From Mariprofundus ferrooxydans PV-1 (lineage in GTDB: Bacteria; Pseudomonadota; Zetaproteobacteria; Mariprofundales; Mariprofundaceae): 64,000 bases of DNA. Below, piece after piece: positions 1 to 64,000 of this stretch. The DNA is taken from the NCBI RefSeq assembly GCF_000153765.1, contig NZ_DS022294.1, positions 1-64,000 on the forward strand. Reading direction: 5' to 3'. The notes below the pieces were generated by a model. It was not told where the DNA came from. It was given only the letters and a program-made list of their open reading frames with translations, and searched no databases. The translations under genes were made by a program, and so were the position numbers. Each line of letters starts with the position of its first letter. Position 1 is the first letter of the stretch.

Positions 1-19
1 CAAACTCATGAACTATTTT

Positions 20-1078
20 TCAGCGCAAGTTTCCTGACAAGCGCTGATATATCCGCTCTGCCTGCTGTTTTAGCTCCATATCTATCATCCCCTCCATATT
101 ATTTTCTGACGGGTTACAGATAAACATCGTTGCATTCATTGCCTCCAACGGCAGATCTGCTACAGCAAATAAAGGGGCGAGAGTCTTCTCCGGATTTCTG
201 CACAGTTCCTCATAGCAAACTGCAATGGCATTGATTGCATGTAAATGCTCCAGAATATAGCTGTAGGTACGCACCCATAGAGCCAGCCAGTAATTAATGT
301 TATCCGTTTGATATCCAATGTTCAGGGGAAGGGTTGTATCACCTGAAAAACAGAAAGGTTTATGCGACGCACCGAATTCGTAGTGAGCTAACCAATCCAT
401 ATAGCTACGGGAGAATCTGTCTTCGTTGTGCATGGCAAGGAATCGCCTGTGCTGGGTCAATAATGAGAATGCCTGAGCAAGTGGATTCCTGAAAGGAATG
501 ACGATCAGCGCATTTGGGAATGCGCTCCGAATAGCATGAAGCCGCAGGATATTGTTGTTGTTCTTTGATAAGTAACGCTGACCCGGGATATCGGAACTGG
601 CCGTAACGCAGCTAATATATTTACGGAAACTGGTGATAATCTCCTCGCTCACTTCATGCGGGATTAAGCGATCCTTCAGAATATATTGGCTGCCACAGAA
701 AGTGCGCCAGAAAACCTCCTCAAACGCTTCCGGGCTATCGAAATCAACGGACAGGCCATCACCGTGCGCCCTTTCCTGCGCCTGTTCGTGTAGATAAAAG
801 CGACCTGAAAGCTTTTTCCACAGGTTCGGCATCAGCACAAACGGCATATTACGATAGGTCAGGGAGCAGAGTTTTCCGCTGTCGTAAAAACTCCGCATCA
901 GTACCGTTGTACCGGCACGAGCCAAACCACAGATAAAGACATGCCTGTGATTAGTCTGGGATTCGCCACCAGAAGCAACGGATGTTTCCAGATCAAAAGA
1001 GGCCCGCCGTACCAGCGATGAGCCGAGAGCCAGGTGATGCAGTATCCTGGCGCTTACACTGTAATTATTGATCGACAT
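20..1078 (-). CDS. sulfotransferase family protein
   Basis: Probable PAPS-dependent carbohydrate sulfotransferase, 352 aa and complete. A 5'-phosphosulfate-binding P-loop (GLARAGTT) is visible at residues 51-58. A segment near residues 196-206 (FRNPLAQAF) resembles the 3'-phosphate-binding region of the family. The N-terminal 45 residues before the P-loop contain no clear signal peptide, so the enzyme is probably cytoplasmic or membrane-associated. Its start overlaps the end of the next upstream gene (the 126-aa membrane protein) by 14 bases, so the two are probably translationally coupled. It is the last complete gene of the polysaccharide locus inside the window; transcription may continue past position 1. 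The family call is firm. The substrate (a nascent glycan) is inferred only from context. Confidence 0.85.
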   Translation of the reverse strand: MSINNYSVSARILHHLALGSSLVRRASFDLETSVASGGESQTNHRHVFICGLARAGTTVLMRSFYDSGKLCSLTYRNMPFVLMPNLWKKLSGRFYLHEQAQERAHGDGLSVDFDSPEAFEEVFWRTFCGSQYILKDRLIPHEVSEEIITSFRKYISCVTASSDIPGQRYLSKNNNNILRLHAIRSAFPNALIVIPFRNPLAQAFSLLTQHRRFLAMHNEDRFSRSYMDWLAHYEFGASHKPFCFSGDTTLPLNIGYQTDNINYWLALWVRTYSYILEHLHAINAIAVCYEELCRNPEKTLAPLFAVADLPLEAMNATMFICNPSENNMEGMIDMELKQQAERIYQRLSGNLR

Positions 1079-1445
1079 ACCATTTTCTGAAACAGATATA
1101 GGGAATCGATATGGCCACCATGAGAATCATGCCAGGCAGGCTGGAGATCACACTTATGGTCGTTGGCTCGACACCGGCAATCCGATCAGCAAGCCACGCA
1201 AAGCCGCCGATCATAAGCAGGCATCCGACAAGCATGAGCAACAGAATCATGCTGTTGTACATCAGTGCTCCGGCATAACGGAGCAACACTTTTTCCTTCC
1301 AATGATCGGAAATCACCGCCGATGGCAGGACGTGAGCAACTCTGTTCGATATTCGTATCACTGCCCGAATGCGGGGCAGGAACGGGAGCCGCAGAAAATA
1401 CTCCATAGCCAGCAGGGTCAACAGGGCTGTAAAGATAAATGCCAT
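1065..1445 (-). CDS. small integral membrane protein, unknown function
   Basis: I do not recognise a family. The 126-aa protein has a hydrophobic N-terminus (residues 1-20), a long hydrophobic stretch around residues 60-88 and another around 97-118, so about three membrane segments. A basic segment (about residues 24-55, with several Arg and the motif DHWKEK) lies between the first two. It starts one base after the stop of the 79-aa protein gene and overlaps the sulfotransferase gene by 14 bases. This tight packing supports a role in the same sulfation-related group. No catalytic motif is visible. Confidence 0.75.
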   Translation of the reverse strand: MAFIFTALLTLLAMEYFLRLPFLPRIRAVIRISNRVAHVLPSAVISDHWKEKVLLRYAGALMYNSMILLLMLVGCLLMIGGFAWLADRIAGVEPTTISVISSLPGMILMVAISIPYICFRKWYVDQ

Positions 1446-1685
1446 CTAATCCGCAGCGTCGTTATTCCTGTCTTTTATCTTTTTGAACAGGCGTTTGATC
1501 GGATACCAGATAATAGCAACCAAAGCCAGAAATATGGAACCCAGAATACCCAGCACAGCGCCAATCGTCCCGACACCCAGGCCGGGGCCAATATATGCAT
1601 ATGCATTCGTGGGATATGTAAAAACTACCAGTACAGCGGCAGTCAGTATCCCACTGAAAACACACCAACGATCAGTTAGGGACAT
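1446..1685 (-). CDS. small membrane protein with YIGPG motif
   Basis: A 79-aa protein with an N-terminal hydrophobic segment ending in an Ala-Tyr-Ala cleavage-like site. The motif YIGPGLGVG follows, then a second Gly-rich membrane span and a basic tail (PIKRLFKKIK). Small proteins of this build recur beside sulfotransferase or alkaline-phosphatase-like genes in polysaccharide loci; that association is from memory, and the function is not established to my knowledge. Its start overlaps the end of the arylsulfotransferase-like gene by 10 bases. It may be a membrane scaffold or lipid-side partner for the neighbouring transferases, but this is speculation. Confidence 0.75.
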   Translation of the reverse strand: MSLTDRWCVFSGILTAAVLVVFTYPTNAYAYIGPGLGVGTIGAVLGILGSIFLALVAIIWYPIKRLFKKIKDRNNDAAD

Positions 1686-3028
1686 GTTGATCCCTCCAGA
1701 ACCGGAATAACATTTCTGACCTGCTCTTTGGTCAAATATCGACTCCAGTGGGTCATGCTTACAAATTTGTCATTCACTTTCGATGCAAATTGCCAGACCA
1801 CTTTGTCCTTAGACGCTCTCAGTATCCGCCCATAATTGGTCTCTTCAATAAACACATCGCCATTATCCAGGATTTCTCCTCGCCCTTCAGTCGATGTATG
1901 AACTTTCAAAGAGTCTAATGGTTTATTATATGGAGTTGAGACATGCCCGTCAGCAAAGTCAAAAATCATGATGTTATTATTGCCCACTTCAATATCTCCG
2001 CCTCTTTTCGATCGAAGCACATTATTATTAAAAACGCTGATTTCAGACTGCCCTACAAAATTCACATCGTGCTGATTAAGCCAGGGCCCCGTCTTTAGCC
2101 AGATAATCTTATTCGAGCTTGGCCTGTAAAGAAAAACAGTACTTCGATGCCTCAGACTAATCAGCAAATCTCCTTCTTTCCAATATTGAGTTGTATAAAG
2201 TGCGGGCTGAATGTCGTTCAAATGAATCATATCTTCGTATAAACTCACACCAAACAGCAGGCCTACGTAACCATTTTCCTCAAGGATTCTGGATACCGAT
2301 TTCCTGAACAGCACCTTCCCATTGAGTGATACCTGTGTGATGGCATCATCCCGATACCTGCCCAGTTTATCCATATCATATGTAGATGGCTCGATTACCG
2401 AAGGAACCCATAAATTTCCACTTGAGTCCTGTTCGATAGAGTGATGAAAAACGCCATTGGTCACCCATTTAATGCGCGAGCATGCATCCACCTTAACCAG
2501 GGGCCCTTCCATTTTAAATACGATTGAACCATCATCCAGAAGCAGCGGATGCATAATCCGATACCTTAAGGGCTGAACATTATTGTTAGGATCATAATGT
2601 ATATGCGTTTTTAACTCTTCAATACTCGGCACCCACTCATGCACTACATAATTGTCACTTATACGCACCAGCTTCACCACTGACTGACCTTTATTCTGAT
2701 CATACACAGAGAGTAACAGGTACCCTTTATCGGTTGCTGCCCCCTGCTGCATTTCACCATTCTCATTGAAGTTGTCGATTTCAGGGAAGCGATTAATCAG
2801 GAGCAGCGGCGACTTTTTCTCTTTCAGCTCATCAAACGTCCTTTTCATCTGAGAAGGGAAATCGGCAATAGCTACAATCGCTGACCCATAAGATTCCAGT
2901 CGAGCATCCTGCTGTAAGGCCCTCTTAACGTACCAGCCAAACAAAACAGTAGAGCATAAGGCGAACAAAACCAACAGCAGCAACACCCAGAGAGGCACTT
3001 TTCTCATCATGAATGACTCAAGTTTCAT
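1676..3028 (-). CDS. arylsulfotransferase (ASST)-like membrane-anchored protein
   Basis: A 450-aa protein with one N-terminal membrane anchor (about residues 12-33) followed by a repeated beta-rich domain of the bacterial arylsulfotransferase / six-bladed propeller type. Recognisable elements are HHSIEQDSSGNLW, HLNDIQP and QHDVNFVGQSEISVFNNN, which match the conserved His-containing blades of the ASST superfamily. Classical ASSTs are periplasmic and transfer sulfate from a phenolic donor through a His intermediate, without PAPS. Whether this protein is a true sulfotransferase or only shares the fold cannot be decided by eye. It stands next to a PAPS-type sulfotransferase and two small membrane proteins. 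Translation likely starts at the first Met or at MMRKVPLW six codons downstream. Confidence 0.75.
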   Translation of the reverse strand: MKLESFMMRKVPLWVLLLLVLFALCSTVLFGWYVKRALQQDARLESYGSAIVAIADFPSQMKRTFDELKEKKSPLLLINRFPEIDNFNENGEMQQGAATDKGYLLLSVYDQNKGQSVVKLVRISDNYVVHEWVPSIEELKTHIHYDPNNNVQPLRYRIMHPLLLDDGSIVFKMEGPLVKVDACSRIKWVTNGVFHHSIEQDSSGNLWVPSVIEPSTYDMDKLGRYRDDAITQVSLNGKVLFRKSVSRILEENGYVGLLFGVSLYEDMIHLNDIQPALYTTQYWKEGDLLISLRHRSTVFLYRPSSNKIIWLKTGPWLNQHDVNFVGQSEISVFNNNVLRSKRGGDIEVGNNNIMIFDFADGHVSTPYNKPLDSLKVHTSTEGRGEILDNGDVFIEETNYGRILRASKDKVVWQFASKVNDKFVSMTHWSRYLTKEQVRNVIPVLEGSTCP

Positions 3029-3201
3029 AGATTACAAATCCTGTGCATATTAATTATGGTCAAGGTATTATTAATAAGTAGCGCATCGCAGCGATCACGC
3101 CACTTTTTCCAATCACAATGAAAATCTCTCCCCGGCTATTGAGGGTCGAATCACATATTTGAAAAACATCCGGATATGCCCTTCGCCTGGACATCGACCT
3201 T
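3029..3201. other. intergenic gap between flippase and ASST-like genes
   Basis: This 173-base AT-richer gap holds no ORF. Reading leftward it contains a small inverted repeat (GCG-TGATCG / CGAT-GCGC) and a TTGACC hexamer followed by AT-rich sequence about 20 bases on. An internal promoter for the sulfation-related genes is possible but not well matched. Confidence 0.3.
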
Positions 3202-4737
3202 TCAGGATTTAGCATCTATGGAAGCAATCCATTGACCCACACCGGGGATTTTACCAAGTAATTTAAGCTCAATTTCAAGCCGACCAGTGGTTGCGAAAAC
3301 AAACAGAATCGATATTGCACCCGACAAGTAAAGTACAGCTGCTGCCGGAGCCATATACCAGCGCGAAGAGATTACCCACGGCTCTATCAGCTGTTCCAGA
3401 CCATAACACATGGCACATATGAATACTGCCGGCCACATCAGATGAAGCAATTTGTAACACGTCCCTGACATACTTCTATGATTCACGCTGTGAAAGTCAT
3501 ACAAATACATCAGCCCTGTAATCGATATAGCCAGAGCGGTGCCTGCTGCTGCACCCTCTTTCCCCCATATCTGGATCAATATAAGACTGAACACGACATT
3601 CATAATGATCGAAACTACCGCCAATCTCGCCATCACGGCAGTCCGGCCCATGGCCTGCACAAACAGATTCACCGGCATTGCTATCACACTGATGGCAATA
3701 CCCGCTGCAAGCAGCATAAATACCCATCGGCCGTGATAACCAATCTGTCCAACCCAGGCAAACAAAAACAACGGTGAAACAGCCATGGGCAGCAGCAGCA
3801 GGAATACCGCCGACAGCGCCGCAACCCTGGTCAAGTCAAGATAGGCGGGCCAAAAGTCCTGCTTGCTTGAATATTTCTCCGTCGCAGTTGGAAGGAATGA
3901 TCCCAGACCGAAACCCGGAATACTTCTCAGTGCCTGTCCTGCCCTGCTGGCGCATTCATAATGGGTAACCTGAGCCAGACCGACAAAGCCTGCGATGAGC
4001 ATTTTATCAAATTGAAAATGTACGAAGTACATCATATCGCTGAACTGGAGGTTGAAGCCGTGCAAAAACATCTGCCGAATTGTCGCCCAACTGGTCAATC
4101 CGGGACGGTATGACCAGGGAACCGTCCGACGAACCCAGAGCCATGACAGGTACAGAATAATCAACTGGCTTACCCAGTAGCTTATCAGAATAAGATCGAG
4201 CCGCGGCCAGTTGTAGGCCACGATCCAGCTAACGATATTGGATATAAAAAATTGCAGCAGCGATATTAACGCATAGGCGTCATATCTTCTGACCGCACAT
4301 AATGTCTGGAAACTGATCCTGAACAGCAGTGTGCCTATTACCGAAAAAAACAGGAATATAATTAGCCCACCCGGTGAAAGCAGCCGGGTATCAGGCAGGT
4401 TCAACCAGCCAGCCAAAGGCGCTGCGGCATACAAAACAGCCACACCCGCCAGAAGAAAAACAATGATAAGCAGTGAGGTGGCATTGCTGAGCACCTCACT
4501 TCGATGCAAATCACAATAACTGTCTTTTTCCGCCAGATATTTTATAACCGTGGTCGACATGCCGAATTCGAGGACATAAAATGCAAAGCTGCCGCCCAGA
4601 AGCACTGCCCAGCCACCATACATCTCGGAGCCAAGGCAACTGAGCAGGATAGGAATACCGAGCAACCCGACCATGATGCTCAAGACTCTCGATCCGATCA
4701 TGATCAGTGCGGCATCAATGTGAGATACTTTTTTCAT
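3202..4737 (-). CDS. wzx: polysaccharide flippase (Wzx / MATE-like)
   Basis: A 511-aa polytopic protein with about 12-14 hydrophobic segments across its full length. It has the N-terminal pattern of the PST/Wzx flippase family (short basic N-terminus, then GSRVLSIMVGLLGIPILLSCLG). It would move undecaprenyl-linked repeat units across the inner membrane. Its ATG overlaps the stop of the Wzy-like polymerase gene by one base (TAATG), which fits a Wzx/Wzy functional pair. A gap of 173 bases separates it from the downstream arylsulfotransferase-like gene. Family assignment is confident; the cargo is unknown. Confidence 0.88.
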   Translation of the reverse strand: MKKVSHIDAALIMIGSRVLSIMVGLLGIPILLSCLGSEMYGGWAVLLGGSFAFYVLEFGMSTTVIKYLAEKDSYCDLHRSEVLSNATSLLIIVFLLAGVAVLYAAAPLAGWLNLPDTRLLSPGGLIIFLFFSVIGTLLFRISFQTLCAVRRYDAYALISLLQFFISNIVSWIVAYNWPRLDLILISYWVSQLIILYLSWLWVRRTVPWSYRPGLTSWATIRQMFLHGFNLQFSDMMYFVHFQFDKMLIAGFVGLAQVTHYECASRAGQALRSIPGFGLGSFLPTATEKYSSKQDFWPAYLDLTRVAALSAVFLLLLPMAVSPLFLFAWVGQIGYHGRWVFMLLAAGIAISVIAMPVNLFVQAMGRTAVMARLAVVSIIMNVVFSLILIQIWGKEGAAAGTALAISITGLMYLYDFHSVNHRSMSGTCYKLLHLMWPAVFICAMCYGLEQLIEPWVISSRWYMAPAAAVLYLSGAISILFVFATTGRLEIELKLLGKIPGVGQWIASIDAKS

Positions 4738-6113
4738 TAACGAATACCTTCGTCTTTTGACGGAAGCCCTGCAAACTTCAGGCTGTGTGCAAGTAACAGC
4801 CCCAGCAGAATATTCGCCGGAAAAAGCTCACTAACATTCATTGTCATGCTGCCCACCGAAACCAGTAGATAAAAAGGGGCAGAGTCGGGATCATGGAAGG
4901 CGGCATACGCCATGAGCCCGTAAAATAATAACAGGCCTGCCAACCCCATCTGCGCCATTAATGCAACAGGTGTCGAGTCTGAAATGAACAGTATACCGGC
5001 ATCATTAGCACTCGCCAGTTGGGCAGGAAATAGTGAGAGCAGTGATATCGCTGAATTGGTGCCTGCGCCGAGCCCTTGTCCGAAAAGCAGTGTGGCCATA
5101 TCCAGGTTGTTCAGATATTCCGTAAGCGGCAGGATTCTTCCCCACAACGAATCCATAATATCCCATCGACCGCTTAAAACCGGTAGCATCAAAATCAGCG
5201 GTACAACTCCGACCATTCCTGCAATTCTCACCCATGATCGATAAGCAGGATTTACATACCGATACAACTCGAAAACAGCGAAAACAAAAAGTAACAACAT
5301 GGCCATTGCCGAAGCACTGAAGAATACAAGAATCGCCGTCATGATAGCCATCATGGCAACATAACGACGGTTCTCTGAAAACCTCATATAAAATGCGAGA
5401 CTCAATACTGCCATGAGTCCCAAACTACTTGGCTGCAACATAGTGCCGACAATCCGGTCCCCAAAATCCTGACCAAAAAAATGGGCGCTGAACAACCTTA
5501 AGCCACGCTCAAATTCAATCGGAAACAGAATGAACTGAACAGACAGAAATACCATCAAACCTTTACCCAGAAATTGTAGTTGCCTGCCCCCTGCAGCCCA
5601 AGCCCCCAACAGGGCAATGAACAGGAAGAAAAAGAAACGTAGCCCAGCCAGAGGTAAAACAAGTCCGAACCTGAAACCGGAATACGCGAATGAAACAGTC
5701 ACAACCAATAATGACAAAGCCAGCGGCCATATCGGCACCGGTAGTAACCCGCGACCGAGTCGCCAGAAAATTACTGCTGATATAAAGATGAAGAGAGTTA
5801 ACCACACATCTTTTATTAACTTGAAAAAAACTTCTGCACCCTGGGTGTTGTAAAATCCAACCTTTAATGCATTTTCCCATGCAATACCCGCCGCTGTTGT
5901 AGGAGGCATCTTCATACTGCTCTCAATATAGGCTGCCGCAAAATGATAATGCTGAGGTTCCAGAAACCCTACGCGCTTCAACCAGAATGCCCCCCCGTTC
6001 AACACCGCGGCTACGATCAATAGCACAAAGAGCAATTTAACCAGCCGCTCCGGCGCACGTGAATCCAACCATGCATTACAGCCGTTTTCGCTCATTCTGA
6101 TGTCGGTCAACAC
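4737..6113 (-). CDS. wzy: O-antigen/EPS polymerase-like membrane protein (Wzy)
   Basis: A 458-aa polytopic protein with about ten or more hydrophobic segments and a larger soluble loop (roughly residues 315-375) containing FGQGLGAGTNSA, resembling the Wzy_C / O-antigen ligase-polymerase loop. It would polymerise flipped repeat units at the periplasmic face. Two starts are possible: the first Met, or MSENGCNAW six codons later. The gene lies five bases after the UDP-GlcA 4-epimerase stop and overlaps the flippase start by one base. Members of this family share little sequence, so the polymerase role rests on topology, the loop and the adjacent flippase. A ligase is the main alternative. Confidence 0.7.
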   Translation of the reverse strand: MLTDIRMSENGCNAWLDSRAPERLVKLLFVLLIVAAVLNGGAFWLKRVGFLEPQHYHFAAAYIESSMKMPPTTAAGIAWENALKVGFYNTQGAEVFFKLIKDVWLTLFIFISAVIFWRLGRGLLPVPIWPLALSLLVVTVSFAYSGFRFGLVLPLAGLRFFFFLFIALLGAWAAGGRQLQFLGKGLMVFLSVQFILFPIEFERGLRLFSAHFFGQDFGDRIVGTMLQPSSLGLMAVLSLAFYMRFSENRRYVAMMAIMTAILVFFSASAMAMLLLFVFAVFELYRYVNPAYRSWVRIAGMVGVVPLILMLPVLSGRWDIMDSLWGRILPLTEYLNNLDMATLLFGQGLGAGTNSAISLLSLFPAQLASANDAGILFISDSTPVALMAQMGLAGLLLFYGLMAYAAFHDPDSAPFYLLVSVGSMTMNVSELFPANILLGLLLAHSLKFAGLPSKDEGIR

Positions 6114-6118
6114 CCGTG

Positions 6119-7342
6119 TTACTCAACCAGGCCGTAATAGTCGCGATACCACTGTACAAAGCGTTTTACGCCCTCCTGCACACTCATTGACGGGCGATAA
6201 CCGACATCCTTTGCCAGCTCATCAACGTCGGCCCAGGTTGCCGGCACATCGCCCGCCTGCAACGGCAAAAAGTTCTTCTCCGCTGTCATGCCAAGCGCCT
6301 CTTCCAGCGCTTCGATATACGCCATCAGGCCGACCGGCACACTGTTGCCTATATTGTACACCCGCCACGGCGCCCTGCTGCTGCAGGGGTCGGGATGCGC
6401 GCCATCCCACTGCGGGTTTCCTGTAGCCTGTTGATCCAGTACGCGCACAACCCCCTCTACGATATCATCGACATAGGTAAAGTCGCGCTTCATATCGCCG
6501 TGATTGAACACATCAATCGGCTTGCTTTCCAGAATCGCCTTTGTGAACAGGAACAGGGCCATGTCAGGCCGTCCCCATGGACCGTAAACGGTAAAGAAAC
6601 GCAAACCTGTCGTCGGCAAGCCGTACAGATGGCTGTAGGTATGCGCCATCAGCTCATTGGCTTTCTTTGTCGCGGCATATAACGAAATCGGGTGATCGAC
6701 GTTATCATGTACGGAAAACGGCATCGATTCATTGGCACCGTATACCGATGAGGATGAGGCATAAACAAGGTGCTTAACCCCGGTATGCCTGCACCCTTCG
6801 AGGATATTGGTGAAACCGACAATATTGCTGTCGATATAGGCATGCGGATTTTTCAGCGAGTAGCGCACGCCGGCCTGTGCCGCCAGATTCACCACCGCAT
6901 CAAACGATGACTCGACAAACAGCTTCTCCATTCCCGCCCTGTCGGCCAGATCCATTTTGACAAAGCTGAAGCGGTCATAGCCGGACAATTGTGCCAGCCG
7001 CGCCTCTTTCAGGCTGACATCATAGTAGTCGTTCATATTATCCAGCCCGACTACCATATCACCACGCTGCAGCAGCCTTTTGGCCAGATGCATGCCGATA
7101 AAACCGGCAGCACCGGTAATAAGTACCTTGCACGACTTGGTACCGGCTTCGCCATTCACCTTGTCCCCCAAGGCACCCTCTCTGGCTTCGCCATTCACCT
7201 TGTCCCCCAGGGCACCCTCTCTGGCTTCGCCATTCACCTTGTCCCCCAGGGCACCCTCTCTGGCTTCGCCATTCACCTTGTCCCCCGGGGGATTCGCCTT
7301 ATGGTTCGCGCCAGTCATTAGCTGCGTTTTTTCATCTGCCAT
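6119..7342 (-). CDS. UDP-glucuronate 4-epimerase with N-terminal tandem repeat
   Basis: An extended SDR enzyme of 407 aa from the ATG at 7342 (MADEK...). An open frame continues upstream to 7492, but that part overlaps the acetyltransferase gene and reads as Arg/Cys-rich non-coding sequence. The NAD-binding motif GAAGFIG is at about residues 77-83, with [22 protein letters not shown] and LYAATKK further on, as in UDP-GlcA 4-epimerases (LpsL/CapI type) that make UDP-GalA. Unusually, residues 20-66 are 3.6 copies of the 13-aa unit [13 protein letters not shown], placed before the normal domain start. The substrate would come from Ugd, encoded at the other end of the locus. Confidence 0.88.
7146..7286 (-). 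repeat. 39-bp in-frame tandem repeat (VNTR-like)
   Basis: Three full 39-bp units (7146-7184, 7185-7223, 7224-7262) and a 24-bp partial fourth (7263-7286). They are nearly identical; unit 1 differs from units 2 and 3 by a single base near its middle. Being a multiple of three, gain or loss of units would change protein length without breaking the frame. The encoded unit is [13 protein letters not shown]. Near-identity implies recent expansion by slippage or recombination. Confidence 0.95.
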
Positions 7343-7344
7343 GC

Positions 7345-7896
7345 TCAGACCCTTTTCCGTAAAACGCGTGCAGGTACCCCTGCAACCACACTGTTTTCTG
7401 CGACATCCCGCGTCACAACGGCGCCTGCACCGATAACCGCTCCGCGGCCGATATTCACGCCGGGAAGGATCACCGCACGGGCACCTATCCATACATCATC
7501 AGCAATACATACCGGGGCGGATGCACAGCCCTGGGCATCGATCAATATGCCGCTTTTGATATTATGGGTGTGATCGGTGATAAACACACCGGGTGCAATC
7601 AGTACATGATCGCCGATGCTCACCTGCTTACTGACATCAATTTCAACACCCCTGCCGATAAAGCCATATTGGCCGACCTCCAGCCGGGCCTTGCTGTCAA
7701 CCAGCTTCAGCCATACATCCGACTCCAGTTGTGTTCTGCTGCCTATGCTGACCCCATGCGGATAATCAACCCTGACACCCGCTCCAACCAACCCCTTGTG
7801 CAGACCCGAGCAACCCAGGCCTCTGAGCAACCAGGCGCGCAATCGCGCCGTTGCGATACGCCCGAAATCCACGAGCTTGACGATCTGCATGCTCAT
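7345..7896 (-). CDS. left-handed beta-helix O-acetyltransferase
   Basis: A 183-aa protein with hexapeptide repeats ([36 protein letters not shown]) forming a left-handed beta-helix. It has the typical catalytic-loop His (DHTHN) and the C-terminal [12 protein letters not shown] signature of the WcaF/maltose-acetyltransferase class. It would acetylate a sugar of the repeat unit from acetyl-CoA in the cytoplasm. Its start overlaps the stop of the upstream GT4 gene by four bases (ATGA), and the epimerase start follows two bases after its stop. A related enzyme is encoded at 15073-15681. Confidence 0.9.
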
Positions 7897-9059
7897 CCTG
7901 CCGCCCTCTTCTGCTGTTTGCGCTCAATCAGTGCCTGATAAAATGCTACCGTTTCAGCTGCAACCCGCTCCCATGAATAGTGCATGGCACTCTCTCTGGC
8001 CGATGCCCCCATGCGGCGGACCTTGTCATCATCGGAGCAGAGCTCAGCGATAGCTGATTCAAGCTGGCCGGCATTGCCGGTCTCAAACAGTATCCCGTTA
8101 CGCCCGCTGTTAATCAGATCCCGCATGCCGCCCGTATCCGATGCAATCACGCACAGCCCTCTGGCCATCGCCTCAAGCGGAGCCTTGCCGAACCCCTCAA
8201 ACAGGGAGGGAAACAGAAAAATACCGTGCGAATCATACAAAGCCATTAATGCATCCTGCGCCAGCGGCTGAACACGGGATACCTTCTGTTTCGCTACAGG
8301 CGAGAACAGTGCTTCGGCCTCGGCCCAATCCTGATCTGAACATACCCAGGTCAGCTTCAGCGCATCGTGGGTCTCCACCAGCCTGTTCCAGGCTTCAGCC
8401 AGAATATGAACCCCTTTCCACAGTCTGGCAGGCCCAACCATCAACAGCCGTTGAGACCTTTCAATAGACATGGCTTTCGGATCTTGCAGGTAACTGTCGG
8501 GGGCGGCCTGTGCAATGCAGGCGATCTGCCCGGTCGGCACGGCAAAACGGTTGATGAGAAAATCGCGATCTTCAGTACAGCTGACAATATGGCCGTCGGC
8601 ATAGCGTGCAGCCAGCCTGCACGAACGAGCAATACCTGCATCAATCAGGTGTCCGGGCAGTGAGCGGGGAAAGCTGCGCTGCTCAATGCCCAGCTTTTTT
8701 GACCAGTGTGCAAGCGTCTCAATCGCCCTGAGTTCAAAGCCGTGGCTGCGACAGACAAAAACAGCGCGGCTTTGCCGCTTTCGATGGTTCCGTGCGGCAA
8801 GGTATGCGGCAGACTGATTGACATGCAACACATCATAATCACAGGCGTCAATGCGCGATGCAATCGCACTCCGGTAAGCACGGGGCTGCTCCAGCAGGTA
8901 ATGGAGATTTCCATGGCTGATTCTATGCGACAGATCGGATGACCAGAGAGCGTCCACCTCATGCCCCGCTGCCCGTAATGCCTGAATGGTCTGGTACTCT
9001 GTGCCTGCGGCACCCGAATCCGGATCCGGCAACACATCAGCGACAAACAGAATTTTCAA
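7893..9059 (-). CDS. glycosyltransferase family 4
   Basis: A GT-B fold retaining glycosyltransferase of 388 aa. The N-terminal domain begins MKILFVADVLP with the Gly-rich acceptor loop (DSGAAGTEYQ). The C-terminal donor-binding domain has the E-x7-E motif in LFPSLFEGFGKAPLEAMA and the following SDTGGMRDLI. It is coupled by four-base overlaps to the gene on each side. Donor and acceptor sugars cannot be predicted. Confidence 0.9.
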   Translation of the reverse strand: MKILFVADVLPDPDSGAAGTEYQTIQALRAAGHEVDALWSSDLSHRISHGNLHYLLEQPRAYRSAIASRIDACDYDVLHVNQSAAYLAARNHRKRQSRAVFVCRSHGFELRAIETLAHWSKKLGIEQRSFPRSLPGHLIDAGIARSCRLAARYADGHIVSCTEDRDFLINRFAVPTGQIACIAQAAPDSYLQDPKAMSIERSQRLLMVGPARLWKGVHILAEAWNRLVETHDALKLTWVCSDQDWAEAEALFSPVAKQKVSRVQPLAQDALMALYDSHGIFLFPSLFEGFGKAPLEAMARGLCVIASDTGGMRDLINSGRNGILFETGNAGQLESAIAELCSDDDKVRRMGASARESAMHYSWERVAAETVAFYQALIERKQQKRAAG

Positions 9060-10009
9060 GTCCGGGACCTTTTGCCTGCAGAAAATTTAGACTGAATCAG
9101 TGAAGTCCACGCCCGGCCATGCCAGGGATTATTACGAATAGCCATCCATAAGTAACCGCTCGCCCGCTTATCCCCCCTTGCCAGCAGACAGCGACCGATA
9201 AAGTAGGCCGGATTGCCTGTCTCTGTGCTGGCGGATGCAGGCCTCTTTGTACTTCTGAGCGCTGTTGCCTCGGCAAGCAGCTCTGCCTCATCCTCGCCTG
9301 CCAGGCGTACCTGATGACATGCATGCGCCAGCCGGTCGTACTCGGACTGCAGGCCGCCTCTGGTGCCACTGATACTGGAGAATGATACCCTGTACTGATA
9401 GAGGCTCTGCTGCACATAGCTCAGCTGACCCACATAGCCGAGACGAAGCCAGAGGTCGACATCCTGAGCAAAATAAAATGGTGGCCGGTAACCACCGCAG
9501 GCATCGTAACTCTTTTTTCGGAACATCACGCTGCCGTGCGCAGCCGGTCCCTGTTTGTCGCTGAGCAGGTTTTTCGTCGCAGTCTCTGCATCATCCTCTA
9601 CTTTTTGTACAAACAGCAGCTCACCCTTCGGTCCGATCCAGTCGGCCCATGAGGAGACAAAGGCTATATCGGCATTATCGCGCAACAGCGCCGCCTGCAG
9701 ACTCAGTCGTTCGGGCAGGGAGATATCATCGGAATCCTGGCGGGCGATAAATTCGCCACGCGCTTCGCCACAGCCGCGCACAAGCGCCCGCGTCAGGCCC
9801 GTATTCTGTTGGTGAATCACCCGCACGCGGTTGTCGCGCGCTGCAAATTCGTCAAGCATCTCCGCAGAGCGGTCCGTTGATCCATCGTTGACGATAATGA
9901 ATTCAAAGTCGGCATCACGCTGGGTCAGAATACTCTCGACCGACTCGGCCAGCTCCTTTTCACCGTTGTATACACCCATCACCACGGAAATCTCCGGTGT
10001 ACGCTTCAT
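9056..10009 (-). CDS. glycosyltransferase family 2
   Basis: An inverting GT-A glycosyltransferase of 317 aa. The N-terminal signature SVVMGVYNGEKELAESVES is followed by VNDGSTDRSAEML and the acidic metal-binding stretch RQDSDDISLPERL. The acceptor-side C-terminal part is more variable and ends in a basic tail. It overlaps both neighbours by four bases, in a run of four coupled genes (7345-11052). It has no membrane segment, so it likely acts at the cytoplasmic face on lipid-linked intermediates. Confidence 0.9.
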   Translation of the reverse strand: MKRTPEISVVMGVYNGEKELAESVESILTQRDADFEFIIVNDGSTDRSAEMLDEFAARDNRVRVIHQQNTGLTRALVRGCGEARGEFIARQDSDDISLPERLSLQAALLRDNADIAFVSSWADWIGPKGELLFVQKVEDDAETATKNLLSDKQGPAAHGSVMFRKKSYDACGGYRPPFYFAQDVDLWLRLGYVGQLSYVQQSLYQYRVSFSSISGTRGGLQSEYDRLAHACHQVRLAGEDEAELLAEATALRSTKRPASASTETGNPAYFIGRCLLARGDKRASGYLWMAIRNNPWHGRAWTSLIQSKFSAGKRSRT

Positions 10010-11052
10010 CCGTTGTCACTCCATGATAATTCTTGGGTTTGCGCGCCCGGACCGCGCCCGAGCAGCCGCTCCAGCAAGCCGGTGATCCTGCCTGCCAGTC
10101 GCCAGCCGAGAAACCGGGCCATCAAACCGTACAGGCGAAGCGTCTTGTCAGGCGCCCCGGCCGCCCGCACGGCAATGTCGAAACAGGCTTTTGCCTCGCC
10201 GGCAAGACCGGCAACCCCTGCCCTGCGCGCCTCCAGGAAGGCCCAGCGAGAGAAATGTTTCATCTCGGGGCAGTCGATATCCACCCCTGCCTTCATTGCA
10301 CCGACATAGAGCGATGCCACCAGTCGTGTCATATCGCGACAGTGCGCAAAGGTGGATGAACCGGCCGTAATCCGGTCTGCACTGTGCTGGCGGGTATCGG
10401 AGAGAAACTGCGGGCAATGAACCAGCTTCACCCCAAGAGCTGCAATACGCGCCTCATACTCCCAGTCCTCGGACATCCGCATACCGCTCCACGGGCCGAC
10501 AGCATCGCAGACAGAGCGCCGGAACAACGGTGTATGGGTATTCCACCAGCGATCCACCAGCAGCGCCGGAAACAGCGTATCGAATGGGCGGTCCGTCCAC
10601 TTGTACGGCGCTTTGAGTATATTGCCGTCGATATCGATCAGGCGGGTGTAGCCGTAAGCGATTCCGCATTCGGGATGTTCATTCAGGGCCGCGACCTGCA
10701 CGCTGAACTTTTCAGGCAGCAGCAGATCATCGCTGTCGAGATACTGGATAAACTCGCCACGGGCAGCCTTTCGCCCTGCTTCACGGGCAAGACCCGCTCC
10801 GCCATTATCGATATGTAACACACGAATCTCATCCGGATGCTGGCCGGCCAGTTTGTCGGCCTCCGCTCCCGTGGCATCGGTCGAGCCGTCGTCGACAATA
10901 ATAATCTCGATCGGCCTGTAGCTCTGCGCAAGCACCGACCCGACCGCCTGCCGCAGCATCTCTACCCTGTTATAAACAGGGATAATCGTCGAAACGAGAC
11001 CGGAAATTACTGGCGATGTGGCACCTGTCGGCATATCAGTTTGATTTTGCAT
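10006..11052 (-). CDS. glycosyltransferase family 2
   Basis: A 348-aa GT-A enzyme. Motifs are STIIPVYNRVEMLRQAVGS near residues 22-40, VDDGSTDATG, and YLDSDDLLLPEKF as the DxD region. The C-terminal about 90 residues are Arg/Ala-rich with no clear second domain. The ORF opens a block of four genes linked by four-base overlaps. A 68-base gap separates it from the acyltransferase gene upstream. Confidence 0.9.
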   Translation of the reverse strand: MQNQTDMPTGATSPVISGLVSTIIPVYNRVEMLRQAVGSVLAQSYRPIEIIIVDDGSTDATGAEADKLAGQHPDEIRVLHIDNGGAGLAREAGRKAARGEFIQYLDSDDLLLPEKFSVQVAALNEHPECGIAYGYTRLIDIDGNILKAPYKWTDRPFDTLFPALLVDRWWNTHTPLFRRSVCDAVGPWSGMRMSEDWEYEARIAALGVKLVHCPQFLSDTRQHSADRITAGSSTFAHCRDMTRLVASLYVGAMKAGVDIDCPEMKHFSRWAFLEARRAGVAGLAGEAKACFDIAVRAAGAPDKTLRLYGLMARFLGWRLAGRITGLLERLLGRGPGAQTQELSWSDNG

Positions 11053-11120
11053 TTAATATATGCTCACAGTTGACTCGCTAGAGTCACTTGTGAATTTCGA
11101 CTTTCGTTGAAGGATGGTTA

Positions 11121-12194
11121 TCATGCTTTTGCCTTGAAGCGAACGCGAATTAACTCGACTTTTTTGGAAACCACAGTGTCGAGCATAAATGCAAAGACAA
11201 TACATGCTGCAACAGTTGCCAGCATCGGAAAACCGCGACTGATAATATCTCTGTCAAACAAAGACCCCAAAACAAAAATCACCAGTACGTGACTGATATA
11301 GATCGGATAACTCAGGTCTCCTATTTTCCCATCTAGTTTATGCATGTTCTGAAAGGTGAAAAAGAATGGCAAAGCGAAAAAAAACAAAACAAATAACATA
11401 CTTATTTTTGCAATATTACCAACTCCGGCGACGTTCGGTATATATGGAAAAATGAGCAAGTAAGCGACGAATGCTAGCGTCGAAACCATTGCCGCTTTTT
11501 TCAAACGCGATTCTTCAAACCATTGCGAATACAGCTTGCTTAGAAATTGATGACTCAGTGCACCTAAGATAAAGAACAGCAACTCTGTAGGGAAGAACCT
11601 GTAGGTCCACGGATCATTTAAACCTATACCTATAGAGATCAGGTATGCCCTTAAGCTTAGGGAAAGTAGCAATAAACCAATGAGAAGTTTTCGTGAATGA
11701 AGAATAAAAGGCGCTATTAAATAAAAACTGAGTTCAAGCCCAAGAGTCCAAGCCTGCGGAACAAGAAGGCCGGCCCAAAGACTGACCTCTGAATCTTGAA
11801 AATTGGAAGCAAAAACCAGAGCTCCATTCTTGATTGCCGAGAACATCACGTAGTCCTGACCGAATAGAAAAGTGTTTGATAAAATCAGCTCCGTAGATGC
11901 CTGCCATGGCAACGAGGCGTATAGCCCAAAATATGAACTATTAATCATAAGATATGTCAGCAGTGTCAATAACGCAACAACAAAATAGACCGGGTAAAGC
12001 CTTAAATATCTGGAGAAATAAAAGTCTGATATCTTCTCATATCTTTTATTTTCTACCAGTATATAGGAAATTAAATAACCTGAAATCATGTAAAACAACT
12101 GAACAGCAAACTGTCCCCCGACAAGGGCAGCCTGATATCCAGGCACATGCACCAGAACAACACTAAGGGCCAGTAAGGTTCTTATTAGTCCCAT
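11121..12194 (-). CDS. acyltransferase 3 family (OafA/YrhL-like) membrane protein
   Basis: A 357-aa polytopic protein with about ten hydrophobic segments. It starts MGLIRTLLALSVVLVHVPG, where the catalytic-type His lies in the first helix as usual for acyltransferase-3 proteins. GGQFAVQLFYMISGYLISYIL and a FSRYLRLYPVYFV stretch follow, also characteristic. The family transfers acyl groups (often acetyl) to extracytoplasmic glycans. Its codons look more AT-rich than those of its neighbours, suggesting separate acquisition. Confidence 0.9.
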   Translation of the reverse strand: MGLIRTLLALSVVLVHVPGYQAALVGGQFAVQLFYMISGYLISYILVENKRYEKISDFYFSRYLRLYPVYFVVALLTLLTYLMINSSYFGLYASLPWQASTELILSNTFLFGQDYVMFSAIKNGALVFASNFQDSEVSLWAGLLVPQAWTLGLELSFYLIAPFILHSRKLLIGLLLLSLSLRAYLISIGIGLNDPWTYRFFPTELLFFILGALSHQFLSKLYSQWFEESRLKKAAMVSTLAFVAYLLIFPYIPNVAGVGNIAKISMLFVLFFFALPFFFTFQNMHKLDGKIGDLSYPIYISHVLVIFVLGSLFDRDIISRGFPMLATVAACIVFAFMLDTVVSKKVELIRVRFKAKA

Positions 12195-12233
12195 TCAACT
12201 TCACTATAAAACATATATTTAAATACGATTTCT

Positions 12234-13061
12234 CTATTTATTGTTCCGACAGTAGAATTCATTGCATCCGATATGATGGAAACGGTGATAGCCCTGCGAT
12301 TCCATATAACGGGAAACGGGATAGTCCGAATGGCCCGTATTGTTTTCCAGCACAACAACCTTCGGTGCGAAGCGGGCAAGATCGAACCCCTTAAGCACAT
12401 CCAGCTCTCCGCCTTCCACATCGATGGTGACAAAATCGATCTGCTCAGGCGCCAGTTCATCCAAAATGGAGTCCATGGTCCTGAACGGAACCTCGACTTT
12501 CCTGATACTTTTGCCTGCCCTCGTGCAGCGCTCAATATCGGCATCATCCGGATTCACGAAGGAGAGCATTTCATCCCCTTCATCACCGGAAACGGTATGA
12601 AAAACAATTGTATCAGCCTGACCGGGCGCACCGACTGCCGTATGTACCACCGTGCTTTCCGGTCGATTCTTCCGGCATAGTTCAGCCACATCCGGGTTGG
12701 CCTCAACCAGCAAGCCCTTCCAGCCAATCGTTTCAAATGCAAAGGTGTTGCTCAATGAAACACCATCGTGAGCCCCGACCTCGATAAAATAGCCATCGGC
12801 TTTACGGCCGAAGTAGTTCCACAGGAAAATATCCTCCCCATGCTGGGCATGGAAAGGCACCTTGCCGTCCCTTTTCATGATCAGCCCGGCCAGTTCCCCG
12901 TAGATTTGACGGTGATCCTGAATGTGCTGAAGCTGGAGGTTGCTCAACTGTTTTTTCAACTGCTCGTGAGCCTGCCAGATGCCCCGTACCGCATGTCGAA
13001 AACGAAATGCCAGCAGCATGATAGCAGCGGCAAGCGCAATAAAGACCAACGTTGTAATCAT
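12234..13061 (-). CDS. FkbM-family SAM-dependent methyltransferase
   Basis: A 275-aa protein with an N-terminal hydrophobic segment (about residues 2-20) and a FkbM methyltransferase domain. Visible parts are YFIEVGAHDGVSLSNTFAFE (SAM-binding motif I), LLVEANPDVAELC, and FVTIDVEGGELDVLKGFDL, the conserved D-V-E-G-x-E block. The membrane anchor suggests it works close to lipid-linked glycan. A second FkbM protein is encoded at 25116-25883. The methylated position is unknown. Confidence 0.9.
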   Translation of the reverse strand: MITTLVFIALAAAIMLLAFRFRHAVRGIWQAHEQLKKQLSNLQLQHIQDHRQIYGELAGLIMKRDGKVPFHAQHGEDIFLWNYFGRKADGYFIEVGAHDGVSLSNTFAFETIGWKGLLVEANPDVAELCRKNRPESTVVHTAVGAPGQADTIVFHTVSGDEGDEMLSFVNPDDADIERCTRAGKSIRKVEVPFRTMDSILDELAPEQIDFVTIDVEGGELDVLKGFDLARFAPKVVVLENNTGHSDYPVSRYMESQGYHRFHHIGCNEFYCRNNK

Positions 13062-13098
13062 ATCATATCCCTTTTGTTTGGTTTCTGAATCATTTCAA

Positions 13099-14025
13099 TC
13101 AGTTCATGCTTAACAGTCGTCGGATTGACGCTTGCACATGACCCCTTGGCTTAACCGGAGCAAGGTCGTTCAACGGTATGTCTTTGACAAGCGCATCGGT
13201 TAAACGTGCATAAATCCCTTTCAGCGTGTGCCAGTCGTTCTGTATCGCAATATCCCTGTTTTTCCTGACATACGGCAACATCTCCCGATACCGCTCCATG
13301 CTGAGGCCGCGCAGTATATCTGCAAGCTCGTCCAGCGATTCGAACAGGATCATGCCGCGCTCATCAAACAGCTCCGTGATGGCAGGACAACCCCAGTAGA
13401 TCGGTACCGTATCGGTCAGCAGGCAATCAATCAGTTTTTCGCTGAAATAGAAGTCTTCCCGCACATTCTCCATGGCAATGGAAAATGCATACTTGCCCAA
13501 CCCGTCGAGCTTGCTGTCGATGGGGTTGATGCCCTTGCCGTAACAATCCACATGCGAAAGCCCTATACACATCCGGGCCACATCCATGCGCAACGAATAG
13601 CCGTGAGCCGCGTTGTGATCGATACTGCCGAGAAAAGAGACCAGGCTGGTTTTATCAAAGCGCTGCCCTTCCCATGCGCCTTCCAGCCAGCTGGTGCCGT
13701 AATAGAGCAAACCATAAGGCTCCCCTGTCTCAATCAATGTCTTTCTGAGCGTATAGGTTTTCCTGAACAACGGCCGCAGTTGCTCCGCATGTTCAAACAC
13801 CATCGAAATCGGACTTTCCAGCATCACGCAGATGCGGCGATGCTTCGGATATCTGGCAACACCTTTACCAAGCGCTGCATTATCCAGATACATCGCCAGC
13901 GAGAACTGCTTGCCTGCCTTCTTTTCAGGGCTGAAAATAAAGCAGTAGTCACGTCCCTGATGTGAAACGCGTATCTCATCGACAAACGACTTGCCGTAGC
14001 AGTCGATCAGGACATCACTGCTCAT
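13099..14025 (-). CDS. glycosyltransferase family 10 (alpha-1,3-fucosyltransferase-like)
   Basis: A 308-aa protein with the GT10 C-terminal signature: KYAFSIAMENV followed by FYFSEKLIDCLLTDTVPIYWG. This matches the conserved donor-binding region of alpha-1,3/1,4-fucosyltransferases (EN...Y.TEK...A...G..P.Y.G). The donor is normally GDP-L-fucose. gmd at 34899-35879 provides the first step towards that donor, but the second-step reductase is absent from this window. Its start overlaps the stop of the gene at 14015-15076 by 11 bases. Confidence 0.85.
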   Translation of the reverse strand: MSSDVLIDCYGKSFVDEIRVSHQGRDYCFIFSPEKKAGKQFSLAMYLDNAALGKGVARYPKHRRICVMLESPISMVFEHAEQLRPLFRKTYTLRKTLIETGEPYGLLYYGTSWLEGAWEGQRFDKTSLVSFLGSIDHNAAHGYSLRMDVARMCIGLSHVDCYGKGINPIDSKLDGLGKYAFSIAMENVREDFYFSEKLIDCLLTDTVPIYWGCPAITELFDERGMILFESLDELADILRGLSMERYREMLPYVRKNRDIAIQNDWHTLKGIYARLTDALVKDIPLNDLAPVKPRGHVQASIRRLLSMN

Positions 14026-15076
14026 CAGGGAGCTCCCTGCGGGGAGCGTTTGGGCCGCCCTGTACGCCCGACTCCCTGCTGTTCAATGCGGCAATTCGAT
14101 CAACTACCGGCATGTTCATTTTCTCTGCCGAGAAGGCTTCCCGCGTTACCATGCCGCTGTGCTTCTCCTTCTGCGCCGGATGCCAGAGATGCACAAAGGG
14201 CATGTAGCCGCCCGGATAGAAGTCGAGCGTCTGTGCCCGTTGCAGTATTTCGTCATCCTCTCCGCCCCAGCCGTAAAAGGATTCATCGTGACCGCCAATA
14301 CGCCAGTAGGCATCCCGGTCCATCATCAACGAAATGCCACGACAATTCTGCCGCACCTCGGCAATCTGCCGGACAGCGGACAGAGAGAGATCCGCCTGAA
14401 CCGCTTCGGATGTTGCCCGATCGGGATAAAATACCAGCCGCGGTATCCGCGCTGCCTGATACCCCCTGCCAACCAGCTCGCAAACGCTGGCCGCATAACC
14501 GACAGGTGCCAGCATATCGCCGTCGTGAAATATCAATATATCTGCTCGCGCATGGCGCGCACCGACATTCATCGCCCATGACTTGTTGAACGGCATATCG
14601 GCCGATACCGAGCGGGCATGAATATGACGGACACCCGGCACGCTCTCGTCATCAAGCAGCCGCTCCCGGCTCTGTTCCACCAGAATAATCTCGCAGGTCA
14701 CACCCTGCTGGGCCTTTAACGTAGCAAGGCAGGCCTGTAGCTGTGGCAGCCTTTCCGTACCGCGAAAGGCGATAATAATGCTGACATCGGGCTCGGCCGA
14801 TATGGCTTCGCTATCGACGGAGAATGCAATCGGCCACTGGGCCAGACAGTGATTGAGCAGTCTTGCTCCTGTTTCGGGAAACAGGCGGCAGACGGTCAGC
14901 ATCGATGTATCCCGCCAGTTGCACACCCTGGAACGCCCGCCATCGGCAACCGTAATCGACTCATGCCGGTTATGCAGGTCGAGCCAGGAGAAGCCCGGCA
15001 CGTTTAACGCCAACTCCGTTCGCCAGCGCTCATGCGCCCAGCAGCCCAGCAGCTGTTTCAGCGATGCCTTGCTCAC
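14015..15076 (-). CDS. glycosyltransferase (GT2/GT7-C type)
   Basis: A 353-aa GT-A glycosyltransferase. Residues around 95-120 carry [21 protein letters not shown]. The DxD is in LIFHDGDML, and the C-terminal part has [15 protein letters not shown], the GWGxEDxE motif of galactosyltransferase/chondroitin-polymerase-like C-terminal domains. The first about 90 residues precede the catalytic domain and are unassigned. It overlaps the acetyltransferase start by four bases upstream and the GT10 gene by 11 downstream. Confidence 0.85.
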
Positions 15077-15681
15077 GCCCGCTCGCCTATTTTAACGGCC
15101 GGGACACCGGCCACGATGTCATAAGCCTGAACATCCTTCGTCACCACGGCATTGGCACCGACCACAGCACCTGTACCGATGTTTATCCCCGGCATCACCG
15201 TAACACCGGCCCCCAGCCAAACATCGTCGCCGATTACAATGCCCAGACGCGACAGATCCGGCCCCTGCTCAAGGATCGGCTTATCCCGCCCGATTTTATG
15301 ATTCGATCCGACCAGCGTGCAGAACTGCGAGATCAGACAGTGGTTGCCGATATGGATATCGCCGTCGCCGCAGGCACGCAGGTTGTTATACTGGCCGATC
15401 CATGTCCCGTCGCCGATTGAGACGCGTCCATATCCATTACTCTCATCACCGAAGGCCAGCACCGTGCCGCTGCACAGCGAGACGTGCTCACCTAGACGCA
15501 GGCGTTCCGGCTGATAAGCGGTAATCACAAGGCCATCAGCCAGCTTCGCCGTCGGCCACTGCTTGCGGATGCTTTCAAGTTCGAGCAGTTCCAGCCGTTT
15601 TTCGCCCAGAAAGCGCAGAGTTTCCGGGAAGCGCAGCAACGCCAGAGCGCGCAGCCAGGTTTTCAGCCTTCCGGCGCTCAT
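15073..15681 (-). CDS. left-handed beta-helix O-acetyltransferase
   Basis: A 202-aa hexapeptide-repeat acyltransferase. Repeats include [36 protein letters not shown] and VGANAV, and the C-terminus has [10 protein letters not shown]. The catalytic-type His lies in GSNHKIG. It differs from the enzyme at 7345-7896 by a longer N-terminus and a different loop, so a separate acetylation site is likely. Four-base overlaps with both neighbours place it in the same translational unit. Confidence 0.88.
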
Positions 15682-17030
15682 TCCGCCGCACCCTCCGCAT
15701 CCCTGCGATCGAGCTGTTCTGTCTTCGTCCAGAATGATTCATTCCCGTACTCTGTTGTGCCATGCGAATGCGGCCACTCCCCGCCCGCACCGCCGTCCGG
15801 CCCCGTGCTGCCGATCAGCGAACGCAGTGATTCGGCCTTGCCGCCGCCCAGCAATCGATCGAGGCGTCCGCTTGCCTGCTGCGTACCGATGCGGGGGGCT
15901 GACGCCAGTGACGGCTGCTCCAGCAGTGCCTTCAGGTGACGATCCCAGTTGGCAACCGATACGGCAATGGTATAACGCTCTTCAATCAGTCTGTAAGCTG
16001 CCTGCCTGAGCCTTGCAATCAGGCTGGCCTCGCACCACAGCCGCTGCAGCTGCGCAGCCGCCTGCCCTGTATCTCCGACAGGAAACATCAGCGCGTTATC
16101 GTCATCATGCAGTGCCGACTCCAGTCCCGAACCGATATAGTTGGAGGAGACCACCGCCACGCCGCTTGCCATCGCTTCCCAGATCACAATCGGGCCGGTC
16201 TCCCAGCTCGATGTCAGCAACAACACATCCACCTCCGCCAGCACCTGCCGCTGCAACTCTTCCGGTGAGATAAACCCCAGGAAGGTTATCCTGCCATCAT
16301 CGACACGGCTGCCGAATTCAGCGCGTAACTGTTTCTCATCCGGACCGTTGCCTGCGATCATTAATTCGTACGGCACTCCAAGCGTTTCGAGTGCTTCGAT
16401 AATTGGCGGCAGATCGAAAATCTGTTTCTGGTCCTGCTCCAGTCTCCCTACATAGGCGATCTTCAGGCATTCACCCGGTTCCGAACGAGGCGCAGGTCCG
16501 TCAAATTCAACACCGTATGGCACATGCGAGATTCTGCCTGCATCCATATTCCCCATCACTTCAGCCAGTTTGCAAGCCAGCCGATTGGTGCAGAAAACGC
16601 GATCCAGCAGATCGCCATAAGCACCGATATCTTCGTAAAGATCAGGCTGGATACCGTGCACGGTCATGGCTACCTTCAACTCAGGCCTGCCATACTGCCT
16701 GCTGCGGACTGCCCCCAGAATGGCATCGGGCATATTGACCGTAGCCACGATATCCGGATTCACAACCGATATTGCTTTTTCAACTGCGCGCAGGCGTCCC
16801 TCTTGCGTGCCGCTCTTGCAACTGATCGGGTACCAGCTGCGATGCGCATGGCCTACGATGTACTTTTCAGGACGGTGATGTCGCGGCCCTTCAACCAGCC
16901 CGATCGTTACATCCCAGCCCAGGCTGCCAAGTCCCGGCTCCATATAGTCAAGCCAGGTAGCAAGCCCGCTCAACACATAGGCGGAGGGTGCAACAAACAT
17001 AACGGATGGTTTTTTGTTATTCTGCATCAA
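15678..17030 (-). CDS. glycosyltransferase family 4
   Basis: A 450-aa GT-B glycosyltransferase with [16 protein letters not shown] at the N-terminus and [20 protein letters not shown] as the C-terminal E-x7-E region. It is a close tandem paralogue of the next upstream gene (17148-18497): both share the GWDVT(I/V)GL segment, a GT(Q/E)EGR(L/I) segment and a C-terminal GEEWPH/GGEWPH motif beyond the normal GT-B fold. A heptamer-repeat region fills the 117-base gap between them. Donor sugar unknown. Confidence 0.9.
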
Positions 17031-17040
17031 TTCATTTCAC

Positions 17041-17216
17041 CTGTGATTTGTAACTTGTGATTTGTAACTTGGGAATGGGGAGCGGTGAATGGTGAATAAA
17101 CCGACAGACTAATCCCTGGCCCCTGATCCCTTGAAACTTTTCACTTTTCACTTTTCACTTTCAACCTGAGACTTTGAACTTGTAACCGATTCACCTTTCA
17201 CTGCTTCACTGTTCAG
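17041..17216. repeat. heptamer repeat array 1 (GT4/GT4 junction)
   Basis: Degenerate 7-base periodic sequence. The left part has a 14-mer tandem duplicate (TGTGATTTGTAACT twice) and GGTGAAT twice. The right part has TTTTCAC three times, then TTCAACC, TTGAACT, TGTAACC and TTTCACT. The right part overlaps the last about 22 codons of the GT4 gene at 17148-18497, which therefore ends in a Ser/Lys/Glu-rich tail encoded by the repeats. Confidence 0.8.
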
Positions 17217-18497
17217 GGCCTGCTCCATACTCTGTATCAACCGGGAATCGTTGCATTTGAAATGCGGCCACTCCTCACCGGCACTGGCATGGGCAATGCG
17301 TCGGTTCAACACCCTGCGGCAACGCTCCCACAGCGGTCGAGGCACCCCGGCAGGCCCTTTTGCATCCAGGCTGACCGGACGGGCCGGCAGCGGTAATGCC
17401 GGCATCTGCATGCAGCCATCCAACGCATCCGACCAGCTCCGACCGAAGACAGGCAGTGAGAAACTGCCTGCAATATGTGTCGCGGCAGCTGCTGCCATCC
17501 TGCCCAGCCTCTCCCGGTCCTGATAAAGACCGGCAACCATATCGGCTGCACGAGTGATATCCCCTACAGGGAATATCAGCGCATTGCTGCCCTCAATAAC
17601 CAGCCCATCCGTATCGACGCCGCGAAAAGCCGATGTAACCGGCACTACGCCGTGGCTCATCGCCTCTGCAATCGAATAGCCCCATGCTTCGGATGGAGAG
17701 AAGTGAACCAGCACGCTCAGGGCAGGATAAAAATCCTGCTCCAGCTGGGTAGCGCTCAACTCGCCGAAATATCTGAAGTGCTCAGGGAAGTTTCCGGCAA
17801 GCTCCGTCAGCTCATCCCCGCTCTCGCCCTTGCCGGCTACCCACATCTGCGCCTCGGGACAGCGCTGATGCAGAGCCGTGAAAAACGGCAGGATATCCTC
17901 GCCTCGCTTATCACCGTCCAGACGACCGGCATAACCGACCCGGAACGGATCTACCGGAGAGCGAACATGCTGCGCAGGCACGGCCACCGCATTGGCAATG
18001 TGTTTGAGTCGCTCAGGTATAAAACCGTCAGACTGTGCCGCCATGGCACGATAGCTCAGTTTGCTGACACACACAGCCAGGTCAATCACATCGCGATTCT
18101 GCAGCAGGCAGGCTGCCTGCCCCGGCAGGTTACCATGGTTAACTGCAATCAGCCTGAATGCATGCCCTCTGTAACGCAGGCGCCTGACCGCCTCAAATGC
18201 CGAGTCGAGCACATTCACGATCACCACATCCGGGGCCACGGTCGACACCGCTCGTTCGATCGACTGGATGCGGCCTTCTTCGGTGCCGGTACGTGCATCC
18301 ATGCGTATGGTTTTCAGTGCAGGCCTGAATGCCTCAACCCTGGCCGGATCATGGAATTGCGCACCCCATGCCAGCCCCACCGTCACATCCCAGCCCTGCT
18401 GCTGCAAGCCAAGCGAGAGGGCATCCACCCATGTACCGATACCACAGGCTGCGATAGATGAAGGGTAGAGCACCAGGACAGTTTTACCCTGCATCAC
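17148..18497 (-). CDS. glycosyltransferase family 4
   Basis: A 449-aa GT-B enzyme with PSSIAACGIGTWVDALS at the N-terminus and VHFSPSEAWGYSIAEAMSHG as the donor-side E-x7-E region. It is a tandem paralogue of the gene at 15678-17030. The last about 22 residues (ending SSKSQVESEK) are encoded by heptamer repeats and look like a random extension rather than part of the fold. Its start overlaps the stop of the neighbouring glycosyltransferase gene (18494) by four bases. Confidence 0.9.
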   Translation of the reverse strand: MMQGKTVLVLYPSSIAACGIGTWVDALSLGLQQQGWDVTVGLAWGAQFHDPARVEAFRPALKTIRMDARTGTEEGRIQSIERAVSTVAPDVVIVNVLDSAFEAVRRLRYRGHAFRLIAVNHGNLPGQAACLLQNRDVIDLAVCVSKLSYRAMAAQSDGFIPERLKHIANAVAVPAQHVRSPVDPFRVGYAGRLDGDKRGEDILPFFTALHQRCPEAQMWVAGKGESGDELTELAGNFPEHFRYFGELSATQLEQDFYPALSVLVHFSPSEAWGYSIAEAMSHGVVPVTSAFRGVDTDGLVIEGSNALIFPVGDITRAADMVAGLYQDRERLGRMAAAAATHIAGSFSLPVFGRSWSDALDGCMQMPALPLPARPVSLDAKGPAGVPRPLWERCRRVLNRRIAHASAGEEWPHFKCNDSRLIQSMEQALNSEAVKGESVTSSKSQVESEK

Positions 18498-19789
18498 AGG
18501 CTCTTTGACTCGCCAGAAGTCATTGAGACCATATCCGCATCAGCAATCAGATGACTGGCCTCAATGCCGATCATGGTGGCAAAACGGGTCAGGAACACCT
18601 CTGTGCTGAGCTCCTCTTGCACAGCCTCGGCCGCAGCATCGACTGCCTGCCGATAAAACTGCTCATCACAGGCCAACTGCTTCAGGCAATCGACAATCGC
18701 CGCCGCGTCCAGCGAATGACAACAGACACCGGCAGGGAAACGTGCCATAAAGGCTGTCACCGACGCGTATTCAGGACCATGAAAAAGTACCGGCTTACCC
18801 GCACCCAGATAAGTCGACATTTTACCCGGGAAAGCCAGGCGAACCTCCTGCCTGCGTGCCGGCTCAAACCAGTAGGGTAGATAGCAAATATCGACATCGG
18901 CAAGCATCTCAACCGTCTGTTCACTTGTGCGCCAGCCCATATATTCCACATGCACCGGTGCATGCGTATTGAGTAGCAGGTGCGGTCCGAAAACCCGAAT
19001 CACTACCGACCTGCCGTCGATATGCCAGTTGATCCCCTGCAAGCCATGCAGCAGTGCATCCCAGGCATCGCTGGCATAGAGGTTGCCGGCAAAGCCGATC
19101 ACAAAGTGCTCCTGAGCATGCTCTCTGATGCTGCCTTGCAGTGTTGCCAGTGGATGAACCCCGTAGCGTATAACCACCGGATCTATACCGTATTCAGCAC
19201 GGTATTCTTCAGCCATCGCTTCGGATATCACACCACAGCGCAGGGAGTTGCGCAGCACATGAGCGAACGATGCCATCAGCCGCTTCTGCTGCCAGGGGAG
19301 CACTGCGAATGTCTCGGAAAAATGCTCCGGCACATCCCATACATGCGACACCATTGGCAGCCCCAGTCGGCTATGCACGGCCTGGGCCAGATAGATCATG
19401 ATCGGACTGTCCAGAACGGCCCATATCATCCCGACATCATGCTTCCGGGCGAAGGCAACGGCCTCATCCGCCATATTGCGCACATGTTTTCGCAGCAGAT
19501 ATTCGCTGGCCAGCAGTGCAATCAATCGACCGGTCTTCGCCGCCAGCGAGGCATAGACATGCTCACGACGGCCCTTGCGAATCATGATCGGCAAACCGTC
19601 GAGCTCAGCGGCCGGAGAGACGGCCATAGTGCCCGGAATCAACGCAAAGCAGCAGATCTCCCCCTGCGGATAGCGTTTGCACAAATCACGCAGGTAAATC
19701 TCACCGACGTTGCCCGTTCCCGGTGCAGTGCCGGAGAGCAGCATAACGCGCGGAATATCACCGCAAGGCTTATTCATTGGCAACCGCAC
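18494..19789 (-). CDS. glycosyltransferase (GT4-like)
   Basis: A 431-aa GT-B-like protein. The N-terminal acceptor loop SGTAPGTGNVGEIYLRDL and the C-terminal segment FPGKMSTYLGAGKPVLFHGP resemble GT4 enzymes that use an E/K-containing donor site. The start may be MRLP at 19789 or MNKPCGD five codons in. It overlaps the next GT4 gene by four bases and lies 45 bases after capG. No membrane segment is present. Substrates unknown. Confidence 0.8.
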   Translation of the reverse strand: MRLPMNKPCGDIPRVMLLSGTAPGTGNVGEIYLRDLCKRYPQGEICCFALIPGTMAVSPAAELDGLPIMIRKGRREHVYASLAAKTGRLIALLASEYLLRKHVRNMADEAVAFARKHDVGMIWAVLDSPIMIYLAQAVHSRLGLPMVSHVWDVPEHFSETFAVLPWQQKRLMASFAHVLRNSLRCGVISEAMAEEYRAEYGIDPVVIRYGVHPLATLQGSIREHAQEHFVIGFAGNLYASDAWDALLHGLQGINWHIDGRSVVIRVFGPHLLLNTHAPVHVEYMGWRTSEQTVEMLADVDICYLPYWFEPARRQEVRLAFPGKMSTYLGAGKPVLFHGPEYASVTAFMARFPAGVCCHSLDAAAIVDCLKQLACDEQFYRQAVDAAAEAVQEELSTEVFLTRFATMIGIEASHLIADADMVSMTSGESKSL

Positions 19790-19834
19790 CTAACATATTG
19801 ACGGTAGATACACTTATATTCCGAACAGCGCAGT

Positions 19835-20977
19835 TTACAGATGTTTTTTCCAGACATTGCGGTTGATGTAGTCGGTGTAGCTGACAATAATCCGAACCAC
19901 CTTCTCCGATACATTCAGTGGCGCATAGTCGGCCACCTGACGCAGGTTTCTCTGCTCGCCCCGCTGTTGAGTCTCCAGAATCGACAGCGCCTGCAATATC
20001 TGGGCCAGATCCAGCCCCACCATCATCACGCTGCCCTCTTCCATACCTTCCGGGCGTTCATGGGCCTCCCGTATATTCAGTGCAGGGAAGTTGAGGATGG
20101 ATGACTCCTCGGTGATCGTACCACTATCCGAAAGCACGGCATATGCATGCATCTGCAGGTGCACATAATCAAAGAAGCCGAGCGGCTTTAGCAACGCAAC
20201 ATGGCTGTGCAACTCGACACCCAGGCTCTCCAGTCGCGCCCGCGTTCTCGGGTGGGTCGACACGATAATCTTTCTGTCATACTTTTCCGCCAGACTGTTG
20301 AGCACATGTACAAAACGACGGATATTGCTGTCGGAATCAACATTCTCTTCGCGATGACAACTGACGACGAAATAGTCACCCGGACTCAGCTGCAACTGTG
20401 ACAACACGGATGAATTTTCGATATTACCGCTGTAGTGGTGCAGCACCTCATGCATCGGGCTGCCGGTCTTGATGATACGGTCTGCCGGCAATCCCTCCCG
20501 GAGCAGATACTCGCGCGCATGGCTGCTGTACGGCATATTGATATCGCTTAAATGGTCGACCAGCTTCCTGTTCGACTCTTCCGGTACACGCTGGTCGAAA
20601 CAGCGGTTGCCCGCCTCCATATGGAAAATCGGTATTTTTCTTTTCTTGGCCGCGATCACAGCCAGACAGCTGTTTGTATCCCCCAGCAGCAGCATCGCAT
20701 CTGGCGCCTCCTGCTCCAGTACCGGATCGATCGTCTCCAGTATCCGCCCGATGGTCTGCACAGGCGATGCACCGACTGCATTGAGAAAGTAATCGGGCTT
20801 CCTGATGCCCATCTCCTGAAAAAATATCTCATTGAGCTCGTAATCATAATTTTGCCCGGTATGAACCAGCTTGTGATCCACACTGCGATCCAGACAGGCA
20901 ATCACGCGGGACAGCCTGATAATTTCAGGCCGCGTTCCCACCACGGTTACAACTTTCATTCTCTTTATATCGCTCAT
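19835..20977 (-). CDS. capG: UDP-GlcNAc C2-epimerase family, UDP-FucNAc synthesis (CapG/WbjD)
   Basis: A 380-aa non-hydrolysing C2-epimerase of the WecB fold. Motifs are [15 protein letters not shown] at the start, [36 protein letters not shown], and DSGTITEES near residue 290. In the CapE-CapF-CapG route it performs the last step, giving UDP-N-acetyl-L-fucosamine. The assignment to that route rather than to UDP-ManNAc synthesis follows from its position directly after capE and capF, with which it overlaps by four bases. Confidence 0.88.
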
Positions 20978-22083
20978 ACAACTTCCATGAATGTATCGGG
21001 ATGTGCAGGGTCAAAAATCTCGTGTGACCAGAAAATCGTGACAAGCTCTTCATCCCCGGTATTGGTAATATTATGCGTATAACAGGTTGGAATATCGATA
21101 TATTGCGGCAGCCCGCCATCCACATCGAAGGTATGAATCTGGCTTGAAAACATTCTGCGCAAACGAATCGTGGCTCTGCCTTTGACCACCAGAAAACGCT
21201 CAACCTTACCTGTATGGTAATGGTTACCTCTGGTGATACCCGCTTTTGTCGTGGAGAAAAAGCACTGCCCGCCATGTCGTGTTTTGACCACCTCGGTCAG
21301 TGCACCTCTGGCATCCTCATGCATTTTTAACGTCACCGGATAATGGGTCGGAAACAGGTAGGATCGATAGGTATTAAACAGCCGGAAATCGGTAGTTTCG
21401 GACATGTCGGGGAGGATATGTTCCCGATAATCACCGGCAATTTTCTGCAATCGTGCCAAAAGCTCGCTGACCTTCATAGCAGAACCCTGCAACCGCTGAT
21501 CACCCGATTTCGGGGTTTGCAGCAGTTGCCAGAGCATGGCGCTCAAATCCTGGGCATGCAACAGTGACAACTCGCCATCCTGCTTTATTTCCGGCACTTC
21601 ACCGTTCGCCAGCTGGTAACAGAATGTGGAAACCACGGAATTATAAAAGGGCTTACCGCCCTCCCCGTAGATATGCGGCAGGATCAGGTTGGTGAAAACG
21701 GCACCACTCTGCTCCGCCCACCGCTGCAGTAGCTCCGAGCAGTGGCGCTTTGAGCGCCCGTAGGGACTCTGGCCTGTCGCGTGCGTCGATGACGAGAAGA
21801 GCAGATGCGGGCTCTTGCCCGCAGTGGTGCAGGCTGCAATCAACTGCTCCACCAGCCGGATATTCGTGCTCTCAATTTCAGCATCATCGCCTCTGTTCAT
21901 TCCGGCAAGATGTACTATCGCATCACAACCGGAGACAAAGTCACGTAACTTTTCATCACTGCTGAAGGTAGTCCGGTCCGCCCCTGTTACCTCCACATCC
22001 GGCTGCGCATGCAAATACACCCGCAAATGCCAGCCAATCAGCCCGTCTATACCGGTAATCCCAACCCGGATCATATCAGCCAC
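20974..22083 (-). CDS. capF: bifunctional SDR reductase/cupin CapF (WbjC)
   Basis: A 369-aa two-domain protein. The N-terminal SDR domain ([13 protein letters not shown], residues 8-20; [16 protein letters not shown] as the Ser/Tyr/Lys region) is followed from about residue 245 by a cupin domain. The cupin has metal-binding residues in [16 protein letters not shown] and a later HNITN. In this family the cupin epimerises and the SDR reduces the 4-keto intermediate to UDP-L-TalNAc. The length matches CapF. It overlaps capE by one base and capG by four, so the three genes form a coupled cassette. Confidence 0.92.
21804..21822. repeat. 19-bp hairpin-forming repeat, copy 1 (within capF)
   Basis: GATGCGGGCTCTTGCCCGC, with stem GCGGGC/GCCCGC around a TCTT loop. 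It is identical to the copy at 23156-23174. Here it codes for an AGKSPH stretch of CapF. Confidence 0.7.
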
Positions 22084-23099
22084 TACTGGTTCAACTCTGC
22101 GGCAACTTCGGGCAGCGAGAGCAACAGCTCCTCAACTTCCGCCACGCTCAGCTGGTAAGTATTATGCGATGTATAGTCCTGCAGTGAAGCATTACCGGAG
22201 TCTCCCTCGGTGAAATACTTGTTATAGTTCAGGTCGCGATCATCCATGGATATGCGGAAGTATTCACCCATATCATCGGCCTTGCTCAACTCCTCACGGG
22301 TCGCCAGCGTTTCGTAGATTTTCTCGCCATGACGCATGCCGATAATGCGTTCCTCCACATCGGAGTGAAACAAATTCTTTAATGCGGTAACAAGGTCGGC
22401 CACCGTGCATGCGGGAGCCTTGCGAATCAGGATATCCCCCTGGCGCGCATGTTCAAAAGCAAATGCAACCAGATCGATCGCCTCACGCAGCGGCAGCAGA
22501 AAGCGGGTCATGTCAGCCACGGTGATCGTGATCGGGCTCCCCTCCCTGATCTGCTTGATAAACAGCGGAATAACAGAACCGCGAGAGCACATCACATTCC
22601 CGTAGCGTACGCAGGAAACGACGGTCTCGCCCTCTGACAATTTGCGCGACGCTGCCTGTGCCGTTTTCTCCATCAGCGCCTTGGTAATACCCATGGCATT
22701 GACAGGATAAACAGCCTTGTCCGTGCTCAGGCAGATCAACTTGTCTACGCCGTTAGCGATCGCCGATTCAATGACATGGTGGCTGCCCATCACATTGGTC
22801 TGCACCGCCTGCATCGGGAAAAATTCGCAGGAGGGAACCTGTTTGAGTGCTGCGGCATGAAAAACATAATCAACACCTTTCATCGCATTATCGACACTTT
22901 CACGACTGCGCACATCGCCAATGTAAAACTTGACCCTGTCATTCTTCAGCGCGATTCGCATCTGTTCCTGTTTCATTTCATCACGGCTGAAAATGCGTAC
23001 TTCCCGGAAGCCTTCATGCATGATCCTGTCCAGGAATGCATGGCCGAAAGAGCCGGTACCGCCGGTAATGAGAATAACTTTATCCCTGAAATCACTCAC
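22083..23099 (-). CDS. capE: UDP-GlcNAc 4,6-dehydratase/5-epimerase CapE (WbjB/FnlA)
   Basis: A 338-aa extended SDR that starts UDP-L-FucNAc synthesis from UDP-GlcNAc. The dinucleotide motif GGTGSFG is near residues 13-19, with SRDEMKQ and HAAALKQVPSCE. The catalytic region STDKAVYPVNAMGITKALME has Met where typical SDRs have the Tyr of YxxxK, which as I recall is characteristic of the CapE/FnlA group. It is the first gene of the capEFG cassette; 136 bases separate it from the GT2 gene upstream. Confidence 0.92.
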   Translation of the reverse strand: MSDFRDKVILITGGTGSFGHAFLDRIMHEGFREVRIFSRDEMKQEQMRIALKNDRVKFYIGDVRSRESVDNAMKGVDYVFHAAALKQVPSCEFFPMQAVQTNVMGSHHVIESAIANGVDKLICLSTDKAVYPVNAMGITKALMEKTAQAASRKLSEGETVVSCVRYGNVMCSRGSVIPLFIKQIREGSPITITVADMTRFLLPLREAIDLVAFAFEHARQGDILIRKAPACTVADLVTALKNLFHSDVEERIIGMRHGEKIYETLATREELSKADDMGEYFRISMDDRDLNYNKYFTEGDSGNASLQDYTSHNTYQLSVAEVEELLLSLPEVAAELNQ

Positions 23100-23155
23100 A
23101 AATAAACTCCACTTGTTAATCCATATAAGCAGGAAGCATTGTCACATCTGCTTAT

Positions 23156-23174
23156 GATGCGGGCTCTTGCCCGC
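23156..23174. repeat. 19-bp hairpin-forming repeat, copy 2 (intergenic)
   Basis: The same 19 bases as 21804-21822, here in the non-coding gap upstream of capE. It can form a 6-bp GC stem with a four-base loop. It is not followed by a clear T-run on either strand, so it is not a standard terminator. Confidence 0.7.
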
Positions 23175-23235
23175 TCAAAATAGTTTTTCCTTCCAGCAAG
23201 CCCGAATAAACCTGTCGCTGCCGGAGTAAATACAC

Positions 23236-24189
23236 TTATAGATGCCCTGCTTCCTTACTCCTGCCAAACAATAGCTTGTCCAGAAACAGCGGAAGGGCAA
23301 TGAGCATCGAAAACTTCATAAAGACAGCGACACGACTCAACTCCCGCGGCAGCAGGTAGCGCCATACTTCCCGAGCCTCCGCCCTGACAACAGGATCATT
23401 TCTGTTCACCATGTAGTGGAATACCAGTTTTCCCCACAGCTGCTTCTGCTCACCCACGCCTTCATAATAGCGGATGTTTCTGGACATGAAATAACGCATG
23501 CGTGGCTCGTTGCCACTGCACATGCCTGTACCCGCCTGGTTCCACTGATAGATCTTCGCCGGGGTATGCATACCTCGAAAGCCACGATCAAGCGCGCGCA
23601 TCCAGAAGTCACCATCCTGAAAGTCGTACGAATAACACTGGCGATATCCGTCGATAGCCCGCCAAAGTTTTTTTCTGCACGGGCTGTGGCCAAGCATAAT
23701 CCAGTTTTCAACCAATCGCTTCGGAACAAGCCAGCCATTTTTATCGCATAGTACACTGGTATCGATGATATGTCGGTTGCCTGCATCAACATCAACCCAG
23801 ATATAGTTGCCAAAGACAAAATCTGCCTCGGGGTGTTTTTCAAAGGCAGCGCGAATGTCCGCAATTGCAGTTTGGGGAAACTCGTCATCCTCGTCGAGCA
23901 TGGCAACAATTTCACCTTTTGCAGCCTTGATCCCGGCATTGCGGCCTGCCGACAAGCCACCATTTTTCGCTCTCCAGATCACCCGGGCAACACCCTGCTC
24001 CTCAAAACGCCTGCAAACAGCATTCGTCGTTTCGCAAGGGGAGCAATCATTGACCACAATGGTTTCAAAACCACGATCGGTTTGCCCTGCCAGGCTATCA
24101 ATCGCCCGCTGCAGTAGTTCACCGCCTTTGTAAGTGCTTATAATCACGCTGATTAGCTCTGTTGAACTGGAGGGCATAACTCTTACCAA
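23236..24189 (-). CDS. glycosyltransferase family 2
   Basis: A 317-aa GT-A glycosyltransferase with ISVIISTYKGGELLQRAID, VVNDCSPCETTN and the acidic VAMLDEDDEFPQ motif. The C-terminal region contains RYYEGVGE and a hydrophobic stretch near residues 285-300 that may contact the membrane. It begins seven bases after the fucosyltransferase stop and precedes capE. It could transfer FucNAc, whose synthesis is encoded next door, but this is only positional inference. Confidence 0.88.
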   Translation of the reverse strand: MVRVMPSSSTELISVIISTYKGGELLQRAIDSLAGQTDRGFETIVVNDCSPCETTNAVCRRFEEQGVARVIWRAKNGGLSAGRNAGIKAAKGEIVAMLDEDDEFPQTAIADIRAAFEKHPEADFVFGNYIWVDVDAGNRHIIDTSVLCDKNGWLVPKRLVENWIMLGHSPCRKKLWRAIDGYRQCYSYDFQDGDFWMRALDRGFRGMHTPAKIYQWNQAGTGMCSGNEPRMRYFMSRNIRYYEGVGEQKQLWGKLVFHYMVNRNDPVVRAEAREVWRYLLPRELSRVAVFMKFSMLIALPLFLDKLLFGRSKEAGHL

Positions 24190-24196
24190 ACCAACA

Positions 24197-25093
24197 TTAT
24201 ATTCTGACCCACGAGTCCGGAATCAGATCACTCGTGTCAGCTGAAAAATTATTAAACCAGGCTGCAGGTGCAACCACTACCTTATCCGGATTCATATTCA
24301 GCCATGCCCCCCACCAACTAAATGAGCTGTTGGCAATAATGTGATCACGGCAATGCCTCATCAGTTCCATATCCCATTCACAGCTGTCAGCACTGTTGCA
24401 TGTAACATATGTCATTGGGAACCGGCACTTCAAATGATCACGCGTCCACTCCGGGTCATCTGAAAAAACAAAGAAATGTGGATCGTCTACTTTCGATCCA
24501 ATTAACGCTATTGCCTTTTCGTAATACTCAAGTCCGCATGTACCATGTGAATGATTGGTCAGCGGGTTGCTGACATAGTCACCCCTGCGAACATGCAGAC
24601 TGACTGAATGGCACTGGCGTATTTTTTCCAGCATGGCGCCATTTGCCTGATCCGCCTTATCAACAAGAGAAAAGTCATCCAGCAGCTTCTGCCGGATGGG
24701 CATAAAATACTTCTCGCTTTGCCAGTACCCCTGCACATAGGTGTTACGGGGTGCTTGTAGCACACGGCTGTTATAAACCATCAGCGCCTGCTTCCCCGGT
24801 GGCTCATCCGAAACAGAGACGATCCCCCGGTATAATCCCCAACGAACCAAACGGTCGAGCAGAGGCCGATCCAGTGCAAAAATCGGGGTGTTCGTATATG
24901 CCTCGATCTCTTTTTCTGTTGCCACCTGGCCATTAACCTGAAATCGATCCAACATAAAATCGCGCAAGATATCATGCTGATAAAATGACAGGTCGAACTT
25001 CAACTCGACGTCATGCAGCAACGACAGCCTTCTGCCGAGTGCATACTGGAACATCTGGTTACCAAGCCCGCCGGTAAACTGAACAATAATCAT
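24197..25093 (-). CDS. glycosyltransferase family 11 (alpha-1,2-fucosyltransferase)
   Basis: A 298-aa protein with clear GT11 motifs: MIIVQFTGGLGNQMFQYALG at the N-terminus, SLHVRRGDYV (donor-binding HxRRGD motif) near residue 165, FFVFSDDPEW, and NSSFSWWGAWLN near residue 258. The family transfers L-fucose from GDP-L-fucose in alpha-1,2 linkage. A GT10 enzyme is encoded at 13099-14025, so the glycan may carry two fucose-type decorations. Family identity is very firm. Confidence 0.95.
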   Translation of the reverse strand: MIIVQFTGGLGNQMFQYALGRRLSLLHDVELKFDLSFYQHDILRDFMLDRFQVNGQVATEKEIEAYTNTPIFALDRPLLDRLVRWGLYRGIVSVSDEPPGKQALMVYNSRVLQAPRNTYVQGYWQSEKYFMPIRQKLLDDFSLVDKADQANGAMLEKIRQCHSVSLHVRRGDYVSNPLTNHSHGTCGLEYYEKAIALIGSKVDDPHFFVFSDDPEWTRDHLKCRFPMTYVTCNSADSCEWDMELMRHCRDHIIANSSFSWWGAWLNMNPDKVVVAPAAWFNNFSADTSDLIPDSWVRI

Positions 25094-25115
25094 TCAGGAA
25101 GCCTCTCTGCCCTGG

Positions 25116-25883
25116 TTACCTGTTTTCCCAGGTGCTCTTCTTTACAAAGATCGTGTTAATCCCTGTATCCGCATAAACCATATAGCCTCTGGCAGTCAGA
25201 AAGTCGACGATCTCGCTGTTTTTTCCGGCTATCCCTTTCATTTCAAACACAACTGTCTCGCAACAGATCACTGTCGGCGACCATGTATCAAAGTCGATAC
25301 TGCGAAAAATAGGCCCCTCAAAGCCTTCGACATCAATACTGAGAAAATCCGGCAAGTGGCCACCTGGCAGGTGACGCTCGAATACCTGCTGCACAGTGGT
25401 TACCGGAATTTTCTTTATCTCCCTGATAGCATAGCCGTATTCACGCTCGATACGCTTTGCTTCCGACTCGGAGAATGTACTCAATGACGGCGGATCTATG
25501 ATAAAAAAGTCCATCTCGCCGGCTTCCTCCATGATGCCGACATTCAGGTTGACATCATGCTTTCTGTACTCGAGAAACGGCGCCATCAGTAAGGGATTCG
25601 CCTCGATATTAATTCCCCTGCTGCCATGCTCATAAAACCAGGCCGTGTTACTCAACTCAAACGGATGGTGCGCCCCGATATCAATATAGGACGGATTGGA
25701 GACGCCCAGCGCATTAAAGACATGACGGATAATCATATCCTCACCGGACTGGGAGTAGGAGGTTTTAGGCGAATGCAGCACCCGTTCCATCACGACAGAC
25801 AACAGATACTTACGCATCCCCGCCTTGATACCTCTCAGGTTATTCAATAACTGTTTATGAATCATATCATTCCTTGGGAGCAA
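25116..25883 (-). CDS. FkbM-family SAM-dependent methyltransferase
   Basis: A 255-aa protein. Key blocks are SQSGEDMIIRHVF, SYIDIGAHHPFELSNT (SAM motif I), GINIEANPLLM, and FLSIDVEGFEGPIFRSID (D-V-E-G block). The start may be MLPRND at 25883 or MIHKQLL six codons later. It is the last of four methyltransferase genes transcribed from 30.0 to 25.1 kb, with a GT2 gene inserted before it. Together with the FkbM at 12234-13061 this suggests at least two methylated hydroxyls. Confidence 0.9.
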   Translation of the reverse strand: MLPRNDMIHKQLLNNLRGIKAGMRKYLLSVVMERVLHSPKTSYSQSGEDMIIRHVFNALGVSNPSYIDIGAHHPFELSNTAWFYEHGSRGINIEANPLLMAPFLEYRKHDVNLNVGIMEEAGEMDFFIIDPPSLSTFSESEAKRIEREYGYAIREIKKIPVTTVQQVFERHLPGGHLPDFLSIDVEGFEGPIFRSIDFDTWSPTVICCETVVFEMKGIAGKNSEIVDFLTARGYMVYADTGINTIFVKKSTWENR

Positions 25884-25944
25884 ACCAATATGGCCCCCGA
25901 ATACAGAGTTGTGTTATTACCTTTTCCGGAAAAACCGACTGCAG

Positions 25945-26910
25945 CTAAAGACCGGCCTTGCGTTTATACCTGCTGAGTCGCGTTCGAAGCTGTATATAGG
26001 CCCCATAACAGGATTTCTCAAACGGCTTGAAAACCATCCACTGCATTGACTCTTTCTGTTGCCCGGAAAGAATTTGATAAAGCTGTTTTTTCTGTTTCAT
26101 ATCCAGATCTTCACTGACCCTGATGGTCTTGCGAAACCCGTGATAATAATTCCTCAGCAACTTATAAAGCCTTAGCTTGTTACTCAGCGCCTTATCGATT
26201 TCCTGATTACCCACCGAGTCGGGCTGCTGCGAGGTATGCGTGAGAATCACTCTCTCGATTGCCAAATTGCCTCGGCTCAACAAATAAAACACAAACAGTA
26301 TATCAATCGCCCATGGCATGATTTTCCCGCTTTGTTTTCCGATCACACTGCGCCATGCAGCGAGCGCCGTTTCCCTGCTCATCAGGCCGTAAATAATATT
26401 CGCCTTGCCGTGCTCGACAGGCTGAAGCAGAAACTGCTTCAGCCGCGTGTATAAATCGTCGGACGGAAGTTCGAGCAGATAGTCGTTATACCTGTCTGTC
26501 ACATTTCCCGTAGCCGTATCGTGAACATCGAAGAAAGAGAATGCAACCGAGGCACTTTCATCCTTTTCAAGCAGTTCAAGCATGGCATGGATATACTCCG
26601 GCTCCCATGCATCATCGTCCGCCGCCCACATAAAATATGCGCCTGCAGACTGCTCAAGCAGGTAACCGAAATTATTCACCGCGCCGATATTTTTTTTCTG
26701 CCGGTAGTAGCGCACTCTCGGGTCTTTCCCGATAAACTCCCGCACCACCTGTTCCGTCGCATCACCGGGGCTACAATTATCCGAAACGATAATCTCAAGA
26801 TGACGATAGGTCTGTCGGGTTATGCACTCCAGAGTTCGCCGCAACCCTTCCGGACGGCTATAGCTGGGGATACCGACCGAAACCAGCGGCTGTTGTTGCA
26901 TAATGCTCAC
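25945..26910 (-). CDS. glycosyltransferase family 2
   Basis: A 321-aa GT-A enzyme. LVSVGIPSYSRPEGLRRTLE opens the domain, followed by IVSDNCSPGDATE and the acidic FMWAADDDAWEPEY motif. The C-terminal third is basic, with a KKQLYQIL helix and an RTRLSRYKRK tail. It sits inside the methyltransferase block. Donor and acceptor are unknown. Confidence 0.88.
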   Translation of the reverse strand: MSIMQQQPLVSVGIPSYSRPEGLRRTLECITRQTYRHLEIIVSDNCSPGDATEQVVREFIGKDPRVRYYRQKKNIGAVNNFGYLLEQSAGAYFMWAADDDAWEPEYIHAMLELLEKDESASVAFSFFDVHDTATGNVTDRYNDYLLELPSDDLYTRLKQFLLQPVEHGKANIIYGLMSRETALAAWRSVIGKQSGKIMPWAIDILFVFYLLSRGNLAIERVILTHTSQQPDSVGNQEIDKALSNKLRLYKLLRNYYHGFRKTIRVSEDLDMKQKKQLYQILSGQQKESMQWMVFKPFEKSCYGAYIQLRTRLSRYKRKAGL

Positions 26911-26947
26911 TTCAAATCTTCACTGAAACAATCCGGCGCTGCTGACC

Positions 26948-27685
26948 TCAGGCCACCCGTTTCAGGAAGCCATCAGGTGCTACGGTGATCAGCACCTTAT
27001 TTTCGATAGCCTTGTCGATCTCGAATTCGGGATGGCTCTTCAGGTATTCCCATACAGCGGTTTTCGGGTTGTCACCCTTGCCCCAGGGGCGGTCGGACGG
27101 GCACTCCTCTGCCGTGTCCTCAACAATGGTATCGTAAACAACACAATAGCTGCCCGCCGTTACCAGACCGGCATAGGCATTCAACTCAGCCAGCACATGC
27201 TCGTGCGTATGGTTCGAATCAAGGAACACCAGCACCCGCTGCTTGCCGCTTGCCATTTCGTGAATGCGCCCGACAATTTCCGGCGCAACGCTGGAACCCT
27301 CGATCATCGTAATGCGCCTGAACATCGGATGCTCCTCGATCGCCTGCCTGTTATGCGGGCGAATATCGATATCGATGCCAACAACTGCTGCATCCGGGTT
27401 ACCACCGCAGGCGGCGTTCAACTCCAGCATCGAGGCGGAAAAGATCAGCGAACCGCCGTGGGCTATACCCGTTTCAATTATCAGATCCGGCTGCACATTC
27501 CAGATAATCTCCTGCATTGCCGCCATATCCTGCGGATACTGGATGATCGGTCGACCCAACCAGCTGAAGTTGTAGGAGTACTGAGGCTTCAACGATGCAC
27601 GCATAAAACCGGCTGCACTGGCCTTCAATTCCTCATTATGGCCGTTTTCCTCAACACGCACTTCGACCTCTTGCTTAAAACTCAT
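26948..27685 (-). CDS. CmcI/rhamnosyl O-methyltransferase-like protein
   Basis: A 245-aa protein of the cephalosporin-hydroxylase (CmcI) family, which are class I SAM methyltransferases used on sugars and antibiotics. Recognisable parts are QDMAAMQEIIW, DLIIETGIAHGGSLIFSASML (SAM site), VVGIDIDIR, LVFLDSNHTHEHV and YDTIVED, including the metal-binding Asp residues. It overlaps the upstream methyltransferase gene (27675) by 11 bases. O-methylation of a glycan residue is the likely role. Confidence 0.88.
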   Translation of the reverse strand: MSFKQEVEVRVEENGHNEELKASAAGFMRASLKPQYSYNFSWLGRPIIQYPQDMAAMQEIIWNVQPDLIIETGIAHGGSLIFSASMLELNAACGGNPDAAVVGIDIDIRPHNRQAIEEHPMFRRITMIEGSSVAPEIVGRIHEMASGKQRVLVFLDSNHTHEHVLAELNAYAGLVTAGSYCVVYDTIVEDTAEECPSDRPWGKGDNPKTAVWEYLKSHPEFEIDKAIENKVLITVAPDGFLKRVA

Positions 27686-28748
27686 GATGATCCACCTTGA
27701 TATAATGGTATTTATTTTTCGACTGCCTGACGATTTCGTCGAAATAATTCGAGTTCATAACGAACATATTCGCCGACTCCGACAACGATTCCATGGCCGC
27801 CTCGGGCGACAACACCTGTAACCCGGTAACGGCAATGTATTTATTCTGTTTGGCCGGGTTGATATCGATGATCATATCCACCGGAGAACCTGCACGTTGC
27901 ATGTACAGGGCAAAGGTCACCCCTTTGGAGGCTCCGCCCCATATTGCATGCTGCCTGCCCGGTTGCTGCAGAATACGGCCGGACCAGGCATCGATATCGG
28001 CAAGAAAATCAGCAGGAAACTCGAGCGATTCGCCCCTGCCCAACTGCGGTGTCCGTAACGTAGCCAGCTCGGCTACTACATAGAGATACTGACCGCCGAA
28101 TATATGCCCTGCCTCAACTACATTACCGAACATACGATAAAAATCGTCCAGACGAAAATAGTTCACATGTTCATAAAACAGATCAAACCAGGCTCGCGAG
28201 CTACATATCCAGTCAAAGCACGGAACCTCAATATAAATCAGCCCCTGCCCGCCATTGGCTTCGGCCACCTGAGCCAGAAACTCGACAGGATTAACCATAT
28301 GCTCGAGAACATGGCGCAGGATAATACCATCCCCTTTAATACCGACGCCGGGTTCAAAACAGACCGGTAACACATCGGGACTATCACCTTCATAGGCCGG
28401 GTCCACACCGGTCACGCGGTGCCCCTGATGTTTCAGGTGTTCAAGAAAATAGCCTTTGCCGCAACCTACCTCAATCAGCGATTTATCATGAAAGTGGCGA
28501 CCAATAATCTCCGTTACATCCTGCAGGTGATACTGAAACACACCGGAGTGTGCCTGTTCATTCTGGTAGTCACTGTCATAGACCAGTAGCGACGGGTCAA
28601 ACGCGGCATTGAATATCAAGCCACTATCCATGTCCTGTACCAGCACCAGGTCGCCCGTCGGGCATGACTGTGCGGCGGCAGCCGTTGCAAACATCTTGTT
28701 CTGAAAAACCGGCAGCTTTGCTGTTCGAAAAATCTCCCGTTGACTCAA
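27675..28748 (-). CDS. class I SAM-dependent methyltransferase
   Basis: A 357-aa protein. Central motifs are SLIEVGCGKGYFLEHLKHQG (motif I, about residues 90-109), VTGVDPAYEG and GIILRHVLEHMVNPVEFL. The C-terminal part (AIWGGASKGVTFALYMQ...DINPAKQNKY) resembles the Rossmann-like domain that follows the SAM domain in sugar C-methyltransferases. It lacks the N-terminal Cys-rich zinc domain that the neighbouring 408-aa protein has. Either a C- or an O-methyltransferase is possible. Confidence 0.82.
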   Translation of the reverse strand: MSQREIFRTAKLPVFQNKMFATAAAAQSCPTGDLVLVQDMDSGLIFNAAFDPSLLVYDSDYQNEQAHSGVFQYHLQDVTEIIGRHFHDKSLIEVGCGKGYFLEHLKHQGHRVTGVDPAYEGDSPDVLPVCFEPGVGIKGDGIILRHVLEHMVNPVEFLAQVAEANGGQGLIYIEVPCFDWICSSRAWFDLFYEHVNYFRLDDFYRMFGNVVEAGHIFGGQYLYVVAELATLRTPQLGRGESLEFPADFLADIDAWSGRILQQPGRQHAIWGGASKGVTFALYMQRAGSPVDMIIDINPAKQNKYIAVTGLQVLSPEAAMESLSESANMFVMNSNYFDEIVRQSKNKYHYIKVDHHEF

Positions 28749-28812
28749 AATATCTCCAGCAGTGTATCTGGGTTTCGGCGGCCGAAATTGAGCAACCGCA
28801 GTTCGAAATCGC

Positions 28813-30039
28813 TCATTCGCAAATCTGCAAATGCGGTACAGCCGTCACGAAGCGCCCACCCCACTGATTGACAGCCTTATTATGCTCCATCACCTCATCG
28901 GCTATATTCCACGGTAAAATCAGAATAAAGTCCGGCTTTTGATCATGGATATGTTCCGGCGCGAGAATAGGAATATGGCTGCCGGGCATAAATTTATTCT
29001 GCTTGGCGGCAGCTGCATCGCATACAAACGGCAGCAGGTCGGGCTTGACACCTGCATAATTAAGCAATGTATTACCCTTGGCCGCAGCACCATAAGCGGC
29101 AACCGTTTTCCCCGAGCGCTTCTGCTCAATCAAAAACGACAACAAATCGTTTTTCACACGATCTGCCTTGGGCTGGAAAGCCAGGTAGACATCCAGTCCT
29201 CGCATGCCGGCAGCAAGCTCTGCAGCCAGAACGGCATGCACGGCAGCACGGACCTCGAAACCGGCATCAGCATGGCAACCGTAAACCCGCAGACTGCCTC
29301 CGTGGGTAGGCAGCTGCTCCACATCATATACAACCAAACCTGCGCGTTCAAAAATGCGCTGTACGCTATACAGCGACAGATAGGAATAGTGTTCATGGTA
29401 AACCGTATCGAACTGGTTAAGCTGAATAAGGTTGAGCAGGTGTGGAAATTCCAGTGTGATTGTGCCGCCCGGCTTCAACGCAGTTTTTAGCCCCATGGTG
29501 AAATCATTGATGTCAGGGACATGGGCATAGACATTATTGCCCAGAATCAGGTCAGCCTGCTTATCTTCGGCAACAAGATTCTCAGCCAGTGACTGACCGA
29601 AAAACTCCCTCATCACAGGGATATTCAGTTGCTCTGCTGCATCGGCAGTACTGGCTGTCGGCTCAACCCCCAGACAGGGAACGCCCGCCTCGACAAAATT
29701 GCGCAGCAGGTAGCCATCGTTTGATGCCACTTCGATCACAAAGCTCTCTTCATCCAAATGCAGTCGGTCGCTGATCATATCGCAGTAGTCGGCGGCATGT
29801 TGCATCCAGCCGGATGAGGTCGATGAGAAATAGGCGTAGTCTTTAGTAAACAGCTCATCCGAACGCGCATAATCCTCGGTCTGAACCAGCCAGCAGCTAT
29901 CACAAACATGCAGCTTCAACGGAAAATAGAGCTCAGGCGCATGCAAATCCGCCGGGTTTAGATAGGCATTGGATGGCGGCGCAAATCCCAGATCGAGAAA
30001 AACATGCTGCAGTGGCAACTTACAGTGACGGCATTTCAT
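28813..30039 (-). CDS. NDP-sugar C-methyltransferase
   Basis: A 408-aa protein with three parts: an N-terminal Cys4 zinc-binding domain (CRHCKLPL...CDSCWL, about residues 3-50), a central SAM domain (VIEVASNDGYLLRNF; VLGVEPTAS-like GVEPTAST), and a C-terminal Rossmann-like domain (VAAYGAAAKGNTLLNY). This is the layout of TylC3-type NDP-4-ketosugar 3-C-methyltransferases. It lies just upstream of rfbF in sequence order, which suggests a branched CDP- or GDP-deoxysugar, although no CDP-glucose dehydratase is encoded here. Confidence 0.9.
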   Translation of the reverse strand: MKCRHCKLPLQHVFLDLGFAPPSNAYLNPADLHAPELYFPLKLHVCDSCWLVQTEDYARSDELFTKDYAYFSSTSSGWMQHAADYCDMISDRLHLDEESFVIEVASNDGYLLRNFVEAGVPCLGVEPTASTADAAEQLNIPVMREFFGQSLAENLVAEDKQADLILGNNVYAHVPDINDFTMGLKTALKPGGTITLEFPHLLNLIQLNQFDTVYHEHYSYLSLYSVQRIFERAGLVVYDVEQLPTHGGSLRVYGCHADAGFEVRAAVHAVLAAELAAGMRGLDVYLAFQPKADRVKNDLLSFLIEQKRSGKTVAAYGAAAKGNTLLNYAGVKPDLLPFVCDAAAAKQNKFMPGSHIPILAPEHIHDQKPDFILILPWNIADEVMEHNKAVNQWGGRFVTAVPHLQICE

Positions 30040-30196
30040 TATAAACTATTTCCTGAAGTTCAAGTATTGGTTAGCAGGTATCATCTATTGCAGGCGGGTA
30101 TGATGGTAGCATTTATCTCGGCTAACACTCGCCATCATGGGAACTGAATGGACTGACAATGTTGCTCTGCAACCGCGAATTGGCCGCAAAGCAACC

Positions 30197-30970
30197 TCAT
30201 CTCCACACCTTCCATGGCGCACTGCCGGAAGACCACAGCTCTTCAAGTTGCGTCTTGTCGCGCAGCGTATCCATGGGCTGCCAGAAACCGTGGTGCCGGA
30301 ATGCTGCCAGCTCGCCCTCTGATGCCAGCCCCTTCAGCGGTTCGAGTTCCCATGAGGTCGCATCTCCTTCGATACGTTCAAGTACTTTTGGTGAAAGCAC
30401 GAAGAAGCCGCCATTGATCCATCCGCCATCGCCATGCGGTTTCTCTTCGAAACAGCCTACCTTGAGCTCATGCGTGATCTCCATGGAACCGAAACGCCCG
30501 GGTGGTTGCACAGCTGTGACCGTAGCCTGACAGCCCTGCTCCTGGTGAAAACGGATCAATTCGCTGATATCGACATCGCTGACTCCGTCGCCGTAGGTGA
30601 AACAGAACGCTTCGTCATCCAGATACTCACCGACTCGTTTCAATCGACCACCGGTCATCGAATTATCGCCAGTGTCGACAAGCGTTACTTTCCAAGGCTC
30701 GACCGCATTCTGGTGCACTTGCATCGAGTTATCATTCATATCGAAGGTTACATCCGACATATGCAGGAAATAGTTGGCAAAATACTCTTTTACCATATAA
30801 CCCTTGTAACCCAGGCAGATAATGAATTCATTGATACCGTGGGCACTGAATACCTTCATGATATGCCAAAGTATTGGCTTACCTCCAATCTCAATCATTG
30901 GCTTGGGCCTAAGGTGCGTCTCCTCACTGATTCGAGTTCCCAAGCCACCTGCAAGAATAACTGCTTTCAT
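30197..30970 (-). CDS. rfbF: glucose-1-phosphate cytidylyltransferase
   Basis: A 257-aa nucleotidyltransferase. The N-terminus [18 protein letters not shown] carries the L-A-G-G-x-G-T-R signature. [26 protein letters not shown]-like [12 protein letters not shown] and [14 protein letters not shown] are typical of RfbF, which makes CDP-glucose from CTP and glucose-1-phosphate. Length matches the family. It follows wzt with a one-base gap. The expected partner, CDP-glucose 4,6-dehydratase (RfbG), is not encoded in the window. Confidence 0.92.
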
Positions 30971-30971
30971 G

Positions 30972-32243
30972 CTAAGGCCTTTTTCCTTGACTTACAGATG
31001 TTTCCCAAACCAGTTGAGGACGAACCACACCGGGTAAGTCCCCATGATAATCGCCTCTTGCAGAGTCCCCTGATGCATTGTCCACTACTTCAAAGGCAAC
31101 CACATCCTGCTCATAAAAATGTACGCACTGCGGTTCAAACGTGGTCAGAGCCACACCTACAAGCATCGTTCCTTCAGCCAACAAGTTCCCGGGGATCCAC
31201 GCCGTGCTCTTATAGCGCCCAAGCTCCTTGGGCAGGTCACAGTGTTCAGATTTGTTATCTATTGAGATAAAAGCGTATACACCCTCACTGTTAAAAAAAT
31301 GACAGTTTGGCTGAAGCACATGACCTGACTTCAACACTTCGTACTCTACCTCAATGCCAACTGGCTTATGAATATCGACCCGTTCGGAGGTAATGCCGTC
31401 CTCAGAACAGACCCTGACACTTAAAAGTCGAGCCACATCATCGCCCGGAGCCGTGGCAGAATCATCCCACCGGGCCCATGCCCCGGTCCCCGTACCCTCC
31501 TGCAAATAGCTTTTAATAACGTGGTGAACTGGGCCATCGGCAACAACACCGCCCTGATTCAACAGTATTGCCCGATTACATAAGCGACTGATGGTGCCCA
31601 TATTATGGGAGACAAACAGTACCGTTCGCCCCTGCTTGCCAACTTCCTGCATCTTTCCCATACACTTCTTCTGGAAAGTTGCATCACCAACGGCGAGCAC
31701 TTCATCAACAATCAATATTTCCGGTTCAAGGTGCGCAGCCACGGCAAATGCAAGACGCACATACATGCCTGATGAATATCGTTTCACCGGTGTGTCGAGA
31801 AACTTCTCCACCTCGGCAAATGCAACGATCTCATCGAATTTTGACTGAATCTCCTTACGCGACATACCGAGAATAGCGCCGTTGAGATATATATTCTCTC
31901 GTCCGGTCAGTTCCGGGTTGAAGCCTGTTCCTACCTCCAGCAGGCTGGAGACGCGTCCATTGAGCTCAATTCTGCCCGTACTCGGATCAGTAATACGGGA
32001 TAGAATTTTGAGAAGCGTGGACTTGCCTGCACCGTTCTTACCGATAATTCCGACTACCTCACCCTGCTGAATATCAAAACTGACATTCCGTAGGGCCCAG
32101 AACTCCTCGGCCACTTCCTCTTGCATGGAGCGTCCCGTCAGACGCTGCAATCCCCGTTTGAACGGGTTGGTCAGATTTTTTGAGCTGACGATATGTCCAA
32201 GCTGGTATTTCTTCGAAACGCCTTCAACCTTAATCATAGACAT
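30972..32243 (-). CDS. wzt: polysaccharide ABC exporter ATP-binding protein (Wzt) with C-terminal glycan-binding domain
   Basis: A 423-aa protein. The ABC domain has Walker A GKNGAGKS at residues 68-75, the signature YSSGM near 156, and Walker [13 protein letters not shown] near 175-186. The about 150 residues after position 265 form a beta-rich region (VRVCSEDG..., [13 protein letters not shown]) of the Wzt C-terminal type, which in characterised systems binds the modified non-reducing end of the glycan before export. It is paired with wzm; a heptamer-repeat array fills the 129-base gap between them. Confidence 0.93.
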
Positions 32244-32260
32244 AATGGCAGCCTCCGGCT

Positions 32261-32368
32261 GAGTGGAAAGTTGTAAGTTGCAGGTTGAATGTTTGCAGAC
32301 AATTGCGATGAGCTTTCAACTTTCAACCTATAACTTTGAACTGACCTGCTAACTTTCAACTTGTAACT
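32261..32368. repeat. heptamer repeat array 2 (wzm/wzt junction)
   Basis: Two opposed arms of 7-base units: AGTTGTA-AGTTGCA-GGTTGAA on the left, and TTTCAAC twice, then TATAACT, TTGAACT and a final TTCAACT-TGTAACT on the right. The array fills nearly the entire gap and begins about 8 bases after the wzm stop codon. Confidence 0.85.
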
Positions 32369-32372
32369 ACCC

Positions 32373-33239
32373 CTACACCACATCTGCAAAATTCTTCTCG
32401 ACACGCGTAAAATAGAAAAGCCCGACCACCAAAAAGAGAATGCTGAATCCAACCGAGTAGAACAGGCTTATCCAGTTCATGGGCTGCTCAAGAAGAATCG
32501 AACGAAAACAGTTAATGTATCCATACATCGGGTTGAAATCGAGCAGCCAGCGCCATTTTTCTGATACAACTTCAGCCGGATACATAACAGGCGTCAGGTA
32601 CATCCAGAACGTAGTAATATAGCTCAGTACCATGCCGAAGTCGCGAACCTTGACTATGATGGCTGAGAAAATCATACCAATGCCAACACTCAGGCAGGCA
32701 ATTCCGAGCATCACAACAGGAATTAACAGCGATGACACCGAAGGATAGAATCCGTAGTACATCATTAACAAAAACAGCACAAACAATGCGATTAGAAAAT
32801 CAACCATGCCGCTGCCCAAACTTGAAAGGGGAATCCATAGCCGCGGAAAATACACCTTTGTAACAATGGATTGGTTGGCCACCAAGCTGTTACCTGCCCT
32901 GCCCAATGCACCCTGGAAAAAGCTCCATGGCAGAATCCCAGCCATGACAACCAGCTGATAAGGCACATCTCCGGTCAGCGAATCAAAACCAGCCAGCTTT
33001 CCGAATATGACAGTAAATACAACCATTGACATGATCGGTTGAAGTGCCGCCCAGGAAAAGCCGAGCAGCGTCTGCTTATATCGCACCTTGATATCCCGGG
33101 AGGTAAAAGCCCACAACAAACCACGATAGTGCCACAGCTCATGCCAGCGCACAGGAATCCAGCCCGTACGGGGCCTGATTACCGTTCTGTGTTTACGTAA
33201 ATCTGTTGCTGAATCGTTCAAGGAATTCACTCCGTTCAT
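32373..33239 (-). CDS. wzm: polysaccharide ABC exporter permease (Wzm)
   Basis: A 288-aa ABC-2-type permease. A cytoplasmic N-terminus (RPRTGWIPVRWHELWHYRGLL) precedes six hydrophobic segments. YKQTLLGFSWAALQPIMSM and the DFNPMYGYINCFRSILL region are conserved in Wzm/TagG permeases. With Wzt it forms the inner-membrane exporter for fully polymerised lipid-linked glycan. It is flanked on both sides by heptamer arrays. Confidence 0.93.
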   Translation of the reverse strand: MNGVNSLNDSATDLRKHRTVIRPRTGWIPVRWHELWHYRGLLWAFTSRDIKVRYKQTLLGFSWAALQPIMSMVVFTVIFGKLAGFDSLTGDVPYQLVVMAGILPWSFFQGALGRAGNSLVANQSIVTKVYFPRLWIPLSSLGSGMVDFLIALFVLFLLMMYYGFYPSVSSLLIPVVMLGIACLSVGIGMIFSAIIVKVRDFGMVLSYITTFWMYLTPVMYPAEVVSEKWRWLLDFNPMYGYINCFRSILLEQPMNWISLFYSVGFSILFLVVGLFYFTRVEKNFADVV

Positions 33240-33240
33240 A

Positions 33241-33329
33241 AGTTACAGGTAATGCGGTTGAAAGTTGAAAGTAAAATGCAGTAAAGGCTCTAACTTTCTA
33301 CTTTCTCGCTTGAAACTTTCAACTTTTTC
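33241..33329. repeat. heptamer repeat array 3 (galE/wzm junction)
   Basis: Left arm AGTTACA, GGTTGAA and AGTTGAA units; right arm TAACTTT, CTACTTT, TTGAAAC and TTTCAAC units. The right arm overlaps the last about 13 codons of galE, which ends MKKLKVSSEKVES. Confidence 0.85.
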
Positions 33330-34291
33330 ATATGCCATTTCCACGCGGTTTCTATGATGGTTTCCAGAGCGCCAAGGGTCGGCTGCCAGCCCAGCTCTCT
33401 CGATATCACCGCAGCATCGCCGGCTAAAGCAGGCGCATCACCCGGGCGCCGGGGACCGTATTGAACAGGTATCTCTTTACCCGTCACGCTAGCTGCAACC
33501 TCGATAAGCTCCCTGATGGAGTAACCCTTGCCATTGCCCAGATTGTAAGCCCGGCTTTGCTCACCGCGCAACAAAGCCTGCAACGCCAGCAGGTGCGCAT
33601 TCGCCAGATCGGTCACATGTATATAATCCCGTATACAGGTGCCATCAGGCGTATCGTAGTCCGTACCGTTGATCATAATTGAATCCCTGACGCCTGCTGC
33701 GGCATCCAGAACCAGCGGTATCAGATGCGTTTCAGGTTCGTGATCCTCACCAATCTCGCCATCCGGATCTGCTCCGGCCGCATTGAAGTAGCGCAAGGCT
33801 ACAAAACGGAGGCCGTAGGCAGAATCATAGTCCTTGAGGATACGCTCTACCATCAGTTTGGAGGCGCCATAAGGGTTGATCGGTTGCTGAGCATGCGTTT
33901 CCGGAATCGGGATGACTTCGGCTTCGCCATAGGTGGCGCAGGTGCTGGAAAACACGATTTTATTCACGCCGTGCCTGCGCATGGCATCCAGCAGATTCAA
34001 CGTACCGGCAACATTGTTGCGATAATATTTGCCCGGCTCTCCGACCGATTCTCCGACATAGGCATAGGCGGCAAAGTGCATGACAGCGGCGAAATCGTAC
34101 CGGGCAAACACTTCATTCAGCCGCGTTTCATCGGCCAGATCACCGCGCTCAAACGGGCCCCACTGCACCGCCCATTCATGGCCATAAACCAGATTATCAA
34201 ACACCACCGGCGTATAGCCAGCTTTTGCCAACGCTTTGCAGGCATGACTGCCGATATATCCGGCTCCGCCGGTGACTAAGACATAAGACAT
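33290..34291 (-). CDS. galE: UDP-glucose 4-epimerase
   Basis: A 333-aa GalE. The NAD motif GGAGYIGSH is at residues 7-15, with VVFDNLVYGHEWAV, HFAAYAYVGESV, SSTCATYGE and PYGASK (catalytic Y-x3-K), plus RYFNAAGADPDGEIGE, all diagnostic. It interconverts UDP-Glc and UDP-Gal for the glycan. The final LKVSSEKVES tail is encoded by heptamer repeats and is unlikely to be part of the ancestral protein. Arrays lie at both ends of the gene. Confidence 0.95.
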   Translation of the reverse strand: MSYVLVTGGAGYIGSHACKALAKAGYTPVVFDNLVYGHEWAVQWGPFERGDLADETRLNEVFARYDFAAVMHFAAYAYVGESVGEPGKYYRNNVAGTLNLLDAMRRHGVNKIVFSSTCATYGEAEVIPIPETHAQQPINPYGASKLMVERILKDYDSAYGLRFVALRYFNAAGADPDGEIGEDHEPETHLIPLVLDAAAGVRDSIMINGTDYDTPDGTCIRDYIHVTDLANAHLLALQALLRGEQSRAYNLGNGKGYSIRELIEVAASVTGKEIPVQYGPRRPGDAPALAGDAAVISRELGWQPTLGALETIIETAWKWHMKKLKVSSEKVES

Positions 34292-34292
34292 C

Positions 34293-34451
34293 AGTTGTAA
34301 GTTCCAGGTTGAAAGTTGAAAGTTGGAAATTCCAGATTGAAAGTGGAAAGTTTCAAGTTGTTAAACATGGATATTTTTCCATTGGTTACCGACATTCAAT
34401 TGTTTCCCCTGATTTGCTACTTTCAACATGCTACTTTCTACTTTCAACAGG
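34293..34451. repeat. heptamer repeat array 4 (four-helix gene/galE junction)
   Basis: Starts next to the galE start codon. The left arm has about ten 7-base units (AGTTGTA, AGTTCCA, GGTTGAA, AGTTGAA, AGTTGGA, AATTCCA, GATTGAA, AGTGGAA, AGTTTCA). After a 55-base spacer, the right arm has GCTACTT and TTCAACA units. The right arm contains the stop codon of the four-helix-bundle gene. Confidence 0.85.
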
Positions 34452-34821
34452 ACTCTTTATTACTGCGTAGGTATCTTATCAGAGAGGCGATCATCCGGCT
34501 GATTTCAGATACTTCGCTGATCAACTTTCCAGACTGCGCCATATCAAGATAACCCTGATCGGTTGCGATATAGAGCTGACATCTGAGTTCGCCGGCCGAA
34601 CCTTTGGCGATAGTCAGAAAACGCGAAAACTCTTTAGCACCGCCACGCTCAAATCCCTCAGCGATATTGGACATGATGGATACGGATGAGCGACGAATCT
34701 GATCCTTCAAACCATAATCTCTGGAAAAGTCATCCAGCCTGGTCAGCGCATATACCTCATTGGTAAGCTCACGAGCCTTTTTCCATGCATCGATATCTTC
34801 AAAGCGTTCAAAGCTGCTCAT
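34444..34821 (-). CDS. four-helix-bundle protein (S23 / Avd-like family)
   Basis: A 125-aa protein that is almost entirely helical. It has the conserved N-terminus FEDIDAWKKARELTNEVY and the block DQIRRSSVSIMSNIAEGFERGG near residues 41-62, followed by EFSRFLTIAKGSAGELRCQL. These are signatures of the four-helix-bundle family found as 23S rRNA intervening-sequence proteins and as relatives of diversity-generating-retroelement Avd. There is no reverse transcriptase or variable protein nearby, so a DGR role is not supported. It is enclosed by heptamer arrays 4 and 5, and its stop lies in the repeat. It has no evident role in glycan synthesis. Confidence 0.9.
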   Translation of the reverse strand: MSSFERFEDIDAWKKARELTNEVYALTRLDDFSRDYGLKDQIRRSSVSIMSNIAEGFERGGAKEFSRFLTIAKGSAGELRCQLYIATDQGYLDMAQSGKLISEVSEISRMIASLIRYLRSNKESC

Positions 34822-34829
34822 TAACTAAT

Positions 34830-34935
34830 ATTCCAAAGTTCCAGGTTGAAAGTTGAAACCTGTAAACTTGTCACTTTCAACTTTCCAGCTCGTTACCATT
34901 AATTTGCTACTTGTAACTTTGAACTTTTCAACTCC
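34830..34935. repeat. heptamer repeat array 5 (gmd/four-helix gene junction)
   Basis: The left arm has AGTTCCA, GGTTGAA and AGTTGAA units. The right arm has CTTTCAA, CTACTTG, TAACTTT, GAACTTT and TCAACT units. The right arm overlaps the last dozen codons of gmd (ELKSSKLQVAN). Confidence 0.85.
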
Positions 34936-35879
34936 GCCTCTACCAGGCGCCGGATCAACTCTGCGAAATGAACTTCCGCTTTCCAGCCCAGACGCTCAAA
35001 CGCTCTGGAAGGATCGCCTTCGCTGAACATCAGGTCCGACGGACGATAGAGCGACTCATCCACCTCAACATGTTCACGCCAGTCGAGGTCCAGTGTCTGA
35101 AATACCAGTGCGACAAACTCTTCCAGCGAATGGCTCTCGCCAGTGGCAATAACGATGTCCTCCGGTGAATCCAGCTGCAACATGCGCCACATGGCATCGG
35201 CATACTCCGGTGCCCAGCCCCAGTCGCGACGGATAGCCATATTTCCCAGCCGTAGCTTATCTTTGCTGCCGCCGGCGATACTGCACGCTGTAGCGACAAT
35301 CTTACGGGTTACAAATCGGGCGGGTCTGAGCGGAGACTCGTGATTAAACAGGATACCCGAGCAGGCATGCAAGCCGTAGGCCTCCCGGTAGTTGGCCGTA
35401 GCCCAGAAGGCTGCCGCTTTGGCTGCAGCATAGGGACTTCGCGGGTGAAATGGTGTGGCCTCGTGACTGGGAGCGCCTTCGCGGACAGCACCGAAACATT
35501 CGCTGGAGCCGGCATTGTAGAGCCGTATCGGAGCATTGAGATAGCGCATTACTTCCAGTACCTGCAAGCTGCCAAGGGCAATGCTCTCCATGGTCTCCAT
35601 AGGCTGCGAAAAAGAGAGACCAACCGATGTCTGCCCGGCCAGATTATATATTTCATCCGGCTCAACCTGGGTAATCACCTGCAACAGATTCCTGAAGTCG
35701 ACCAGCGAGGCCGAGTGCAGTGACACCTGATCAGCAATACCTAGTTTGCCAAGGTTAGTGAATGAACGACTGTCTACATCGCGTGATGTGCCATGCACCC
35801 GGTAACCTTTTTTCAACAGCAGGTCGGCCAGATAGCAGCCGTCCTGACCGGAGATACCGAGAATCAGAGCTGTTTTCAT
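34899..35879 (-). CDS. gmd: GDP-mannose 4,6-dehydratase-like SDR
   Basis: A 326-aa extended SDR, slightly shorter than typical Gmd (about 345-370 aa). Motifs are GISGQDGCYLADLLLKKGY, VEPDEIYNLAGQTSVGLSF, SSECFG, FHPRSPYAAAKAAAFW (Y-x3-K), GILFNHESPLRPARFVTRKI and RRDWGWAPEYADAMW. It would make GDP-4-keto-6-deoxymannose, precursor of GDP-L-fucose, GDP-rhamnose or GDP-perosamine. None of the second-step enzymes is in the window. The C-terminal ELKSSKLQVAN is heptamer-encoded. Confidence 0.9.
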   Translation of the reverse strand: MKTALILGISGQDGCYLADLLLKKGYRVHGTSRDVDSRSFTNLGKLGIADQVSLHSASLVDFRNLLQVITQVEPDEIYNLAGQTSVGLSFSQPMETMESIALGSLQVLEVMRYLNAPIRLYNAGSSECFGAVREGAPSHEATPFHPRSPYAAAKAAAFWATANYREAYGLHACSGILFNHESPLRPARFVTRKIVATACSIAGGSKDKLRLGNMAIRRDWGWAPEYADAMWRMLQLDSPEDIVIATGESHSLEEFVALVFQTLDLDWREHVEVDESLYRPSDLMFSEGDPSRAFERLGWKAEVHFAELIRRLVEAELKSSKLQVAN

Positions 35880-35880
35880 A

Positions 35881-35962
35881 AATACAGTTGAAAGCTGAAA
35901 GTTGAAAGTTGAAAGTCAGCCGACTTGCAACCTGTAACTTGTAACTTGCAACTATTAACTTT
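35881..35962. repeat. heptamer repeat array 6 (wzc/gmd junction)
   Basis: Read on the minus strand, the array runs AAAGTTA-ATAGTTG-CAAGTTA-CAAGTTA-CAGGTTG-CAAGTCG, followed by the opposed units TTCAACT (twice), TTCAGCT and TTCAACT. It fills the whole 75-base gap and includes the wzc stop codon. Confidence 0.88.
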
Positions 35963-38393
35963 CATCTTTCTTCTCCGCATCTTCGCCGTAATCGTGACTG
36001 TAGTAGCCGTATTTGCTGCCATAGCCACCGTAGCCGCCATACGTGCCGCCATATCTGCCATACTTCTTATAGCCATAGCCGCCGTAAACAGATGAAACCT
36101 TGAAGCCGTTGAATATCACACCAACCGGCTTGATATGTACGGTATTAAGCTGGGTAATGGCACGCTGCACCGCATCAATCGGCGCATGATTCGCGCGCAC
36201 AACAAGGAACAGGCCATCAACCTTCGGTCCGAGCAACACGGCATCGGTTACTACCAGCACCGGCGGCACGTCAAGCAGGATCATCTCGTACTCTTCCTTG
36301 ATCTCTTCAAGGAAAGCGCTCATCGATTTGGAGCCGAGCAATTCGGACGGATTGGGCGGAATCGAGCCTGAGGAAATTACGCTTAGATTTTCGACCGTTG
36401 TCGGCATCGCCAGTTCATGCCAATCCTGGCTGTGAATCAGGATATCACTCAACCCAGAATGGCGCTCCAGTCCGAAATATTCATTCACACGCGGCTTGCG
36501 CATATCGCAATCGATCAGCAACGTCTTCAAGCCGGAATTAGCCATGGTGACAGCGATATTGCAGGTCGTTGTCGTTTTGCCCTCGCCCGGCACAGCACTG
36601 GTCATAATCAGTGTTTTGATCGTTTTCTCCAGGTTGGCAAACTGGATATTGGTTCTCAAACTTCGATAGGCCTCGCTCTCCGGCGAGCGGGGCTTGGACA
36701 TCGTGATCAGGCTGTTACGGTTACCCGCCTCACTCGCACTGAACGGCAGTGTACCGAATACCGCCAGACCTGACTTGCTTTCCAGCTCCGCCAGACTCTT
36801 GATCGTGCGGTCCATATTCTCACGCAGGAATGCGACACCAAGGGCGAGGGCCAAAGCAGCCAGCAACGCCTTGATTGCATCATTAAAGCGGTTGGGCAGG
36901 ATCGGCCTAAACGGCACCTCAGCCGGCTCAATGACACGCACATCGGAGAGCAGGATCGCCTGATCAATGCTATCCTGCTGCTTGCTCTCAAGCACTCGTT
37001 GCAGCAGTGCCGTCAGCGCAGTCGATTGCCCCTTGCGCTCCAACGCCCTTCTCAATGCCTCGGCATTGCCGGCCTTCTGCTCCCGCTTCGTCTCCAGTAG
37101 TTCCTGATTCATGCGCTGCTTAAGAAATGCAATTTTCTGTTCAAGTGACGAATTGACCCGCTTACGCAACTCCTTGACCTGCCCCTTGAGGATATCGATT
37201 TCACGGTCGAGCTTGACCACTTCGGGAAATTTATCGGTAACCCCCCGGCGCAACAGTGTGCGTTTGGCCTGCAACTTACTGATTTTTGAACTTAATTCGC
37301 TAAACGCAGCACTCATGCTTTCAGGCACATCAAGCACCTGCATGGCTGCCTCTAGCTTGTCATCGCTGATCCCGGCCAGATAATCCAAAATAAAACGGGT
37401 CTGCTTAATTTCTCCATACGCTTCGGCCCAGCGTTTGCTTAATCCCTCAACCTGACCGAGCAACACCTCACCCTGCATATCCTGCATCAGATTGGACGAG
37501 TTGGTATTGGCATGCAATTCGTTCAGGTCGCTCTGCACCCGCTGCTGGATCTTGTCGAGAAAGTCGATTTTTTTCTGCAAGCGACCGCCTTTGAACGCGA
37601 TCTCCTCATCGCCGTAAACCGAGGCCAGGGCTTTGAGTACCGCTGCAGATCTGTAACGGTCATTATCGGTAAAAGTGACGTACAACATATCGCTACTACT
37701 CTGCGAAGCGCTCAAGCGCGCACGAATACCCTTGGCTATGGGCTCCGCCGGCCGATTGCCAATGCTGTAGACAGTTCCTACAGGACCATGCCAGCTACTG
37801 ATCGAGAGCTTGAAACCATCGAGTTCCACCTCTCTGCCCTGAACCGTATCCAGAGCATGACCGGTCAGCGGGTTTTCAATGCGGAAATGCCCCTCATCAA
37901 GAAAAGTAATCACCAGAGAATCATAGGCTTTGTCTGCTGGCGGTAAAAATTCGCCCAAATCAACATGGGTCAGCGGCACATCCATGCCGATGACCCCCTT
38001 GATACGATCCCGGATCTTCATCCACAGTGAGCGCCCCGCCACCAGCGTGGTAACGCGGTCCAGCTTCAACTCTTTGACAATACGCACCGCCACCGGCAAC
38101 GACTTGATGACTGCAATCTTTGAATCGAGTTTGTCCTGCTGCTGAAAGCCGGGGAAGCCGCCCCTGCCCATCTTCATGCCTGCATTATTGCTCATCGCCG
38201 TATCTTCACTCTGGAACTGCACCGTCATGGCGGACATGTAAACCGGGGTCTTGGAGAGCGACCACAACATGCCTGCAACAAACACAACCAGAGTGATCGC
38301 CAGAATAACCCAGCGCTGGCGTACCGCCATATCAAGGTAGTCTTCCAAACTGCGTTCGGTCTGTGCGGAGATCATTTCATTCATCATATTCAT
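35955..38393 (-). CDS. wzc: polysaccharide co-polymerase / BY-type tyrosine autokinase (Wzc)
   Basis: An 812-aa protein. The N-terminal Wzz domain has one membrane helix near residues 28-48. A long coiled-coil periplasmic region (about 250-470) and a second helix (about 520-540) follow. The cytoplasmic BY-kinase domain shows Walker A PGEGKTTTTCN, Walker A' LLIDCDMRKP and Walker B MILLDVPPV. The last about 50 residues form a Gly/Tyr-rich tail with about 12 tyrosines, the autophosphorylation cluster, unusually dense here. Together with Wza and Wzb it controls polymer length and export. The gene begins seven bases after the wza stop. Confidence 0.95.
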   Translation of the reverse strand: MNMMNEMISAQTERSLEDYLDMAVRQRWVILAITLVVFVAGMLWSLSKTPVYMSAMTVQFQSEDTAMSNNAGMKMGRGGFPGFQQQDKLDSKIAVIKSLPVAVRIVKELKLDRVTTLVAGRSLWMKIRDRIKGVIGMDVPLTHVDLGEFLPPADKAYDSLVITFLDEGHFRIENPLTGHALDTVQGREVELDGFKLSISSWHGPVGTVYSIGNRPAEPIAKGIRARLSASQSSSDMLYVTFTDNDRYRSAAVLKALASVYGDEEIAFKGGRLQKKIDFLDKIQQRVQSDLNELHANTNSSNLMQDMQGEVLLGQVEGLSKRWAEAYGEIKQTRFILDYLAGISDDKLEAAMQVLDVPESMSAAFSELSSKISKLQAKRTLLRRGVTDKFPEVVKLDREIDILKGQVKELRKRVNSSLEQKIAFLKQRMNQELLETKREQKAGNAEALRRALERKGQSTALTALLQRVLESKQQDSIDQAILLSDVRVIEPAEVPFRPILPNRFNDAIKALLAALALALGVAFLRENMDRTIKSLAELESKSGLAVFGTLPFSASEAGNRNSLITMSKPRSPESEAYRSLRTNIQFANLEKTIKTLIMTSAVPGEGKTTTTCNIAVTMANSGLKTLLIDCDMRKPRVNEYFGLERHSGLSDILIHSQDWHELAMPTTVENLSVISSGSIPPNPSELLGSKSMSAFLEEIKEEYEMILLDVPPVLVVTDAVLLGPKVDGLFLVVRANHAPIDAVQRAITQLNTVHIKPVGVIFNGFKVSSVYGGYGYKKYGRYGGTYGGYGGYGSKYGYYSHDYGEDAEKKDES

Positions 38394-38400
38394 ATCGTGA

Positions 38401-39765
38401 TCACCACAACCTGCCCTTGCCGATCGAATAGATGGCCATGGTCTGCAGCAGCGTATTCAGACTCGGCGTAATCTCTGTCAGCACATCGTTAACCTTGCCA
38501 ATAAACGAGTTCGGTACATAAATAATATCGCCTGCCTGCAGCACAATGTTCTGCCGCCCGTCACCCTCTTCCAGCGCAGCCAGATCGATGGTGCGCATCA
38601 TCGGGTTATTCAAGCCACCGCGAATCACCTTGATCTGGTCTTTCAGGGCTGTATTGGTGACATATCCGGCCTGGGTCAGTGCATCAACAAGGCTCAACTG
38701 CCCCTTATAAAGCGGCACAATCGTCGGAGAACCAACCTCACCCAGCACGAACACTTTCTGATCGCGATTGCTCGGCAAATAGAGGATGTCGCGGTCGGTA
38801 AGCATCACATCGGTACGCCTGTCACCCACCTCCATCAGTCGGTGGAAGTTGACATCCATAAATTTCCCATCGCGGATCATGTAGGCACCCGACCAGTTTA
38901 CATTGGCTGAGAGCACATCCAGTTGCAGCATCGCTTCAAACAACGAGACCTTGCCGCGAATCGGCACAACACGGGAGATCGACTCGCCTGTATCATTCTT
39001 TGCCGCAGCAGCCAGATTGTTCACCTTGTTTGATTTCCTGCTGCCGGTCGTACTACCAATAGAGCCGCCACCAACAATGCCACCCATGCCGTAGGCACCG
39101 GCAAGGGTGCTCATTGCCGAACTCAACTGCTGCTGCGCCTGGCTATTCGCACCGAAGGATTGCGCCTTGTTACCGCTGACCATGCCTGCGCGTTGAAAGA
39201 TATCGAGATCACCGATCAGGAACAGCTTCTTGCTGGCATAATCGGCAATATTCAGATCCAGCTGCGGATTGCGGATATAGGTTGAATACTTCTCTGTCAG
39301 CACCTGCTGAGCCTCAACCAGCGTCATGCCGGCCAGTTTTACATTGCCAACATAAGGAGCGAAGATCGTACCGTTTTCCTTGATCGCTGCGGTACGGGAG
39401 AGCTTGTCATAGCCCCATATAGTTACCGTAACCTCATCGCCAGGACCCAGAAGATAAGAGCCACTCGGCAGATTGGCCTTGCCAAGCATACCCCCGATCT
39501 TTTCCATATCCAGAGAGGATGATTTCTTCTGGAAAGCATCCCCGCTACGCACCATCGAGCCGTCGGGACGCTCCCAAAGAGCGGTGTCATCATCCACCGG
39601 CTTCTGCGTAGAAGCAGCTGCCACCTTCCCTGGCTGCCAACCGGTAGACATCGCAGCGCACCCGCTCATCGTAAACAGCGCCACAACGCTAAAAACAATT
39701 GTCGCAAAGCTATGACGCACTCTGCAAGCAGTTACCGGTACTTTCTGCTGGTGATTATTATTCAT
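38401..39765 (-). CDS. wza: outer-membrane polysaccharide export lipoprotein (Wza)
   Basis: A 454-aa protein with a signal peptide ending in a lipobox (FTMSGC, Cys about residue 36). The polysaccharide-export domain has YLLGPGDEVTVTIWGYDKLS and IFAPYVGNVKLAG, and SLBB-type repeats follow (VFVLGEVGSPTIVPLYKG). A Gln/Ser/Gly-rich insertion (about residues 195-255) interrupts the usual pattern. The C-terminal segment LLQTMAIYSIGKGRLW would supply the outer-membrane helix. It overlaps wzb by four bases. Confidence 0.94.
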   Translation of the reverse strand: MNNNHQQKVPVTACRVRHSFATIVFSVVALFTMSGCAAMSTGWQPGKVAAASTQKPVDDDTALWERPDGSMVRSGDAFQKKSSSLDMEKIGGMLGKANLPSGSYLLGPGDEVTVTIWGYDKLSRTAAIKENGTIFAPYVGNVKLAGMTLVEAQQVLTEKYSTYIRNPQLDLNIADYASKKLFLIGDLDIFQRAGMVSGNKAQSFGANSQAQQQLSSAMSTLAGAYGMGGIVGGGSIGSTTGSRKSNKVNNLAAAAKNDTGESISRVVPIRGKVSLFEAMLQLDVLSANVNWSGAYMIRDGKFMDVNFHRLMEVGDRRTDVMLTDRDILYLPSNRDQKVFVLGEVGSPTIVPLYKGQLSLVDALTQAGYVTNTALKDQIKVIRGGLNNPMMRTIDLAALEEGDGRQNIVLQAGDIIYVPNSFIGKVNDVLTEITPSLNTLLQTMAIYSIGKGRLW

Positions 39766-40247
39766 TCTACAACCTCTTTAATCATCGGCGCGAGAACCTT
39801 GCTTGCCGCTTCGACATGCAATGCAATCTCTTGCGCACACACATTAAAATCCTGCTGACTCTTCCTGTAGGGATCGGCGACATCTTTTCCCTTCATCGCA
39901 CCCTGTGAAAAATGACTGATGAGAAACACGCGCCCGTACATATGCGGATATTTCGTTTGCAAGTGTTCCTTTTGATTCTTCTCCATGACAAAAACCATAT
40001 CCGCCGCCTCCAGCTGCGGACGAAACAGCTGCCTGCCCCGGTGAGCGGAGATGTCCACCCCGTATGCTTTCGCAGCCTGCTGCATCTCTTTTGCAGCAGG
40101 ATCCCCGACCAGCGCGCCCAGCCCTGCAGAATCAATGGATGCTTTCGGCAGCGCCTTAGCCAGCAGAGCCTCCGCAAAAGGCGAACGGCAGATATTACCA
40201 ACACACAAAACAAGAATACGGTTAATCAGAGATCTCCCTGCCAGCAA
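39762..40247 (-). CDS. wzb: low-molecular-weight protein tyrosine phosphatase (Wzb)
   Basis: A 161-aa phosphatase with the catalytic C-x5-R loop CVGNICRSP (Cys about residue 15) and the general-acid DPYRKS motif near residue 128. In capsule systems it dephosphorylates the Wzc tyrosine tail. Its position directly before wza and wzc supports that role. Its start overlaps the end of the uxs gene by 26 bases, and an internal start at [15 protein letters not shown] is already the first Met. Confidence 0.93.
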
Positions 40248-41211
40248 CCACGCCGCTGTCTGTCACAAATGTATCAGAAAAATAACGGATTGTTTTTTCC
40301 AGGCCCTCTTTAAGCGCAACGTTGGGCTGCCACCCCAGGCTGCTACGAGCCAACGTGATATCAGGCTGACGCTGGGTAGGGTCATCCTGCGGCAGGGGTC
40401 TCAAAACAATCGTCGAAGTTGAACCTGTCATGGCGATGATCTGCTGTGCCAGCTCAAGGATTGTGAACTCCACCGGATTACCCAGATTGACCGGGCCGGT
40501 AAAATCATTATCTGTAGCCATCAGGCGGACGAAGCCGTCAACCAGGTCATCAACAAAACAGAAGGAGCGCGTCTGGCTGCCGTCACCGTAAATGGTAATC
40601 GGCAAGCCCTGAAGGGCCTGCATAATGAAATTGGAAACGACACGCCCGTCATTCGGATGCATGCGCGGACCGTAGGTGTTGAAAATGCGAGCCACCTTGA
40701 TATTCAGCCCATGCTGTCGGTGGTAGTCGAAAAACAGCGTCTCGGCACAGCGTTTACCCTCATCGTAACAGGAACGAATGCCGACCGGGTTTACGTGACC
40801 CCAGTAGCCTTCGGTCTGGGGATGCACTTTCGGATCGCCGTAGACCTCGGAGGTCGAAGCCTGAAAAATCTTTGCCTTGGTTCGCTTGGCCAGTCCCAGC
40901 ATGTTGATAGCGCCGTGTACGCTGGTTTTAGTCGTCTGTACCGGATCAAACTGATAATGCACCGGTGATGCAGGACAAGCCAGGTTATAGATCTCATCGA
41001 CCTCCACATAGAGAGGAAACGTAACATCGTGTCGCATCATTTCGAAATGCGGGTTTTGCATCAGATGAACAATATTATCCTTGCTGCCGGTAAAAAAATT
41101 ATCCACACACAATACGTCATGGCCGTCATTTAACAGCCTCTCACACAGATGTGAGCCTAGAAAACCGGCGCCGCCGGTTACCAAAATGCGTTTTCGAATC
41201 ATATCAGGCAT
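40222..41211 (-). CDS. uxs: UDP-glucuronate decarboxylase (UDP-xylose synthase)
   Basis: A 329-aa SDR. The NAD motif GGAGFLGSH is near residues 13-21, with [43 protein letters not shown] and [12 protein letters not shown] (Y-x3-K), plus [19 protein letters not shown]. These are the diagnostic blocks of UXS. It makes UDP-xylose from UDP-GlcA supplied by Ugd, encoded immediately upstream. UDP-GlcA is thus shared between xylose and, through the 6119-7342 epimerase, GalA. Confidence 0.95.
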
Positions 41212-41217
41212 CGGTCA

Positions 41218-41290
41218 GAACCTCGTGAGTGGTGAATAGTAAAGCATAAGTAGCCATTGGCGAGAACTGATCAAGTTTCACTATTCCCGG
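41218..41290. repeat. heptamer repeat array 7 (ugd/uxs junction)
   Basis: A weaker member of the repeat set: GGTGAAT-AGTAAAG-CATAAGT on the left and TTTCACT-ATTCCCG on the right. GAATAGT and ACTATTC are complementary. The right arm includes the last codons and the stop of ugd (GNSET). Confidence 0.6.
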
Positions 41291-42620
41291 TTAATGGCAT
41301 GCTCCGTCCTATTGAATAATAGGTGATGCCGTGTTTCCGCATCCGTGACGGTTCATACAGATTACGTCCATCGAATATTACAGGCTCCGACATTGAATCT
41401 CCGATCAGATCAAAATCCATCGCCCGGAAATGCTGCCATTCGGTGACGATCACCAGCGCGTCGACATCACACAAGGCCGCTTCGGCCGTCTCCATCAGAG
41501 CAAGATCAGAGCGCGATCCATAGATACGCTGACACTCCTGCATGGCCTCCGGGTCGTAGGCCTGTACCTTTGCTCCTGCAGCCCAGAGCGACTCCATCAG
41601 CACACGCGACGGCGCCTCACGCATATCATCGGTATTCGGCTTAAAACTCAGCCCCCACAGGGCAAATGTTTTGCCCACCAGCTCACCGGAAAAGTGATCG
41701 CTGATCATAGCAAACAGTTTCTCTTTCTGGCGATAGTTGACCGCTTCGACCGACTTGAGCACTTCAGGCTGATACCCGATCGCATCGGCAGTACGGATCA
41801 ATGCCTGAACATCCTTGGGAAAACAGGAGCCTCCGTAACCGCAACCGGGATAAATGAACTGGTAACCGATACGACTGTCCGAGCCAATGCCAAGACGTAC
41901 CGCCTCGATATCCGCACCCAGCCGCTCTGCCAAATTGGCAATTTCGTTCATAAAGCTGATCTTGGTCGCCAGCATGCAATTGGCCGCATATTTTGTCAGC
42001 TCGGCACTCCGGATATCCATGACAATCAGGCGATCATGATTGCGGTTAAACGGTGCATACAATTCACGCAGTACGTCGGCAACCGTATCGCTGTCTGTAC
42101 CGACGACTATACGATCCGGCCTCCGGCAGTCAGCAACCGCCGATCCTTCCTTGAGGAATTCCGGGTTGGATACCACATTGAATGCGTATGACACTCCGCG
42201 CGATGTAAGCACCTCAGCCACCCTGGCCGAGACCTTGTCGGCCGTACCAACCGGCACTGTACTTTTATCGATGATAATTTTCGGTCCCTGCATATGAGTG
42301 GCAATCATCTCCGCCACAGCCAATACATATTGCAGGTCGGCGGAACCATCTTCATCAGGAGGCGTCCCTACGGCGATAAACTGAATCTCGCCATGATTGA
42401 CGCCCGACTTCGCATCTGTGGTGAAATTCAGACGACCATTCTGATAGTTTTCAATAACGATAGGCGTCAGATCAGGCTCATAAATCGGTATAATGCCTTT
42501 CTTCAGGTTATCCACCTTCTCCTGATCGACATCAACACAGACCACATGGTGGCCTACATCCGCCAGAATCGCGGCCTGCACCAGGCCAACATAGCCAACA
42601 CCAAAAAATGTTACTTTCAT
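41271..42620 (-). CDS. ugd: UDP-glucose 6-dehydrogenase
   Basis: A 449-aa protein of normal Ugd length. The NAD motif GVGYVGL is at residues 7-13, with [33 protein letters not shown] and [11 protein letters not shown]. The catalytic Cys is in [18 protein letters not shown], and [18 protein letters not shown] follows. It oxidises UDP-Glc to UDP-GlcA, feeding Uxs and the GlcA 4-epimerase. The final few residues (NSET) fall in heptamer array 7. It lies 30 bases downstream of the triplicated beta-protein gene. Confidence 0.96.
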
Positions 42621-42650
42621 AAATTCTCCCTCAGCAGAAATCGCAAGATG

Positions 42651-44204
42651 TTATAACACCGGCAAGGTAAATAGATAACCGAGCGACAACGACAACACTT
42701 TCGCCTTCATCGTACCCTTTGCTGCCTGCATCACGCCATAAGATGCCTGCACACTGAATGCATCCGACAACCGCCAGCCAATGCCAGCATCACTCTGCCA
42801 GACCAGTCCGCCTCCTACACCCAGTCCGCCTCCTCCGGCTGCGCCAACCAGCGCATCAGCCTCAACAAACAGAGGAGTTCCCGGCACCGGCAGGTGTAGC
42901 CCCGCCCCGACCAGGCCTGTCATATATCCGCCACCCATGCCGCGATAGGCGCCAATACCCTGACCGCTCAGATAAAACCAATCATTGATAAAATAGTCGA
43001 GCTGAAAACCGAGCAGGTCGACATTCAGGTTCGCATGATGCGCCCGCCAGTTCGGCGCACCCTTCAGATAACGCTGATTAACCAACCGGATTCGGAAATG
43101 GTGCGCCTGATACCCGGCCAGATCAGCCGCATCGACGCTATCTCCCTGTACGTCAGGCGAAAAAAAGTGATACCCCATAGAGGCTGAAACCGATCGGGCT
43201 CGAAAGCTCGCCCCCGGCGACACCACATAACCAAGGCCCGCCTGAGCAAACAGATGGTCGCTTAACTTCTGCTGGAAGGCAAGCTGACCATCCAGCAATA
43301 AGCCTCCACCGGTTGCCACCGCACCACCGCCGGCAGGGCCAAGCGCGCCGGAAAATTTCAGCCAGCCACCATCCCACAATGGCAGGCGTAAACCGGCGCC
43401 AATCAGGATTTGCATATAGCCATTGCTCTTCCCCTGCATGGCTCCCTCGGACTCCACCTTCATATAGAGGTGGTCGCCCAGATAACGGTCCCACTCCACT
43501 CCGGCAAGCCCCATAGAACGGTGCTGCGGGGCCCCATTGTCGGTCAGCACACCTGCCGGAATCGAGTAACGGCGATATACCACCGAAAATTCCTGCTCCG
43601 CAATGGGCAGATTTCCGCGCGTGCCGGATTCACCGCCAGAAAAGCTGACCCAACCGGGTAACACCAGCGCCTCAAATGGGTAGCTGTAGGAGATGTAGGG
43701 TTGAAAGCTGTGAATGGCTCCGTCAGGGAAGTCGACGTAGCTAATGCCGCCGCCGATACGCCCCAGACCGTTCGTCATCAACTCTGCCCCCATATGGTAG
43801 CGTAGCATAAGCCCGCCCCCCTGCAGGGTATAGCCGCCACGACCGCCGCCAGCCCCGACAAACAACCCGGTATTGACCCGGACATGCTCACCCAACTGGC
43901 GGTGCAGCTCGGCAGCGGCACCGATCGTGATAAAACCGCCTCGCTGACCGGCAAGGGCTCCGTAACCACCGCCACCGAGAGAAAGCCAGTTATTAATATC
44001 GTACAGAAAGGTGCCGCCCATCAGCCCCATTTTCTCACCTTGCGGCAACTTCAGGGATTCATACGTTGCGCGAAACTGCGCAGGAGCTGTGGGGTAGTGG
44101 TCCGGAGTCTTTGCATCCGCATGCACCTCAGATGCTGAAGCAGAGGAGACCGCACCCATGAGCAGATAACCGGCCAAAAGCAAGTATCTCAATCGGTTAA
44201 CCAC
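42651..44204 (-). CDS. secreted, glycine-rich triplicated beta-protein (outer-membrane candidate)
   Basis: I do not recognise the family. The 517-aa protein starts at a GTG, with an AGG-type ribosome site nine bases upstream, and has a signal peptide ending near SASASE (residue 26). Three homologous units of about 140 residues follow (about 42-180, 204-347 and 368-512). Each begins with an F-x-V/I-x-Y strand, passes through alternating-residue strands and a GAGGG/GGG-rich centre, and ends in a short aromatic strand (SLGYLF at the C-terminus). The alternation and terminal aromatic strand suggest a beta-barrel. It is the first gene after the ops site, so it may have a role in secretion or retention of the polymer. 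Confidence 0.8.
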   Translation of the reverse strand: MVNRLRYLLLAGYLLMGAVSSASASEVHADAKTPDHYPTAPAQFRATYESLKLPQGEKMGLMGGTFLYDINNWLSLGGGGYGALAGQRGGFITIGAAAELHRQLGEHVRVNTGLFVGAGGGRGGYTLQGGGLMLRYHMGAELMTNGLGRIGGGISYVDFPDGAIHSFQPYISYSYPFEALVLPGWVSFSGGESGTRGNLPIAEQEFSVVYRRYSIPAGVLTDNGAPQHRSMGLAGVEWDRYLGDHLYMKVESEGAMQGKSNGYMQILIGAGLRLPLWDGGWLKFSGALGPAGGGAVATGGGLLLDGQLAFQQKLSDHLFAQAGLGYVVSPGASFRARSVSASMGYHFFSPDVQGDSVDAADLAGYQAHHFRIRLVNQRYLKGAPNWRAHHANLNVDLLGFQLDYFINDWFYLSGQGIGAYRGMGGGYMTGLVGAGLHLPVPGTPLFVEADALVGAAGGGGLGVGGGLVWQSDAGIGWRLSDAFSVQASYGVMQAAKGTMKAKVLSLSLGYLFTLPVL

Positions 44205-44314
44205 AATAAAACCTATGATCCCGTTGTTCCAGCAACTCGGCTATCTCCTGTTACCATATGTTACCATGTAAGACACATGGCTATATTATTTACAACAACT
44301 GACTCTCATACAGG

Positions 44315-44326
44315 CACGCTACCGCC
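44315..44326 (-). promoter_or_regulatory. ops element (RfaH recruitment site)
   Basis: The minus strand reads GGCGGTAGCGTG, identical to the 12-base ops core of enterobacterial polysaccharide operons. It lies 111 bases upstream of the GTG start of the first locus gene and in the right orientation. It is preceded by an ATTCAG/CTGAAT inverted repeat. In known systems, paused RNA polymerase at ops recruits RfaH, which suppresses termination over long operons. Confidence 0.85.
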
Positions 44327-44360
44327 ATTCAGGTGCGATGCAGCTGAATAATCCATCCCT

Positions 44361-44366
44361 ATAATA
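44361..44366 (-). promoter_or_regulatory. possible -10 box for the polysaccharide operon
   Basis: The minus strand reads TATTAT here. The start would fall near 44354, placing the ops element within the first 40 transcribed bases, as expected. No convincing -35 hexamer is visible. The same bases read TATAAT (44360-44365) on the plus strand, so direction is uncertain. Confidence 0.35.
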
Positions 44367-44841
44367 GCCGCCTCATGTCAGACAGACATAAAGACACGGG
44401 CTGATTGTTCCTTACGCTCCCGTCATTTATTTAACAGGAAGCATACATGGCACATATGACATATTGATGGCTATCCGCAACACCAGAGGCTTTTTCACTC
44501 TGAACAGGCGTAAAACCAATCAGCAGCCCCCCCCGTGCAGCGCGGAAATCAACATAAAGCAAGTCACAGGCCAAACATGGGCGAGTGCACACTACCGCAA
44601 AACAGGCACATTGGCAGCTGAAAGCGGACTACACAGCTATCAAACTGAACGCAGCCGGAACCTCCCATTCAACAGATCAGGAAACTACCGGTTTTTCATA
44701 CTGGGTTACTCCCCTCCAGAACAATGATACGATGATGGCATGTTTGCGACTTAAAGCTGTAGACCCTGCGATTTTATAGCTGGGAAGTTATAGATGAAAA
44801 CCCGCGAAGTGCAAGTGGCCCCGACCAGTCATCCTCCTCAA

Positions 44842-45450
44842 TCAGGGTTCGACGCTGACCTTGTTCATCGTATCACCCTGACGGATCTGATCGACCACAT
44901 CCATGCCTTCAACCACCTGGCCGAAGATGGTGTAGTGGTGGTCAAGATGTGGCTGCGGGCCGTAACAGATATAGAACTGGCTACCGGCTGAATCGGGATC
45001 GGATGAGCGGGCCATAGCTACCGTGCCGCGTTGATGCTTGCGATCATTGAACTCGGCCTTCACCTTGTAACCCGGGCCGCCGGTGCCGTTGCCTTTCGGA
45101 TCGCCGCCCTGCGCCATGAAGCCGGTGATCACACGGTGAAAGGTGAGCCCGTCATAAAAACCCTTGGCCGCCAACACCTTGAAATTGGCCACGGTATTGG
45201 GAGCATCATCAGGGTAGAGCTCAATCAGAAACGAACCGTTTTTGGTCTCGATACGGACATGATTGCCCGCCGGAATATCCTTGTCGCCCGCTTTGGGGGC
45301 CTTGCTTAATAATCCCACACTACTCTCCTCTGCCGTTGATGACTGATTGGCATTGATCAGCCCTGCTACAGCTATCAATGCCAATGAAATCACGATAATG
45401 ATTCCGTTTTTTTTCTTCAGTGATTTTATTTTATCCTGCTGCTCTGTCAT
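44842..45450 (-). CDS. membrane-anchored cyclophilin-type peptidyl-prolyl isomerase
   Basis: A 202-aa protein. A basic N-terminus is followed by one hydrophobic helix (about residues 15-34), then a cyclophilin domain: FHRVITGFMAQGGDPKGNGTGGPGY, GTVAMARSSDPDSAGSQFYIC and LDHHYTIFGQVVEGMDVVD. The active-site Arg is in FHRVI. The domain should lie in the periplasm, tethered to the inner membrane. Its start overlaps the truB stop by four bases, so it is co-translated at the end of the translation operon. Confidence 0.92.
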   Translation of the reverse strand: MTEQQDKIKSLKKKNGIIIVISLALIAVAGLINANQSSTAEESSVGLLSKAPKAGDKDIPAGNHVRIETKNGSFLIELYPDDAPNTVANFKVLAAKGFYDGLTFHRVITGFMAQGGDPKGNGTGGPGYKVKAEFNDRKHQRGTVAMARSSDPDSAGSQFYICYGPQPHLDHHYTIFGQVVEGMDVVDQIRQGDTMNKVSVEP

Positions 45451-46370
45451 ATATACCTCTGCTGGGCTGTTGGAAGAATGCGTGAAGGATGCAGCACCGT
45501 GCGGTGATGTCCAGATTTGAGCATGCCGGTACCGAGCAGCAGTTCACCTGCAAACACACGAACAGGCAGCTGACCATCGCCCGGATCCGGGGCTCCCGAT
45601 GCGGCCTGCAACTGAATGCGCTGCCCCTGTACAAACCGGCTGGCCATATCCTGCTCAAGCGTTACGCCGGGCATCTCCCTGAGCCACTGTGCCAGCGGCA
45701 GCACGCAAGAGTCCGGTTGAGCCTGCAACTGCTCAAGCGTAACCATCATCGCTTCCGGCCAGCCGCCTGTGGAGAGACGACGCAATGCTGTCACGCAGCC
45801 GCCCATGCCGAGAGCTGCTCCGATATCGCGCGCCAGAGAGCGAATATAGGTTCCTTTGGAACAATCCACCTGCAATGTCACCAGCGGGAACTCAAAAGCA
45901 ACCAGCGTGATTGCATGCACGGTAACCGGGCGGGCAGGAATATGCACAGCCTCACCCTTGCGCGCCATGGCATGCGCGCGTTTGCCATCGATACGGATGG
46001 CGGAATAGGCCGGCGGAACCTGCTCGATAAGACCTGTAAATGCAGCCAGCGCCGTTTGCACTGCCGCCTGATTCACAGCACCATCAAAACGTGCAACCAC
46101 CTCGCCTTCGCAGTCGAGCGTATCGGTCTGATAAGAGAGATCAAAACTGACCCGGTAAGATTTGTCGGCACTCAGCCCCATTTCGGCATAGCGGGTGGCT
46201 TCACCCAGCAGAATCGGCAGCATACCTGTGGCCAGAGGATCCAGCGTACCGGCGTGACCTGCCTTGATGCGCTTTTCTCCCGGCTGTGTGTAGAGCCGGA
46301 TCATCGCATTCACCGCCTGCCGCGATGTCCAGCCATACGGCTTGTCGAGAAAGACGACCCCGGAAATCAA
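45447..46370 (-). CDS. truB: tRNA pseudouridine(55) synthase
   Basis: A 307-aa TruB. SGVVFLDKPYGWTS opens the protein. The catalytic Asp lies in AGHAGTLDPLATGML, and Y-x-A-x-x in PPAYSAIRIDGKRAHAMAR is typical, as is SKGTYIRSLARDIG. It makes pseudouridine 55 in the tRNA T-loop. It follows nrnA by ten bases and overlaps the cyclophilin gene by four. Confidence 0.97.
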   Translation of the reverse strand: MISGVVFLDKPYGWTSRQAVNAMIRLYTQPGEKRIKAGHAGTLDPLATGMLPILLGEATRYAEMGLSADKSYRVSFDLSYQTDTLDCEGEVVARFDGAVNQAAVQTALAAFTGLIEQVPPAYSAIRIDGKRAHAMARKGEAVHIPARPVTVHAITLVAFEFPLVTLQVDCSKGTYIRSLARDIGAALGMGGCVTALRRLSTGGWPEAMMVTLEQLQAQPDSCVLPLAQWLREMPGVTLEQDMASRFVQGQRIQLQAASGAPDPGDGQLPVRVFAGELLLGTGMLKSGHHRTVLHPSRILPTAQQRYI

Positions 46371-46380
46371 TGAACCCTCT

Positions 46381-47394
46381 TCAGAACGAAGAAAGAGAGC
46401 GGCTGACTGCTACCTGCACGCGTGCGCGCACCTCATCGAGCGTGCCGGTTAACTGGCAACCGGCAGCATGGACATGGCCGCCGCCGCCCAACTCACCGGC
46501 CAGCGCGCCCACATTCACACATGTTTTGCCGCGAAAGCTGACTTTCCAGCGCTCGGCTACAACCTCATCACTACGGATAAACACCGCCACCTCAACACCA
46601 TCGATACTGCGCGCATAATCAATCAGCCCTTCGGTATCTTCGACATCGGCACCGGTTTTCCGGTAGATATCATCGGTCACATAGACCCAGGCCGAACGGC
46701 CGTCATCGCGCATCTCCAGCGTATCCAGACAGGCGGTCATAATATGCAGACCGGAGAGGGAGCGGCTTTCGTAGACCTGTACACTGATCGGCCACGGCTC
46801 GGCGCCCGCCTCCACCAGATCGGCAGCCATGCGGTAGACAGCCGGCGTAGTGCTGGCCAGTCTGAAGCTGGCCGTATCGGTCAGAGTCGCCACATAAATG
46901 CCGCTGGCACGTGCCTTGTTCAACGGCATATTCATAGCTATCAGCAGATCGAAAATCATCGCACCGGTCGAACAGTAGCGGGCATCCACAATATTGATGT
47001 CGCCGAACAGGCGGTTGCTGGCATGATGATCAATATTGATCAGCGTCGGCCCCTCGAACCACTCATCCGGCATGCCCAGGCGACCGCGCGCACCGCAGTC
47101 GAGCGCAATAATGACATCAGGCTTTGCGGCATCGGACGGCCAGTCACCCATCTGCACCTGCTCCGAGTGCTCCAGAAACGAGTAAATACGGGGAACACCG
47201 TCGCGGTTATGCATCGATATGCGACCATCACCTGCAGCAATCAGCGCATCATAGAGCGCCATCTGCGAACCGATGCCATCGCCATCGGGGTTACAATGGG
47301 TAATCAGAACGATGCTTCGGGCCTGACGCACGGCATCAATCACCGGCTGCCAGTTCACATCGGAAAACAACGTCATCGGCGCAGACATATTCAA
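46381..47394 (-). CDS. nrnA: DHH/DHHA1 phosphoesterase (NrnA-like oligoribonuclease/pAp phosphatase)
   Basis: A 337-aa protein. The DHH-domain motifs are ITHCNPDGDGIGS, ALDCGARGRLG and INIDHHASNRLFGD. The C-terminal DHHA1 domain ends with ELGGGGHVHAAGCQL. It degrades short RNA oligonucleotides and, in some bacteria, 3'-phosphoadenosine 5'-phosphate, the by-product of PAPS-dependent sulfation. It overlaps rbfA by four bases, a common arrangement in this operon. Confidence 0.93.
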   Translation of the reverse strand: MNMSAPMTLFSDVNWQPVIDAVRQARSIVLITHCNPDGDGIGSQMALYDALIAAGDGRISMHNRDGVPRIYSFLEHSEQVQMGDWPSDAAKPDVIIALDCGARGRLGMPDEWFEGPTLINIDHHASNRLFGDINIVDARYCSTGAMIFDLLIAMNMPLNKARASGIYVATLTDTASFRLASTTPAVYRMAADLVEAGAEPWPISVQVYESRSLSGLHIMTACLDTLEMRDDGRSAWVYVTDDIYRKTGADVEDTEGLIDYARSIDGVEVAVFIRSDEVVAERWKVSFRGKTCVNVGALAGELGGGGHVHAAGCQLTGTLDEVRARVQVAVSRSLSSF

Positions 47395-47735
47395 GGGCGC
47401 TCCAGATCCCGGAGCATCTGCAACACATCGCCGCTTTTTTCGAAGTTTTTGTCCCAGCGCAGTTTCAGTTTCGGCAAGCGGTATTTCGGCAGAGCCCTGC
47501 GCAGTTCATGCTCAAAGTGCGGCGTCATTTTCTCCAGCGCCTGCATACAGGCCTGCTCATCGCAATCTCCACCGCGATAGACCCAGACCGTCATCACCTG
47601 ACGGCCGGAGCGCTCCACACGGGTGATACTGACTCCGGAAAAGCGCGGATCAGCCACATCACGGATCAGCAGCGTTGATAGCAGCCTCTGCACATCGGTC
47701 AGAAATCGCTGTTGTGTGGCGGACATATTACGCAT
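47391..47735 (-). CDS. rbfA: 30S ribosome-binding factor
   Basis: A 114-aa protein of normal RbfA length. It has a KH-like fold pattern with LLIRDVADPRFSGVSITRVERS, the segment KMTPHFEHELRRAL, and the C-terminal PKLKLRWDKNFEKSGDV. It matures the 16S rRNA 5' end region of the small subunit. It lies ten bases after infB and overlaps nrnA by four. A start at MSATQQRF, three codons later, is possible. Confidence 0.95.
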   Translation of the reverse strand: MRNMSATQQRFLTDVQRLLSTLLIRDVADPRFSGVSITRVERSGRQVMTVWVYRGGDCDEQACMQALEKMTPHFEHELRRALPKYRLPKLKLRWDKNFEKSGDVLQMLRDLERP

Positions 47736-47744
47736 CAGTCAGCC

Positions 47745-50700
47745 CTACAGTGTCGCAGCCACTTCCTCGATGATATAAAACTCGAAGCTGTCGCCTTCCT
47801 TGATATCGTTGAACTTCTCAACACCAATACCGCATTCGAAGCCGGTCTTGACCTCTTTCACATCGTCACGGAAACGACGCAGTGATGCCAGCACACCATC
47901 ATACACAACCACGCCGTCGCGCAGTACGCGCACATTCGAGCCGCGGGTGACATAACCGTCGGTGACATAACAACCGGCAATCGCACCGATCTTGGGCGCC
48001 TGGAAGACCTCACGTACATCGGCACTACCGGTCACCTTCTCCACCTTATCCGGTGACAACACGCCGGCCATCGCAGCCTTCATATCATCGATCGCATCGT
48101 AAATAATCTTGTAGAAGCGCACGTCGATGCCTTCCTGCTCTGCCAGACGCTTGGCCTTGGCCTCGGGACGCACATTAAAGCCGATCACAATCGCATTAGA
48201 GGCCGAAGCGAGCATAACATCAGACTCGGTAATACCACCGATACCCTTATGCACAACCTTGACCTTAACCTCGTCGGTGCCGGCCTTGGCCAGTGAGTCA
48301 GCCATTGCATCAACCGAACCGGTCACATCGCCCTTGATAACAACAGGCACCTCTTTCATACCGCTCTGCAGGTTGGCAAACAGCTCATCCATGCTGGCGC
48401 GTTTCATCGCTTCAGCGCCCTGCTCACGCTCCTTGTCCTTACGATAACGGACAATATCGCGCGCCTGTTTCTCGCTCTCGACGGTAAAGATCTCCTGTCC
48501 CGATTCCGGTACAGAGTCCAGACCCAGCAACTCAAACGGTATGGACGGCCCGGCCGTACGATGCTGTTTGGCATTTTCATCAACAATCGCACGAATGCGG
48601 CCTGTCACCGAACCGACAACCACGGTATCGCCCTGCTTGAAGGTACCGTTCTGAACCAGCACGGTAGCTACCGGACCGCGTCCGCGATCCAGACGTGATT
48701 CAATAACAATACCCTTGCCGCGACGTTTAGGGTTGGCATTGAGCTCAAGAATTTCTGTCTGCAGAGCCAGCATATCCAGCAGCTCATCCAGTCCAAGACC
48801 TGTATGTGCGGAGACCGGTACGAAAATCGTATCGCCGCCCCAATCTTCAGAGAGTACGCCATGATCGGCCAGCTGACGCATCACCTTCTCGGGATCAGCC
48901 CCTTCCTTATCCATTTTGTTCACAGCCACAATCATCGGCACACCTGCCGCCTTGGCATGATTCAGCGCTTCAATGGTCTGCGGCATCACGCCATCGTCGG
49001 CTGCAACAACCAGCACGGCCACATCGGTCATGCCTGCACCACGTGCACGCAGGCTGGTAAATGCCTCATGACCCGGTGTATCGATGAATACCACACGCTC
49101 GCCGCTCGCCAGCTTGACCATATAGGCACCGATATGCTGGGTAATGCCACCGGCTTCGCCTGCGGCCACATGCGCTTTACGCAGTGCATCCAGAATCGAT
49201 GTTTTACCATGATCGACATGGCCCATCACCACCACAACCGGCGGACGTGGCTGCAAATCGGTATCATCATCTTCAGATACGTCTTCAATCAGCACATCTT
49301 CAACAGCACCTGCGTTGATGATCTTCGCCTTATGACCGAACTCTTCCACGATCAGCACGGCCGTTTCACCGTCGATGCCTTCATTAACGGTAACCATGCT
49401 GCCCATTTCAAACAATTTCTTGACCACTTCCGCACTCTTGATCGCCATACGGCTGGCCAGTTCCTGAATCATGATAGGATCGGTTACTTCCACCGTGCGA
49501 ACAACGAAGTTTTCGTCATCCTTGGTAATCTGGTTCCGGCGCTTGCTACCGCGAGCAAGCCTTGCCATGCGCTCTTCCTGCTGTGGTGTCAGCACCACAT
49601 TGCGCTTGGATGCATAATCGCGACGAGCCGCTTTTTCAGCCGGCGACAGACGGCGCTGTCCGCGCTGTGCACCCGGCGCCCCGCGGCGACGCTGCGGCCC
49701 GGTTGGCGCTGCCGGTGCGTCGGCAGATGGTGAAATCGCAACAGAAGGAGTACGTCGTGTCATGCCCTGATTGGCGGCTCCACCAGGTCTGGCCCCGGAA
49801 GCAGGACGCTGCTGGGTCTTGCGACGGGTCGCACGCTCTTCCGATATTTTCTGTTCAATCTGTTTCAGCGATGAACTCGGCGCTTTCGAGGCTGCAATCT
49901 GGGCAGGCGTCAGTCCGCGACGAATAGTTGTGCGCGGCCCCTTATGGCCCGGTGACTGCGCACCCTGAGCAGGCCGCCTGTCCTGAGGCGAGCGATTAGG
50001 GCCGCCGGGCGCCTGTCTTGTACGGGCCGGAGCTCCGACCTGACCCGGCCTGCCCTGAGCGGCAGCTCCGCCGGTACCCGCCGGAGTGTTTCTGGTCTGC
50101 GCAGCCCGCTGTCTTGCAACGCGTTCCTGATTCGATTTTTCCTGTGCAGCCGTGCGTGCTGCGGCAGCAGCAGCTATTTTGGAGCGTGCCACTTCAGCCG
50201 GATTCACTGCGGAGCGTCTGACCACACCCGGCGTATCGGTGGGCTTGCTTGCAACCCCGGCCTGCCTTTTGATCGGCTGTCTGGTGACCGGCGACTTGGT
50301 AGCCGTCTCCCGGCTTACAGCAGGCTGCGCTGCGACTTCCGGTTTCGATGCCGGTACTTTCGGCGCCTCTGCAGCAGCCGGTTCGCTTGCCGCGGCTTTT
50401 GCATCGGCAGCTTTCTGCTGCTCTGCAGCCGCCTTGTTTGCAGCTTCCGTCAGCTTTCTCTGCTCCACGGCAGCAGCAGCCCGTTGTGCGGGTGCCAGCG
50501 GCTTGGCTTTCGGCGCTGCAGCTGCGGGCGTCTCAACAGCATCAGCTTGCGGTGTTTGCTCCGCAACAGTCGGCTGAGCCTTCACCGGCGTGTGCCGTCG
50601 GCGAACAGACACTTCAACCGAGCGACCCCGGCCTTCCACACGACCGCCACTACGTGGCTGGCCTGCAACCATCGGCCGATTCAGCGTCAGGGTTTTACCG

Positions 50701-50882
50701 CCTGTCTTGGCCGGGGCGGCTTCCACCTTGCTCTGCAGAGAAGCACGGATTTTTTTCAGGTCATCGGTATCAAGGGTGCTTGTCGGCCCACTCACCACAA
50801 CATTACATTGCACGGCCACGCGCTGTATTTCAGCCGCGTCCACACCAAGTTCTTTCGCCAAATCTAGAATACGCTTCGCCAT
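47745..50882 (-). CDS. infB: translation initiation factor IF-2
   Basis: A 1045-aa protein, longer than the usual about 890. The IF2-N domain (about residues 1-52) is followed by a long Ala/Pro/Arg-rich low-complexity linker (about 60-420), which accounts for the extra length, and a second N-domain-like segment near 455-525. The G domain has GHVDHGKTS (near residue 555), DTPGHEAF and [11 protein letters not shown]-terminal beta-barrel domains complete it. It lies between ylxR and rbfA as usual. Confidence 0.98.
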
Positions 50883-50891
50883 CTGCCCTAA

Positions 50892-51509
50892 TTACCCTGA
50901 TACCTTCATGCGCCCAAACCAGACGCAATATTGTTTTAATTTTTCTGCCAGTGCGGAGCTATCCAGCGCCGCTACCGCAACCTGTTCCCGTCCGAGCATC
51001 CGGCCCAGCCAATCCCGGTCGCTGACAAGAACAAGTGTGTAGCCATGCCCTGCCTGTTTCCTTTTCTCTGCAGCATCCTGCACCTGTCGCGTGAGTGCAT
51101 CACCTGCATCACCTGCCAGCAGCAACATTACCGGCGCATTATTCCACAGACGATGCATTACCGCATCCCTGCCTGTCGCCACGCCTCGCCGGATACGGGT
51201 AAACATCCGCTCCAGCTGCGCATCCAGCACATGCGTAATACGGCCACTGAGCACATTCCACTGCGGCAATGCAACGGAAAAATCGCGCTTCAACACCTGC
51301 AAGCGCTTGTCGTTCGTGGCCGCAAGGCAAGCCTCCGACATACAGTGCCATGCACCGCGTCCCGGCAGCTTGTGCAACAAGTCCGGCCATATCTGTCCGT
51401 CCTCATCGACAATCAGTCGCAGCATCTGCTCTGCAGGCTGCGACGCCCTGCAGATAATGCAGCGCCGCTCGGGATGACCGGATTCAGTCAAACCAGCCGC
51501 ATGCCTCAC
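50892..51509 (-). CDS. YlxR-family RNA-binding protein fused to an L7Ae/YlxQ-like domain
   Basis: A 205-aa protein. Residues 12-85 are a YlxR (DUF448) domain: PERRCIICRASQPAEQMLRL, LPGRGAWHCMSEACL and KRLQVLKRDF. The second half (about 95-200) resembles the L7Ae-like RNA-binding fold encoded separately as ylxQ in many bacteria (MLLLAGDAGDAL..., VLVSDRDWLGRMLGREQVAVAAL). Both are typical between nusA and infB. The start overlaps the nusA end by 26 bases. Function is thought to involve RNA or ribosome binding. Confidence 0.88.
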   Translation of the reverse strand: MRHAAGLTESGHPERRCIICRASQPAEQMLRLIVDEDGQIWPDLLHKLPGRGAWHCMSEACLAATNDKRLQVLKRDFSVALPQWNVLSGRITHVLDAQLERMFTRIRRGVATGRDAVMHRLWNNAPVMLLLAGDAGDALTRQVQDAAEKRKQAGHGYTLVLVSDRDWLGRMLGREQVAVAALDSSALAEKLKQYCVWFGRMKVSG

Positions 51510-52248
51510 GTGCTGCGATAATCAGGGCATCCGCCTCTTCGCGACTCAACCCTTCAATATCTTCAATCTCATCACCCGCCGCATCAGCAAGCGATTCCAC
51601 TGTTGTCATCTCGCGCGCAGCCAGTTGTTCTGCAATCTCACGCGTCATACCCGGCAGATCAAGCAGCGTTACCGCAGAGCCTGCTTCTTCGCTACCCTGC
51701 TTCAAGGCCTGATCCAGCAACACATTGCGTGCCCGCTTCTGCAGCTCCTGAGCAATCTCGGCATCCAGCCCTTCAATAGCTGCAATGTCTTCGGCAGCAC
51801 AGTATGCCAGCTCCTCAAGACTGAAGAACCCTTCATCCACCAGCACGGTAGCGAAAGCCTCATCAACATCGAGTCCTTCCTGGAATACGGTACGTGCCTT
51901 GACCACCTCTTCATGCCGGCGCTCTTTCTCTTCACCGGTACTCATCAGCTCGATGTGCCAGCCGGACAAGTCGGAAGCCAGACGCACATTCTGTCCGCGA
52001 CGACCGATGGCGATAGCAAGATTCTCTTCGCTGACCGCAGCCTCAATGGTGTTGGTAGCTTCATCTACCATCACGCGTTCGATTTCCGCCGGCGCCAGCG
52101 CGTTAACTACAAAGGCTGCCGGGTCATCCGTCCACTCAATAATATCAATCTTTTCACCGTGCAGCTCATTCACGACAGCCTGCACACGAGCGCCGCGCAT
52201 ACCGACACATGCGCCCACCGGATCCACCGACGGATCGGTTGAGATCAC
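51484..52248 (-). CDS. nusA: NusA, C-terminal part (frameshifted)
   Basis: This 254-residue frame begins in the middle of NusA: DPVGACVGMRGARVQAV and the following KH modules (NLAIAIGRRGQNVRLASDLSGW) are standard, then two acidic helix-hairpin-helix AR repeats (about residues 135-250 of this part). The nominal start is an internal GTG and is not a real start. The reading frame in fact continues upstream to at least 52284, with IARDPGSRSKIAV encoded before it, in a different frame from the N-terminal part. Together the two parts span about 490 codons, the normal NusA length. Confidence 0.93.
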   Translation of the reverse strand: MISTDPSVDPVGACVGMRGARVQAVVNELHGEKIDIIEWTDDPAAFVVNALAPAEIERVMVDEATNTIEAAVSEENLAIAIGRRGQNVRLASDLSGWHIELMSTGEEKERRHEEVVKARTVFQEGLDVDEAFATVLVDEGFFSLEELAYCAAEDIAAIEGLDAEIAQELQKRARNVLLDQALKQGSEEAGSAVTLLDLPGMTREIAEQLAAREMTTVESLADAAGDEIEDIEGLSREEADALIIAAREACGWFD

Positions 52249-52952
52249 GGCAATCTTGCTGCGCGAGCCGGGATCACGGGCAATCGCTGAATGGTAACAG
52301 TACCATCTTCAATCTCCGGCACTTCCTGCTCAAACAGACGCAGCACCATGCCTGCATCAGAACGGGATACAAACACCACCGGTCCTTTCGGCTGATTTCT
52401 TACTTCACGCAGATAGGCGCGCACACGATCACCCTGACGGAATGTTTCGCGCGGCAACAGATCTTCGCGATACATCACTGCTTCACCACGTCCCAGGTCA
52501 ACATAGACATTACCGCGCTCAACACGCTTGACGATACCGGTGATCAACTCGCCCACACGCGGCTCATACTCGGCAATCACGCGCTCACGCTCGGCCTCGC
52601 GGATTTTCTGGTTAATCACCTGCTTGGCCGTCTGGGCAGCAATTCGTCCCAGTTCAATCGGCGCCAGCGCCGTGCGGAATTCACTGCCCAACACGGCATC
52701 GTCACGCAACGCCTGCGCCTCTTCCACGGTCAGTTCATTGTCCTGATCTTCAACTTCCTCAACGGCGACACGCACGTGAAACAGACGAATCTCTCCGGTA
52801 TCCCGGTCAATTTCAGCTTCCACGTTCAAGCCGGGGTAGGTTCGACGCGCCGCAGTTTTCAGCGCCTGCTCCATAGCCTCCAGAACCAGCTCTCGATCCA
52901 CTGATTTTTCACGCGCAACCGCGTCAGCAACCTGTAACATTTCTACATTCAT
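52245..52952 (-). CDS. nusA: NusA, N-terminal part (frameshifted)
   Basis: A 235-residue frame with the NusA N-terminal RNA-polymerase-binding domain and S1 domain (LITGIVKRVERGNVYVDLG), followed by VFVSRSDAGMVLRLFEQEVPEIEDG. The last 12 residues (RLPVIPARAARLP) are out-of-frame sequence. One base appears to be missing at 52286/52287 (CAGCG where CAGGCG would keep the frame). Transcription elongation, termination and antitermination factor; essential in most bacteria, which makes a real null mutation unlikely. It follows rimP with a 53-base gap. Confidence 0.93.
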   Translation of the reverse strand: MNVEMLQVADAVAREKSVDRELVLEAMEQALKTAARRTYPGLNVEAEIDRDTGEIRLFHVRVAVEEVEDQDNELTVEEAQALRDDAVLGSEFRTALAPIELGRIAAQTAKQVINQKIREAERERVIAEYEPRVGELITGIVKRVERGNVYVDLGRGEAVMYREDLLPRETFRQGDRVRAYLREVRNQPKGPVVFVSRSDAGMVLRLFEQEVPEIEDGTVTIQRLPVIPARAARLP

Positions 52953-53005
52953 GACCGCATTCTCACCTGTCCGTATAATTGGAAACCATAGCTTCGTTTC
53001 CTTAT

Positions 53006-53482
53006 TTACTTTGTCCGGGACACTTCTTTCCAGTTAATGGCCCGCACCACCTTATTCACATCTGCCATTTCAATAACCTGTTCCTGATCCTTCACTCTCT
53101 TGCTACCTTCTACCAGCAACATGAAAGCATGATCGGAAACAGGACCGAGATTCCGTCCTTCCTGGCTACTGCCATCGGCAAACATCACCTTTAACCATTC
53201 ACCCCGATAACGCTCAAAATCGGCGTTGGTAGTCAACGGCCAGTCCAGCCCCGGCGTTGTAACCTCCAGACGAAAAGCGCTCTTGATCAGATCCTCGACA
53301 TCCAGCTGCAGTGCCAGTCCCCGACTAATCCGCTCCAGCATGCCTGAATCCACACCACCGGCTTTGTCCACAACCACCTTCAGCAACGGGTTATGCCCGC
53401 CGCCACCAAGACTGATTTTGATGATCTCAACACCCAGCTCATCGACAATCGGTCTGAGCAACGATTCAATCTTCGATTCCAA
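53006..53482 (-). CDS. rimP: ribosome maturation factor
   Basis: A 158-aa RimP with the N-terminal ESLLRPIVDELGVEIIKISLGGGG, the LLKVVVDK strand and VDLEDLI-like LDVEDLIKSAF, then RLEVTTPGLDWPL with the conserved S/T-P-G segment, and a C-terminal SH3-like domain. The start codon is TTG at 53482. An in-frame TAA lies three codons upstream and no ATG is available nearby, so TTG is well supported. An AAGG ribosome-site-like sequence is 13 bases before it. It heads the rimP-nusA-ylxR-infB-rbfA-nrnA-truB operon. Confidence 0.94.
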   Translation of the reverse strand: MESKIESLLRPIVDELGVEIIKISLGGGGHNPLLKVVVDKAGGVDSGMLERISRGLALQLDVEDLIKSAFRLEVTTPGLDWPLTTNADFERYRGEWLKVMFADGSSQEGRNLGPVSDHAFMLLVEGSKRVKDQEQVIEMADVNKVVRAINWKEVSRTK

Positions 53483-53501
53483 TACGCTTTACCCGCCTTG
53501 C

Positions 53502-53532
53502 AAAAAACAAAAAAAGCGAGCCGCAGCTCACT
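53502..53532 (-). terminator. intrinsic-terminator-like hairpin in the rimP leader
   Basis: The minus strand reads AGTGAGC-TGCG-GCTCGCT (stem 7 bp with one G-T pair) followed by TTTTTTTGTTTTTT. It ends about 20 bases before the rimP start codon and has no minus-strand gene upstream of it, so it would act as a leader attenuator. A separate small hairpin with a TTCG loop (ATGG/CCAT) lies just upstream at about 53539-53550. Confidence 0.75.
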
Positions 53533-53595
53533 TTCAACATGGCGAACCATAGGGAGTCGAGCATTAGAAAGCAACAGACGGCACAATAGATATGT

Positions 53596-53605
53596 ATTAT
53601 ATAAT
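53596..53605. promoter_or_regulatory. palindromic -10-like sequence between rimP and the divergent gene
   Basis: ATTATATAAT reads TATAAT on both strands and sits between the two divergent transcription units. It could serve the rimP operon (minus) and/or the 53711 gene (plus). No good -35 hexamer is visible at the right distance for either, so this is tentative. Confidence 0.35.
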
Positions 53606-53710
53606 CACACATGCGGGTGTGCGTGTTATGCCCACAATTTGCAAAACCCTTACCTGAGTAAAACAATCGGTTATTATTCGCTTCATTGATACCAATTCAA
53701 AGGAGCAACC

Positions 53711-54301
53711 ATGAAAATCTTATCGAACCATAAACTGACTATCATTGCCGGCTTTGTGCTGACAGCAGTGCTAATCGGCATCGCCACTGCTACCGGCGGC
53801 GGCCTCACGGGAGACCAACTGCTCGGCGCTGCAGCACGCTGGGGCCATTTCCTGGCAGGCATCACCTGGATCGGTTTGCTGTACTATTTCAATTTCGTAC
53901 AGGTCCCATCACTTGGTGGCGTATCCGCCGAAACCAAGGCCGACCTGTTCAAGGAGGGCAGCATTGTCCGCCGCGCCCTGTTCTGGTTCCGTTTTGCAGC
54001 CATGTTCACCGTATTCTTCGGCCTGCTGCTGCTCTACGGCCTGTGGAGTCAGGGCGGCGCTCGTGCCATAAGCCCGGACATCATGATCGGCGCCACCTTC
54101 GGCATCATCATGTGGATCAACGTTGCCTTCATCATCTGGCCAAACCAGAAAAAGGTGATCGGCATCGTTCAGGCCAGCAGCGATGAGAAAGCTGCCGCCG
54201 GCAAGAAAGCCCTGATTGCCAGCCGCATCAACACCATGCTCTCCATTCCGATGCTGTTTTTCATGGCATCGAGCGCACACTTTCAGGTATTTGCATCATA
54301 A
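53711..54301 (+). CDS. PuuD/Urate_ox_N-like integral membrane protein
   Basis: A 196-aa protein with about five hydrophobic segments. RWGHFLAGITWIGLLYYFNFVQVP near residues 44-67 closely matches the membrane domain found at the N-terminus of urate hydroxylase PuuD, and WINVAFIIWPNQKKVIG is also typical. The family's C-terminal cytochrome c domain is absent and no purine genes are nearby, so urate oxidation is not supported. A good ribosome site (AAAGGAG) precedes the ATG, and a strong terminator follows. It is a single-gene unit, divergent from rimP. Confidence 0.75.
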   Translation: MKILSNHKLTIIAGFVLTAVLIGIATATGGGLTGDQLLGAAARWGHFLAGITWIGLLYYFNFVQVPSLGGVSAETKADLFKEGSIVRRALFWFRFAAMFTVFFGLLLLYGLWSQGGARAISPDIMIGATFGIIMWINVAFIIWPNQKKVIGIVQASSDEKAAAGKKALIASRINTMLSIPMLFFMASSAHFQVFAS

Positions 54302-54324
54302 CAACTAACAACCTGACAACAGCA

Positions 54325-54352
54325 GGGGCGCAGCAATGCGCCCCTTTTTTTT
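54325..54352 (+). terminator. rho-independent terminator
   Basis: A perfect 8-bp stem (GGGGCGCA/TGCGCCCC) with a GCAA loop is followed by eight T residues. It lies 24 bases after the stop of the 53711-54301 gene, in the correct orientation. Confidence 0.93.
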
Positions 54353-54356
54353 AACT

Positions 54357-54554
54357 CACCACAGAGTACACGAAGGACACAGAGGAAAGACGAAATATCT
54401 TTTTGTGATCTATTGGCCGGGACAATGGCGAATATTTTGACTAAGCCGCCACTAACATGCCGCTTCTACCCAACTGGTTTTCCTCTGTGTCCTTTTTCAA
54501 AAACAAAAACCTCTATCGCGCGCCGGGAGTGCCGGCACTTGCTCCTCTGTGGTA
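54357..54554. repeat. CACAGAG-type dispersed inverted repeat
   Basis: The left arm (54357-54388) carries CCACAGAG and GGACACAGAGGAAA. The right arm (54478-54554) carries the complements TTTCCTCTGTGTCC and CTCCTCTGTGG. The region between codes for nothing recognisable. Sequences of this CACAGAG/CTCTGTG kind occur as intergenic repeats in many bacterial genomes. A 12-bp perfect palindrome (AGTGCCGGCACT) lies in the right arm. Confidence 0.75.
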
Positions 54555-54579
54555 AAAAAGATTCTGAATCAGCTACCGA

Positions 54580-55401
54580 TTACTTAACAGGAAGATATCC
54601 GGATGCACTGAGAATTTTCTGACCCTCTGCAGAGAGCAGGAAGGCGATGAAGTCGCGGGCATAGTCCGGCACCTTCTTTTTATGCAACACATACAGGGAG
54701 CGTGAAAGCGGATAGGAACCATCGCGCACATGAGCCGCATCCGGAAAAAACAGACGCCCCTGATCCATCAACCCGATAGCATGAAGATGCCTGTCCGTTC
54801 CACCAAACGGTAAAAATCCGATTGCCTGATCACTGATCTGCACCAGCGTTTCCATCTCCCCGTTCGAGTCGACAATCACCGAATCCGTTGCCCAGGCTGC
54901 ATGAGGATCACTAAGAACATAGTTTACGAACACATATCTGGTACCACTATGCTTCACCTTGTCGACAGTGATAATCCGCCGGTCCGGCCCGCCGACAGCC
55001 TGCCAGTTACGCACCTCTCCGCGATAAATCGCAGCAACATCGCCTCTGCTCAACGCATGCCCCGGCAGACTGCGATAAACGGCAGAGGAGACCACTACGG
55101 CCACCGCATCATAGCCCACCCGCACACGTTCAATACCATGCATGCGAGCCAGCTCAGGCTCTTCCGGCTCGCGCGACATCATCCCGAGCATCGCACGGCC
55201 ATCCATGACAGATGCCGCCCCTGCCCCGGAACCACCGCCGCGTATATTGATAGTCACTTCCGGGTGCATTCGGCGATAGGCCTGCGCCGCAGGCTCCATA
55301 AAAGCCATCACCGTAGTAGAACCGGCAATATCGATAATCTGGGCATAGAGCGGCTGAGCTAAAAACAGCAGTGCCGGCAGCAACAACAATGTACGCATCA
55401 C
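54580..55401 (-). CDS. PstS-like periplasmic substrate-binding protein
   Basis: A 273-aa protein with a signal peptide (cleavage near LYAQ, residue 21) and a phosphate-binding-protein-like fold: IAGSTTVMAFMEPAAQAYRR, GGGSGAGAASVMDG, and VSSAVYRSLPG...AIYRGEVRNWQAVGG. The SGT-type loop appears as KHSGTRYVF. No Pst permease or ATPase genes are nearby. Its start overlaps the stop of the hybrid sensor kinase gene by four bases, so it may present its ligand to the kinase's periplasmic domain. Phosphate, molybdate-like oxyanions or another anion are all possible. Confidence 0.85.
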   Translation of the reverse strand: MMRTLLLLPALLFLAQPLYAQIIDIAGSTTVMAFMEPAAQAYRRMHPEVTINIRGGGSGAGAASVMDGRAMLGMMSREPEEPELARMHGIERVRVGYDAVAVVVSSAVYRSLPGHALSRGDVAAIYRGEVRNWQAVGGPDRRIITVDKVKHSGTRYVFVNYVLSDPHAAWATDSVIVDSNGEMETLVQISDQAIGFLPFGGTDRHLHAIGLMDQGRLFFPDAAHVRDGSYPLSRSLYVLHKKKVPDYARDFIAFLLSAEGQKILSASGYLPVK

Positions 55402-57995
55402 TCGTCCCCTACTGCGGCATGTATCACCTGCTTCAGGCGCGCCGGCGATACCGGTTTCTGAACAAACCCCGCCAGCTTCTTGCCGGTAAATGTCTGAATG
55501 GCATCCTGCTCGCTATAGCCACTGGAGAGCACCACCCTGACATCCGGATTGATACGCCGAAGTTCCCGGAAACACTCCTCACCGCCCATCTTCGGCATGG
55601 TCAGATCCATCAGCACCACAGCGATCTCCTTCTGCCGACTGCGATACAGGGCCAGCGCCTCCAGGCCGTTGACTGCGCCTACGGCAGTAAACCCCATATC
55701 TTCGAGCATCATCATGGCCGTTTCGCGCACGGTCTCTTCATCATCCACCACCAGCACCAGACGACCGTCTCCCCGCCACTGATCTTCCAGCTCCAGCGCC
55801 TCATGCTCACCCGTTGCCAGTTCATCGCTGGCCGGAATCAAATATTTAAATGTCGTCCCCTTGCCCGGTTCAGAGTAGAGCTTCAAAGCACCATGATGCC
55901 CGCGCACAATGCCAAGCACGGCACTCATGCCCAATCCGCGACCTGTAAACTTGGTGGTAAAAAAGGGATCAAAGATCTTCTGTCGGGTCTCTGCATCCAT
56001 ACCACAGCCGGTATCGCTGACCTCGACATAGGTATAGCGACCCGCCACCGGGATGTCGCCGTAGCAATCCATCAGGTATTCGGCATCAGCATGCATCACG
56101 CCGGTGGTAATTGAGATCACACCGCTCTTGCCGCCGATCGCCTCATTGGCATTGGTGACCAGATTCATGATCAGCTGCTGCATCTGCGCTTCATCAGCCT
56201 CAACCAAAGGCAGCGTAACAGCCAGCGAATACTTGATTACCACGCCCTTATCCAGAGAAACCTCCAACAGATGGGTAATCTCTTCCACCATCGACGAGAG
56301 GTTGATCTGGCGAATAACAAATTTGCCCTTGCCCGAATAGGCCAGCATCTGACGACACAAGACAGAGGCCCGGTCACAGCACTGGACCACACTCTCCATC
56401 CTCTCTCGTGCATCCAGAGGGTCACTGATCACCTTGCGACTGGCCAGTGCGGCATTACCAAGAATGGCCGAAAGAATATTATTGAAGTCGTGCGCAATAC
56501 CGCCGGCCAGCACACCCAGACTCTCCAGCCGCTGCGTATGCTGTATCTGTTTTTCAATACGGTTACGCTGGGCCTCGGCCTTGCGCAACTCCGATATATC
56601 CCAGAAGGTGACCACGCAACCAACTACTTCACCACCATCATCAAACAGCGGGTGCGACCAGAACTCCACCGGGAATGAGCTGCCATCACGACGCCAGAAC
56701 ACCTCCTCCCGACAATGCATACGGGTTTTATTACGCAGGGAGCTGAAAATCCTGCTCTGCTGTTCATCGTAGCTCGTTCCGTCGGCATGCGAATGTTGCG
56801 CCAGAAGGTGCATATTCCGGCCATACAGATCGTCTGCCGCCTCGTAACCCAACATGCGCACACAGGCCTTGTTGGCAAACGAGCAGCGTCCTTGCAGATC
56901 CAGCCCGTAAATCGCTTCGGCGGTAGACTCCAGCAACAGGTTACGCAATTCATTGGACTCACGCTCTTGCCTGCGCCGGTAGCGCGCATAGCTGCGGGCA
57001 ACAATCAGCCCGGCCAACAGTAAACCGGCCAGCAGCATCAGAATCAGATTCCGTGTCTGCACATAGCCCGCCAGCGCCTCATCCACATCCATCTCCGAGA
57101 TAATGGCAGCATCAAACAGACGGTCCCACTGCCAGACACCGATCACCGGCACGCCACGATAATCCGGATAAGGAGTAATACTCATCCCGTCCGGTCCATC
57201 GAGCATATGCGCCACAGCCAGGGTCGGTTGATTCGAGCCGGACACGTGGACTAACATATTCAGCTCGCTATTCTGGCCCTCTTTCAAACGACCGTTCGCG
57301 ATCAACTGATTTTCAAAACGACTGGCTGTCAGCATGCGCCCCTGTCGATCCACCAGATAGGTTTCCGTAGATGCGCCGAACTGCCCCAGCCCCGTGGTTT
57401 CGTCGAAATGACGCTGCTTATCCAGAACGACTGCAAACACGCCGGCAGCTATCCCCCCCTGATCATAGACAGGCACCATCATCCACATCTGCACATCATG
57501 ATCACCGATCAATACAGGGTGAGTAATCAACCCTTCACCATGTAGCACATCGCCCAGCGTATCCAGTACCCCCTGAGCGACCACCTTGCCCAGATCCGCA
57601 TCCCGAAAGCCTGCCCTGATACGACCCTCCGGGCCCAACAGGTAAAAATCCCGAAAATCATGTGAAACCAGCCAGGCTGCAAGACGCAGGCGCAAGGCAT
57701 AGCGGGAAGCAGGCACATCTGTTCCGGTACCGAGTAACGCAAGCATCAGTTCATGTACCGGCGCATTGGTGGAAAGCGAGGTCGCCTCGGCAATGGCTTC
57801 GGTACTTTGCTTTTGCAATACGCGGGCTGTCAGCGTATTGACACCCTGCAATGATCTCGCAGCCGTCAGCAACTCGTGCTGACGAATCTGACCCAGGCTG
57901 ACCCATGAAACCAGACCTGCCAGCAGAAAAAACAGGGTTGCAATAACCCTGCCCGTATGCGCTGACAATCGATCTTGTATCCGCCCGAACGGCAT
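55398..57995 (-). CDS. hybrid sensor histidine kinase with periplasmic Cache-like domain, PAS and receiver
   Basis: An 865-aa protein. Membrane helix 1 is at about residues 17-37, a periplasmic sensor of about 280 residues follows (Cache-like: FYLLGPEGRIRAGF, VPVYDQGGIAAGVFAVVLD), and helix 2 is at about 318-338. A PAS domain (LLLESTAEAIYGLDLQGRCSFAN) leads to the phospho-acceptor in LAGGIAHDFNNIL (near residue 500), an ATPase domain with NLVTNANEAI and DTGCGMD, and a C-terminal receiver whose Asp is in VVLMDLTMPKMGG (near residue 797). It is coupled by overlap to the PstS-like gene. No separate response regulator is adjacent. Confidence 0.93.
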   Translation of the reverse strand: MPFGRIQDRLSAHTGRVIATLFFLLAGLVSWVSLGQIRQHELLTAARSLQGVNTLTARVLQKQSTEAIAEATSLSTNAPVHELMLALLGTGTDVPASRYALRLRLAAWLVSHDFRDFYLLGPEGRIRAGFRDADLGKVVAQGVLDTLGDVLHGEGLITHPVLIGDHDVQMWMMVPVYDQGGIAAGVFAVVLDKQRHFDETTGLGQFGASTETYLVDRQGRMLTASRFENQLIANGRLKEGQNSELNMLVHVSGSNQPTLAVAHMLDGPDGMSITPYPDYRGVPVIGVWQWDRLFDAAIISEMDVDEALAGYVQTRNLILMLLAGLLLAGLIVARSYARYRRRQERESNELRNLLLESTAEAIYGLDLQGRCSFANKACVRMLGYEAADDLYGRNMHLLAQHSHADGTSYDEQQSRIFSSLRNKTRMHCREEVFWRRDGSSFPVEFWSHPLFDDGGEVVGCVVTFWDISELRKAEAQRNRIEKQIQHTQRLESLGVLAGGIAHDFNNILSAILGNAALASRKVISDPLDARERMESVVQCCDRASVLCRQMLAYSGKGKFVIRQINLSSMVEEITHLLEVSLDKGVVIKYSLAVTLPLVEADEAQMQQLIMNLVTNANEAIGGKSGVISITTGVMHADAEYLMDCYGDIPVAGRYTYVEVSDTGCGMDAETRQKIFDPFFTTKFTGRGLGMSAVLGIVRGHHGALKLYSEPGKGTTFKYLIPASDELATGEHEALELEDQWRGDGRLVLVVDDEETVRETAMMMLEDMGFTAVGAVNGLEALALYRSRQKEIAVVLMDLTMPKMGGEECFRELRRINPDVRVVLSSGYSEQDAIQTFTGKKLAGFVQKPVSPARLKQVIHAAVGDE

Positions 57996-58266
57996 AGCGC
58001 CCCTCCCCGCCAGCTACGATGACCTTGTTAAAAAGTCATCAACGCGCCCGGGAACGGGCGCAAAAGTCAAAAAAGCCATGGGTGGACTTCATACGACTTC
58101 AATCAACTGATAAACCCGAACCATACCCGAGGGCCGCTGGCACTGGCAATTGCCCGAAAAGGAGATGAATCAACGCCTAAAGAAAACTAGCACGCTTCTT
58201 GCTTACCGACGATAGCACTGCCTTGCAGCGGCAGTTCATACCACCATAAGGATCGGGAGGCCCCCC
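57996..58266. other. divergent region between sensor kinase and motor genes
   Basis: A 271-base non-coding region between the minus-strand kinase and the plus-strand flagellar operon. It holds the sigma-54-like site at 58188-58203 and two imperfect look-alikes (58138-58153 and near 58213) whose spacing is off by one base. No ORF or terminator is evident. Confidence 0.5.
58188..58203 (+). promoter_or_regulatory. sigma-54-type promoter for the motA-fliP operon
   Basis: TAGCACGCTTCTTGCT matches the -24/-12 consensus TGGCACG-N4-TTGCW with one mismatch (A for the first G of the -24 GG) and exact spacing. A transcript starting near 58214 would have a leader of about 50 bases before motA. Sigma-54 control is common for middle flagellar genes. 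Confidence 0.6.
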
Positions 58267-59025
58267 GTGGATATAGCAACAATCATCGGCATACTCGTTG
58301 CATTTGGACTTGTCGTATCAGCCATTGGCGGCGGCATCTCCAGTTTTATCGATCCGCCATCCATGCTCATTGTAATCGGCGGCACCGTCGGCGTATTGCT
58401 GGTGGGCTATCCGCTGAAGACCGCCCTGAGTGTTATCGGAATCGTGATGAAAACGTTCTTGTACAAGGTCGACTCAGGCAGCGAAGTCATTGCCAAACTG
58501 GTCGAGCTGGCTCAGACAGTGCGCAAGGACGGCATTCTGGCACTGGAGGGCGAAGTAGGAAATATCGACAACAAATTCATGGCCAAGGGGTTACAGATGG
58601 CCATTGATGGGCAGGAACCGAGTGTCATTGAGGATATATTGTACAAGGAGATGGACAAGGTAGCTGAGCGCCACGCCTTAGGCGCCGATATGTTTACATC
58701 GCTGGGCACCTACGCTCCCTCCATGGGCATGATCGGCACGCTGGTGGGCCTGGTGTTGATGCTACAAAACATGTCCGACCCGTCATCGATCGGACCATCC
58801 ATGTCCATTGCCCTGCTGACCACTTTTTACGGCGCCCTGATGGCCAATATTCTCTTCCTGCCGATGTCAGGCAAACTGAAAAATCGCAGCAAGCAGGAGA
58901 TGCTGGTACATGAAATCATTCTGGTCGGTGTGCAGTCGCTGGTAATTGGTGAGAATCCGCGCATCATGGAACAGAAGCTGCTCGGTTACCTGCCTCCGAA
59001 AGAGCGCAAATCCTCTTTTGATTAA
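58267..59025 (+). CDS. motA: flagellar motor stator protein MotA/PomA
   Basis: A 252-aa stator protein beginning with GTG, with GGGAGG upstream. Four membrane segments (about residues 4-24, 34-52, 148-170 and 180-200) flank a large cytoplasmic loop with the rotor-contacting charged residues. YAPSMGMIGTLVGLVLML is the conserved third-helix motif. Length and sequence are closer to sodium-type PomA than to E. coli MotA, but ion choice cannot be assigned. It is the first gene of the flagellar unit, followed by two motB-like genes. Confidence 0.95.
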   Translation: MDIATIIGILVAFGLVVSAIGGGISSFIDPPSMLIVIGGTVGVLLVGYPLKTALSVIGIVMKTFLYKVDSGSEVIAKLVELAQTVRKDGILALEGEVGNIDNKFMAKGLQMAIDGQEPSVIEDILYKEMDKVAERHALGADMFTSLGTYAPSMGMIGTLVGLVLMLQNMSDPSSIGPSMSIALLTTFYGALMANILFLPMSGKLKNRSKQEMLVHEIILVGVQSLVIGENPRIMEQKLLGYLPPKERKSSFD

Positions 59026-59046
59026 CCCATCGCTCAGATAATTAAA

Positions 59047-59823
59047 ATGGCCAAACGCGATAAAAAACCGGCACCGCTACCGTTTCCCTCCGATCCGGGT
59101 GCCGCTCTGTTTCTTGAGTTAATGATGCAGATGCTGGCCTTTTTCATTCTATTGACCTCTTATGCAGTTATTGTGGATGACAAGCGTCTGGCCGCCATCG
59201 GCTCATTGGCCGGCACATTCAGTCCTATGCCCCGCGGAGCCAACCTGGATGAAGGAAAGGGACCGGCTCTGCCGACACGCTCCATTGTCGATGGATCAAC
59301 CGCGCCAAAACGTACTGCCAAAGAATTGACGGATATAGCCAAAGAGCTCGGACAAGGTGACGCCATTGAGATTATGCCGCTGGACAAGAGTAGCCTGCGT
59401 ATCCGCTTTCCAGAACACATCGCTTTTGCCGCTGGTCATGTAGACCTCTCACCAAAGGCACGGACACTCATCGACAAGCTGGCCATCATTTTTCAAAAGC
59501 CGGAAGTCACTGAAATTCAGATAGAAGGTCATACCGATGCAACACCCACCAAAAACAGCGATTATCCGTCCAACTGGGAGCTTTCAGCGGCTCGTGCCAT
59601 GGCTGTATTTCATGAGCTTGCAGAACAGGGCGTACCCAGAGGCCGCATGATTGCTGCCGGCATGGGTGATCAGCACCCGATCAAGGGGCACCCGGAACTC
59701 TCCCGACGGGTGGATATCACACTTAAGTTCCGTCCGGTCACCGATGATGTCAATTATGAAAGCAAAGGCGGCCCTATCCAGACTCACCACCGCCCCGTGG
59801 TTGCACTACCGGAGCATCCGTAA
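59047..59823 (+). CDS. motB: MotB-like OmpA-domain protein with Glu in the membrane helix
   Basis: A 258-aa protein with a single N-terminal membrane helix (about residues 20-41) and a C-terminal OmpA/MotB peptidoglycan-binding domain (IEGHTDATPT, NWELSAARAMAVFHEL, RRVDITL). In the helix, the position of the essential ion-binding Asp is Glu24 (LFLELMMQMLAFFILL). The linker between helix and OmpA domain is about 75 residues. Its stop codon overlaps the next motB-like gene's start by one base (TAATG). It may pair with the second MotB in a hetero-stator, or have a non-conducting role. Confidence 0.88.
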   Translation: MAKRDKKPAPLPFPSDPGAALFLELMMQMLAFFILLTSYAVIVDDKRLAAIGSLAGTFSPMPRGANLDEGKGPALPTRSIVDGSTAPKRTAKELTDIAKELGQGDAIEIMPLDKSSLRIRFPEHIAFAAGHVDLSPKARTLIDKLAIIFQKPEVTEIQIEGHTDATPTKNSDYPSNWELSAARAMAVFHELAEQGVPRGRMIAAGMGDQHPIKGHPELSRRVDITLKFRPVTDDVNYESKGGPIQTHHRPVVALPEHP

Positions 59824-60521
59824 TGGCCATCAAGAAAAAATGGCCGGTTGAGTACCAGGCGAACACCGAAGCATGGATGACCACATTTGCCGACTTGGTC
59901 AGCCTGATGCTTACCTTCTTCATTCTGCTCATCTCCATGTCCACGATGGACAAGACCGGCCTCGCCGATATTGAAGCATCCTTTCGAAAAGCGGTATCCG
60001 TACTCAACTCAGGTACAAAAACCGAACTACAGATCATCCCGCCGCTCCAGATGCAGAAATTGATTTCTCCGCGCGAGTTAATGCTGGCGATGCGTCAGAA
60101 CAGTCGGGCAATCATGAAAAACAGCATCATGGACCATAAGGTGCGAGGTGTGATTCTCAATGACCGCCTCTATCTGCGCATTCCTGATGCCATCCTGTTT
60201 GACCGGGGCAGTGCGGTCCTAAAACCGGAAAGCGTCAAGACGCTGGTTAAACTGGCCCAAATGCTGGCCATGTCGCCGGGGAACATCCGTGTACAGGGCC
60301 ACACCAATGCCAATATCGACCTGGATAACAGTGCGTTTGATGACCCATGGAGCCTGTCTCTGGCCAGAGCGGCATCAGTCTTGCATATACTTGAAGATGA
60401 GGGCGTCAGTCCTACCCGGTTATCACTGGCCGGCTATGGCCCGTCTCAACCCATATCAACCGAAGCCACCCCCTTCGGACGCAGTAAAAACCGGCGGGTG
60501 GAGATTATGGTTTACCAGTAA
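59823..60521 (+). CDS. motB: flagellar motor stator protein MotB/PomB
   Basis: A 232-aa protein. The N-terminal helix has the canonical ion-binding Asp24 in WMTTFADLVSLMLTFFILL. The OmpA-like domain has VQGHTNANIDLD, WSLSLARAASVLHIL and NRRVEIMV. VQGHTNAN replaces the usual GHTD, a change also known among PomB-type proteins. With MotA it should form the ion-conducting stator. It is coupled by a one-base overlap to the preceding motB-like gene. A GC-rich hairpin follows the stop. Confidence 0.93.
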   Translation: MAIKKKWPVEYQANTEAWMTTFADLVSLMLTFFILLISMSTMDKTGLADIEASFRKAVSVLNSGTKTELQIIPPLQMQKLISPRELMLAMRQNSRAIMKNSIMDHKVRGVILNDRLYLRIPDAILFDRGSAVLKPESVKTLVKLAQMLAMSPGNIRVQGHTNANIDLDNSAFDDPWSLSLARAASVLHILEDEGVSPTRLSLAGYGPSQPISTEATPFGRSKNRRVEIMVYQ

Positions 60522-60527
60522 GGCAAG

Positions 60528-60553
60528 CGAGCCCTGTGAATCGCATGGGCTCG
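60528..60553 (+). other. intercistronic hairpin between motB and fliL
   Basis: CGAGCCC and GGGCTCG form a 7-bp stem with a 12-base loop, beginning seven bases after the motB stop. There is no T-run, so it is probably an RNA stability or processing element rather than a terminator. Confidence 0.55.
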
Positions 60554-60592
60554 ACATAAAGACTAATAAAATGTACCACCCGGAGAGTAGTA

Positions 60593-61114
60593 ATGGCTGA
60601 CGAAGAAAAAGAAGAAAAAGGAAATGGCAAATCCTCCGGTGGCCTGCTGCCGATCATCAACCTTGTACTTCTGCTACTCGTACTGGCAGTGGGCGGCTTC
60701 ATAGCCTGGAAAATGATGAGTATTGAGCAGCCTGCAACCGACAGCGACAAGCAGGCCGTAGCTCAGACAGAGGATACCACCATTCCCGAAGCCGAGGATG
60801 AGAACACGGGGCCGCCGATCATGATCGACATCGATGATATTACCGTCAACCTGGCCGATGCCGATGAAAGCCGTTTTTTGCGCGCTAAAATCAAACTGGA
60901 AGTGCGTAACGACGATGCGAAAGTCAAAGTCACCGAGAATATGGTTAAGGTGAACGATCTGATTATTACGGTGCTGGCCAGTAAAAAGTTCTCGGATATT
61001 CGTACTCCGCAAGGCAAATATGCACTGAAAGAGGACCTGGTCTATCGCCTGAACCGAATTGTCGGCGGAAAACCGATTAAAAACCTCTATTTCACCGACT
61101 TTGTATCCCAATAA
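60593..61114 (+). CDS. fliL: flagellar basal body protein FliL
   Basis: A 173-aa protein with a charged N-terminus, one membrane helix (about residues 20-41) and a periplasmic FliL domain: FLRAKIKLEVRNDDAKVKV, ENMVKVNDLIITVL and the C-terminal VYRLNRIVGGKPIKNLYFTDFVSQ. FliL surrounds and supports the stator. A GGAGAG ribosome site precedes the ATG. It leads the fliL-M-N-O-P run. Confidence 0.95.
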   Translation: MADEEKEEKGNGKSSGGLLPIINLVLLLLVLAVGGFIAWKMMSIEQPATDSDKQAVAQTEDTTIPEAEDENTGPPIMIDIDDITVNLADADESRFLRAKIKLEVRNDDAKVKVTENMVKVNDLIITVLASKKFSDIRTPQGKYALKEDLVYRLNRIVGGKPIKNLYFTDFVSQ

Positions 61115-61128
61115 ACGCGGAGCAGGCA

Positions 61129-62121
61129 ATGAGTGAACCGATACTGGCACCGGAAGAGATTGAGGCACTGATGGCCGAGGTGGCACCTGCCGAACAAACC
61201 GATGCGATGTTTGCCTCGCTCCCTCCTGTGGTGCAGCCAGAACATGTCGAAGTCTACCGCTTTAATGTCAACGATGAGGATAGCCCTGAACGGTATCCGA
61301 TGTTTGTTAATCTGCAGGAGCGACTAATCGAAATGTTTGATGAGCAGTGGCATGAACTGTTCAAGCGGGATGTTTCGGTGCAGGTCAGCAGTCTGGAAAG
61401 CCTGTTCTACAAGGATATTGTCTCCGTGGATGCGCCACAGGTTTATTTTGTCTTTGAAGCCGATGGTTACGGGCGCATGCTGGTCAGCTTCGACACCGCC
61501 CTGATTGTAGCCTTTGTCGATGCCATGCTCGGCGGCGATGGCGATGCGGACGATAATCCGCAGACACTCTCGGCGGTAGAGTTGCGCCTGTCCGAGCGGA
61601 TTGCCGATAAAATCAGCAAAACCTTGGGCGACTTATGGCAACCTGTGTATCCGCTTGATTTCTCCCTGCATAAACTGGATTACGACCCGCAATTTCTTGC
61701 TGTGACCGGAGCCATGGAGAAATGTTTTTCCACGTTTTTCGACATCAAGCTGAATGATGAACTCAATGGTCAAATGGGCATCTATTATCCGCGCTCTTTT
61801 CTGGAACCGATGCTGGATGTGTTGCGCGTGACGGTCACCGATGAGTCAGGTGATACCGACATGGAGTGGACAAACGGTCTGATGCAACGGCTTTCCCAAA
61901 CACCTGCAGCGCTACGCTTCGAGTTGGGACGCTGTCAGATCGATATCGGCGCATTTCTGAAAATGATGCCGGGAGATTTTCTGCCCATCAGCACACGCGC
62001 CAATGATCCCTGTTCCCTATGGATTGATGAAATACCCCTGTTCCAGGCCACTCCCGGAGAGAAAAATGGCGGGCTGGCCGCAGAAATTACCGAACCCGTA
62101 CAACCCGGAGGCATATCATGA
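61129..62121 (+). CDS. fliM: flagellar motor switch protein FliM
   Basis: A 330-aa protein. The N-terminal CheY-binding motif appears as ILAPEEIEALMAEV (residues 5-18, after LSQxEIDALL). The middle CheC-like domain and C-terminal SpoA domain (about 255-315) follow. It is part of the C-ring and contacts the stator, and its N-terminus implies chemotactic switching. It overlaps fliN by four bases. Confidence 0.96.
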   Translation: MSEPILAPEEIEALMAEVAPAEQTDAMFASLPPVVQPEHVEVYRFNVNDEDSPERYPMFVNLQERLIEMFDEQWHELFKRDVSVQVSSLESLFYKDIVSVDAPQVYFVFEADGYGRMLVSFDTALIVAFVDAMLGGDGDADDNPQTLSAVELRLSERIADKISKTLGDLWQPVYPLDFSLHKLDYDPQFLAVTGAMEKCFSTFFDIKLNDELNGQMGIYYPRSFLEPMLDVLRVTVTDESGDTDMEWTNGLMQRLSQTPAALRFELGRCQIDIGAFLKMMPGDFLPISTRANDPCSLWIDEIPLFQATPGEKNGGLAAEITEPVQPGGIS

Positions 62122-62414
62122 GTGACACAGCAACGGCTACCGAGCATCCACAAACAGCCAACCTCGAGGCCATTATGCATGTGCCGCTGGAGATAAGCGT
62201 GGAGCTTGGTCGCATCAAATTGCCATTGCATACCATCGCACGGCTGAACCGCGGCATGGTCATCGAAATGAACAAGGAAGCCAACGCCGAAGTGCAAATT
62301 CTCGCCAATGGCAGCATATTCGCCAAAGGCGAAGTCGTTTCCACCGGCGACAAGCTGGGAGTACGTATCACAGAGATTGTGCCGGCTTCAGCCCGTATCA
62401 GCAGCCTCTCCTGA
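62118..62414 (+). CDS. fliN: flagellar motor switch protein FliN
   Basis: A 98-aa FliN consisting mainly of the SpoA domain: IMHVPLEISVELGRIKLPL, LNRGMVIEMNKEANAEVQIL and GEVVSTGDKLGVRITEIV. Its length is typical of the short FliN form. It starts four bases inside fliM, and fliO begins five bases after it. It forms the lower C-ring with FliM. Confidence 0.96.
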   Translation: MSDTATATEHPQTANLEAIMHVPLEISVELGRIKLPLHTIARLNRGMVIEMNKEANAEVQILANGSIFAKGEVVSTGDKLGVRITEIVPASARISSLS

Positions 62415-62419
62415 TCACT

Positions 62420-62722
62420 ATGGAACACAGTATGTTCGCCATGGTATTGCAATCAATACTGGGTCTGGCCTTCGTGCTCGGGCTGTTTGCCCTGATTGTA
62501 TGGGGCATGCGTCGCATGCAGGGGCGTCAAATCAACGGTCCGGCTGATTTTCGCATCGTGCAAAAAATTCACATCGACAATCGCAACAGCCTTGTCGAAA
62601 TCCGGCATCATGGCAGATGCTACCTGCTTGCCCTGTCGCCCGGCGGCATCACCCAGCTGCGCGCGGATCACAGTCAGCCGGAGACAACAACAGTAGTAAA
62701 CAAGCAGGCAGCAGCCTTATGA
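62420..62722 (+). CDS. fliO: flagellar export apparatus protein FliO
   Basis: A 100-aa protein with one membrane helix (about residues 11-30) followed by a small soluble domain with IVQKIHIDNRNSLVEIRHHGRCYLLA, typical of FliO. It assists assembly of the FliP-FliQ-FliR export gate. It ends with TGA overlapping the fliP ATG by four bases. Confidence 0.9.
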   Translation: MEHSMFAMVLQSILGLAFVLGLFALIVWGMRRMQGRQINGPADFRIVQKIHIDNRNSLVEIRHHGRCYLLALSPGGITQLRADHSQPETTTVVNKQAAAL

Positions 62723-63468
62723 ACAAGCGATTCGCGTTACTGATGCTGGGCCTTGCGGCTCTGACGCTACCCCAACTGGTGCAGGCTGCTGATATTCCTA
62801 CCCTGTCACTGAGTCTGGGCAATGGCGACGACCCTGACGCATGGTTCACCGGCCTGAAGATACTGGCCATGCTGACCATACTGACGCTGGCCCCCTCGAT
62901 TCTGGTGATGATGACCTCATTCACACGCATATTGATTGTTTTTGCCTTCCTGCGCCAGGCGCTGGGCACACAACAGGCGCCACCCAATCAGATATTGATC
63001 GGCCTCTCCCTGTTTCTGACGCTGTTCATCATGATGCCCGTATGGCAAAAAATTGACACCACTGCACTGACCCCTTATCTCAATGAGGAGATCAACCAAT
63101 CCGTCGCCTTTGAGCGTGGCATTGCGCCGCTACGGGACTTCATGCTCAAGCAGACACGCGAAGATGACCTGCTACTCTTTCTCAATGCAGCCAAACTGAA
63201 GAAACCGGCCAAGGCTGAAGATATGCCCATGCATGTACTGATTCCATCGTTTGTCATCTCCGAGCTGAGGACGGCCTTTGAAATCGGTTTTCTGATCTAT
63301 ATTCCCTTTATCGTACTTGACCTGATTGTCGCCAGCGTACTGATGAGCATGGGTATGATGATGCTGCCGCCGGTCATGATTTCACTACCGCTGAAAATCA
63401 TCCTGTTCGTACTGGTTGATGGCTGGCACTTGATCACAGCCAACTTAATCGCCAGCTTCAAGGTCTGA
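62719..63468 (+). CDS. fliP: flagellar type III export gate protein FliP
   Basis: A 249-aa protein from the ATG at 62719 (an upstream open frame to 62617 is only the shadow of fliO). It has a cleavable signal peptide (MNKRFALLMLGLAALTLPQ..., cleavage near QAA, residue 24) and four membrane segments. The family block MMTSFTRILIVFAFLRQALG is followed by LFIMMPVW, VLIPSFVISELRTAFEIGF and MMLPPVMISLPLKIILFV. It forms the core of the export gate. The overlap with fliO indicates coupling. The next gene is not fliQ. Confidence 0.97.
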   Translation: MNKRFALLMLGLAALTLPQLVQAADIPTLSLSLGNGDDPDAWFTGLKILAMLTILTLAPSILVMMTSFTRILIVFAFLRQALGTQQAPPNQILIGLSLFLTLFIMMPVWQKIDTTALTPYLNEEINQSVAFERGIAPLRDFMLKQTREDDLLLFLNAAKLKKPAKAEDMPMHVLIPSFVISELRTAFEIGFLIYIPFIVLDLIVASVLMSMGMMMLPPVMISLPLKIILFVLVDGWHLITANLIASFKV

Positions 63469-63533
63469 TGACTGTATAAAGGTCTGACTGCATATCCCGG
63501 CTGGAACAAAATCAACACGACAACGGCCCCACG

Positions 63534-64000
63534 ATGGAGCGTATGGACGAGCAAGCGATGAATGACAAGATGGGCATCATGGCGACTGTTAACCGGCAAA
63601 TGTCTACCTCCATCGTAGTTTCCGTACTGATTGCAGCCATGCTGGCTGCTGCATTGTGGCCTCACACCGCAACTGCGCCTCTCGCCTGGTGGCTGGTCAG
63701 TCTGTGTGTGCTCTCCCTTCTCCGCCTGGCCAGTCTGAGCCCTCAGCTACCATTTAGCCGCAACAGGCACCTGCAAACCATATTGACAGCTGCCGCCGGA
63801 GTGACCTGGGGCACCTCGGCCCCTCTGTTTCTCCCCACACTGGATCCACACCACCAGATGTTGGTTATCCTTGTACTGATCGGCATTGTTGCCAGCAGCA
63901 GCAACGCCTATGCCGGCCGTATGGAGCTATTTTATGCCTTTACGCTGCCGCTACTGATACTGCCCTGTATCTGGTTTTTTGCCCAGAACACAGAGGTTTA
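63534..64000 (+). CDS. multi-pass membrane sensor protein, N-terminal part (truncated by window end)
   Basis: The open frame runs from the ATG at 63534 to the window end, about 155 codons, with later alternative starts (for example Met13 or Met16). Five hydrophobic segments are visible (about residues 25-40, 51-67, 83-101, 108-126 and 131-150), with GVTWGTSAPLFLP and a short conserved-looking loop VASSSNAYAGRMELFYAF. The build resembles the N-terminal membrane input regions of GGDEF/EAL proteins or sensor kinases in proteobacteria. The output domain lies outside the window, so the function cannot be assigned. It replaces the fliQ expected after fliP. Confidence 0.65.
   Translation, partial: MERMDEQAMNDKMGIMATVNRQMSTSIVVSVLIAAMLAAALWPHTATAPLAWWLVSLCVLSLLRLASLSPQLPFSRNRHLQTILTAAAGVTWGTSAPLFLPTLDPHHQMLVILVLIGIVASSSNAYAGRMELFYAFTLPLLILPCIWFFAQNTEV

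Follow-up and report, generated by a model that had tools for sequence, protein, structure and literature searches.

What carries RNAP through a polysaccharide locus of about 44 kb, and does the leader ahead of it hold a loading site for a factor of the RfaH type? The question is raised by the first 64,000 nucleotides of contig NZ_DS022294.1 of Mariprofundus ferrooxydans PV-1, the window analysed here, in which an unbroken row of 40 minus-strand genes runs from 44204 to base 20 and the widest gap measures 230 nt; window and contig begin at the same base, and the locus is visible only as far as that contig edge. The majority of the 40 genes are of polysaccharide type and include Ugd, Wzb/Wza/Wzc, Gmd, Wzm/Wzt, many glycosyltransferases, Wzx and sulfotransferases (Table 1).

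The original prediction placed a full ops match on the minus strand of the leader, 111 bases before the first gene, and had all genes from 44.2 kb to the window start on one strand. This description stands, with the distance now measured at 110 nt to the GTG start of the first ORF (ORF517). The match, GGCGGTAGCGTG, is a complete 12-nt ops that includes the central bases and TG at positions 11 and 12, as in the E. coli ops described in PMC5995543, and it lies in an untranslated leader on the strand that it shares with the long row of genes. A count of the motif, proposed as a check, gave one exact copy in the whole Mariprofundus genome (2,992,730 bases searched), located in the leader and not scattered; chance, judged from composition, would give about 0.5 per genome and 5e-5 per leader. 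A terminator and promoter scan of 38000-45600 found no clear promoter in the leader, and an Rfam scan of the leader with E up to 1 gave no match. Next to the first gene, at 44197-44250(-), a Shine-Dalgarno-like AGGAG is followed by an ORF of 12 codons that begins with TTG and has its stop codon overlapping the start region of ORF517; it possibly encodes a leader peptide with coupled translation.

Table 1. Features of the leader, the polysaccharide locus and the candidate partner protein.
Feature	Position	Strand	Remarks
Untranslated leader, 637 nt	44205..44841	-	separates the PPIase/TruB/IF-2 gene group from the polysaccharide locus
ops element GGCGGTAGCGTG	44315..44326	-	predicted RNAP pause T11 = base 44316
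Hairpin TTATTCAG-C-TGC-ATC-GCA-C-CTGAATGG	44325..44351	-	3' arm enters ops bases 1-2; C.C mismatch within stem
Second, weaker hairpin-ops copy	44580..44631	-	TGCGGTAGTGTG at 44588-44599; degenerate stem
First gene (ORF517), 517 aa	42651..44204	-	signal-peptide-like start; no Pfam or NCBIfam family matched
Ugd, epimerase, Wzb, Wza, Wzc	35955..42620	-	sugar activation and export core
Gmd, IVP-type small protein, Wzm/Wzt, methyltransferases, glycosyltransferases, Fnl enzymes, Wzx, arylsulfotransferase, sulfotransferase	20..35879	-	
RfaH-like NusG paralogue, 172 aa	C3:852445-852915		ends an rml-type gene group; contig other than that of the target locus

Judged by sequence, the ops site makes up the 3' half of a hairpin-ops element, and the bare 12-mer is half of the conserved unit. 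The hairpin in the window has a predicted fold energy of -8.5 kcal/mol and only moderately beats shuffled sequences, 1 of 20 shuffles being equally stable. A hairpin-ops covariance model trained on seven sites, with the window site outside the training set, matched 44307-44355(-) at 38.3 bits (E 1.6e-8, search of its own genome). When sites are aligned, the stem ends at, or enters, ops bases 1-2. Across 16 aligned sites, 96.3% of stem cells are paired, and double-sided changes occur in four pairs, over 24 cells in all; the stem has a covariation score of 0.458 versus 0.188 when shuffled (0/500), with slid partners at 0.096 or below, values that come from an alignment fitted to the structure, which favours the stem, and from sites that share descent. 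With two extra pairs involving ops bases 1-2, 91.5% of cells are still paired, and a T at ops base 1 is mostly opposite A. The median stem energy is -11.8 kcal/mol at true sites versus -4.6 at chance 12-mers (p 2.7e-5). The distance from the end of the lower 6-bp stem to T11 is 11 nt, roughly as in hairpin-stabilised pauses such as his. In E. coli ops, T11 is the pause position, and the ops pause is biochemically distinct from the hairpin-stabilised one (PMC11001881); natural zetaproteobacterial leaders appear to combine both predicted pause features, ops and hairpin.

The distribution of the element was followed in 78 zetaproteobacterial genomes, 19 with an RfaH-like protein (scoring from about 78 bits upwards) and 59 without, which were searched for exact GGCGGTAGCGTG and then for TGCGGTAGCGTG, a form that had come to notice beside rfaH in relatives (combined, [GT]GCGGTAGCGTG). 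Where the protein is present, 15 of 21 matches are in leaders, mostly ahead of Ugd/Wza/Wzb/Rml/Fnl genes, versus 0 of 19 where it is absent, 18 of the latter being inside ORFs (Fisher 1.3e-6); counted by genome, the leader element is found in 14/19 versus 0/59 (1e-11), p-values that are optimistic because some of the genomes counted had already been looked at when the T variant was defined, which leaves the absence from RfaH-lacking genomes unaffected. The leader sites include those of G038, whose contig stops short of the next gene, and G068, where the first downstream gene is of unassigned function, and weak covariance-model matches in RfaH-lacking genomes (E above 1e-4) were left out of the counts. 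Neither the covariance model nor a degenerate pattern detected the element in the other five RfaH-bearing genomes, several of which are fragmented, and those extra matches of the degenerate pattern that were examined there do not resemble the leader element. The element thus tracks the paralogue across the class, which lends support to the RfaH-type reading first proposed.

Seven genomes (G020, G046, G048, G050, G056, G057 and G068) have the element no more than 0.4 kb downstream of rfaH and G052 has it at 4.5 kb, while element and gene are on different contigs in the window genome, G047, G051, G037, G038 and G063. Both placements being seen, one protein family occurs in both arrangements. In G051, the closest relative, the operon is orthologous (genes 72-90% identical to those of the window) and the element is between the ORF517 homologue and Ugd, whereas in the window it is before ORF517. 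That both leaders appear to have kept it despite the shifted placement is consistent with selection on function. The ops is the most conserved part of the zetaproteobacterial sites, and its central bases are invariant.

A search for an RfaH/NusG paralogue, the other check put forward with the original prediction, was also positive. The NusG domain model found two proteins in the whole genome, the housekeeping NusG, whose gene adjoins those of EF-Tu, SecE and L11, and one RfaH-like paralogue, an NGN plus KOW protein of the NusG family distinct from the housekeeping one. The paralogue scores 121.5 bits with the TIGR01955 RfaH model, which is under the NCBIfam equivalog cut-off of 144.5 that is reached in 0/78 genomes of the class, and 85.3 and 43.4 bits with the UpxY and NusG models, respectively; the solved structures that match it best are those of E. 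coli RfaH (E 7e-13).

K10, Q13, R23, Y54, F56, T67, T68, T72, F130 and R138 are common to the paralogue and E. coli RfaH, while R16 is replaced by L, H20 by N, E48 by R, H65-T66 by R-W and R73 by V. Changes at K10, R16, H20, T72 and R73 are the most damaging to E. coli ops binding (PMC2871177), and from the ops-reading set K10, R16, H20, R23 and R73 the paralogue keeps K10 and R23 only. The substitutions are general among 16 zetaproteobacterial RfaH-like proteins, where E48 is R in 16/16, R73 and R16 are each missing in 15/16, and H65-T66 is changed to x-W. The Rho-binding I-F-G loop is missing in the paralogue, which has W-M-K at E. coli positions 145-147. With R16 and R73 missing and a score below the RfaH cut-off, its putative binding to ops is not assured. 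In RfaH, the bridge that maintains autoinhibition links E48 to R138 (PMC13015549), and the missing E48 argues against autoinhibition of the paralogue as predicted from its sequence. AF2 gave an all-beta CTD for the paralogue and equally for an E48-bearing Pseudomonas control (shallow alignment), so this prediction is not discriminating.

On the strength of the site, its uniqueness, the paralogue, their co-occurrence and the covarying stem, we consider it very probable that the leader contains an RfaH-type loading site, made of a nascent-RNA hairpin and ops, which would serve the polysaccharide operon of about 44 kb through the RfaH-like paralogue. The pausing, binding, NusG exclusion and antitermination in this scheme are modelled on E. 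coli RfaH. RNAP would transcribe the leader, and the hairpin would fold on leaving the enzyme. At ops T11 RNAP would pause with the lower stem ending 11 nt behind the 3' end of the RNA, where it could reinforce the pause, and the ops loop would be displayed by the non-template strand. The paralogue, supplied from the other contig, would bind the displayed ops, exclude NusG and so Rho, and stay on RNAP, such that the operon would be transcribed to its end.

Other explanations of the element have to be weighed against this scheme. Hairpin and ops might pause RNAP by themselves, for instance to allow ribosome loading, in a mechanism that works with NusG and leaves the RfaH-like protein unneeded. 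Ops alone is a consensus pause (PMC5995543), several E. coli ops-contact residues are gone from the paralogue, and the hairpin-to-T11 spacing fits a hairpin-stabilised pause; however, the element is missing from the leaders of 59/59 paralogue-less genomes, it often adjoins rfaH where that gene is present, and the central ops bases are invariant here yet dispensable for pausing (PMC5995543), all of which makes a pause of this kind improbable. Less probable again is a reading in which a dimeric repressor or activator binds the double-stranded DNA, with the inverted repeat as its operator and the ops match incidental. The near-palindrome CAGCTGC...GCACCTG, with its conserved inner letters, has the look of such a site, but the outer stem swaps letters with pairing kept (CG/AU/GU and UA/AU/CG/GC), which is unexpected for an operator, the conservation peaks in ops itself, and the loop length varies from 3 to 7. 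A chance 12-mer ahead of an ordinarily regulated locus is hardly credible: an exact copy is expected in about every second genome and chance copies are seen in related genomes, but the leader position, the E value of the covariance-model match and the recurrence in 14 genomes before the same gene types count against it.

Within the preferred reading, an RfaH-type loading site, a further idea concerns the zetaproteobacterial and Desulfobulbaceae-type sites, where a compound pause, hairpin-stabilised and consensus at once, might supply the selectivity of a non-autoinhibited, R73-less factor that loads without the fold-switch lock of E. coli. We put this forward tentatively, as rather unlikely; if true, compound-pause loading would mark an intermediate stage in evolution, with cis-acting NusG paralogues on one side and trans-acting RfaH on the other.

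The closest known arrangement is JUMPstart (Hobbs and Reeves 1994; Rfam RF01707) of Gammaproteobacteria, which has ops at its 3' end and stands upstream of O-antigen and capsule operons, and for which a conserved stem-loop has been reported (PMC2864571). Like JUMPstart, the zetaproteobacterial element lies in polysaccharide operon leaders and has a stem-loop that adjoins ops on its 5' side, and the stem of the K-12 galF-rfbB leader also ends at ops base 1. Unlike JUMPstart, its stem is of unrelated sequence, with a conserved CACCYG 3' arm and the C.C mismatch, and ops base 1 is often T. RF01707 was above its gathering threshold in 0/78 genomes of the class, the sub-threshold matches being unused as evidence, and the element is best described as JUMPstart-like in predicted architecture and not a member of RF01707 by the family's own threshold.

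The protein likewise resembles several known factors in part. As with E. coli RfaH, it is encoded away from its putative target in the window genome, whereas in several relatives rfaH is directly before the putative target operon, unlike in E. coli. Relatives that encode rfaH beside long polysaccharide operons recall the cis-acting NusG paralogues UpxY, TaA and LoaP, and the loss of E48 and some ops-contact residues is shared with the 'monomorphic' beta-RfaH (PMC13015549). In contrast to these cis-acting and monomorphic factors, a near-perfect ops with a hairpin is retained here, and the window genome has rfaH and its putative target on different contigs.

Related elements are found further afield. 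In those Deltaproteobacteria (Desulfobulbaceae and others) that are among the named relatives, ...CACCCGAAT-GGCGGTAGCATG or a closely similar sequence comes about 70-110 nt after an rfaH-like gene and has a stem upstream of it, and stem plus GGCGGTAGCATG after the rfaH-like gene also precedes polysaccharide-type genes. Sedimenticola (Gammaproteobacteria) has a stem and (G/T)GCGGTAGC(G/C)TG, divergent beside rfaH. Ops base 10 differs by group (G, A or C), with A in most of these Deltaproteobacteria and C in part of Sedimenticola. A literature search, with subscription papers mostly outside its coverage, turned up no account of ops or JUMPstart from bacteria other than Gammaproteobacteria. RfaH itself has already been reported in Zetaproteobacteria (PMC7593976), so the original remark that RfaH-type control of so long an operon would be notable outside the enterics holds in a weaker form.

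According to those who study the family, E. coli RfaH is its sole member with recruitment known in detail (PMC7593976). For another class of bacteria, the zetaproteobacterial sites supply a defined candidate element at which RfaH proteins would be recruited, and they offer natural variants of both partners, at ops base 1, T9 and the stem swaps on one side and in the losses of R16, E48 and R73 on the other. Two points are thereby made testable, the role of the JUMPstart hairpin in loading and the reading of ops without R73 and autoinhibition. In the iron-oxidising bacteria themselves, a large locus for a probably sulfated polysaccharide is likely to have the hairpin-ops element as its control switch.

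The second copy in the leader is 273 bp upstream of the main element and matches the covariance model at 21.6 bits (E 0.004, own genome), with a hairpin no more stable than shuffled sequences. Its C9-to-T variant recurs with a strong hairpin in G047, a genome of the same genus in which two complete hairpin-ops elements stand 1.2 kb apart ahead of one operon; it is the upstream one that has T at ops base 9, as in the second copy of the window.

In the locus itself, ORF517 belongs to an exported-type family with homologues in 19/78 genomes of the class and is separated from Ugd by 30 nt. An ABC exporter (Wzm/Wzt) and a Wzx-type flippase (32373-33239, 30972-32243 and 3202-4737(-)) occur together with Wza/Wzc, and exporter and flippase in one gene row may mean that there are two routes of export or that two polymers are made. 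Sulfotransferase and arylsulfotransferase genes at the far end (20-1078 and 1676-3028(-)) suggest that the polymer is sulfated. The locus was also considered as the Sfz stalk cluster and rejected as such, the published Sfz cluster being six genes of other types (PMC8250860). A PF05635 gene (23S rRNA-intervening-sequence-type, bAvd-like) is present within the locus at 34444-34821(-), and two PF05635-type genes also adjoin rmlB/rfaH in the relative G061, making the association with sugar loci a recurrent one.
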